Shown here one piece after another: positions 1-64,000 of a stretch of DNA of 64,000 nucleotides. The DNA is from Echinarachnius parma (lineage: Eukaryota; Echinodermata; Echinoidea; Clypeasteroida; Echinarachniidae). The first letter of the stretch is position 1, and every line of letters starts with the position of its first letter. The stretch is from positions 137,001 through 201,000 of the forward strand of contig JBAMJV010003250.1 of the NCBI GenBank assembly GCA_037951105.1, in the 5' to 3' direction. The notes beneath the pieces were generated by a model. It had not been told where the DNA came from, ran no database searches, and saw only the letters and a program-made list of their open reading frames with translations. A program made the translations under genes and the position numbers.

Positions 1-68
1 CACTTCAGAGTTGGCACCGCAGCTTCCGGCTATCATTTCTTCATCATACTCAGATACACACGTTATGT
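1..68 (-). CDS. E24: start of a further CCP exon, cut by the window edge
   Basis: A CCTAG acceptor is followed in phase 1 by ITCVSEYDEEMIAGSC and NSEV, the expected opening of a six-cysteine CCP module (compare E23). The rest lies before position 1. This shows that the gene continues beyond the window. Confidence 0.8.
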
Positions 69-3000
69 CTAGGGATGACAAATATGTAATGTAAATGAAA
101 AATAATCTTCTTTTTTCGGGTGAAAGAAAAAATCAGTGAAAATGCAACAATCAGCAAATATGAATGAAAGAACAATTTTGTCCAGTATTTGGAGAGAAAT
201 AAGATGTCTAGCGATGATAGATATTGGAAGTTGCATTTTATTGTCATTAGTGGTACAGGGAAAGTTCTTTGACCTTGTTAGACTGGAATCAAAGTCAACA
301 GTATGGTAAAGCACTATTTATATTCTTCCTCTCCGTGCTGCTAAATATCTTGTCAATTCACTGTCTGACACACTCAATACAAACCCTAATTTGTGCAGAT
401 GCAGCAAACCGGTTTCTGACAATAAAAACAAAAGATGTGGTAATAAATAAACACTACATCACGTTTTGAATGCTTGAAAAATTTGCTGTAATATCTCACT
501 GGCTTGATTGAAAAGGAGATTGGCAACTTGCAACATGTGCATATTTATGTAGACTTGAATAATACCACTCATCCAAAAATAGGACCTTGAACAATTCCCA
601 TTGCATGCACCCAAACAAATCTTTGCTGTGACATATGTGTCTTTTTGGAAACAAATGGAAACAACTTTTGATTTTGTAATTGTCTGATCTGTTTGAGATC
701 AATGTCACTAGAATGCATGAATACAAATCCCATAGACACTCTCCGATTGTTAGTGACATTGAGAGGAATGGATACAATGTGATTTGTATTCCCCTTGAAG
801 TTGGATCCCGTGGATTTATTTTGGCTGAAAAATGTTTACGCTTCAATAATTTCTTAGCAACCGAAGACAAACCAACTCCCTTCAAAATAGAGTCCCTATA
901 CATGTAGAGAGAATTGCGACAATTCTATTGTGCACAAATGGATACAAAATGGTGACAGCTGTTTTAAGTTGCTGCATGCATGGTGCACAGCATGCAGGAA
1001 TGCTGATCTGAGTTCAACAATGCGCGCGCTAAACTATGACTGAACCTCTTTGAGCATTCAATGGTTTAAATTCATTTTGCCATTTTTTGTTTCCAATTAA
1101 TGCCCAATAGATGTCACAACTCTCTCAATAAAGGGACTCTACTTCAAAACCGCTCCAACCGCCCTCTCTCGCCATTGTCTCTTCATTCATTATTTACTCT
1201 GCCAGAAATGACTCAAAATGGGAACAAAGGGCCCCTCCAATATAAATATTTGCTACTGTAGTTATTGTACTCAACATAGCCATGCATTCTGTTGACGTTG
1301 CTCGAGAACCAAATTATTGTGAGTTAATTTGTATGCATCTACTTGATTCCCGTAGTCAAGTGGTTAAGACATCCAAGCCAGTCAACAGTAACAGAAGGTG
1401 CCCTTTTGGAGTCTTACTCACTTTTATAGACTGCAGTAGTTACACTTGTTTGTTTTGGATGATGGAAGTACTTACTTCTGCAAACCGGGAATGCACCCAA
1501 CAGTGTGCCGTTCTGAGGGCAGGTAACCACGGCATCACCCTCCATTCTGTACTGTATACCGTCGCATCCATATTCGCACGATGTGTTGTACAATACGCTA
1601 GAAGTAGACACGCAGTTCCCTGTTAGTGGTGCACTGTACTCGGGGACTGGGCATGTTATATCTGTTAGGATAGTTATCAAAATTGTAATTACATTTATAA
1701 TTATTATCATTATTACTATTATAACTATATTATAATCATTCTTATTACTTTTTGTTGATCTTGACATGTCGGACTGCCAAATGTGATGCAAGTACATGCA
1801 TTCTATGCTTATAGCCATAGCGTGATGTGAAATCTTTCTTGGAGTCTGCAACATAAGATCCTAGGAACTTAAATCTGCGAGACTTCCATGGAGATGACTG
1901 GAGGATGATCATAAGATCCTAGGAACTTAAATCTGTGAGCCTTCCATGGAGATGACTGGAGGATGATCATAAGATCCTAGGAACTTAAATCTGTGAGCCT
2001 TCCATGGAGATGACTGGAGGATGATCATAAGATCCTAGGAACTTAAATCTGTGAGCCTTCCATGGAGATGACTGGAGGATGATCATAAGATCCTAGGAAC
2101 TTAAATCTGTGAGCCTTCCATGGAGATGACTGGAGGATGATCATAAGATCCTAGGAACTTAAATCTGTGAGCCTTCCATGGAGATGACTGGAGGATGATC
2201 ATAAGATCCTAGGAACTTAAATCTGTGAGCCTTCCATGGAGATGACTGGAGGATGATCATAAGATCCTAGGAACTTAAATATGTGAGCCTTCCATGGAGA
2301 TGACTGGAAGATGATCATAAGATCCTAGGAACTTAAATCTGTGAGCCTTCCATGGAGATGACTGGAGGATGATCATAAGATCCTAGGAACTTAAATCTGT
2401 GAGCCTTCCATGGAGATGACTGGAGGATGATCATAAGATCCTAGGAACTTAAATCTGTGAGCCTTCCATGGAGATGACTGGAGGATGATCATAAGATCCT
2501 AGGAACTTAAATCTGTGAGCCTTCAATGGAGATGACTGGAGGATGATCATAAGATCCTAGGAACTTAAATCTGTGAGCCTTCCATGGAGATGACTGGAGG
2601 ATGATCATAAGATCCTAGGAACTTAAATATGTGAGACTTCCATGGAGATGACTGGAGGATGATCATAAGATCCTAGGAACTTAAATCTGTGAGCCTTCCA
2701 TGGAGATGACTGGAGGATGATCATAAGATCCTAGGAACTTAAATCTGTGAGCCTTCCATGGAGATGACTGGAGGATGATCATAAGATCCTAGGAACTTAA
2801 ATCTGTGAGCCTTCCATGGAGATGACTGGAGGATGATCATAAGATCCTAGGAACTTAAATCTGTGAGCCTTCCATGGAGATGACTGGAGGATGATCATAA
2901 GATCCTAGGAACTTAAATCTGTGAGCCTTCCATGGAGATGACTGGAGGGTGATCATAAGATCCTAGGAACTTAAATCTGTGAGCCTTCCATGGAGATGAC

Positions 3001-6000
3001 TGGAGGATGATCATAAGATCCTAGGAACTTAAATCTGTGAGCCTTCCATGGAGATGACTGGAGGATGATCATAAGATCCTAGGAACTTAAATCTGTGAGC
3101 CTTCCATGGAGATGACTGGAGGATGATCATAAGATCCTAGGAACTTAAATCTGTGATCCTTCCATGGAGATGACTGGAGGATGATCATAAGATCCTAGGA
3201 ACTTAAATCTGTGAGCCTTCCATAAAGATGACTGGAGGATGATCATAAGATCCTAGGAACTTAAATCTGTGAGCCTTCCATGGAGATGACTGGAGGATGA
3301 TCATAAGATCCTAGGAACTTAAATCTGTGAGCCCTCCATGGAGATGACTGGAGGATGATCATAAGATCCTAGGAACTTAAATCTGTGAGCCTTCCATGGA
3401 GATGACTGGAGGATGATCATAAGATCCTAGGAACTTAAATATGTGAGCCTTCCATGGAGATGACTGGAGGATGATCATAAGATCCTAGGAACTTAAATAT
3501 GTGAGACTTCCATGGAGATGACTGGAGGATGATCATAAGATCCTAGGAACTTAAATCTGTGAGCCTTCCATGGAGATGACTGGAGGATGATCATAAGATC
3601 CTAGGAACTTAAATCTGTGAGCCTTCCATGGAGATGACTGGAGGATGATCATAAGATCCTAGGAACTTAAATCTGTGAGCCTTCCATGGAGATGACTGGA
3701 GGATGATCATAAGATCCTAGGAACTTAAATCTGTGAGCCTTCCATGGAGATGACTGGAGGATGATCATAAGATCCTCGGAACTTAAATCTGTGTGCCTTC
3801 CATGTAGATGACTGGAGGATGATCATAAGATCCTAGGAACTTAAATCTGTGAGACTTCCATGGAGATGACTGGAGGATGATCATAAGATTCTCGGAACTT
3901 AAATCTGTGTGCCTTCCATGGAGATGACTGGAGGATGATCATAAGATCCCAGGAACTTAAATCTGTGAGCCTTCCATGGAGATGACTGGAGGATGATCTG
4001 CATCTTTGTTCACTGTCATGTACTCGGTTTTCTTTGGGTTGAGAAACAGATTGTTAACCTTTGCTGAAGCATTCTCCAGAGAAGCAAGCAGATCTTGGGC
4101 AGTCTGAAGTTATGTTGCTATTAAAGGGAGAGATCCTCTTTTGCAAGCCAAAAGTTGCGAGGTTATTGTATTATATGAAAGGAAATGTCATTTAATAGCA
4201 TGCCTGAAAAATGTAGGGCTTGAAATCTCTTTTTCGTGGAGTTATAGACCTAAAACTTATTAAACTGAGGGACGTCGGTTAAATGGGTACATACGTATTT
4301 TCGGCCGGTGAGTAAGTTCGTACAGAGATTTCACGGAGTGCCAGATCGGTATGCATGACCCCTACGTGACCCTCGCTAGCTACTTGACCCGCGCATAAGT
4401 ACTCATGTGTGATCGTTTACCAACCAAAATACCCAAACATCGCTTAAACTGACTACATGTAATTATATATTCTTTCTTTTTGAGATCTTTTTCCGTGACA
4501 TACGTTAACAAATGTCGGCTTCACAATACCTTTACGAGAATTAGTACTATATTGTTGTAATATTATGCTAAATCAGTTGAACTCCTTTATTGACCGATAT
4601 ATAGTTTAAATGGAGGGACGCATTCGTTTTTCATTCGTAGAATCGTTTTCGTTTTTCATTTGTAGAATCCAAATTAGAGGGCTGTTCGCTCTGATTTTTT
4701 TTTGCGGGTTACATTGATCCCCATCCGTCAACTGAAAGCTGTTCAGACGTTTTGTAAAAGTGGACCTGTCCCTTTAATGCAATGTCATCTGCATACATGT
4801 AGTCAAGATCTGCCAGGTACATGTCTCAGTCACGGTTGGATTTTCCTGGTTTAACATTTTAGATCTTTCTCTTCATGTTCTCCACTCACTGGTTGAAAAT
4901 GTAATCCACAACTATGATGGAGAGATAATGTGCAGGCGTATCCCCTTGAAGTGTACCTGCAGTTGTGTGAAACTCGCTTTTAGGACCAGTCCATGCTAAA
5001 CAAAGGTTGTGTGGTTGTTTATGATGGCAAATGCCTGTTCTATTTTTGGTATGCCATAATTAGCAAGAATTTGAAACATGGGCTTCCTGTTGACACTGTC
5101 AAAAGCCTGGGAAATCATCCTCCCAAGTGTGAGAATCTGAGATGTTCTGGCTCTACCCTTCCGAAAGCCCTTCTGGTTATGACGGAGCGGGGGCTCAGGG
5201 TGAATTAGCCCCTGAAATGCCCAAAAGAGGCCCTGAAAATCATACAAGAGCCCCAGTAAATTTGCAGAGTTCAATGCAAAACACAATTGAGATTGCTATT
5301 TTCATGCAGACAAGCTTGAAAACTGAGTAGCCCCCCGAAAAAGTCTGATGGAAGAGGGAGATCTCCTTTCTTGGGCAGGGGATAATAAGAGAGTTGGAAA
5401 GTGGCTGTGGGATGTTCCCTTCATTATGTTTCATTACAGAAATTTAGCAGAACTTCATAATGAAAAAGTGGGCTTTTTCAGATTGCCAGGACCATGCCCT
5501 GTTTCATAAAACATTTGCAATGGTTGTAAGTGTCCAATTACTGTAACTACCATGATAGCAATTGCTGCAATGCTGCATCCTGATTGGCGGTTGACCTACT
5601 AGTTACAATATTTGGACATTTACAACAATTTGAACAGTTTTTATGATACACGGCCCATGTGTCGTGGACATTTTTAGTCTCCTCAGGAAGTTTAGGAGCT
5701 CCCCAATTGAGAACATACATGTAGCTGTCAGTATGGGAAGGATGCCAGCAATCCTGTCATGAAAGAAATGATCTTGATGATTGGATCTCTATTCATGTTT
5801 GCTATCAAAGTGTTTGTACCAACAGTCCAGTGCCCTGTAACATAAAGATTCATGATTGATTGATCGTACGACAGATTGATTCATCGTATGATTAATCGTA
5901 TGACCAATTAATTGATCGTACAATCAACTTACCAATCGTACGATTAATCGTGAATCTTTATGTTACAGGGCCCAGATGCTCCTCTGCAGTGTTACCCTTA

Positions 6001-9000
6001 ACACTAACAATGGGAGGTGCTATTGTGTTTAAATAGTCATCTCTGTCAGTTCCTGCCAGGCCACTTCATGCCTATGTACATGTACGTGGTGAAGGTTTTT
6101 AAGCTCATCAGTCTTGGATATGACTTGTGCTTCCAGGATCTCAGTGTAGGTTTTCATATCATATGCAAATTGATCGAGTTCTAGGTTTCTTCGAGAATTT
6201 CTTGTTGGTCTGGTATTGTGTTTCTTTGAAGCCAAGATCTACATATTCTTTCACGTCGAGATGACTTTGATATCTGTGGCTGATTCAACTGTATTCTTGT
6301 CCTTCTTGGGGATCATTTCAAGTGCAGTTTCTCTTTTAGCAGTGATGCAGGTGCATGTATACTGCTGTAGTGTTTTTAACTTTTATTTTATTTTGGAGAG
6401 AACAGAATCTGTTATGAAGTACTTCGATGAATTGCTGTTAGAGGTTGGGATCTCTCAAAACTCTTCCACAATCAATGATCTTCATTGGATCTTTAGGTGG
6501 TGACTTAGTTTTCCGGTAGCCGATTTGGCATCTACGAGTGACTATACGATGGTCTGTCTGAATACCTTTGAAGGAGTTGTAAGATCCAGAATACCTGAAA
6601 GAGTTGATCCATTTCTTCCATACCAGTTTGTAGTCTAGTTGGACAAGCTGACCAGTTGGGACGGTGATGGATTCTTGGGGTGCTGAAACCTTGAGGGAAT
6701 AAGGTTGTGTTACTTCATGAGGTCTATTATTATCATTATTTATTTGGCAAAGGAAACAAAGTGGAAAACAATCATCGTACAAGTAATACAGAAAAGGCCA
6801 CATGAGTGACGGTGTAAGGACAATATCAACTAGATATCTTACATTGTGCTTGTGTTATTGGGAAAGTAGAAAGTGTTTTCTTCTAGTGTGATTTTTACAC
6901 AAAAATACTCAAATACTCACTAATGCATTGTGGGAATGGCTCTGAAAAAAAGAGTACTCTGTTGACAGGTGGAAGTGCTGGCAGAATCATTTGCTAGTCG
7001 GTAGCCCTCAGCACAAGTGAATTCACACACAGTGTCATATCCAAGACTGTCTCCATTTGAGCAATTCCCAATCAAGGTCTGGTTGTCGTACTCGGGAACG
7101 TCGCAATAAACCGCTGTCAATTCAAATAATAACAGAGTTAAGAAAAAAACATGATTCTGTATTTATGCTGGAAATGACACATACAGAGACATACAGTAGA
7201 TGTCGAATTGAATCACGCCTAGGTATTTAAGCACTAGTTCTGTGTGCGCAACTATAGTATTGCTTATAATGAATATAGAAAGGAAACACAAAATAAAGAT
7301 TGGACAGCAGAGCCTCGTAGTGTATGACACTAGCCTGGAAACTGCTCACTCTTTGATTTGCACGTAATCGACACCTGACTAGCACTAGTGCAGGTGATGT
7401 CATCCATGTGCATAGGAATGGTGCGTGGCATCCAAGCCAAAGTGTGCAACTTCTAGTCTAGAAAAGCCAATTTTCACAGCGCATTTCACATTGATTACAT
7501 TATAAAAAAAATAGTATTACAGCATTTGATCCTTGTATAAATGATTCCAGAATATTGAAAACTCTTTAGTTAAATGAGAGGTTGAGCGGTTGCCAGAAGT
7601 TCTATAGCAGATTCCTTTAAATTTCCATGAGCATAACCAAAAGCATGGTTTGAATTAATTGGTGAAATTAAAAATGTGCTATACAAAGAAGAAAACTTAA
7701 GTAAAATAATGAAAGCAAATACTAGTAGAAGAATAATATTATAAATATTGTTTTCTTTCTGTTCATGAATTAATACAATTTATAAAAGGAGCAACTTAAG
7801 CACAGTGCATTCCCAAATGTGATTAAAACTTTGTAAAACAGTGTGATTAAAACTGTGTAAAGTTATGTATTTCATACGTTCACATCTGTAATCTGGAGTG
7901 CTATCGAAGAGTCCCCTGGAGTGGCAGGTATAGTTTTCAGTCCCCTCTAATATGAAGCCCCTCTCGCATCCAATCTGGCACGTCGTTTGGTAATCAACAA
8001 CTGACCCCTGGCAGGCTTCATTCAGGTAGAAAGCGTGTAGACACAGTTCCCACAAAGAACAGTTGGTTACTAATATAAAGAAAGAAAAACAACAATAATA
8101 ACAATCTATATACGACACGTATATATATATATATACAGTATATCCAATGTCTGTTTCCTCAAAATCCATCATTGCGCTCGGTATCCCAATCACGGAAAAA
8201 CTGTTTGATGAGTCAAGTACGCATATTTTTGTACAAGGGGTTTCCTTGTCCTTTAATTCATAAGTAAAATAATAATTTACAATTATGATGGAGGTACTGT
8301 AAATGTGGTAATGTTCGCGGTGCATTAATTTTTGCGGATTTCGCGCTGAAGTCGGCGTCCGCGAATATTAAAACCCGCGAATATAAATGTGCGATTTGCA
8401 ATACGTGTGAACACTTGCTCGGCCGCGAAATTAAAAAGCCGCGGATGTGTTTTTGTGTCACTCAGCGCGAAATATTAATCGCGCGAAAATAACAATGATT
8501 ACAGTAATTGATGAAAAAAGAGGAACTACAAACCTTCGCATGTTGGCCATACACCCAACAAAGTTCCATTACTACGACACGTCAGACTTGAGCTGCCCCT
8601 GATGTCGTACCCCGCCTCGCAACCAAAAGTACACTCGTCGTTCTCGTGTATCATCGCTCCCACGCTGCAGTTAGAGCCTAAAGTAAGGTCTACCATATTT
8701 GGGCCTAAGCCATTCACAATTGGGCATGGTGCTGTAAAAGTGAATAATACAGGTTAAATTATCATTACAAAATGGTGTTATGGAGACAAGTCAGAGTTGG
8801 ATTCCCACTCAATAAATACCCAGGTTCAAAAGCAAAGCTGCACACATTGTTCTCATGTATCATCTCCTCTCCCTGCTGGCTGCAGTTAAACCCATCAGTA
8901 AAGTCTACCATATTTGGGCCCAAGCCATCAGTAAGGTTATGGATTATATGCATATATATCGTTGAAACCATTAGTAGTATCATTACCAGGGCTCGAAACT

Positions 9001-12000
9001 AGCACTTGCCCGTTTGCCTGGGGCAAGTAAAATTTGGTGTTGGGCAAGTAAAATTCTAAAATGTATGATTTTACTTGCCCAAATGGGCTAGTAGAGAGAA
9101 AAAAGTTAGTGTGGAGGCTTGTCATTACAGTAGTCCCCACTTAATGGGGTAACCTTTGAAGGGGTACTACTGCTAATGGGGTAACCTTTGAAGGGGTACT
9201 ACTGCTAAAGGGGTAACCTTTGGAGGGTTACTACTGCTAATGGGGTAACCTTTGAAGGGGTACTACTGCTAATGGGGTAACCTTTGAAGGGGTACTACTG
9301 CTAAAGGGGTAACCTTTGGAGGGGTACTACTGCTAATGGGGTAACCTTTGGAGGGGTACTACTGCTAATGGGGTAACCTTTGAAGGGGTACTACTGCTAA
9401 TGGGGTAACCTTTGAAGGGGTACTACTGCTAATGGGGTAACCTTTGAAGGGGTACTACTGCTAATGGGGTAACCTTTGAAGGGGTACTACTGCTACTGGG
9501 GTAACCTTTGGAGGGGTACTACTGCTGAGGTAACCTTTGAAGGGAATGGGTAACGGGTAACCTTTGGAGGGGTACTACTGCTAATGGGGTAACCTTTGAA
9601 GGGGTACTACTGCTAATGGGGTAACCTTTGGAGGGGTACTACTGCTAATGGGGTAACCTTTGAAGGGGTACTACTGCTAATGGGGTAACCTTTGAAGGGG
9701 TACTACTGCTAAAGGGGTAACCTTTGGAGGGGTACTACTGCTAATGGGGTAACCTTTGGAGGGGTACTACTGCTAATGGGGTAACCTTTGAAGGGGTACT
9801 ACTGCTAATGGGGTAACCTTTGGAGGGGTACTACTGCTAATGGGGTAACCTTTGAAGGGGTACTACTGCTAATGGGGTAACCTTTGAAGGGGTACTCCTG
9901 CTAATGGGGTAACCTTTGAAGGGGTACTACTGCTAATGGGGTAACCTTTGGAGGGGTACTACTGCTAATGAGGTAACCTTTGAAGGGAATGGGTAACATT
10001 TGAAGGGGTACTACTGCTAAAGGGGTAACCTTTGGAGGGGTACTACTGCTAATGGGGTAACCTTTGAAGGGGTACTACTGCTAATGGGGTAACCTTTGGA
10101 GGGGTACTACTGCTAATGGGGTAACCTTTGAAGGGGTACTACTGCTAATGGGGTAACCTTTGGAGGGGTACTACTGCTAATGGGGTAACCTTTGAAGGGG
10201 TACTGCTGCTAATGGGGTAACCTTTGAAGGGGTACTACTGCTAATGGGGTAACCTTTGAAAGGGTACTACTGCTAATGGGGTAACCTTTGGAGGGGTACT
10301 ACTGCTAATGGGGTAACCTTTGAAGGGGTACTACTGCTAATGGGGTAACCTTTGGAGGGGTACTACTGCTAATGGTGTAACCTTTGTAGGGGTATTACTG
10401 CTAAAGGGGTAACCTTTGAATGGGTAATACTTTTAATGGGGTAGCCTTTGAAGGGGTACTACTGCTAATGGGGTAGGTTCCGGTTGATTAGTTTAATGAA
10501 ACAAATAATACATGGGCTTAATTATCGTGCGTCAGTTTAAATGCAACGCAATCTTGGTTTTGTCACATGGCGCGCATGTGCACATGCGCACCTGGCTTAC
10601 ACCACAAGTGTTGCGCAATCGGACACAACCTTGCATGGGTTACATTTACACAACACACTCTCGACCATGTAATAATTTGTTTATTATTAGCACATATACA
10701 TCATGTATACTTTACTTATCAAGGATGAACAAACATGAATGCATTGCTTATCTTCTCCGATTTGTTTGTGCACAAACTCTGCTAGATGCGAGATCTTAAA
10801 AAAAGGGGGCGGAGCTTACTTGTTTGGGATTTGTGTCACGTGACATTCTAGGGCAATTTGAACAATTCAAAATCTGGGTTTCAAAAAATATAATAGCATC
10901 CTCCATGCTGTATATAATGAATGGTACATTCGACCGTACTGCGGGTGACTTTGAATGATGCTCCTTCCTTTGCTCAGAGGGCAACTGTTGGTAGAATTTG
11001 TTCAATTGAAATTATGTTTTAATGTGTCGAGAACATAATCAAAAGTAAATAGAAGGTGGGGAAACTTCTCTTTAAAAGCTGAATAATAATAATAATAGTA
11101 ATGAATGGTGCTTACATAGCGCATTTTATATTTTCTCAATGCGCTTTACAATTCAATTCAATTCAAATTATTACATACATATTTACATTAAACAATAAAA
11201 TAATACTGTTAATTTATACAAAATGAGAAGATTCTACTTATTTTACAATAATAACAAAAGCATGATTTAACGAAGAAAGAATAAATCTCAAAGACAATTT
11301 CAAGTGATCTACAATAGCAAAACATTAAACTCCTGGCAAGGTTGGCCCCACAAACACTCAAAAGTAAATACCCTTTTATCACCCAACATGAAAATTGATA
11401 TGAATATCGCAACCCATGGACAATTTAAGAAAAAGTCTTTACAATAGACTTTTTGAGCAATCAGAGGTTACAATATAACACCCACCTCAATTCATCAGCA
11501 TATGAACAATGCATACCATGCAAATCAGCTGCATGTGAACCTTTGAATATGTAGTAAACAAATATACATGTACCATGCACTGAGAGCCTCTAGTTGAAAT
11601 TATGGATTCTGAGGTGACAGGAAAAGCACTATTTTCTGAGGGTCATAGACCCGAAGAAAAGAGTGCTTTTTCTGACACCGAGGAATCCATAATTTCACTA
11701 GTGGTTCGAAATAGTGCATGATATATTTGTTTTATATCCTTCGCATAATCATAATCATCGCAAAAATAAATGATTTCAATTAAATTAAAGAAAAATATAA
11801 AGAAAAACAAAACATTGATCATGGAACCATCACTGCACTGACTATTTTCTGTTTGTGACCCCCTTTGCGCGTATTGCACTATCTTTCCATTCATGGTTAC
11901 GCGCCTTAACAACTAATGCGCACCCAAATGCAAAACGCGCGCATCAAAGTGAATAATTAACCTGCTTTAAATACATACTACACACGTGTAATTGTATGGA

Positions 12001-15000
12001 GAAAATAGTTATTCATACATTACACATACAGCTAGTGTAGTGCACACCACAGCCGATTGTTAAATGACGAATTAGTGTCACGACCACAGAAGGACAACGA
12101 TGCATCATTTTCGGAATTGTTAAATTCGAATAACGCTACGTTATACATGAAATGCATCTCTAGAATATTCTTTGGAACTTATTGATATTCACGGGTGAAA
12201 ATATGCTGTATTTCTTTTTAAATAACTCATTGAGAAAACTCGTCGAGCATCTTTTGCAAGCTAAAACAAGACCTCTGCTCGCAGGGAAGTTTTATAACAC
12301 GAATCTCTATGGACTCAATGTGATCAACCGGCGTCTATGACGTCATTCATGGTATAGCATTTATTATATCCTACATGAATGAAATCCTGTTCAGTGATTG
12401 GTCTACATAGCGTCATGTGACCAAACATAGTAATGCCCATGGAGAAAAATGTGCTATGCGTGACATCATTCATGGTATAGTAAACAAATATACCATGCAC
12501 CGAGAGCCTCTAGTTGAAATTATGGATTCAGAGGTGACAGTAAAAGCACTATTTTCTGAGGGGCGCTAGCCCCGAAGAAAATCAGTGCTTTTTCTGTCAC
12601 CGAGGAATCCTTAATTTCACTAGTGGCTCGAAATAGTGCATGATATATTTGTTTTATATCCTTCGCATAATTATAATCATCCCAAAAATAAATGATTTCA
12701 ATTAAATTACAGTATAATATAAAGGAAAACAAACCATTGATCGTGGAACCATCACTGCACTGACTATATTCTGTTTGTGACACTGACACCTTTGCGCAAT
12801 AGAGTACAAAAGCCATGACGTCATAAAAACACTTTTTTAGAATTTTCAAATTTGGACTTCATTTTCAGAAAGAGCATAACAAATAATGTCCAAATACCGA
12901 AAATCAAAAGAATAGGTTACGTATTGGCTGAGATATGCCCATCCGAATGAATTTTACTTCAATGGGCAATCAGTGTATAATGCACTGGTTCCTAAATTTA
13001 GGAACAGTGTACTATAACACTGATTGCCCATTGACCAAAAAATCATTCGGATGGGCATATCTCGGCCAATACGTAACCTATTCCTTTTATTTCGGTATTT
13101 GGACATTATTTGTTATGCTCTTTCTGAAAATGAAGTCCAAATTTGAAAATTAAAAAAAAAAATGTTCATGACATCATTTATGACATCACACTAGCGCAGG
13201 GCACGTATTGCGTTATCTTTCCATTCATGGTTACGCGCATTAACAACTAATGCGCACCCAAATGCAAAACGCGCGCATCAAAGTGAATAATTAACCCGCT
13301 TTGTTTGTATACACGTGTAATTGAATGGGGAAAAAAGTTATTCGTACATTTCACATACTAGTGCAGTGCAGTGCACGTCGCACACCGCTGATTGTTGAAT
13401 GACGAATTAGTGTCACGACCACAGAAGGACAACGATGCACAATGTGCACCATTGTCGGAATTTTAAAATTTGAATACCACTACGTTATACATGAAATGCA
13501 ACTCTAGAATATTCTTTGGAACTTATTGATATTCACGGGTGAAAATATGCTGTATTTCTTTTTAAATAACTCTTTGGGAAATCTCGTCTTAAACAAGACC
13601 TCTGCTCACAGGGGAGTTAGTATAATGCCCGGCGCAGACAGAGCCGACTCGACCTGATCCGACTGGTTTTCAGCCTGCTTAACTCAGTATGCGCTGCCTC
13701 AGGACTCCGGTTTTTCCAGTCAAGTGCCAGTCGGAGGTCATTCGAGGCCGATTCAACATGTTGGATCGGCTCCGACTAATCGAAACTGACTCTAGCCTGA
13801 CTGAAAACCAGTCGGATCGGGTCGAGTCGGCTCTGTCTGCGCCGGGCTTAACACGCATCTCTATGGGCTCAATATGATCACCCGGGGTCTATGACCCTCC
13901 GAAAATAGTGCTTTTCCTGTCACTTCGGAATCCATAATTTCAACTAGAGGCTCTCAGTGCATGGTATATTTGTTTACTATACCATTAATGATGTCACGCA
14001 TACCACATTTTTCTCCATGGGCATTACTATGTTTGGTCACATGACGCTATGTAGACCAATCACTGAACAGGATTTCATTCATGTAGGAAATAACAACAGT
14101 TATTTATACCGGACAAACACAGAAAAAAGGCAGTGAAATTTAGGCCTAATCTGAGCAGCCTGCATGGAACTTTCAACTGCTATTTTGGCGCGTAATGATA
14201 CTAACGTTCACATTTGACCACATTTCTAAGCCTTTAAAAAAAAATGTTTTTCAACAATATTTCTTGATTTGTGTGGCCAACAAAATATTTTGGGTAATTT
14301 TTTCTTGATGCTCATATTGGGCTTTAACTTTCGAAAAAAACTTTCAAAATATGTCAAATAGAAGCTTCAAGAGTTAAAATGACAATTCAGTGCTTCCCGA
14401 TATTCATACTTCTATATAAAGGGATCTAGTAACTTTGATGACAAGTGCAAAAAGGGATGCGTGGTTGATGAAATGTGTACTGTTGCGATCTGATATGTCC
14501 AGAAAGTAATACGTGAAAATTTCACGTTAATTTGATTTTTGGGGGGCCGAGATCTTAGCAAACATGCAAAATGATATTCAACTCATTGCACTTACTTCGT
14601 ACACGGCTTAAATTATCCAGTAGACAGTTTAACATCTGAACATTTCAATCGTAAATATCTTTTGAACGAAATTTGAAAAACCAAAACCTGTCCCGTGCTT
14701 TTATTGTTAATATGAATATGACAAGGTATGAGAGAACCACTAGAATTCCAAGTAAGTTTTGAGGATTTGGACAATGTTACTTAGTCCCTTCAAGGTGTTA
14801 ACTTACCTAAACAAGAGGGCAGATCATTCGTAAATGTTCCGTCAGATTGACATGTGGCTGAATCAGAGCCAACAAGCAGGTAATCCTCGGAGCAACTGAA
14901 TTGGCAATCTGTATCGTAATCGACAAGAGTTCCTGAGTCGCATGGAATTGCGCCTACAGACTCAAGATGGACGTATGGTTCTACTCGACATCTAACCACT

Positions 15001-18000
15001 GCAATAAAAACAAACAAACAAAAAACACCTTTTTTACAGAAATGAAATTGACAACAAATAATGGTTACTAAACCTTCACATGTTGGCAAGTCACTGGGCA
15101 GTGGCGTAGCGTGGTCGGACTGAATGGGGGGGGGGGGGCACGCAAAATAATTGGGGGCACACCGTACATATTTCTTTGTTTAAAAAAAAATGTCCCCTTA
15201 TGTTTCCTATTGTTTTTTTCTCAAATTATTGGGGGAGGCACGTGCCCCCCCCCCCCCCCCTGTCACAACGACACTGTCACTGGATAGAACACGATCAGAC
15301 TGGCAGGTTGCGCTGGGGTACCCCTTCAGATGATAGCTCTTAGGGCAGGAAAATGAGCACTCCTCTTGCCAAGAAATCACAGAATCACATTTTTTTTTTT
15401 ACAGAAATTAAATTGACAAAAAAAGAAGGTGACTGTACCTTGACATATTGGCAAGTCGCTGGATAGACTATGATCAGACTGGCAGGTTACGCTGGGGTAC
15501 CCCTTCAGAAGATATCCAATGGGGCAGATAAAGGTGCACTCCTCTGGCCAATCGATCTCAGAACCAGCTGCACATGATGAATCTGCTGCAAGTAGCAATG
15601 TGTAGTCCACCAGGGGGCAAGTAACCACTATCAAAAATGGATAAAAAGAGAGAAAATATGTTAAATAAAAGGATAGAACAGTTTTGGATTAGAGGGTGCT
15701 ACAAAAAGTGTTTTTTTGTGAGGTAATGAAAAAAGGGGTAAAATTTGAAGAAATAAATTGAAGGGTTATATTTTCATTATAGTCTATATTGACCTAAATT
15801 TTGCTTTTAAAAAAGATTCATGCTTAATTCATTCATTTACTAGTAAGAACATTTCAAATCAGACTTCACCACAACAACAAAAATGTGCAGTTGCAAAATT
15901 TTCGATAAGCTAGGAATCTTTCAATATGGTAACAGAGAACACGATATGTCAAAAATGTTGTGCATCACCATCATCATCATCACAACCATCACAATCTTCA
16001 TCATCACCACCATCCCCATCACCATCATCACTATCACCATCATCACCACCTTAACCATTACCATCATCATCACCATTACTACCATCACCATTACCGCCAT
16101 CATCACCATTACTACCACCACCATCACCATTACCGCCATCATCACCATTACTACCACCCCCATCACCATTACCATCACCATCATCATCTCAAGTGAACTG
16201 ATGCTACTCACAATAACAGGTTGGTATCTCCAGGGGCCAACACACTGAAGTTGCAGTGCCGTTCATCTCGTAGCCTACGTCACACTCAAAGGAGCACACG
16301 GTACCTTCAAGATATGTGTTATTCTCGGAGCAGTTGCTCCTTAAATTGTCTCCAAGGCTTGGTGTGCACTCCACTGCCAGTCCAGGTAACAAAGAAAAAA
16401 ACATTGAAGCTTGAAGACAACTATTAGATAACCATTAAATACTCCCTAATTCCTTTAATAACAAAATCATGCAAAAAATGAAATGTATTTCAGGAGAGCT
16501 GTAATTATGAGTAGAGTAGCAGCAGGAACAATGCCATTCCAACATGATCAATCTTAATTAGGAAACGTCTGCCAATGTATGATTTTGATATCATGCCCAA
16601 ATCAACTTGCACTAAATTAATGTTGTAAATTTCTTTGTGTGGTCTGGCATTATATTCAACAACCGGGGTAATGTATAGTGTTAAGCGCTTAAACAATGCT
16701 CGAAATTAGCACAGGCCCTATGGCCCGGGGCCACTCAAAATTGCTGACGGGCCAGTAAAAACTCATATTTCCATTGTTTGGTGGCTCTTTCTGAAAATGA
16801 AGTTCAAATTTGAAAATTCTACAAAAAAAGATGTTTATGACGTCATAGATGACATCACACTTCACCACTCTATAGAAATGAAAAGAATTACGAAATCATA
16901 AAAAGTACAATGAATAACTAAATGAATTAACCAATTTAATAAATTGAGCAAAAAAGGACACACGTACCCTTAGGAAAAAAACACGGGACAAACTAACAAA
17001 CCAATCCTACAACTATACGTGATGATTGGGCCAAAGAAAGAAAAAAGACTAGCATTTGATCCAGTAAAACAATAAAAAAGATTGATATTACTAATTGAAA
17101 AACATGTTGTATGAATATTTCATGAAGGAGTAGAATCATTAAATGGTCAACATTTCCGATATTTGTTCTAAAAATCATTATATGATATGGGAGAAATGTA
17201 AAACTCACACAGACAGTCTGGAAGATGAAACATGTGATCATCTTCGCAGGTTCCCTCAGTTCGTTCGCCGACCGCACCATATCCATCTGCACATTTAAAG
17301 CAAGTTGTACCGCTGTGCACCTGCACCGGCGTTGCTGGGTCACCACATTCTGCGTGGGCCGCATCTTCGTACATTACTAGAGAAGCATTTACTGCAGCTG
17401 AAGGAAAGCTCACATTTGTCCAGCACAGTGCTGTAGTGTGGCAATTCAAAATGAGCAATTATGAATGGATAAACGCAGCTATATATAAGCGCAGTTCTGA
17501 CAGCATCGTATATGTACATGTACATGTATGTACATTATTTAAAATGGAAAGCATATTTTCACAAAGAAACCGCAGATCAAAGGGTCGAGTTGTGGGAGCC
17601 AATGCAAAGTAGGGCAATTTTGAAAATATTCATCCTTCGACAAGCAGCACTAGCATTTATATTGAACCAGTACCGTATTTGCCGGTCTATAAGCTGTTGC
17701 TGTGTATTAACCGCACCCCAACTCTGGGTTGTCATTGAAGGGGAATTTTTTTTTGTAGATGACAAAACTGTGCTGGGAATCTTTGCAATATAACTATAAC
17801 TATAACTATATCAAACTATACACACATCCCATACTTTCCCCTCCTTTTGTAAATTTTAGTCACATACTTGATTCTGATTGGAGCATAATACAAAACAGAA
17901 AAGTCAATCAAGCTTTTTACTGATAATATAGCCATACATTGTATGTCGTCTTTTCATGAAATATGTTTTTCTATCTCTGTGTATTTATAACCACTACCCC

Positions 18001-21000
18001 TATTTGCAAGTTCTAATTCTGTAACTAAAAACATACAATTAATACACCAGCTAATACGGATGTTATATTTTTGTAAAGAAAATTGTTGTTGATAATGTTT
18101 TAATAGTTAATTGTCTTTGGGGGATTGTCAGGGGGGGGGGGGTGGGGAGGTGGGTAATGCATGGTCCAGAGTGGCTGAATGGTTGGTGTTAAACTGTCAT
18201 GGGGTTAATAATCCAGATGGTATGTCAGGCACTGGCGTACTGGTGGGGGGGGGGGGGGGGGCTTGGGGGGCGCTTGCCCCCCCCCCCCCAAATAAATTTA
18301 AATCATGGCTTTTATCTAATTCGACAACAGTGAGTGAAAGAAAAGAGTATTTCTTTAGACAAGAAAACTCACATTTTACTTCATGTCAAGTCAAATTTCC
18401 TTCCCAAGTATGCACCAGATTGCATAATTTCAACTAAAACATTGCAAAAGCACCTTTACTGTGCACCCACCTACCATCACACCCTTCCCCATGTCGGTTA
18501 TCGTTTCGCTCCCTCGGGAATCGGTCTTGTATACGTCTGGAATACAAAGTTCATGCTGTTTTGTCATAAAATAATGCTTTTGATGCACTGTTGAACTGAA
18601 TATGTCACTTTGCGAATATTATTTTGGGGGTGCATTTTGGTTTTTCTTCATGAATCAATCATAACCTCTTCTGGTTAAGAATCATGACGATGATGACGCA
18701 CTAACGCACATTATAGTACATGTTGTCAAGTCAGAATTTCTTTTCCAGGTATGCACAAGATTGCACAGTTTCAAGTCCAAAAATGCAAAAGCTCCCTACC
18801 GTGGGAGGGGGGACACCCCCCTCCCACACCCTCGATCCCCCGCTCAGCTCCTTTGGGCTTGGTCGCTTCGCTCCCTCGCAATATCCGGTGGTGGTGATGT
18901 GGATTTTGTTTAGCCCCCCAAAAAGTTTTTGCTCATTACGACACTGATGTCGGGGGGGGGGGGGGGGGGGGGTAATGCATGGTCCTGAGTGGCTGAATGG
19001 CTGGTGTTAAAGGGATAGCCCCTCTTTTGCAAGCCAAATTTCGAAAGTTGCGAGGTTAAAGGGTACCACCACCCAAAAATAATATTCTTATTATAGAAAG
19101 GTACCATCTTTGGGTATTCCATTCCTTCAACAAGTTCACAAAAATATGTTTTCAGAAAAAAATATATAATTGGAAAACGCATCACCATTCTCAACCATGC
19201 GTTCATGCGGTCTGAATTGCGTAAACTATATGCGTGCAGAGCCAGAGCGCACTGTGCAGAGCGTATGAATCATCCGGGAATCTATTGACGTACCTGGACT
19301 AAAGTTGTGCCACTTATGAGAAGTCGGGCCATTGCATTTTGCAAAGAAAATCTTTACAAAGATAAATCAGGGCACGACATAGCAATTGCCTGATTACCAG
19401 GGACAAAGATAAATCGGGGCAGGACATAGCAATTGCCCCATTACCAGGGACAAAGATAAATCGGGGCAGGACATAGCAATTGCACGATTACCAGGGACAA
19501 AGATAAATCAGGGCACAACATAGCAATTGCACGATTACCAGGGACAAGTAAAAATGTATGTCGGGCAAGTAAAATTTCAAAAATGTTCTAGTTTGGTTGC
19601 CCGATTGGGCAACTGACACTTCTGTTCAACTAAGAACGTGTAAATTTCATCTAGAAGCAGCAAAATAATTGCGAAGCACATTAAGTTACCTCAAAGGACA
19701 TTTAATTTTTCGGGCACGTACATTTTCTGTTTGGGCAAGTAAAATGTAAAAATGTATCATTTTACATAGAAAAAAAGTTGTGTGGATTGAGGCTTGGATT
19801 AATAAATTAAATGGCTATTTGTTTTTTTACTTACAGATACAGCTCAAATCAGGAACATCAGAAGCCGAATTGCAAACAAATGTTGCAGGCACTACTTCAT
19901 ACATATCGGGACAATTGAAGCTGCAAGTTGCATCCCATGCGAGAGATGAATTGGAAGTGCAACTTGATGTAATATTATCAGGAAACTCAGGAAGTTGACA
20001 CTGGATAACTGTATCAATCAAGAAAGAAATGAAAAGAGAGTCAGTCCTGGGCCCCGTTGCAGAAAGAGATACAATCGATTGTAAGTCAGAAATTGGCGCC
20101 TTTCAACCAATCAGATTTGCGCATTTAGAACACATGATCTGACTTACAATTAATTGTAACTTACATGTACATGTTGTACTTGTACAAATCGATTGTATCT
20201 CTATCTGCAACAGGGCCCTGAACAGGTTAACAGAACCAAGTAAAAATTACATTACCATTAATTTAAAGGGATCTAGTAACTTTGTTGACATGTGCAAAAA
20301 GTGATGAGTGGTTGATACAAGGTATATTATTGTTATGTGATATGTCCACTGGGTGTTGTGTGAAAATTTCGAGTTAAATGGACGTTATATGGCCGAGTAA
20401 TGAGCAAAAATGCAAAGTAATATTCACTAACTCATTGCACTCACTTTGTACACGGTTTTCGCGGTCCAGTGGATAATTTAACATCTGAACACTTCAATCG
20501 TAAATATATTTTTAACGAAAGGGAAATTTAAAAAACCGAAACCTGTCCCATGCTTTTATTGTTAATACGAATACAAAAAGGTATGAGGGAACCGCTAGAA
20601 TTCCTATTGGATTTTGAGGATTTGGACAATGTTACTAAAAGTATTCCCATGTGCAGCCGTGTATACACTTAAAATTGGATTTTGAATCTGTTTTTAAACC
20701 TAAAATTTGTAATGATCCCATCTTCATGATGAAAATAAATGTCGCCTCCCTTTTAGAGCACAATTAAAGTTTCAACAAATCAAAGTTTAGGTGAACCTTC
20801 AATAATAAATCATAACAGATATGGTCAGAAGTACACAGTCATTGATTATTTAATCAATTTCATTGTTATTTTATAATATGCAATATAAACAAATCTGATC
20901 AACCAAAACGACACAGGAAATTATATCTTTAACTCATACTCTTTCTGAATATTACTATAAAAATGCTGGGCAAATGTGTAAGCCCATGATTTACCATTAT

Positions 21001-24000
21001 TGAAACTTCCATTTAATTGGCTTCATCCATTCTTGAGTTATGTGATAAATTCGGAAGAAATAAAGAATGTTAAATAAAAAATCATACTGCACGCTAATCT
21101 TGACAAAATCAAGAGGTAGTCTGTTTAACTTGTATGTATCACCTAAAAAATATCACACAAATTTCCATGTACAGAACATATGACCAGTTGCTCTTGAATG
21201 ATTTTACACTCATCCCACTTATTCTGGTAGACAATAATATAATCCTGGGGGAGGGGGTGTGGCATAAAGAGCTGTGATTAATCACAAGTCTGAAAATACA
21301 ACTTAGAGCAAGTCTGATTCGCTCAAATGTACATATTTTCACACATGCGTTTAATTATATAGACTCCTGTCCTGGAATCCCTGTTTAAAAACAGGATGAT
21401 ACATGTACATGTACTTACGAGTCGTGCAGTTATATCCGTAGTAATCTTGCGGACAGTCACATGCATACTCTTCTGTTAAGTCAATGCATGTCCCTCCATT
21501 CAGACAGGGATTGGGAGTACAGTCGTCTATATCTGAAAATACAACAACGCATTTTTAAATTTCTTATAAACAGTTATGATCAAATATATAGTGTTATTCC
21601 GATGACAAGGTTACATATCAAAGCTCCAACACGTACAATGTGGATCGAAAATAATGCTACTCAATGCTACTAAAGCATATAATGTACCACTATAGTTTGT
21701 TGCTCCTGCCATGGGAACTTTGTATCAACTATGTACAATGTAATAACATTGGGAATATCATAATTGTGTACAAAATGGGATATCTAAATTATATTCAATA
21801 TATTACTATAAAACATCACAAGAATTGATGCCAATTATGATCAAATCTGTATATTTTTCAAATTTTAATTGTAAATAAATAGACATTGTTAATATTAGTG
21901 GACTCATACAAAAATGATCGTGGAGTTTTGCTTTAAAAATATAACCCATTTTTAACCTCAGTCAGACTCATTTGTAAATGCATGTCAGTTGTTTTAACAC
22001 CATTACTGCCACAAGCCTTAACCCTTAAAAGGCCGGGCTATTTGAGGTCTTCAGCAGGCCGGGGGGGGGGGGGGGGGCATTATGGCCCCTCCCCCTAAGA
22101 TCTCGGCCGCAGAGCGGCCGATCGCCGTGAAAAATTGCACGTATGATAAGTGAAGTGTATAGAATACAATGGTAATGCTAATTTTTTGAAAAATTCATTA
22201 ATTTGCATATTTATGGTAATTTATGCAAATAAGGTCATAAAATTCATATCTTTACCCATAAATCATATATTCTTCATAATTAAACTCTGGTTTTCACTAC
22301 ATATATTATTTTAATAGAGCACTTGGAATAATAATACGACAACAACATTTGGAAGAGCCAGGTTCTTCCTTATGTTTTCTATTGTTTTTATAATGTCTTA
22401 TGTATTTCTTTGTTTTTGTTTACTTATGTATTTTATTGTTTTTTTCATTTTTTATTTCTAACTATAATTCAACTATTTTGAACCCCAAAACAAACATATA
22501 AAATGTAAACAAGACCAAATAACCAATGATATACCTCCTTTTACGAAAACAGTGATATTTCCATATGTTTTGTACACAAATCACGAAATTGAGCAATTTT
22601 CGGGCTGACATGCATAGACAAAAGGTCACGTGACTTCGTAACGGTAGGTCCGATTTTCAAAATTTTTGTTTTAAAATATGCGCAAGATCCAAAAGAAAAA
22701 AGTCACCAAGCAGCGGCGCGTCATCTTACCGCGTTTTGGAGCAATACAACAAATTGCGGAGGGGGGGGGGGCATTATGGCCCCCCGCCCTTTTTAGGGTT
22801 AAATCCAAGTTAGTATTAAGGGTATATTATACAATAGGATGGAAGAACTGCAAAGGAACTTATTATGACCTATATTTGCTTATAATGAGCCTTGTGACCT
22901 TTAACATTTTATCTCAAAGTAAAAAGTTGGATGTTGATCATGCAACCAGTACTTGAGATATTGCAATTATAAGTAACTTCTGCATATAGAGTCAAGGGTC
23001 AAACCTGTGTATATATCACTTATTTTGAAACCCTTGAATGTAGTTTACATGTAAATGAACATGTCTATATAGAGACCACCCTTTGATAAAGACTACCTTT
23101 TCTGACTCACTTTGGTGGGCTTTATAGACAGGTTTGACTGTATATACATTACAGATTGATGCCATGGACGGCTCATGGAAGGGTCTCAGAACATGATGTC
23201 ATCAGGCCACTACGTGACAGAGGCATGAACACTAGCTCTGATTATTTGAGAATGAAATTGAAGGGACTGCCATCTAATACTTTCTTACCAGCATCACAAT
23301 TTTGTCCAGTATACCCTGCATCGCAAGTGCATTCATACCCTGGAGAAGAAGTATTTAGACTACAGCTTCCATTCTGACAAGGGTTGGCATCACATGCATT
23401 TGCGGCTAAAATAGACAAAAATGGAAAAGGAAATTGGTACAATTAACTTGCAAATTACACATACATGTATTAAAGTAAATGATTACAAATTACATGCAAT
23501 AGAGCCTAAAATACCAAGAAATCAAACAAAGTTGATATCCTTTTAATACAATAGTAGAATAATTAGCCACCACTTGCCAATACATGTACAGTTTAGTGTG
23601 ATTCAATTTCATGCAATTTTGCTGATACCATGCACAAGTCACTGTTTAAAGTGGCCAGGCAAACTAGACGCATGTTATCTTCTGTTCATCTCTATTAGTG
23701 TACACATCAACTATTTGTAAACCATTTGACCCAAACATATTTTGTTTATTTTAAAACATTTTAGTAATTATTTTTCTCCATATTGTGAAGCCCCCACTTC
23801 TGAAAACCTATCCAAAGAAGAATTCTATTGTTGACCTGTTGTGACATCATCAGCCATTCACTACTCAGTTACAAAGAAGTGACCTACATCCAAGCTGAGT
23901 GCCTAATCACAATAGCATCACACGGATGAATAGAATACCAACTCACACACCTTCAGTTTCGATAGCTTTTGCTATGTCAGAAGAAAAGCACTGTCTTATG

Positions 24001-24506
24001 CTGCCGTCACACCACGCTCTCTCTGCCGACAAATCGAGCGATTAATGACACAATGGTAGCTCGTTCATGCTCTTGCCACGATCTCACGCTCTCCGTATGC
24101 TTTGGCCACGCTTTCCGAGCTATTCACTGTGCACGCTCCGTGTATCTTTAACAATAGCTCATAACAATGAGACGAGACCATTTGCTCTACGCTCTCGACA
24201 CGCTCTCTGCGATCCGATACCATGCACGCATGTAGTTGAACACACTAAGTGCGTTTCCTACTAGCACACTACGCATGCTCTTGGCGTAGATCTGTTTTGA
24301 AAACTGGGGTGGAGGGGATGGGGAGGGTTATTATTGTTCACTATCATTGTTATTATTATTATTATTATTATTTGCTCTACGCTCTCGACACGATCTCGAC
24401 ACGCTCTCTGCGATCCGATACTAGCACACTACGCATGCTCTTGGCATAGATCTGTTTTGAAAACTGGGGTGGAGGGGATGGGGAGGGTTATTATTGTTCA
24501 CTATCA

Positions 24507-24551
<45 letters not shown>

Positions 24552-27500
24552 GTATAGGTTTTCCCATTCATTTTAACACTATTGTCATTCAATTTCATTA
24601 ATTCGTCACGAGGAACCACCAGAGCGGAAATCCCAACTTCAATTTCGTCAAAGATCACACAATTTAGTCATTAGGCACACATGTTCGTCAATTGCAAATC
24701 AAATTCGTCGGTCACAGTTGTTGAACACATAAAAGCGAAAGCAATTTCGTCAATTGGCAACCAATTTCGTCAAAACTCTATTCAAATTCGTCCAATGTAT
24801 ATACACTGTAATGTTCTGTTCTATATTGTCTTGATATAACTGCTAATTGTAACATTAATCAATTAGGGGGTAACATACACATGTATACACTCAAAAACAA
24901 ACTCACACGCACAACACATATGCACACACTTACAAACACACATACATTTGCACACATGCATGTGTGCACACCAACACGCACAAAAGCACATTGACAGCAA
25001 ATTGCATTAAATTCTTTTTTAAGACAAACATACGGTAGAAATATTATTAAACAATATTAAATATTATGTACACACACACACACACGCACACACACATACA
25101 TACACACACACACATACATACCAATCTAACCACCTACACCATCTACATAGTCATGACACAGACGGGCATATTAGGCTATACCATGCGACGAATTTTAATA
25201 GAGTTTTGACGAAATTGGTTGCCAATTGACGAAATTGCTTTCGCTTTTATGTGTTCAGCAACTGTGACAGACGAATTTGATTTGCAATTGACGAAAATGT
25301 GTGCCTAATGACTAAATTGTGTGATCTTTGACGAAATTGATCGACCAAAGACGAAATTGAAGTTGGGATTTCCGCTCTGGTGGTTCCTCGGGACGAATTT
25401 GAACGACGAATTAATGAAATTGAATGACAATAGTGTTAAAATGAATGGGAAAACCTATAGTAGTAGTAGTAGTAGTATTATCATAATGATTGTTAGTATG
25501 CAATTCAGACAAATGTAATTTGGAAACATAACTTTTGGGGAAATGGGGGTGTCTGTACCATCGATATAAAAATTGGGGAAATCTGTGTTCATAATGCATA
25601 CATAGGGTGTGCGTATGTCCCCATTCATTGGAGCCTCATATAATTTGTATGCCGCCATGCCACGTTTTAGCCAGGAATTGAGTTTCCCCCAAATGTACAT
25701 AATTTTTGCCCGGACATGACATTTTAAATTGTGACATCATTTTACCTATAGTTAAAACGTGTCGAACTTCGCAATCTATAGCCTAGGCTATAGCGTCCAC
25801 AGCAGAAGTGCTGGAATAGATCTGCAAGAATGTCTTTTGTTCAACTTGGAAATTAATGAGAAGATTATGACACTTGTGTGAAAAGATATCTAGCTCCCAT
25901 GCATGGACATACAATAGCCCCTGAACAAAAGAGTAGATCGCCGAAGACCCAAGTTCGTTTTCAACATGTCCAAAGCGAACGCCGAGCTCCTACGTCCTGC
26001 TCTTTTGTTCATCGAGCTATTGACTGTGCATTCATGGAAGGATATCTATTGACGCATGTGAGATAATCTTCCCATTTATTGCCCACTGCGTTGCCAATTT
26101 TGCCAAAGTGTACGATCTAAACAATAGCGAACAATGAACGCCGCTCTCCCCACGACCTCCACACGCTCTCCCCACGTCCTCCATACGCTTCCAATTTTAT
26201 GAATGGGGATTAGGAGCGGCGCGAGATCGGCGCAAGAGCGTAGCTATGTGTGACGGGGGTATAAGCTATTGCATGGAGGTATGCAGGGCATGCTTTTGTG
26301 TGGATGTTCTTTTTGTACTTTCATCTTTTGTTAATCTCATGGTAGCTGACCAGTGATTGACAGATGATGTCACAACAGGTCAACAATAGAATTTATTCTG
26401 GAGGTTTTTTTCAGGAGGTGGGGCTTAGCAACATGAAGAAAAATAAATGATAAAATGCTTAAAAATATACAAAACATATTTAGGTCAAACCGTTTACAAA
26501 TATTGAATGTGTAGACTAATACAGATGAACAGAAGTCAACATGCATTTGGTTTGCAGGGCCCCTTTAATCAAGATGATAAATTCCTAGTGCTGGCCGTTT
26601 TATATCAAAGTGATCTAGTAACATTTACAAAACCCACAAAACTTACTTAGTACTCTAGCGTTTCTCACATACCATATTGTATTTGTATTACCCAATAGAA
26701 GCATGGAACTTTTTTCTTCTTCTGAATTCCTCTTTTGTTATTTAAAGATACATGTATACATGTATATGATAGAAGTTTTCAGATGAGAAAGTGACTCCCT
26801 GGGAGACTTTCAACTGTGTAAAAAGTTAGTGTAAGGACTCATTACTCGGTCATACATTATAATCTGAACATTTTGCATCATGTAGTGGAGATCTGACCTT
26901 CAAGATGGTAGCCTATGCGTTGCTCAATTTAGCCAAAAATCTACTTGATTCCATTTAATTCATCTCCTATCTTTGAAGTGACTTACCACGACAGGTAACG
27001 TTTTCAAATTCCCCAGACTCCAGGCAACAAATTTCACTAGGAAAAGACATGTGTTGATTATTGTTGCATGTCATAGCACATTTAGATCGCACCTGATAAG
27101 TCCCATCACAATTTGAAATCAGTAGAGAAGAATCATATTCCAATAAACAGAGAGTAGCTGAAATAGAACGAGAAAGAACAAAAAAAAACAGCTATAAAAG
27201 AGGGACATAATATTATTAGGTTTTCCCAGTCAAATTTGTCAAAACAGCACCCAAACTGATGATTAGATCATTCAAATTAGCACCAAATTGACTGACGATT
27301 GGGATCATCATTTTGATTAAATTCAATTTAACTTCTAAAGCACGCGATCAGAATTCCGGCCAAAATCAAATTAAAAAGGAGCATCCAATTTAGAGCGGAA
27401 TATTTTGTTGTGGGGCATTCAAATTCGTCAATTGGCGAGCGATTGTAAAAAGTGTGCATTGTATTTTTGTCATGGCGTTGCACTAATCATGTAAATGAGA

Positions 27501-28721
27501 AGGGCAAGATGTTTGGCTGCTGTTTTGACGAATTTGACTGGGAAAACCTATATTACTGGTTGGACTTAATTTAAGCCACTGAAACATGGGCCCATATTCA
27601 TAAAAGCCTACTAGATTAGTTCCTTGATCAGTCCATTTTGGATAGACATGCAACATAATCATAACAAAAGAGATTTCATATTAAAGATAAATTAAATGAA
27701 AAATCAACAAAGGAAGTTGTGTTTCCCACGGATTCTCCCCCCTTCCATGCTCTACCGACTGAGCTAGAGGAGCCCATCTATCAAACGTTCGTCCCCGAAA
27801 CCCTCTCCAATGTTCGTAATGGCCAGAAGCTATTATAAACCTGACACAAACCTGAAGGATATGATATCAAATTAAGGATATATGCGAGGGATCACCAAAG
27901 TGATGCAGCTGTTTTGTAGAAACTATTTCAAATACAGAAAAACTGACGAGAAATATATTATATAAATTAAAAATTAACAAAGAAAATTGGGTTCCCCTGG
28001 GATTCGAACCGGATATTTCCGGACTGCTTGACCGGTGCTCTACCGACTGTGCTAAAAACATAGCAGATAGATGAATGTACAGTTGAAAATCATTCAGAAG
28101 TAATTTTATGTCCTGCCTGCACTGCACGCAATGTCCAGACGATGTGTGGGATGAATTAAAATGAGCAAATAAAATTGGGCTTCGCCAAAAATCAAACGCA
28201 TGACCTCCTGCAGATTGACATTGAGGCCATGCTGATGGTTGCCCTCCCAAGAAAACCCTTTCATTGCTTGCGTTCATCACAAGCTATTAATAAACCTGAC
28301 AAAAACCCAACGATAAAGAAAATAACTTTTGGAAATGCTCTTTAATTTGCAAGTCTGCAAGTCTGCAAGCTGTTCCCACAAAAAGAAAAACCCTATTACC
28401 AAACATGTTACTTGTATTTTGACTAGATGCACACATACAATGTAGATCTCGATTGCCATTGGTAAACGTATCATTTGCAACATGTGCGTGATTAACTTCA
28501 AACCTTAGGGCGAGAGATAAGGAAGGAGAGCAAACTGATGAAATTTGTTGGAAATTCTGAGGAATTCCCTACCCAACCCTACCAGCCTAAGACACGGACA
28601 GAGCTGCTACGAGGATTTTATGTCATGGCGTGTGTATTGTGTTCATAGACTATAGAGTTTTTGTGTTCAAGCCCATATCGATGGTTCAGTGTATATATGT
28701 GCTGATATGCCACAGAAACTG

Positions 28722-28760
<39 letters not shown>

Positions 28761-29033
28761 AGAGATATTATTTTGGAATCATCAGCCTACTAAATACACT
28801 CTGGAATTACAATGCTCTTACTTATGCATTCTGGAAAGGGATCGCTAAATAAGCCATCTTCATTACACGTTGTAGAGGTAAGTCCATCCAGGGCATAGCC
28901 ACCAGAGAGGCAAGTAAAGTCAATTCTTCCGATGGCAACAAGATCCCCTGGACTGTATATCCTACTAGAACCACCCTCGTTGATTTGCAGTAAAGAATCA
29001 TTGTAGAATCCTATACCGCAATTTCTTTCTGTG

Positions 29034-29071
<38 letters not shown>

Positions 29072-32000
29072 ATTCATCTCAAATAGCCCTGCATGCACTT
29101 TCGATTTTTACAAACGAAATACAAATCACACCTTGTTAATATATAACATTTTAAATTTTGCGTTAATATTAGACCCTGATTTTAGCTGACCTCTGATACA
29201 ATACAATACAATATAGGTTCTTCTATAGCGCTAAATACATAAATGTTTCATAGCGCTTTACATACTACAAAATTAACAAAAATATTGAACAATTTAAATA
29301 CATGATAATCAATACATTAAATACATATAATACAATTAAATACATTACATACAATTAAATACATAACAATAAAATGAACATGCAAATACGTATAATAAAT
29401 TACTGTATATTAAACATTTGGTTAACTTATTGAACAGGTAGGTCTTGAGTAATTTTTTGAAAGAATCTAGTGAGGGTGTTAGTCAGATAGGGAGAGGGAG
29501 ATTGTTCCACATTTGTGGAGCAGTTGTCACCAGATTTAGAGTGGGATCTAGGAATTCGGAGTATTGTGTTGTTAGAGTTTGAGCGGAGACCATGAGTAGC
29601 CCATTTCATAAAACACTTGCAATTGTTGTAAGTGTCCAATTATTGTAAATATTTGGTCAACAGCCAATCACCATGAAGCATTATAGCAGTTGCCATGGTA
29701 GTTACAATAATTGGACACTTACAACAATTGCAAGTGTTTTATGAAATGGGCTACTGTAGGTCTAGAATTACGAAAGGATAGGAGAGAGCGAAGATACATG
29801 TAGCTAGGGGAGTTATTTTGAAGGCATTTATAGATGATGGTTAGAATTTTTAATGATACACGTTTGTTGATGGGGAGCCAATGTAATTCATTTAAAGGAC
29901 CTAAAGAATACAACGTACTTTGACACTTATTCCATAGTTGATGACTTGAAAAATAGGTCTGCAGAAAAAAAATCCATGAAAATAAACACAGTAGTGATTT
30001 AAGACTAGTTTTCTGATGCCAAATCTCAATTAGCAGCCAGTTTACACCCCACCCACATTTAGGGTCCGGAATCGGCGGCGTGATCGACATGTGATTGGCA
30101 ATTCATTGGCTTACGTCATGACGCGTCATCTACAGAATTTAGTTCATTAGTCCGTTCTTTAGATGACGTCACATTTTGGCGATTTAAAAGGGACGTTCCC
30201 AGGACAATTAGATATTTACTAATTACCCCAAAATTGATTGAATGCATGAGAAATGACTGCCAAACATTTTTTTCTTAGGGAAAATTACATATAGAGAATT
30301 GTGAAAATTAGGCCATCTAGATGCTGTTGTTCCTTTACTGAATATTTTTTAACCTTAAAGGGGATGGAACTCCTAGCCTTTTGACTTACTGGATGTAATG
30401 AGAGCATAACTCCTGTCATTTCTAGTCACTTATTTCCTCATGAATATTCCCAATAATGAAAATTATCAATATTTGATGGACCACTGTCGTCTGCTTTCAA
30501 TGCCCACAGGAGGCGGCCATTTCTTCAACTTCTCGCGGTGAAATGACGTGTCAGGCAGAGAACACAATAGCGGGTTACGATAATGCTATTGTCTCCGCCT
30601 GCCACGTCATTTCACGGCGAGAAGTTGAAGAAACGGCCGCCTCCTATGGGCACTGAAAGCAGACGACAGTGGTCCATAAAATATTGATTATATTTGTAAT
30701 CGGGAATATTCATGAGGAAATATTAAGTGACTAGCAATGATAGTAGTTATGCTCTCATCACATCCAGTAAGTCAAAAGGCTAGGGGTTCCTTCCCCTTTA
30801 AAAATGAGTTTGGCTGCACGATTTTTTAATCGTTGAAGACGTTGCATGTCGCTTGATCGGATGCCATATTGTAGCATTGAGTTGGGGTAATCGAGTTTGG
30901 ATGAAATGAGGGCTCGGGTAGCATTCTCACTTGCTTGCTGGCTGATGTATGGTCGTATGCAGAATATCTTGGAGAGCTGAAAGTGGAGTCCACGACATAG
31001 GGAAGAAACATGTTCATCCATCTTCAGGGATGAGTCATATGTGACGCCAAGAATCCTAGCCGACGATACAAAAGGAACTGACGTGTCGGAAATAGTAAGG
31101 GATATGTCTAAGAGGAAAAGCTTGGACTGTGGACTTGATATCACAAGGAATTATGTTTTATCACAGTTCAACTTGAGCATGTTGGATTGCATCCAGATCT
31201 GAAGATGCTGGACACAATTTGAAAGTGACAGGAGGGCATCATCCACTGAAGACTTCAGATCGGCAAAGGCATACAGTGTGATGTCATCAGCATAGGCGTG
31301 ATAATTGACATTGTAATGTCCGACACAGGGCAGACATACATTGAGAAAAGTTGGGGGCCAAGTACTGACCCCTTGGGTACTCCGTATTCAACAGAAGTGG
31401 GGTTAGATAGTTCTCCAGCAACCTTGCATTTCTAAGAGCGGTTTGACATAAATGAGGTAAACCAGGCGTTGACAGTACCTGTTAACCCGAATAATTGGCG
31501 CATACGATCAAGAAGGGTTGTATGGTCGACGGAGTCAAATGCGGCAGACAGGTCAAGAAGGACGTCGAAAGCGGCAAGTCTGTTATCCATACCTTGAAGA
31601 ATGTCACTATTTACCCCCAAGAGCGCAGTCTCTGTACTATGATGCTTTTGGTAGGCCGACTGGAAATCATCATGTAGTTCATACAGGTCAAATTGTGGCT
31701 GTACTTTGGCGAGTGCTGCTTCTTAGAAAGAAAGGGTATGTTTGACACCGGGCGAGAGTTCTTCAGATTTTCGCGATCTAGGCTCGACTTTTTTAGTAGG
31801 GGAGTGACAACTGCTTCCTTAAGCGCCGATGGGAAAACACCAGAGCTCAATGACCAAGGACACTGTGTATCAACCAGACTGGAAGCGGGTCTAGCAAGCA
31901 CGACTTACTAGGAGATGTCATGATCAGTTTGCGAACTGTGTGTCTGCTGACTTGATCAAACTGGCTGAATTCCTCAGGAGAAGCAGAAGCATTGGTTCCA

Positions 32001-35000
32001 TCTTCATTTAGAGCTGTTGATGAGTCCCTGGTACCCAGGTCCCGCCGAAAAATGTTGAGTCCCGGGCGCAAAAATTGATACTCGATTTCCCGAAAAAAAA
32101 AGCAAGTCCCCTCATTGAACGCAAGAGTTATCATGTTCATTCAAGTGACAAAAATGCAGCGCATTTATGACAATAAATCATCTTCTAAAATACAGCAAAT
32201 TCGTAAATGAATTATATTTTTAGCATTTCTGACATGATTTTAACGGAATTATGGTAACATGCTGTTCAAATTTACCTCGATTACAAAATTTCTGACGAGA
32301 ATAGGACATTAATGATTTCGGTGACCGATCGTATCTTCAACACACACTTCACCGAATATGATTGTCATCCCGCCACTATTTTTGAGTATTTTCTGCCGAC
32401 GAGCGATTATAAATCGATGACTCCCGATACAATTTCATTTTCCATTCGTATTACGTAGTTCAGGCGCAGCAGCGAAAACCACATACACGTGTTGAGCCCC
32501 AAAACAATGAAAAAACCTGCGCTGAATATTCGGTAAATTTCTGCCAAAACTTTCGTGATCGCGAGGAAATGCTAGCCGCGTGCGCTGCATTCTGGGTAAT
32601 TGAAGTTAGCACAAGTTTTTGTCCTTGCCAATTTGTAAGCTACGCGTGTAGTGCGTGTAATACACGCAGTATGGCAGTCTGTAAATTGGCAACAACCGAA
32701 GAATAAACGAGCGCTAAGCTAACTTCAATTACCCAGCATGCAGCCCATTTTCTCGCGAAACGTTAAGTAGCTTCGGTGATGTAATGGATTTTTTGAGGAT
32801 CGTTCTATTACTCGTTGATGATTTATGTTTTTAAGAATCAAATATGGTTTGAAATGATCAAATGGTTATCTACAATCATGATTTGAATTATCAAAGTAGT
32901 GAATTTCGCTAATACGCTCTTCTTTTAACTAAATTTGACTTTCTGTGATATCCTATCAACTCTTGTTATAAATATATAATTCATGTGCGCTCCTAAAACT
33001 TATTATTCAATAGATGAAAACGGTGACCCATTATAAAAAGCCACTATATATATATATAATAGTGTTGTACACTGTTACATGTGCTGGGTGTTAAATAAAA
33101 CTCTTACGCTTTGAATTGTGAATAATTAGAACAGCATGGCATGGGATCTATTGATATTGAAGCAGAAGATAGCTGAAAAGTGTTCGTTTTTGTTGAGCGT
33201 GGTTGTGTTGCATTATTCATGCTCAATTTCACACAATTAAACAATATTTTCAAAGAGGATTTCAAAATTTTGAAGAAAAAAAACCTGTACAAAATTGAGA
33301 AAGCTGTGTGTTAGTCAACATTAAAAAGTAAATTATTTTTAAAAAGGTAATGGAAATTCAAAGGTCAACTTTTTTTGAAAATTATCAATATATTTTCGAA
33401 CCTTAAATATTAAGTAGGTGTAAAGAGTAACTTTTCAGCTTTATTTTGATACCTTTCCTGAATCAACAGTGTCACGCATTGATGAGTTCTTTGTTGTTGA
33501 AGTTTCGACTAATTATGAATACATTCCTAAAATCAATGGTGCCCCACTTAAATGTTGAGGGATTCATGCTGTGGATACATGTTTTTTGTGTTGCCCAAAA
33601 CATCCATCTCGTGTCGAATGTGGCCCACACATCATCCGCGTCATGGGGAGGAGATGTAAACAGCTTCTTAAAATGTTCCAACAGAAAGAAGTCACAAGGT
33701 GTTAAAACAGAGGACCTCGGTGGACATCCCACCTTAGATCCCCAAAGACTTCCAGTAGTCTATCTCTGATAGCCGAAAGCCAATGGGCTGGGACACCATC
33801 TTGGACCCACCAGAGCTGTCTTAATACTCCACGCACCTGTTGCTCAATGTGTTCCTCCTACTGAGGTACAGCATCTTCATTTATCATCTAAGGTACAATG
33901 TACATGTTACCATTTGATTCATTTCAAAGAAAAGTTGTCCGATCACTTGACCACAAAGTCCCATCAAACTGTCGATTTTAGGCGACAGATATTAACATCA
34001 AAATTTCATTCTGGTGGATGTCCGCCGGCACATACATGTATGTTTAATAAAAATGTACTCAATCATGCATGATATCAGTGATCAGTGGATGTATTCAATT
34101 AAATGATTCCTTCGTTCACAAGAACAATACAACATGTTCAAATTGATTTATTCAAAGTGTGGCACCATACATTTCACGAAATCCTTCATTAGCCAAAACT
34201 TGCAATAAGTGGGTTACGCAGTAGTCATCTTCAACCACAAAGAACTCAGCAATGTCTGACACTGCTGATTCAGGAAAGGTATCAAATGAAAGCTAAATGG
34301 TAATTCTTTACATCTGATCTATATCACATTAAAGGTATGAACATATATCATTTTTAAGTAATTGACCTTTGAACTTCGATCACTTTTTAAAAAAATATGC
34401 GATCTGTATACCAGAGTCACAATAGATTCAAATCATTTACTAGATGTTCGCGATGCCGCCACGGTCAACTATGCATTGAATGTGCAAATTTGCATTGGGC
34501 CTAAATCTTTCTTCAGGTGGAAAAACAATGACGTTTTGGTTGATTACACACCTATTGGCACATTTCAAAGGAAGGTGTGCTTTGTTATTATAATCACTTT
34601 TCGCAAACCCGAACTCAACTTGTTCAAGTGTTTCTCAATTATAAATAGCAAGTGCGCACAAAATAAGAAATGTGTGAAAATTGAAATATTTATAATGAAA
34701 ATTTACATAGTGGGCATGCCTAGGCACTATTGCGACAAGTCTTATCATCAAGAGTGATGTCTCAAGATCATTATATGTTAAAGTCAATTGTCGGAAATAG
34801 TCGGAAAGTGGAGAAATATTGTTCCAAAGAATTATCTTGGTTTTACCAATTAATGCAGCTAATGATTATAATTACATCTTCCATTTGACAACGCGTCTAC
34901 CAATAGCCATACAATATTCACAAATGAATGAACATTAATTGAATTATCTTCAAATTTCACAATCTTCATCAGTTAATCATTGGGTGATTTCAAGTATGGT

Positions 35001-38000
35001 GTTTGGTGTTTGGTGTTGGTGTTAGTGTTTATTAAATCCCCCAATGTCACTGTATACCATCCTAACACAAAGTCATCTCAAATATGGTGCCTAAGGCGAG
35101 TGTTAGTGTTTAATAAGCACTAACACCAACCCCAAACACCATACTTGAAATCACCCATTGGCTTCACTTGGCGGCATCGTAGATCGAACTTCAAATAAAC
35201 CGCAAAGCCCCACTTCTCCTCTTGTTCGCCTAGAAAAAAGACAGGTGTTTTAAACCATTGGTGACAGTTGTGAATCCATCCATAGTAACTCCTTGGTATC
35301 ACATAGTAGATATTATATCCTACATGAATGAAATCCTGTTCAGTGATTGGTCTACATAGCGTCATGTGACCAAACATAGTAATGCCCATGGAGAAAAATG
35401 TGCTATGCGTGACGTCATTCATGGAATAGTAAATGCTATTCCATGAATGACGTCATAGACGCCGGGTGATCATATTGAGACCATAGAGATGCGTGTTATA
35501 AAACTTCCCCGCGAGCAGAGGTCTTGTTTTAGCTTGCGAAAGATGCTCGACAAGATTTCTCAAAGAGTTATTTAAAAAGAAAAACAGCATATTTTCACCC
35601 GTGAATATCAATAAGTTCCAAAGAATATTCTAGAGATGCATTTCATGTATAACGTAGCGGTAGTCAAATTTAAAAATTACGACAATGATGCACATTGTGC
35701 ATCGTTGTCCTTCTGTGGTCGTGACACTAATTCGTCATTAGAAAATTGGCCGCGGTGTGCACTACACTAGCTGTATGTGTAATGTACGTGTGTAGTAATG
35801 TAAAGCAGGTTAATTATTCACTTTGATGCGCGCGTTTTGCATTTGGGTGCGCATTAGTTGTTAAGGCGCGGAACCATGAATGGAAAGATAGCGCAATACG
35901 CGCTCTGCGCTAGGACTATTGCGCAAAGGGGGTCAGTGTCACAAACAGAACATAGTCAGTGCAGTGATGGTTCCATGATCAATGCTTTGTTTTTCTTTAT
36001 ATTTTTCTTTAATTTAATTGAAATTATTTATTTTTGCGATGATTATGATTATGCGAAGGATATAAAACAAATATATCATGCACTATTTCGAGCCACTAGT
36101 GAAATTATGGATTCCTCGGTGACAGAAAAAGCACTATGTTCTTCGGGTCTACGACCCTCAGAACATAGTGCTTTTCCTGGCACCTCGGAATCCATAATTT
36201 CAACTAGAGGCTCTCAGTGCATGGTATATTTGTTTATTATTCACACAGCCATCTTGTTGTATTTGATCTACTGATATACAGTCCATTCATGAGCAACCAT
36301 TCATGAGCTAGCAGACAATGCATAATCCTGCACATTTAAGGAAAGCCTCTGTAAAATCCAGGTGGAAAGGGAAGATTAAAAGGAAAATTGGTATTGTGAT
36401 ACACACTCGCGCACACACACTAATTGACTTGCCCATAGTCCACGTATACCTGTAGATAATATTTAAACCAAATTTTGAAATCTACTTTCTAAAATATTGA
36501 TTTATTTGCTTGAAAATTAATGTGAATTTTGCAACAAGACCACATACAACAAAATGCTGTCACTATTCAGCTACCCTCTGCTTCAATGGGAATAGAATCC
36601 ATGCACTACTTTTGAATTATTCACAATAACAAGTACCAAGAGTTTTATTTCACACCCAGTAAATGAACAAGCAATTACAGAAGTACTTACGAATACAAAC
36701 TGGAAAGGGGTCAGATAGAGTCAAATCTTCCTGGCAGGTAACAGAATCAGCTCCTTTGAAGTAGTAATCTTCATTGGTGCAACTGGTAGAAAACGTACAG
36801 GTATCCCCAACATAGAAGTCTGATGAGGTGCATGAACCAACTGCATCGACTAGGTCAATATGATAGTAAGGGATGGGGCAGGTTCCTGCAATATCAAAAA
36901 GAAAGTAAAAATATGTTTAAAATTGCAAGATTTCTGTTTTATGGTCTATGGGAGAAATTCATTGAAGTTTCATTGAAAATGACTTAAAACTATGCTTTAC
37001 AAAAAAGCAAGTATACTCTTTGAATTTGCATTTTTCAAGCAATATATATATTATAGGGTTAAACACGAAAACTATTGAATGATTTAACCATCCAAATGCT
37101 GTGGTCAATTATGTTGTAACAACACATTCACTGTATCAGGGAAGCCAGTGGCAATTGCCTTCATACCCAAAGCCGGATTTCCCGCTATTGCCGGAAGACT
37201 GGCATCCCTGCTGTATGTTCCCACAATCAGGCCGATTGAATTGCTCAATTCATTGCCTATGGCAGGGCTCGACACTAGCATTTGCCCATAGCAAGTAAAA
37301 ATTGGAGTCGGGCAAGTAAAATTTAATAAATTGTCCTGTTTGCTTGCCTGATTGGGCAACTAAATAGTTGTTCAACTATGAGTGAACAACATAATTTCAG
37401 AAGTAAAAGGGCAAGTACATTGTTTGTTGGGGCAAGTAATGAGTTCAGAAAAAAAAGTTAGTGTGGAGGCTTGCCTATATGGGATTCTGTGCGACCTTTA
37501 ACTTCTTAAGTGCCAATGTCAAATATTTGCATCAAACAATACACACAATTGCCATAGAGCTTTAAATTCCCTGGCACTCAAAGTATTTTAAGAGGCAAGG
37601 ATTTTAACATCGGGGGGGGGGGGGGGGGGGGGGGGGGTCCCTAACTGTACCCCTAGCTAGGCCACTAATGAAATAAATAATAAGTCTTACGTCTACAGGT
37701 TGGTACCACAATCAATCCAAATCCGCATGAGGTACTCAGTTGTTGGTTCGATGGCCCATATCCACTACTACACTCAAACAGACACGACTCCCCGTCTAAC
37801 AAACTGGATCCAGAAGCACAATTTCCATTGATGTCCCTCAAAATAGTAGCATTATAATCAGGAACCGTGCAGCCCCCTAAAAAGTACAAGAAAACATAAA
37901 AGACATAGTGAAGGGTTGAATGATCAGAAGATCATTCTATTGCTCAGAACATTTACCTGTACAACATTGTGATACAGCTTGAAAACACACATACATTGCC

Positions 38001-41000
38001 TACCTCATCAGGTTTGGGATAATACAAACTACTTGATAAGTTGTTTTAATCATACAGAAACTGACCAGAAATATACAACATAAATGAAAATGAGCAGAGA
38101 AAATATGTTCCCCCGGGATTCGAACAAGAGAACTCCGGATTGCTAGACCGGTGCTCTACCGACTGAGCTATAGAAAGCCCTAGTGCTGGTGTTCGTCCCT
38201 GAAAGCCTTAGTTTTCAATGCCTGCGATGGTCAGAAGCTACATTATAATCCTGACATAAACCCGAAGGATAACAAAATAAACTTAGAGAAATGTGCAAGA
38301 GATCACCAAAGTAATGCAGCTTTTATTGTTTAAATTATTTCAAACATAAGGAAACTAACCAGAAATATATTTTCTCTGCTCATTTTCATTTCAATCACAC
38401 GTGGAAAGCTTGCTGTGCAGTGATCAAAGCATATTGATGTAAACTCATGGGGCGGTATTCTACTAAATGTATCAACTTAGGCTGGACTTAGTTCATAACC
38501 TTGGACTAACTAATCCAGACCTTAGTCCACACCTCTAGACTAAGTGTGGATTAACTTTTTGGTATTATGGTAGTTCGGAGAGGCTCGGACTAGTTACCCT
38601 CGGACTAACACAATTTAAGTATTTTAGGTTAGCAACTATTGTGATGTCGTACCCGTAAAAAGTGAATGCCCTATTTATAGCTGTCTTAGTTGCTAACTTT
38701 ATTCACTCAAATCTCCTATTGTTACGTCACGGCGCGAATGCGTCAAATGCCGTCTAAAACGAAAAAAATTGAGCCGAAGATCTTATTAAACATGATAGAT
38801 TGCCCAGAATTGGCAGTTGATCAACATATTCTGGGCTGTCACATGGCTGATTACCAACAACTGTAATGGAAAATACAAGTTTTAACACAATCTGACTTTC
38901 ATACTTGCAACAGATGATTTGCGTCTCATCACAGAACAAAGCATGCCCTATATATGACCAAGCGATGAATTCACTTCAATATTTGTTTAAACATTTTCTC
39001 ATATCACTAATTGTTTTGTGTCCATTATATATATACTAGCTTGAAGCATCAAATAATGTGCTCAATATTCAGCAAATAATGAATGATTTTGCATGCAATG
39101 GCCAAGAATATTGCACAAAGCATCAGACGAGCCACCTAGTCTATTCAACAAGGCGCATAGCGCCGCGTTTAATACAAGTAGTCCACTGGCGAGTCATTAT
39201 ATAATGGCCATGTTGCATAAAACAAATAAAGCATTATGTGGGCATTTCCACGGAAAAGTGGACTTGAATTGAAAAAAAACCATTGTGACTGGATATAGCA
39301 AAACCCTGCACTTGTCGGTAAAAATCCAAATGTAGATTTTCAAGCCATGAGAAAGGCCACATCATAAGCTTTCATTTGATGTCTTCTTCTAAAAAATCTG
39401 ACAATATTGGGCAAAGATATGATTGTTACAATTTTACAAACATTTAGTCTTTTACATGTACATTATGTGAACTTAAAATGCCCATTTCTTCAAAACATGA
39501 ATTACCAACAAGTGCAGGGTTTTGCTACATCCAGTCACAATTATTGGCTCTAAACAGTAATTGAGTTAATACAAAATGGGAACATTGAATACATTGCTCA
39601 GTACTCACGTATGCACTTGGCCATGTCTGTAAGACCCTCTCTGGTACAGCTGACAGAGGAAGGTCCTTGGTTGAAATACTGGACATCAGGGTCAGAGTTA
39701 TTACACGAGAAGTTACAGGAGTCAGACCCATCTGGTCGGAGGACATCACCAGATGAACAGTTAGACATCAGGGGATGAGTAAAGTTCAGCGGCTCGCAAG
39801 CAAAATCTGTCGGTATAATTAAACACAACAGGGGACACGTAAAAGTCTCGCAAAAAATATATCAGCAAATGCATAAAAGTCAATGGTTTGCAAGCAAAAT
39901 CTGAGAGTACATTATTCAAAGACATAAAGTGGACGAGTAAAGATGAGCGGCTCACAAGCAAAATCTGTCGTAATATTCAAAGCCACACAACCATGGCACT
40001 CAGAGGGTTGAGGAACAAATCATATTAGATCTGTTTCTACGAGTATTGTGACTACATTCGACCATGGCAATAGAGGGTTAACACTAATAAGGGGGGGGGG
40101 GGGCATTATGGCCCCCCTCCCCCCATCGGCGATATTCCTGATTGCTCTGAAACGTGTGAAAATGACGCCCTGCCACTTCGTGAAATTTTTCTATTGAGTC
40201 TCTAATCGGACCTACCGTTACAAAGTTATGTGATCTCTTGTCTTTGCATGTCAGCCGAAAATTGCTCATTTTCGTGATTTGAGTACAAAATATATATGGA
40301 AATACATGTACATGTATAACGTAATACTCAAAAGAGATATTTGTTATTTGGTCTTGTTTTCATTTTCAATGTTTGTTTTGGGGTTCAAAATATACCCCTC
40401 ACAAAAAGTTCGGCAATTCAAGTTTGAGCGTTCATATCTCTCTTATTACTTTATTACCGTTCATGAAGTTGGTATCATTGGAAAGTATTTCCCCCTTTAC
40501 ATTGATATGGCATTAGCTATGCATATTTTATCATGGAATGTGCATGACACCCGAATATGGGGGCAAAGTCAAAAGTGAAATGTTGCAAAATGCATTGATA
40601 TTGTCGACAGTGTACCCACCTTTTGTTGGCAGAATAAAAGTGTTCCGAATTATGTTAAGTCAGTCATGCGTGAATGTGATTGGCACATTATCATTTCCTT
40701 TGGAGGATGAAATGTGTCTTTTTAATTTTGAGGTGGTACAATAACGTTTGTGTATGTTTTTAGGAAGATGTAGGGAGATGTTAGGAAGATGTAACTGATT
40801 GAAAGTTTGTCAGTTTTCAAAGTTTACACAAAATTCACCACAATTACAATACAAACGCCACTTCCATTGTCCAAACAACATTATTGTATTCATGACCACT
40901 TCAAAATCAATCCATCCTCCAGGGGAAAAGATAATACGCTACTGACATCATGCATGGTCGCCTCAACATCATTCAAAATATAATTTTTTCTCCCAATGAC

Positions 41001-44000
41001 ATGGTAAATCATATTGACAATATCAATGCATTTTGCAATATTTCACTTTTGACTTTGCCCCATATTCGGATGTAATGCACACTCCATGATAAAATATCCA
41101 TAACAAATGTCACACCAATGTAAAGGGGGGAAATAAGTTTTCCAATGATACCAAATTTATGAACAGTAATACAGTAATAGGAGAGATATGAACGCTCAAA
41201 CATGAAATGTGGAACTTTTTTGCAATAATCTGTGTACAAATCAAACATAATGATAGTTTATCAATCAGTCAATAAAACACAGCATATCTTCCTAACAACA
41301 TACACAAACGTTAGTGCACCACTCTTTAAAATCATACTGACACATTTCATCCTCCAAAGAAAATAATACGCCAATGACATTCATGCATGACCGACTTAAC
41401 ATCATTCAGAACACTTTATTCTTCCAACAAATGGAGGGTACACTGTCGACAATATCAATGCATTTTGCGACATTTCACTTTTGACTTTGCCCCATATTCG
41501 GGTGTCATGCACATCACATGATACAATATTCATCGCAAATGTCATATCAATGTAAAGGGGGGAATACAAGCTTTCCAATGATACCAAATTCATGAATGGT
41601 TATAAAGTAACAGGAGAGATATGAACGCTCAAACTTGAATTGCAGAACTTTTTGTGAGGGGTATAGTTGAATGATTGTTTGAAAGAAAATAAAACAACAA
41701 AAAACGTGAAATACATACATGCAAGTTAAAAAAACACTGAAATACATTAATAAGGAAGAACCTGGCACTTCAAATTTTGTTGGTTGTGGTATTATTTCAA
41801 ATGGTCTAAAGAATATATATAGTTCTGCATGTTCAAAAGAGAAACAAGAAAGGTGGTCACTGAATACATGGTAGCCACTAAGACAGGTTTGACTTTATAT
41901 ACATGTACACTGTATCTGTTTGTTGACTCACCTATACACTGTGGAACAGTGCCCGAAAACTCCCCATCTATCAAGCATTCCATACCATCCTCTGACTGGT
42001 ATAACGTGAGGTCACCATTCGTACAGCTGAATTCGCAGACGGTGCCGACTGGGACTTCTGCATTCGCTGGACAGTTGCTTGAAGTTATGGATTGGAAGGC
42101 ACTGTAATCCCACACAGGACAGGTTACAGCTGAAATTAATGAATCGAGAAAATACCATAATAAGAGGTCAAAATTAAGAGTAAATAACATTTTTTAAAAC
42201 TGCATCTATGTAGGTTTCCTGTCATTCCAGACTACATTGTATAGAACCCTGCATCCACACGTCACTTTATGTAAGCTCAAAAGCTATTGCTAAACAAATA
42301 CAAAAAGGGAGCAATAAGAAAATGTTTGATTAAAAATATAGCTTGATATGCAATGAGTAAGGTATCATTTTAACCCCTTAATTCTAAGAGGACCGAGTCC
42401 CCCAGGTCCCGGGAGGCTTGTTTATAAATAGAGATATGGAACCGCGTTTTGTATTAAAGGGTACCACCACCCAAAAATAATATTCTTATTAAAGAAAGGT
42501 AACATCTTTAGTATTCCATTCCATCAACAAGTTCACAGAATATGTTTCCAGAAAAAAAAAAAATTGGAAACGCATCACCATTCTAAAGCAATGCGTTCAT
42601 GCGGTCTGAATGCGAAGACTGCGATGCGTGCGGTGAATTGCGATGTGTGTGTAGAGCAAACGAATCACTCGGGAATCTACATTGTATTGTCTACAAACGT
42701 ACGCGTGAATAGCATTGGCGCACTCGCAAATGGTTGGCCCGTATAGAACCAGGAAATAGCAGTGCATGGTTCCGTAAGTGGTGGAAATTAATTGCTTTGT
42801 TTATGAATTACACAACCCTTCGCAAAATGTTGGGTATCTATTTGATATCACAAAACGGTACCAAAACATATAATAATGTGTTGTTCTTTGCCTGGTGGTC
42901 CCCTTTAAGTTTTGGGCAAACATACCCCAATCAAACCCATACCCCAATGAACCCTTTAGTATTATCAGTTAGTTTTGTGGACGTGCTATATAGGGTTATT
43001 TAGTCAATGTTTCACAATAATTGCTGAAGTGATTCCCTTTTGCACAGATACTTGAAACATAAACACTTACCAACACATGTGGGTAAAGCATTAGATAGAA
43101 CACCAGCTGCAAGACATGTGGTTGAGGGACTTCCCTCTAGGATGTATCCGGGGTCGCACCAAAACTCACAGAGCGATCCATGGCTGATGCCAATATCCGG
43201 TAGGCAATCCCCAGAAAGCTGAGCACTGTACGACCCCAGTTGACAAAGAGCTACAGTACGCAGAAGTAATGAAAACAAGAGGAATAGAGATCGAACTACA
43301 TGTAATGCTGAAATGTATTAACAAATTTGAAAAATACAATATGGCAATGTTATATGAAGTTAATCTCCTCGATTTGGCGATTACTCCGACACGCAAAATT
43401 CTCACACCTTGTTGCTATGTGACTTTTTCAAACTCTACTTGTGCATCTTTTTATACCAAATTTGCGTGCGTTGCGACTACGGTTGTGGTGTCACATGTCA
43501 TTATAAGGTCACATGTCACGCACAAAAATGCAACAAAAGTGGTTTCCCATTAAATGCATGGTAATTTTCAAGGATGCAAAAATCTCCATTTCCAACTGTA
43601 AAACCTTTATTAGAATTAAAAATACCTTTTGAGAAGATTTATAATGACACAAAATAAACAAACCAGAACAAAAATTACAACAAAGAAATACAAAAGAAAT
43701 TCAATTCAATTAAATTTGTAACATGTTTTTTAAATTTTTGTCTGGTTTTGATGAGCTTTTTTCTTTCTTTTTTGTACAAAATATATCAAGCTGAACCCCC
43801 CCAAAAACAACTTCTTGAAAACATTTGCATGTCCATACAAATGCCAGAAATTTAAAAAAGAACAAAACATTGAAAATAACAATTTGCATAATTAGCTCTA
43901 ATTTGCATACTGCTGCAACTAATGTTAATTTAATGTAGATTACATTGGAAAGTATTAGCACACTAGATTTGGTCGAGATCATATGCATAAAAGCTGAGAT

Positions 44001-47000
44001 CTCAGGGGGGGGGGGGGCTTTGAGCCCCCAGCATCCCCCCCCCACCCCCAGGCCCCAGTCTTTTGAAGGTCTGAAAAAGCCCAGTTTTTTTAGGGTTAAG
44101 TGGAATCGAATGGGAAAATACTGCATTTGCTCAGCCTGTTAAATTAACCACACTGTTTTCATGACAAAAGAACCTGCAAAAAGCAGTTAATACAGAGAGA
44201 TACATCATACAGACAAATATTCATGACAATACCACATATGGTTATGATATAACAGTTTATTTGCAGGAAAAAGAGTGGTAGAGTTTTTTGTTTATATGTT
44301 GTGCTCCAATCAGAAACAATACTAAACATGTGCTTAAAATTCAAAAGGATATGGGGAAAAGCCTGGGGGTGCTGCATAAAGACTTGTAATTAATCTCAAA
44401 GTTGCGCTAAATTGCAAGTCATAAAATGTGCCTAAATGCGCAAATCTGATTGGCTCAAGTGTGCCTGTTTTCAGACTTGCGATAAATCACAACTTTGTGA
44501 TTAATCGCAACTCTTTATGCAACACCCCCCTGGAATATTTAAAGTTTAAATATATGTTACTGATACCAACCCACACAACCCAAAGTTGACACGTTAGATA
44601 GATTTTCAAACTACAAAGGATAATTTTTGGTGGCTACCCAGGTCGAAATTCCCATAGAACCAAGACCCATAGGAATCCCATAGACACCCATAGGCCTAAT
44701 GGTTTCTATGGGATCCTATGGGTTTCAATAGGGAAAGTGGAACATGGGTTTCTATGGGTCTCTTAGGGATTCCTATGGGTCTTTCTATGGGTTTTGATTT
44801 TTGGGGACTTTCGACCTGGTACATTTCTATGGGTCCCATAGAACATCATAGAAAACCCATAGAACATCATAGGAAACCCATAGGGGACCCATAGGATTGT
44901 CCCATGGTTTCTATGGGAATTTCGACTTGGGTACAGTATGTATACTCTAGGCAGAATGCCTGCCATGGACAAGTAGCCACTAAGACAGGTTTGACTGTAG
45001 GGATCACTTTTGGTGGCCACTATAGGCAGGTTGCTTGCTATGGACAGGTGACCAATAAGACAGGATGTACTCACGGAGGCATAGTAAGTTGTCATTGGGA
45101 CCAATGAGCGAACCATTGGCACATGTCCTTATGTATGGATCCACGCCATTGGGAAATGCATAGCCTTCTTCGCAACTTACGGTACAACTTGTGCCCGAAG
45201 GTACATACGAGTCTGATGAGCAGTTGCTTAGTACTGGTGTGCAGAATGGCTCAACGTGGCATTCAGAAGCTGTAAGTAATTATAGAAGAAATTGTTAAGG
45301 GTGCTCGGCACAATGAAAAAAAAAAGGGAATCGGGCGAGTTTGCCCCCGAAATGGCAAGAAGAGCCTCCATAAAATTAACATACATGTAGAGTTCAATGC
45401 CCCGTTGGTGGCCAATTGACAATGGTGAAAGCGTCCACAGACGCTTTGAAATTCAATCTTAACCCCTTCCCTTCAAGATTCTGATTCTGAAATCCTTATC
45501 TATAGACTTTGTTCATAGCTCACCCAGTTCCAGTAAGCAATGGGTTAAATACATGTATCTCCATAATAGACCGCTTCTGTAATGTATGCAAATAATATGC
45601 GTATGACGTAAGACTCCCCGTTGGCAAGCTTAACAATAGTAACTATGTCCGGCAAGCTAAGTTTGCCGGAGCTTGCCGGACCTAGTTACTATTGTTAAGC
45701 TTACCAACGGGGAGTCTGACGTCATACGCAATATTTGCATACATTACAGAAGCGGTCTATTAGGGAGACATTTGAATAATCAAAATCCATTTGATTATTA
45801 TGCTACCATAAGCCAAACAACATGGTTAATGAGAAGTGTCAAAGCTCCACATGATTTTTGTTGAATTTTACAAGGTTCATGGATCACTCTAATTATACAA
45901 TTTATGCCAAAATCGTTATTTTTAGTCTATAAATCACTAATTATTGCTTGGAATGTGCTAATTTTATGCATGAATATTCCTTTAAACTAATAAACACTTT
46001 TTTTCCATCAATAAAAATTGCAAAAGTTCAGCTAAAATATTCCTGTATGTGATGACATTACCAATCTGAAGCAACACCTCTTGGAAAATGTCTTTTTTTG
46101 CCCTTTATTTTTTAAAGTGATCCATTAACTTTTCAACCAAAATCACTTGCAACTTTCACACTTCTCTTGTACCTTGTTGTTTGGCTTATGGTAACAGAAG
46201 ATTCAAATGGTTTGGATTTTTCGAATGTCCCCCTAATTATGGACATATAATAAAGATTTCATTTGTTATAGCGTATGTACATATACATGTAGATGCTTTC
46301 GACCATAGTCAAGAGTATCCAAATTCGGAGACTAAATCCTAGGTAATATCCAAATTCACACTAACAATAAGGATAAAATCAGACATCGATTTACTTTTTT
46401 TTTACTAGGTAAACATCATTCCTTTTCTATGAAAATCTCACATACATGTATCATTCTCAAGAATCTTCCAATGATATTGGTATATGATTGGAGTCTGAAA
46501 TATCACTTTTGGGAAACAATATAAAATTAGTGGATCACTTTAACCGGACTCTATTTTCTTAATTTTAAACTTTGTAATTACTATTTTTACTTTCTGGCCC
46601 CATATTCAATGACATAGTTAAACAGTTAAAATCCTCCCCGTGCCAATTTTGGCACATAACGCAGCGCCTATCTCTGATTCATTAGACCTAGGCTACACGT
46701 CTACTATAAGTATTGAAAGCTACAGAAGGGAGGCTAGTCCACTGGTAACTCTGTGGTTAACTTTCCCTTCTCCATTGATAGAAGGCAGAAGGAACCATTT
46801 TAAAGTCTTTGGTATGACCCGGTCTGCGTTCAAACCCGGGACCTCCCGTGCATGAGACGGACACTCTAACCGCTAAGCCACCATGCTCGGTCATCCAATG
46901 ACATATCAGGCCTTAAAAGTAATGTATTTCAACATTTTCAACAAAATGCCCAAGATATCTATTTCTGCGTAACACCAGTAACGATCTTGTTACGGGTGTT

Positions 47001-48966
47001 ACATTTCTTCATGTCAACATTTCTGTGAATAGAATATTGACTGAAAAGCCATTATTTGTCCAGGTAATTTATATTGCTGAATAACAATTACTATTCCCAA
47101 GATGTGATTCAAACTCAGTGTGTCTCTGTGCTATGATCACTCCAAGGGGTATTACTAGTATTAGCTCCCATTAACTGTTACTTATGAGGAAAAATCTGTA
47201 ATATATTGGGGCATAACTGTGTTTAGGGAGTGGAGATGGTGCAAACAATGTGTGCTGGTTTGCATTGTATCCTATGACTGGGGGTAATAATATCAATGTA
47301 ACTACGCTTAGAGATGATTATCAATCATATTAGGCGCTATATATAAATCAAGTATATTATATATTATTATTATTACTGACGGGACAAAATCTGTAATGGC
47401 CAACTTAACTGTGTTACTAACGAGACCAAATCTGTAATATATTGGGACCAACTTACCCATGTTATCAATGAGGCATTCTGAGACATAATCTTGACAGCAA
47501 TCTTCATCGACTAAGCATGAAGAGTCACAATTGCACCCAGATGCTTGGCCACCACCACAGTCTTCTGCACATGACATTTCTGAAGGGGCTGTATAGGCAA
47601 AAAAAGATCAACTTTATAAGAACATGATAGATTTACATGTACAGTGGAGCTATACTTCCTCATGGTATTTACACTTAGTAACATTGTCCAAATCCTCGAA
47701 ATACAATTGGAATTCTAGCAGTTCCCTCATACCTTGTTGTATTCGCATTATAATTAACAATAAAATCATGGGACAGGTTTTGGTTTTTCAAATTTCCCTT
47801 TCGTTAAAAAGATATTTACGATTGAAGTGTTCAGATGTTAAATAATCCAACGGATCGCGAAAACCGTGCACAAAGTGAGTGCAATGAGTTTGTGAACATC
47901 ACTTTGCATTTTTGCTCATTACTCGGCCATATAACGTCCATTTGACTTGAAATTTTCACACAATACCCTGTGGACATAACAGATAACAATAATATAAATC
48001 ATATCAACCATTCATCACTTGTTGCACATGTCAACAAAGTTACTAGATCCCTTTAAAGGGAACAGCCACCCAATAATAATATTCTTGTAAATGAAAGGTA
48101 ACATCTTTAGTACTCCATTCCACCAACAAGTTCAGAAAATATTTTTCCAGAAAAAAATTATATAATTGGAAAACATATCACCATGGTTACAGTCCGTTAT
48201 TCCGAAGGTTCGTTATTCCGAAGGTTCAGTTATTCCGAAGGTTCGTTATTCCGAAGGTTCGTTATTCCGAAGGTTCGTTATTCCGAAGGTTCGTTATTCC
48301 GAAGGTTCGTTGATCCGAAAATAAAATCGGGTTCGTTATTCCGAAGGTTCGTTATTCCGAAGGTTCGTTGATCCGAAAATAAAATCGGGTTCGTTATTCC
48401 GAAGGTTCGTTAGTCCTAAAATGAAATAGGGTTCGTTAATCCGAAAATTAAATAAATACGACGTAGAAAAGAATTGAGTTGATTTGATTTTGAGCAGTGT
48501 GGACTTGGGAAAGGGGATCAATCTTACTCTAATTGCCGTGGCTGCATGGGGGGGGTGGGGGAGAAGGGGAGGGGGGCAAAGAGTGGCTTTACAATTCTAG
48601 TCAAATTGTATTTTATTTTTCTTTGTAAAACAGTGCAATATGATGAGATATATATATTTATATCTTTCTCATGTAAACAAACATGAAATAAAACCAAAAT
48701 CAATTTGATATAATTATAATTATGTCATAAAGTTAGATTTTGCTGCTTGATATCAGTCCAAAATCACATTGTATTTGTCTGAATTGTATGTATTTCATCA
48801 TAAATAGCAACTAAGGGCAGGGGTGGGTGTCCCCCCCCCCCCCCCCCCCCCCCCAGTTTAGAGTTTTTACTCTCTTTTCCAATAAATTTAGATAAAAGCC
48901 ATGATTTAAATTGATTTGGGAGGGGGGCCCATGACACCCCCCCCCCCCCCACCACTACTCCAGTGC

Positions 48967-48997
<31 letters not shown>

Positions 48998-51900
48998 TGC
49001 ACACACACCCTATTTCATTTTCGGATTAACGAACCCTAATTCATTTTCGGAATAACGAACCTTCGGAATAACAAACCCGATTTCATTTTAGGAATAGCGG
49101 ACCTTCGGAATAACGAACCTTCGGAATAAAGAACCTTCGGAATAACGAACCTTCGGAATAACGAACCCGATTTCATTTTAGGAATAGCGAACCTTCGGAA
49201 TAACGAACCTTCGGAATAACGAACCTTCGGAATAATGCAACAAATGTTCGGATTAACGAACCCTATTTCATTTTCGGATTAACGAACACTCAGGTATAGG
49301 AAATTTGCGTGTTCGGAATAACGAACCTTCGGAATAACGAACCTTCGGAATAACGAACCTTCGGAATAACGAACCTTCGGAATAACGAACCGCACCCATC
49401 ACCATACAAAAGCATGCATTCATGGGTTTGCATACAAAGACTACCTAGGGCAAACGCATCGTCAGGGATTCTATTGTCTCCAAACGTACGCATGAGCGCA
49501 GTCTCAGACGTTTGGCGCATACGGAACCATGGGGTCATGCATGCTGGTTCCGTATGTGGTGGTAATTAATTGTATTGTTTATGAATTACACAACCCTTTG
49601 CAAAGTGTTGAGCATCTATTTAAAGGGGTAGTACAGTTTTGGTAAGGCTGAGCTTTAGTAACCAAAACCTGCACAATAACATTTATACACACTAATAGTT
49701 ATAACTCCACCATGCTCGAAAGGTATAGAAATGTTCATACGACTAAGTAAAAAGCCTGTTATCATTCAAAAAGAGTCATTAAAACACAAGAGGGTGCTTT
49801 TAAAAAAGTATTGGTTTCAACCATTTTTCATACAAAATTATGCATGTGATGTTTTGTTGAAATAGAGAGATAATCAACAATTTATAAACCTCTTTCGAAC
49901 ATTTTTGAAAAAGTGTAAGCATTTTAATTTTAATTTTTTAGATCATCAAATAATTTATTCCGATTGAACTGATTTTGATCAAATAAAAGTTCATTCTGCC
50001 ATTAAAGGGATAGTTGAGTTTTGGTAGAGAGGGCGCTACACAAAATAAATTTTTTGTGAGATAATGAAAAACTGAGTGTCAAATTTGAAAGAGCATACAA
50101 TTTTAATGGCAGAATAAACTTTATTTGATCAAAATCGGTTCAGAAACGGCTGAAATATCCATAAACATAACCATTTGTAATTAATGTGGGGCCCCACAAG
50201 TATCTAATCACTATTTCAACAAAACATCACATGCACAATATTTTTATTTAAAATGGTTTAAACAAATGCGTTTTTTAAAAGCGCCCCCTTTAGTTTAAAC
50301 AGCTCTTTTTGAATGATAACAGGCTTTTTACTTGGTAGTTTGTAATTTTTGTATTCCTTTTGAGCATGGTGGAGTTATAACTATTAGTTTGTAATGTAGG
50401 TGCAGGTTTTGGTTACTCAAATTCAGTTTGACTAAAACTGTACTCCAGGGGCGGATCTAGCTTCGTTATTCCGAAGGTTCGTTATTCCGAAGGTTCGTTG
50501 ATCCGAAAATAAAATTGGGTTTGTTATTTCAAAGGTTCGTTATTCCGAAGGTTCGTTGATCCGAAAATAAAATCGGGTTCGTTATTCCGAAGGTTCGTTA
50601 TTCCGAAGGTTCGTTAATACGAAAATTAAATAAATATGATGTAGAAAAGAATTGAGTTGATTTGATTTTGAGCAGTGTGGACTTGGGAAAGTGGATCAAT
50701 CTTACTCTAATTGCCGTGGCTGCATGGGGGGTGGGGGAGAAGGGGAGGGGGGCAAAGAGTGGCTTTACAATTCTAGTCAAATTGTATTTAATTTTTCTTT
50801 GTAAAACAGTGCAATAAGAATGAGATATATATATTTATATCTTTCTCATGTAAAAAAACATGAAATAAAACCAAAATCAATTTGATATAATTATAATTAT
50901 GTCATAAAGTTAGATTTTGCTGCTTGATAACAGTCCAAAATCACATTTTATTTGTCTGAATTGTATGTATTTCATCATAAATAGCAACTAAGGGCAGGGG
51001 GGGGGGGGGTTGCTATTTTGAATCCCCGCAAGTGATGTTTCCCACATCACATTTTCACTTGGCAGCCCAAGGGGGGGGGGGGATTGTTCCCTTTTTAATG
51101 TTCATGATTCCTTCATGCATGCATGTTTATGCTTTATTAATGTAAAAGTTAATTTGTATTATTTAGATGTGAATGTAAAATCATTTTGTAGGGTAGTGGC
51201 GTAATGAGCGAAAAATTGTTTGCATCACCACCGGATAATGCGAAGGAGCGAAGCAACCAAGCCTGAAGGACCGAAGCAACTGAGGGGTGTCCCCCCCCCC
51301 CCCCCCCCCCCCCTGTTAGGGAGCTTTGGCATTTTTGTAATTGAAACTGTGCAATCTGAGTTTTTACTCTCTTTTCCAATAAAATTAGATAAAAGCCATG
51401 ATTTAAATTGATTTGGGAGGGGGGCCCATGACACCCCCCACCACTACGCCAGTGCACACACACACACACACACCCTCCCAGCTAGCTACCTGACGTTGGG
51501 TCAATGTCGGAATTTGGTTGCCGGATGTCGGCATATCGCCGTTGGCTCGAGGTTAAAATGTCCGCCAGCCCAACATCGTCACCACGTCATTTTTGTGATA
51601 TATTGGCACAAGGTCATTTTCCGACAATGGCCCAACATCATGTCATGAGATGATGTTGGGCCATTGTCGGAAAATGACGTTATGCCAATATATCACAAAA
51701 ATGACGTTGTGACGATGTTGGGCTGGCGGACATTTTAACCTCGAGCCAACGGCGATATGCCGACATCCGGCAACCAAATTCCGACATCGGCCCAACGTCA
51801 GGTGGCTAGCTGGGCTATTTCATTTTTGGATTAACGAACCCTAATTCATTTTAGGAATAGCGAACCTTCGGAATAACGAACCTTCGGAATAACGAACCCG

Positions 51901-54900
51901 ATTTCATTTTAAGAATAGCGAACCTTCGGAATAAAGAACCTTCGGAATAACGAACCTTCGGAATAACGGAATAACGAACCTTCGGAATAACGAACCTTCG
52001 GAATAATGCAACAAATGTTCGGATTAACGAACCCTATTTCATTTTCGGATTAACGAACACTCAGGTATAGGATATTTGCGTGTTCGGAATAACGAACCGC
52101 ACCCATTTTGCCAATGACGATGCAGATACTGTGTGGGTCTGGACACATGATGGCGTTTTTCTATGCACATCACATTTTCACTTGGCAGCCCAAAGGGGGG
52201 GGGGGGGGGGGGTTTAAACCCTCTAAACCCCCCCCCCCCCCCCCCCCGTAGATCCGCGCCTGTACTCTCTCTACCAGAACTCAACTATCCCTTTAAAATT
52301 GTATGCTCTTTTAAATTTTACACTCAGTTTTTCATTATCTCACAAAAAAATTATTTTGTGCAGCGCCCTCTATACCAAAACTGTACTACCCCTTTAATAT
52401 CACACAACGGTACCAAAATATATGCGTGGTGGTCCCCTCTAAAGAGATCTGGTAACTGACGAAGGGTTGTATGTGTATCTACTGTAATTGTGTGATATGA
52501 TATGTCCACTGAGTGATGTCTAAAAATGTCATTGTATAATTAATGTCAATATGTCCGAGTAAAGAGCAAAAAAGAAAATTAGTAATGTTTGCTAACTCAT
52601 TGCACTAATGCCTCGGTCACACCTTTGCGTATTGGGCTTGCGTATTGCTGCGTATTGCTCGAACGCAGACATACGCAGACACACCCAATAAAGCGCAATG
52701 ATGCGAGCTCACTACGTACTCAATACGCAGACTAGCGCATGGGCCTGCGTATGTCGCTCGCTAGTTTTAAAATTGTCTAAACTCTCGCAAGCAAACGCAA
52801 GGTCAAATTGCATACGAGCGGGAGCGAGTGACAACCAGTGAAAGCGAGCAACAGCGAGCGACAGCGAGTGACCTAGCGCAGGTATACGCAATCATTCGCA
52901 CCTCATTTTTTTAGAGCGCGTGTCACTGCGTATAGCTGCGTTTCCCATACGATTTACCTCGCTGTAGCTCGTTGTCGTTCGCATGATTGCGCGTATTACT
53001 GCGCTGTAGCTCGCACACCGCTCCTAGCAACACGAATCACTGCGCAATGTGGCGAGCACACTGCGTATTGAATCGTACTGCTTCGAGCAACAGCGAGCTA
53101 AAGCGGGACCATAGGCAACCATAGGCAACCGTACGCAGTCTCTATACGAGCTACATACGCAAAAGTGTGACTGCTAACTTCAAAATCGCTGCGTATTGCT
53201 GGGTAAGGCTGCGTATTGATATACCCCGCCTAGCGCAGCAATACGCAGCAACATACGCAAAGGTGTGACCGAGGCACAACGTTGCACACAATTTGAAATC
53301 TCCCAGAAAGAAACTTCCAATCCAAACACTTCAATCATAAATATCTGTCTAACGAAAGATAAATTCTTGAAAAAAAAAACCTGCTCCATGCTTCTATTGG
53401 TAATATTACAACAATGCAGCATAAGTATTATTTTTTTGGTGATATTACGATAACAATTATCATGGCAGAGGAATTTAAACTCTACCAGAGCTAGGGGCTT
53501 AAATATTAAGTGACTGTATTTTCCTACGACTCTTTATTTCTGTAATCCATCCCTAGGATTATGTCATTTACGTCACAAGCGATTTGACCTAAGACGCTTT
53601 ATAGTCTTATTTGTCTCTGTTTTGTATCTGTGCTTTCATAATAGCGCGCTTTCGCGCCTACATTCAAATTGACATTCAAATTGAGTTTTGTTTTCTTCAG
53701 TCTAATAATTAAACCCTGACGAAGCCCTATGGGCGAAAATTCGGAAACTATGTTTTCATACAGGGTTGTGTTTGTCTATTTCAATACACCGACCCAGACC
53801 AACTTTTAAAACTATCTTTAATAGTACTTGATGTTTTCTTCAGTTATGTAATTGTATATTGAAACTACACTGCAGCTAGCTCTGCATTAATAGTCACTGG
53901 ACCACTATTTGCTTGCTGTATAGAGTGGTGAAGTGCGATGTCATCTATGACGTCATAAGCATCTATTTTTAGAATTGTCAAATTTGAACTTCATTTTCCG
54001 AAAGAGCGTCAAAAATAATGTCCAAATGCCGAAAATCAATTGAATATGTTAAGTATTGGCTGAGATATGCCCATCCAAATGATTTTTTAAAACTTCAATG
54101 GGCAATCAGTGTTACAGTATAGTGCTCTGGTTCATAAAGATTATGAACCAGAGCACTATAACACTGACCTTGACCATTGACCTCATGACCCCAAAATTGT
54201 ATGGCTACATTGGCTTCCTTAGAAACATTCAGTACTCAAGTGTACATTTAAGAGGCCTGATGTCTCCTCTTATATTATTTCAAACATCTAGGGAAACTGA
54301 CCAGAAATTAAAATGACCAAATAAAATTGGGCTTCCCCGGGATACAACCCTTGACCCAATTTAACAGAGGAGCTTTCTAGCTCAGTTGGTAGAGCGCCAG
54401 TCCAGCAATCCAGGTGTCTCGGGTTCGAATTACAAGGGAAACCCAAATTTCTTTGCTCGATCATTTTCATTGCTATTTCTATATTTCAGGGGACTTACTG
54501 TAACAACCGTCAAATTGGGGCCAATAAAATGAGCCGGTTATTAAGCAGGTCATTGATAGAGGCTCAACAATCCGAGCAAGCACACTGAAGTTTGTTCCAG
54601 GGCTGCATTCAAAGTAGCACGTTTCGTTGACTCCGACGATACTATTATCTGCACAAGTACCCACAAGGTTTAAAGAGGTGTCCAACTCTCCTACAGTACA
54701 TGTGATTTCTGCAGAAAAACAAAACAAAAACAGTTTTAAAATGGCATACATGCTTCGTTATACATCCATTTTTCCAAAAAATGTATAAATTATCTTGTAT
54801 ATATAAACGAAAGGTGAACTAATACATACAGCTTTGGTTTCTTCCAATATTTAAATAATGCAAGGAATAATCATAAATGATTGAGAAGGAAGAATAATAG

Positions 54901-57900
54901 GCGTAGCTTAATAAGCATTGTTCCTCCCTTTAATCGTCCAAATGAAACAAGAGCCCCAGGGGGGCACGACGCTCACCTGAGGTCAATCAATTCACATCTG
55001 GCGCATGTTCTCTCTGGCACCCTCAGAAGATATGAAATCAGTTGAAATCATGCCAAAATCTATAATGTGATGTACTATTTAATCAATAACTTTTGATCCC
55101 CTGTACCTAACATTATGATTTACCATAATGTTTGGGTGAATCATAAAAAAAAACAGACACACATATAAGACAAAGCTTAACACATTTCACCAGCCACTGA
55201 CCACTTCAGCATATTAACCCCACTCACATAGGGACCCTATGGGGCCATTCTGCGATGGCCTGTCATACTTCTGGATCTTGAGAAGAAGATATTTAAAATT
55301 AACATATTTTTTACACTTGGTGCCCTCCCCCAGGGCCCCCCTGAGGGCCACGCCCACCATTTTAGCAACTTCGATTCCTCTACCCCTAAGGATGATTCCT
55401 GCCATGTTTGGTTGGAATCTAATCATTGGTTCTGGAGAAGAAGATGAAAATGTATATTTCCTATGGTAGGGCCCCAAAAAAAACTGTTACGCCCACAGGG
55501 CCCTTGTGGGGCCACCCACAAAAATCTTGTGAACAACTTTCATTCTTCATCAATAGAGGCATCTACATATGAAATATCAGGTCTGTCATACTTCTGGATC
55601 TTGAGAAGAAGATGTTTAAAATTTACATATTTTTTACACTTGGTGCCCTCCTCCAGGGCCCCCCTGGGGGCCACTCCCACCATTTTAGCAACTTTGGTTC
55701 CTCTACCCCTAAAGATGATTCCTGCCATGTTTGGTTGGAATCTAATCATTGATTCTGGAGAAGAAGATGAAAATGTATATTTCCTATCAGCATATTAACC
55801 CCACTCACATAGGGACCCTATGGGGCCATTCTGCGATGGCCTGTCATACTTCTGGATCTTGAGAAGAAGATATTTAAAATTAACATATTTTTTACACTTG
55901 GTGCCCTCCCCCAGGGCCCCCCTGAGGGCCACGCCCACCATTTTAGCAACTTCGATTCCTCTACCCCTAAGGATGATTCCTGCCATGTTTGGTTGGAATC
56001 TAATCATTGGTTCTGGAGAAGAAGATGAAAATGTATATTTCCTATGGTAGGGCCCCAAAAAAAACTGTTACGCCCACAGGCCCTTGTGGGGCCACCCACA
56101 AAAATCTTGTGAACAACTTTCATTCTTCATCAATAGAGGCATCTACATATGAAATATCAGGTCTGTCATACTTCTGGATCTTGAGAAGAAGATGTTTAAA
56201 AATTACATATTTTTTACACTTGGTGCCCTCCTCCAGGCCCCCCTGGGGGCCACTCCCACCATTTTAGCAACTTTGGTTCCTCTACCCCTAAAGATGATTC
56301 CTGCCATGTTTGGTTGGAATCTAATCATTGATTCTGGAGAAGAAGATGAAAATGTATATTTCCTATGGTAGGGCCCCCAAAAAAACTGTTACGCCACAGG
56401 GCCCTTATGGGACCACCCACAAAAATCTTGTGAACAACTTTCATTCTTCATCAATAGAGGCATCTAAATATGAAATATCAGGTCTGTCATACTTCTGGAT
56501 CTAGAGAAGAAGATGTTTAAAATTTACATATTTTTTACATTTGGTGCCCTCCCCCAGGGCCCCCTGGGGGCCACGCCCACCATTTTAGCAACTTTGGTTC
56601 CTCTACCCCTAAATATGATTCCTGCCAAGTTTGGTTGGAATCCGATCATTGGTTCTGGAGAAGAAGATGAAAATGTAAAAAGTTTACGGACGACGGACGA
56701 CGGACGACGCACGACGCACGACGGACGACGGACGACGGACGACGGACGAAAAGCGATCACAATAGCTCACTTGAGCCTTTGGCTCAGGTGAGCTAAAAAG
56801 GCACTGGTCGAAAAATTGGTCTCCGCCAGGACTCGAACCCGGGTCTCCAGCTTGGAACGCTGACGCCTTAACCACTAGGCCACGGGGACCGTGTGATTGA
56901 AGACAGATCCGAATTCAGGTCATTGGCAAGCCAATCTCTCGGCCCTTTGTACTCAATTAATTCATGGGGAAGGAGTTACGAACAATGCAAGCCGCCTGTA
57001 CTTCAGGTGGATCACAAAGGAGTGATTCAAGTATTAGTTAGAACATATATATAAACGAAAGGTGAACTAATACATACAGCTTTGGTTTCTTCCAATATTT
57101 AAATAATGCAAGGAATAATCATAAATGATTGAGAAGGAAGAATAATAGGCGTAGCTTAATAAGCATTGTTCCTCCCTTTAATCCTCCAAATGAAAAAAGG
57201 CACTGGTCGAAAAATTGGTCTCCGCCAGGACTCGAACCCGGGTCTCCAGCTTGGAACGCTGACGCCTTAACCACTAGGCCACGGGGACCGTGTGATTGAA
57301 GACAGATCCGAATTCAGGTCATTGGCAAGCCAATCTCTCGGCCCTTTGTACTCGATTAATTCATGGGGAAGAAGTTACGAACAATGCAAGCCGCCTGTAC
57401 TTCAGCTGGATCACAAAGGAGTGATTCAAGTATTAGTTAGAACATATATATAAACGAAAGGTGAACTAATACATACAGCTTTGGTTTCTTCCAATATTTA
57501 AATAATGCAAGGAATAATCATAAATGATTGAGAAGGAAGAATAATAGGCGTAGCTTAATAAGCATTGTTCCTCCCTTTAATCCTCCAAATGAAAAAAGGC
57601 ACTGGTCGAAAAATTGGTCTCCGCCAGGACTCGAACCCGGGTCTCCAGCTTGGAACGCTGACGCCTTAACCACTAGGCCACGGGGACCGTGTGATTGAAG
57701 ACAGATCCGAATTCAGGTCATTGGCAAGCCAATCTCTCGGCCCTTTGTACTCAATTAATTCATGGGGAAGGAGTTACGAACAATGCAAGCCGCCTGTACT
57801 TCAGCTGGATCACAAAGGAGTGATTCAAGTATTAGTTAGAACATATATATAAACGAAAGGTGAACTAATACATACAACTTTGGTTTCTTCCAATATTTAA

Positions 57901-60900
57901 ATAATGCAAGGAATAATCATAAATGATTGAGAAGGAAGAATAATAATAATATACAAGAATAATTATCTTGTATATATATATGTTTAAACAAATTTGAACG
58001 AAACATGCAATCAAAACATTGTGAACCTGACTATAAACATCAAGTCATGTAGTTTCCTCCTAGGTATGCACCAGAGCGCACACAATAAAAAGTCAAAATG
58101 GATGCCTCCGCCATTGCACGATTTATACGAGCAGAGTCACCTTTGACCTTCGACCATTTACATCTCAGTTCATTGGCTCCTGAAGATACATACATGTACT
58201 AAGTAATATGGCAATCTACCACCAAATCTTGAGATATCACGATTAAGGGCTATTTTTGGCATACAATGAGCCCTGTGACCTTCGACATCATAACCCCAAA
58301 ATATAGTCAGTTCTTTTGCTCCTCAAGATACACGTACCAAATTTGGTGACAATAAGTCAATTGGTTCTTGAGATATCGCGATAACGAGCTATTTTTGCAC
58401 ATATAATGAGCCCTATGACCTTTGACCTCATGACCCCAAAATCTAATCAAATCATTGGCTCCTCAAGATACATACAAAGTTTGGTGGAAATCTGTCAACC
58501 GGTTCTTGAGATATCGCGAAAACAGGCCATTTTTGCATACATAATGAGCCCTGTGACCTTTGACTTTGTGACCCCAAAATATAATCAGTTCATTGGCTCC
58601 TCAAGATACATACATCTACTAAGTTTGGTGGAAATCTGTTAACCGGTTCTTGAGATATCGCGATAACAAAAACGGGACGGACGGACGCAACTTCGTTGCG
58701 GAGGCATAAAAAGCTTCCTACCGTGCCCCTCCCACTCTACCCCAACTTTAGTTATTTTGCTCTCTCTCAATGTCTCACTTCTGTTTCAAAGTTGGCAACC
58801 CTGGACATATAAAGTGGCCTCACTGGAACCTGGATAATGGGTTAACAAACTTGCACTTACTATCATTAAATTCAAGGAATTGTGCAATTTACCACACATG
58901 GGCCTCGATTGTAAGTTACAATTAATTAAAAGTCCGAAAATTTGAGCGTTTCAACCAATCAGATTTGCACATTTATAACACATGATCTGACTTACAATCG
59001 ATTGTATCTCTTTCTGCAACGGGGCAAAGGTGTATATATTCATTATTAATAAATGAAGGGGGGAAAATGCATACTAGTACAATGAACATGTAAGAGAACA
59101 TGCCTGTTCACATCAATCAGCTTTGTTTAATCCGCTTGGTGTTTCTTTACACTGATAATTATAATATCCACCACCATAACCAATTAATACCCGACCCTAA
59201 TCCTAAAATAGGATAAATATTAGTACATTAATGCGCTACAGAGCATTCTCAGTCTTGAGATAAGTCAGCCTCCTTCAATTTCAAAGATTCTTTCAAAAAA
59301 TACCACATAAGGTCACAATGGTAACCATGTCAACCATATGCCTTAAACACATATATCTGACTTACCCTCACAAGTAAATGAGCTGCCTAAAGCACTGGTA
59401 CCATTGCCACATGTGAAGTTTACAGTAGGAGAATTTGGCAGTCGATACCCTTGGCTCGCGTCACAGTCAAAGGAACATACGTGTCCTTCACGAACAGTAG
59501 CACCGGGGGGGCAGGTTCCATCTACATCTACGACTCCAGGCATGAAGCTGCTAGTCACATTGCAATCCGCTGTTCAAGAAACAACAACAAACATTAGAAA
59601 CAGGGCGCTAGTACAATTTGATGGTAGGTCCCCGTACAGAGTTACTCACAACTATATAATATAATCCTTACCCTTACCCTCAGTGGCGTAGGCTACGGTA
59701 TAGCTACAGGGGGGGGGGGGGCACAAAACAATGTAAAACATAAGGTGTGCCCCATAAGGTGTTCCCCCAATCTGTCCGACCATGCTATGTCACTGCTAAT
59801 CCTAATCCTAATCATATTGCTAATTAAGATAAGGGTTTGGGTTAAGGTTAGATAATTCATTGTAATTATGGGCAAACTTAGGATTGTTTTGTGAGGTTGC
59901 GTACCAAAAGCATTAGCACCTATACATTTTTATATTTTAGGTGCTCATCAAATAATGATTTTATAAGCATATTGCACAAGAATCTGAATCGAGATCCACA
60001 TACATGTAACAAACATTAAATCTAAAGCATGCATATATGTTTGCCAGTTTATTAACTGCAGGTTTTTCCCGAAAAAAGAACCTGCGAGGAAGGAGGTGCG
60101 GTTAATAAACAAAGCTCAACATTAGCAATGGCCCAGTAGCCCGGGCCACAAAAAAGGGGAAAAAATAGATTTAGGTAGCCCGATCAGGCCACAAAAATTT
60201 ATACAAATATATGGTGCACGCAAATAAGTACATAATGAGAAATTTGTCTGCCCTGCCCCACAGTCTTCAAATAATGGGCGTTCCGTGTGAGGCGCTTCTA
60301 GCTCTCGCACCAATGACTCCAGAAAATTTGCCCCCCCCCCCCCCCCCAAATCACAAAAATGGATAGACACCTCTGACTTTAAACCCTTTATTGCCTCTAT
60401 TGTGCATTGTACTATACTTGACCAGCTACTTTATGTTGCAAATATGCACATTAAAATATATATTTATTTTTTTTCGGGGGGGGGGGGGGGAGGGGGGTTT
60501 GCTAGCTTCAAATTTACTAGGGTTAGGGTTTGGATTTGGTTTGGGTTTCGGGTTTGGTTTATAATAGTTATTGTTAGAACTATAAACTTAATAAACCCTA
60601 ACCCTGCCTAATTAACCTCACTCCTATAAACCATTTATCTTATTAACCCTATTCCGAGGATAAATCTAGAATCTAGCAAGATTATATGTGGTTAGTTCTT
60701 TACGCAAAGTTAGCAACCAAAAATAATATTATTCTCCCAAAGTGCACATTTGTCAGTCTGTAGTACCTACCTACACATGCTCCAATGAAGTCATCATAAG
60801 AGTTAGCGTCAACGCAGGCCAGTATAGGACTTAACACGTTATCCCGCACTGAAAATCCAGAGTTACAAAACACCTCACAGACTGTTCCCTCCGTTACATT

Positions 60901-60965: not shown

Positions 60966-61156
60966 CTGTAAAATACCAGAATGGGGAGAGGAAAGGAAAG
61001 CTAGAAAGTCTAAGCAATATTTTACTTGGATAGTTCGAACCATCAAAAAGTTTAGAAAAATAGGTTTTCAGAAAAATCTTACCATAATTTGAAAACTCAT
61101 CATCATATGTTCAAGGGTCTGCAGAAGAAAGCATCATCTATTGTGCAGGAACTTAA
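60966..61156. other. Sequence upstream of E1
   Basis: E1 acceptor tract and unassigned sequence; no promoter elements identified. Confidence 0.5.
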
Positions 61157-62324
61157 AGGGTACCGCTGGGCATGATAAAACCAATCCTTAGTTGTTTTGG
61201 TACTATAATTGAATACCAATCATACTCTCATGGGGTCTGATATGTTTCTGTAATTTGAGAACAATGCAATTAATTACTACGACCTACGGAACCACGGCTA
61301 TTTACTGGTTCGCGCGCGCGACTTTGTTTGCACGACTGCTCAATCAATACGCGTACGTTATTATGGTAGTATGCGATTTATCGCATAGCCCATGCGATAG
61401 TATCGTTTCGCGCATGCTCGCACTCTAGCCACGGCCACCGCATCGCACCATATCTCTGCATGCATGCAATATGTATACATGCTATTGCTTGTACATTAGG
61501 GTTAGGGTAAAGGTTGGTGTTAGGGTATATATATATTTTAAAAAACCAACACCAATCAAGCAATCTGAAATAGCTCCGTGGATAGAGAGTTAGATTGATA
61601 CACTAGAGATCCCTGGTTCAAGTCCTACCTTGGTCCAATGTTTTTTGTATTTGCTTTTCGTTCGGCACTCGACTAAATGTTCGAAATTATACAAGTCGGA
61701 AATTTCGGGTATGCATGGTCTCTGACCAAGTCGCTAATTCACAAGGAGTTGCTGAATGGTTTGGGAAACGCATATTCGCAACCCGCCCGACCCTACAAAT
61801 ACCGCCGACCCTAAAGGTTTTTTCTGATAAAATCAAAATAATAATAAAATAAAAAATTCCAATTGCGATATGTGTTATTTGTGTGTTATATATGCGTTTT
61901 TGTGTAATTTGCGAATCCTGAAAAAAAAAAAAAAAAAAACCCTACCTACCTACCCTAATGTTTGGTTGCCCGTTACTCCAATTCAACAATTTATTGTTTT
62001 GGCCTTATAGCGCTACTCGTGTCTCTCTCTCTCTCTCTCTTATAGCTCCGTCTGCTATATACGTACTGTGCTGTAGCAGCGCGCGCACACAAGCGATTTT
62101 CAAGATTTTCTCTGCTTGCTGCGATATATCGCAGATGCGATCAATAAGAGAATCGTTAAGTGGTATCGTTATCGGAACTGCGCTGACAGAATGAGTGATA
62201 TGCGATATTAAAAATGATTCCCTAGCAATGTAGAAATACTTTCAGGATCACAGACTTGTTTTGTATGTTCATTTGGGATATGTCTTTGATGTAAGAGAGC
62301 TAAATCTCTGTCCGGAGGTACCCT
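61157..62324. mobile_element. TTAA-flanked element with agggtacc ends
   Basis: TTAA at 61153 and 62325, ends AGGGTACC and its inverse. It contains a SINE head at 61567, ttagggttaggg words near 61497 and a (TC)n run at 62020-62040. Related to the O family by its ends only. Confidence 0.65.
61567..61640 (+). repeat. tRNA-derived SINE head
   Basis: tagctccgtggatagagagt as A box and ggttcaagtcc as B box; the stems do not close. Confidence 0.65.
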
Positions 62325-62328
62325 TTAA

Positions 62329-62820
62329 AGTGGCCATGCAAACCAAATGCATGTTGACTTCTGTTTATCTGTATCAGTGTACACATCAAATATTTGTACT
62401 TTGTAATTTGTTAGACCTAAATGAATACGACTCACACACACCTTCAATTTCAATAGCAGTTGCTTTATCAGAAAAGCTCAACCATAATTAGGACAAGTAA
62501 GGCACTGCCTTATGCCTAGGTCACAAATGCACTGGGTGACGCACGATTTGTCTACGTACGGCGCACTTTCTACGATTTTGGGAAGTTGGGATATCGTAAA
62601 ATGTCTGTGGTATCTTTGTGTAGCAGTTACATATTTGCCGGGGTACGTACGTGCGATAACTTTGGGAGTAAAAGCAAAAGTAAATCGCACGGCTCCAGTG
62701 TACACCATCTTGGCGCCCAAACAGACGCCTTACGGGGCTCGTACACTCTTACGATAAATTTTAAATCTTACATCTACCGTACGGTTTGAGTGACCCAAAA
62801 TTCAGTCTCAAAATCGTACA
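62329..62820. mobile_element. Half copy of the 23650 foldback family
   Basis: agtggccatgcaaaccaaat, acttctgtttatctgtat and gcactgccttatgcc follow the left arm of 23650. From 62510 the sequence (taggtcacaaatgcactg) is a different inner segment with no match seen. Confidence 0.7.
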
Positions 62821-63150
62821 ATTCGTAGTGAAGTGTGTTGAAGATACGATCGGTCACTGAGATCATTAATGTCCTATTCTCGTCAGAAATGTCGTAATCA
62901 AGGTAAATTTGAACATCATGTTAACATAATTCCGTTAAAATCATGTCAGAAATGCTAAAAATATAATTCATTTACAATTTTGCTGTATTTTAGAAGATGA
63001 TTTATTGTCATAAATGCGCTCAATTTTTGTCACTTGAATGAACATGATAACTCTTGCGTTCAATGAGGGGACTTCCCCTTTTTCGGGATATCGAGTATTG
63101 ACTTTTGCGCCCGGGACTCAACATTTTTCGGCGGGACCCGGGTACCCGTG
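62821..63150. repeat. Repeat shared, inverted, with 32030-32350
   Basis: gatacgatcggtcact, tcctattctcgtcagaaatg and cttttgcgcccgggactcaa all recur inverted 30 kb away. Confidence 0.85.
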
Positions 63151-63392
63151 ACTCGTCAACAGCCTTTCAAAGTCTCTGCATGTAAGCCATGCAGATTCGT
63201 ACTTTGAACTCCGTGTTGCAGTCTTCTTGTGATGTCATGACCCGGGTGGCACATGCGCGCTCCGCTATAAATAACTTTTTTAGGAGCATGGAACGCCGAT
63301 GCGAAAAAAAGCAAAAAAGTTGCATGAAATTTACCTTTTTTGCGATAAATCGCGCAGGAAGCTTGCTCTTGAATACTAGTGCATAACTATTC

Positions 63393-63942
63393 AGACGCGT
63401 CCGTATATTGCGCTATTCGATCCCTGAGTCTTTGCTCCACCGCCTCGCTCGCCGCCGCGACGAAACACGTGTTATTCTATGAGAACCCGATTTGCTTTGC
63501 GATGGGATTTTATAGCGCGTTGTAAGGCGTGCACGCTTTGGACGTAATAATCGATATATATATGAAGGGCGTATTTACTCAAAATACAAATTTACTAAAT
63601 AGTCTCCTTTTAAGAATTTGAATAGTTTACCTTCCGATTTCATTAAGTCGAGTGTGATCAAACTTGAAATGTCACAAATCTGAACGATGATGATCAGACT
63701 AAAATTAATAAAATCCGAATGTAAACTATTCCTAGTCTTAAATTGAGACTATTTAGCAGATTTGTATTTTGAGCAAATAGGCCCTTCATAAGGCTTTATA
63801 TATCGATACACTGTACAACATCCGAAGCGCGCGAGCCTTACGCATCGGTTAAATTAATCAGTTATGTGCTATGAAATCTTATATTGTAGCGGCGATTAAA
63901 CAAGAACTCAGAGATCGAAAAACACAAATTACGGACGCGTCT
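63393..63942. mobile_element. Foldback with agacgcgtccgta ends
   Basis: Outer ends agacgcgtccgta and inverse, inner arms tactcaaaatacaaattt (63575) and aaatttgtatttt-type inverse (63755-63775), with gaagggc / gcccttc. GC-rich, CpG-rich flanks surround an AT-rich core. Confidence 0.8.
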
Positions 63943-64000
63943 AAATGGTCGTAGCTGGCGCACTGTTTTTTGTGTACATATGTTAATAATGTACACATGC

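Follow-up and report, generated by a model that had tools for sequence, protein, structure and literature searches.

Foldback transposons share long inverted arms made of short tandem repeats, fixed ends with target duplications of constant length, and arms and middles that vary from copy to copy. In the sea urchin Strongylocentrotus, the TU elements are modular foldbacks that differ in their middles, have arms built of tandem repeats of ~15 bp, and make 8-bp duplications. FB elements in Drosophila are built on a unit other than the one described here and generate 9-bp duplications.

Several further systems have been described. Muta1 and Muta5, which are Mutator-like elements of Aedes aegypti, have arms consisting of a short terminal motif and nine copies of a 12-15 bp subterminal repeat. 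They are flanked by duplications of 8 or 9 bp, and there are hundreds of non-autonomous copies in which both the number of units and the middles vary (PMC5225508). Tm1, a Phantom/Mutator foldback of root-knot nematodes, displays two asymmetric motifs (CGGTTAA and CCTACCC) outside arms that are composed of a variable number of 13-15 bp units, has short middles, and includes some truncated copies without duplications (PMC3169594). In Drosophila, Galileo has a transposase of the P type and makes 7-bp duplications; its F group contains internal repeats of ~210 bp, and there are chimeric copies whose duplications do not match (PMC3573991).

Two foldback elements in the window

The window, i.e. the whole 64,000-nucleotide stretch of Echinarachnius parma DNA that was analyzed, contains 49 matches to a 16-bp unit (GGTTCGTTATTCCGAA) when up to two mismatches are allowed, whereas 100 shuffles gave 0.04 on average. 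All of these matches lie within 48191-52098, in two elements named FB1 and FB2, and in both the unit is in forward orientation at the left and in reverse orientation at the right. Foldback transposons were what the sequence-only reading had seen here, which is upheld by these inverted unit arms and by the fixed ends and 8-bp duplications described below. FB1 is intact, with termini GGTTACAG... on the left and ...GCACCC on the right; its ends read GGTTACAGTCCG... on one side and GGGTGCGGTTCG... (read inward) on the other. It had been recognized correctly as an element, but its borders, originally set at 48194-49391, are corrected to 48185-49397 because the outermost full unit does not reach the true ends, which are different on each side. 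The coordinates of FB1, FB2, and their parts are listed in Table 1.

Table 1. Features of the two foldback elements and of the repeat that hosts FB2 (window coordinates)
Feature	Position	Length	Strand	Basis
FB1, intact non-autonomous foldback with type I middle	48185..49397	1213 bp	+	
Left copy of FB1 8-bp target duplication ATCACCAT	48177..48184			
Right copy of FB1 8-bp target duplication ATCACCAT	49398..49405			
FB1 left arm: end GGTTACAGTCC, then forward 16-bp units and 26-bp variants	48185..48455		+	
FB1 type I middle, approximate borders; contains a C run and a CA run, without long frame	48456..49010		+	
FB1 right arm: units in inverse orientation, a spacer of 23 bp, and the end GCACCC (inward GGGTGC)	49011..49397		-	
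FB2, member of the family of FB1; right end preserved, left end lost, target duplication not seen	about 50460..52104		+	
FB2 left arm, truncated; inner border approximate	50460..50632		+	
FB2 right arm, end GCACCC; inner border approximate	51815..52104		-	
Repeat hosting FB2: ends CAGGGGCGGATCTAG / CGCGCCTG, 5-bp flanks TACTC	50446..52262		+	by eye

FB2, as proposed earlier, is a copy of the same family, although its borders are about 50460-52104 rather than 50461-52098. The first 382 bp of the FB1 middle are 96.9% identical to FB2, and the two middles have four direct repeats in common (D6, D7, D10, and D11, 86-98%). Further repeats are inserted in the middle of FB2, including a palindrome at 51477-51814. 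This palindrome, which consists of two 169-nt arms that are 96% complementary and have no spacer, is probably a separate short inverted-repeat transposon. FB2 itself lies in another repeat, an FB2-free copy of which was found in a second locus (L048, within 151-700, flanks CTCGG). When the two were compared by eye, FB2 was seen to take the place of a G-rich stretch near the left end of the host repeat, so that FB2 has lost its left end and the host repeat has lost a portion of its sequence. This damage is likely to result from a deletion after insertion, or from a rearrangement.

Other repeats surround the two elements. Two inverted pairs flank or adjoin FB2 (50001-50109 with 52290-52398, 92%; 49729-49838 with 50240-50349, 74% complementary), and pieces such as TTAAAGGGATAGTTGAGTTTTGG recur in several of the fetched loci. 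Tandem repeats are found at 1852-3998, where a 58-bp unit is present in 37 copies with 98% matches, and at 56795-57945, where a 399-bp unit is present in 2.9 copies and three minus-strand tRNA genes occur, one per unit. Three tRNAs were the only Rfam matches in the window. As assessed using Pfam, four of the nine frames scanned match Sushi (SCR) repeats, at 1417-1860 (just below the Pfam cut-off), 14793-15179, 41795-42193, and 60703-61110 (minus strand). FB1 and FB2 therefore probably lie either inside a Sushi-domain gene, in one of its introns, or between such genes.

Ends, target duplications, and arms of the family

Exact matches to the 16-mer number 47,052 in the genome searched (1.2 Gb; 1,200,326,526 bases in 14,790 contigs), 23,643 of them forward and 23,409 reverse, whereas the reversed 16-mer used as a control has 0 exact matches. 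Because an FB1-type element contains a mean of 15.7 exact 16-mers, these matches correspond to ~3,000 elements (47,052/15.7), which is a rough figure drawn from a biased sample. A double unit gave 0 matches against viral contigs.

The FB1 middle was used as a query to define the ends of the family. This gave 1518 first-look candidates, 40 of which were scored to yield 75 matched pieces, and the 30 loci that were cut out are the best matches to this middle, FB1 itself being included as L009. Paired ends could be set in 27 of the 30 loci, L028, L034, and L036 showing no pair. All 27 have the same two ends as FB1, GGTTACAGTCCG... on one side and GGGTGCGGTTCG... (read inward) on the other; the former is GGTTACAG, or GGGTTACAG in some copies, and the latter is GGGTGCGG. 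Perfect 8/8 flanks were found in 25 of the 27 paired loci, of which 21 matched as first set and four more after the left end was shifted outward by one base (a G in L012, L019, and L020; a T in L022). The flanks of the other two are imperfect, with 7/8 identities in L015 and 3/8 in L023. Because L013 and L025 share both flank and duplication they were counted as one insertion, so that the 25 perfect loci represent 24 distinct duplications. Locus L011 carries a second left end, and the 8 bases in front of both left ends are identical. In L023 both ends are present between unmatched flanks, which makes this locus a candidate for having arisen when two copies underwent exchange.

A second sample, which was not selected by score, consisted of nine regions taken from the first contigs on the 16-mer list. 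Both ends are visible in seven of these regions, and all seven harbor perfect 8-bp duplications (as assessed by a script using per-locus end strings). The exceptions are a solo arm (L040) and a truncated copy that has lost its right end (L046). Pooling the two samples (24 + 7) gives 31 different sequences out of 31 duplications. Target duplications at independent sites are seen in both samples. In 13 of the 31, the duplication starts with GT, compared with a background of about 5.5% in 10 array-free loci; T occupies position 2 in 19 and AC the end in three. Since the GT bias was noticed first and tested afterwards, it is to be taken as a lead.

Could the 16-bp arrays instead be a minisatellite dispersed through segmental duplications, their element-like look being secondary? 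The L013/L025 pair, with its common flank and duplication, speaks for this, and array numbers do vary as in minisatellites. However, the 31 different duplications abut fixed ends, and the flanks are unrelated. We give this explanation next to no credence, independent 8-bp duplications ruling out both a segmental duplication and a plain minisatellite. When we looked at whether all copies lie in one segmental duplication, the outcome that the sequence-only reading had named as contrary to its own proposal, this was found not to be the case. FB1 and FB2 are thus almost certainly copies of a high-copy, non-autonomous foldback family that has transposed.

The two arms follow different plans, as seen by comparing the 27 paired loci. 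The left arm consists of 16-bp units, usually with one 17-bp variant, and of 26-bp variants, whereas the right arm has 26-bp variants of its own and, in most copies, a 23-bp non-unit spacer. A 26-bp variant is a 16-bp unit with a tail like AATGAAATAG. There are 8-34 units in the left arm and 2-30 in the right arm, in keeping with an earlier suggestion that unit numbers change, and the numbers in the two arms vary nearly independently (correlation of 0.14, n = 27). Elements range from 907 to 1898 bp. Two unrelated middles are found between such arms: type I, present in FB1 and FB2, and type II, which is ~170 bp long. Among the eight two-armed copies of the second sample, six have type II and two have type I.

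Divergence was determined for the type I core (the first ~380 bp) in an alignment of 29 rows, in which FB1 is counted twice and which is biased to young copies because the rows are best matches to FB1. It has a mean of 1.5% and a maximum of 2.7% over 406 pairs, and the alignment has 14 informative columns, few variants being held in common. Since the best-matching copies differ by only this mean, the spread is recent, and a recent burst of the family is likely despite the bias of the sample.

Candidate transposases and proposed mechanism

Between 45,128 and 60,700 in the window there is no stop-to-stop frame of at least 120 aa, which agrees with the earlier statement that the middle is without transposase. 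Among the loci examined, we found no transposase-carrying copy of the family. L040 was considered as a longer copy whose middle might be coding and was rejected, there being no second arm in the following 3.6 kb; it looks like a solo arm beside other repeats.

On balance, we favor the reading that this is a recent cut-and-paste foldback family mobilized in trans, most likely by a Mutator-like transposase. A transposase supplied in trans would recognize the terminal motifs, and the copies of the repeated unit probably provide it with a set of binding sites. The element would then be cut out and inserted via an 8-bp staggered cut, and its arrays would lengthen or shorten through slippage or unequal exchange. 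By analogy, the most likely mover would be a Mutator-like enzyme of the Phantom type, because foldbacks of such build in Aedes and Meloidogyne carry enzymes of this sort; we hold this with much lower confidence than the transposition of the family itself. The 8-bp duplications fall inside the range of 8-10 bp that is given for the Mutator superfamily (PMC6446971). Against the Mutator part of the reading stands the GT start in 13/31 duplications, since Muta1 is described as having little or no site preference (PMC5225508).

A genome search using the Mutator-like profile PF10551 gave 24 matches. In eight of these, examined over 2.8-6.8 kb each, no arrays were found; arms lying farther away would escape such an analysis, and failure to find a partner thus counts for little. 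One of the eight (L053) has one isolated unit match at three mismatches, and its MULE protein was scored by Pfam as MULE alone, with no FLYWCH. In several of these loci the frames are split as by introns, and the eight loci resemble split frames of host type, or repeats of other kinds, and not foldbacks.

GG ends together with 8-bp duplications are also consistent with the rule for Merlin elements, whose ends begin with GG and whose duplications are 8-9 bp (PMC8101967). A Merlin (IS1595-like) transposase might hence move elements of identical anatomy: the family ends begin with GG(G)T, and, according to the same account, the ends of Merlin elements may be imperfect and tandem repeats may occur inside them (PMC8101967). 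The genome has 77 matches to the Merlin-like profile PF12762, some of them in long open frames. However, no arrays were found within the 3.0-3.3 kb examined around each of nine of these 77 matches, and the parts of the Merlin literature that were searched describe none that is a foldback with arms of short units. We consider this mover unlikely. As a separate observation, 26 of the PF12762 matches (1423-1710 in L048 and 25 similar ones) extend from profile position 2 to 103-107 with one TAG each; they represent a dispersed, degenerate Merlin-like family.

P and hAT elements have CA(G)-type ends and site preferences that resemble 8-bp duplications starting with GT. The GT start (13/31) and the T at position 2 (19/31) are like these preferences, and Galileo is a precedent for long repetitive arms driven by an enzyme of the P type (PMC3573991). 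A P-type or hAT-type transposase acting on elements of identical anatomy is therefore plausible but unlikely: the palindrome is only weakly present in its other half (3/31 end with AC), the ends GGTTACAG/GGGTGCGG are unlike those of the CA(G) type, and Galileo duplications are 7 bp (PMC3573991) instead of 8 bp. It is quite improbable that the mover is outside the described superfamilies, as might be proposed from the asymmetric ends, from arrays serving as recognition sites, and from a GT preference oriented to the ends of the element. If that preference is truly oriented to the two different ends, the transposase would treat its ends differently.

Relation to known foldback systems

Taken together, these findings describe a genuine, recently expanded, and apparently undescribed family of a kind that is already known, "undescribed" being provisional. 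The earlier suggestion of an undescribed family thus stands provisionally for the family and falls for the kind, animal foldbacks with 12-15 bp units being known (Muta1/Muta5 and Tm1). No report of the family was found in the open-licence literature, a body of work that is thin on older studies and that has Repbase outside its scope. Matches to four 12-13-mers from the unit are present in 16 papers titled on gene expression and inflammation, none of which is on transposons by title, and these matches are likely to be chance or primers.

The family adds a large and recently spread set of foldbacks with two distinct ends, exchangeable middles, and arm units that can be counted. It offers a natural data set both for the effect of arm length and unit number on transposition and for the way in which arrays internal to transposons seed minisatellites. 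Its numerous inverted arrays are possible hotspots of ectopic exchange, L023 being a candidate product. The general picture of foldback elements is unchanged by this family alone.

Going only by the general description given above, the TU elements may be the closest to the present family. Like FB and Galileo, it has long inverted arms with internal repeats. It differs from FB in its unit and in having 8-bp rather than 9-bp duplications, and the 7-bp duplication characteristic of Galileo is likewise not seen. Tetris in Drosophila virilis is similar in being a non-autonomous foldback with tandem repeats in its arms for which a transposase was likewise not found; it differs in that its repeats are 220 bp, its arms reach 1,735 bp, and three structurally complete copies are reported in an account that also mentions sea urchin foldbacks (PMC4079207).

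With Tm1, the family has in common asymmetric terminal motifs, arms with variable units, short middles, and truncated copies that lack duplications. In contrast to Tm1, which makes 9-bp duplications and is apparently senescent (PMC3169594), the present family looks recently active. Homology between the 16-bp unit and the Tm1 unit was considered and rejected as not significant, the score being reached by 63 of 400 shuffles. With Muta1 and Muta5, it shares short-unit arms, short terminal motifs, 8-bp duplications, and many differing short derivatives. It is distinguished from them by its unit and ends, by perfect duplications of 8 bp that often start with GT, and by a higher, if rough, copy number (~3,000). 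The transposase of Muta1/Muta5 has been identified and is active, whereas the present family is known from its non-autonomous copies. In its build, judged by analogy, the family appears to work like the Mutator-type foldbacks Muta1/Muta5 and Tm1.
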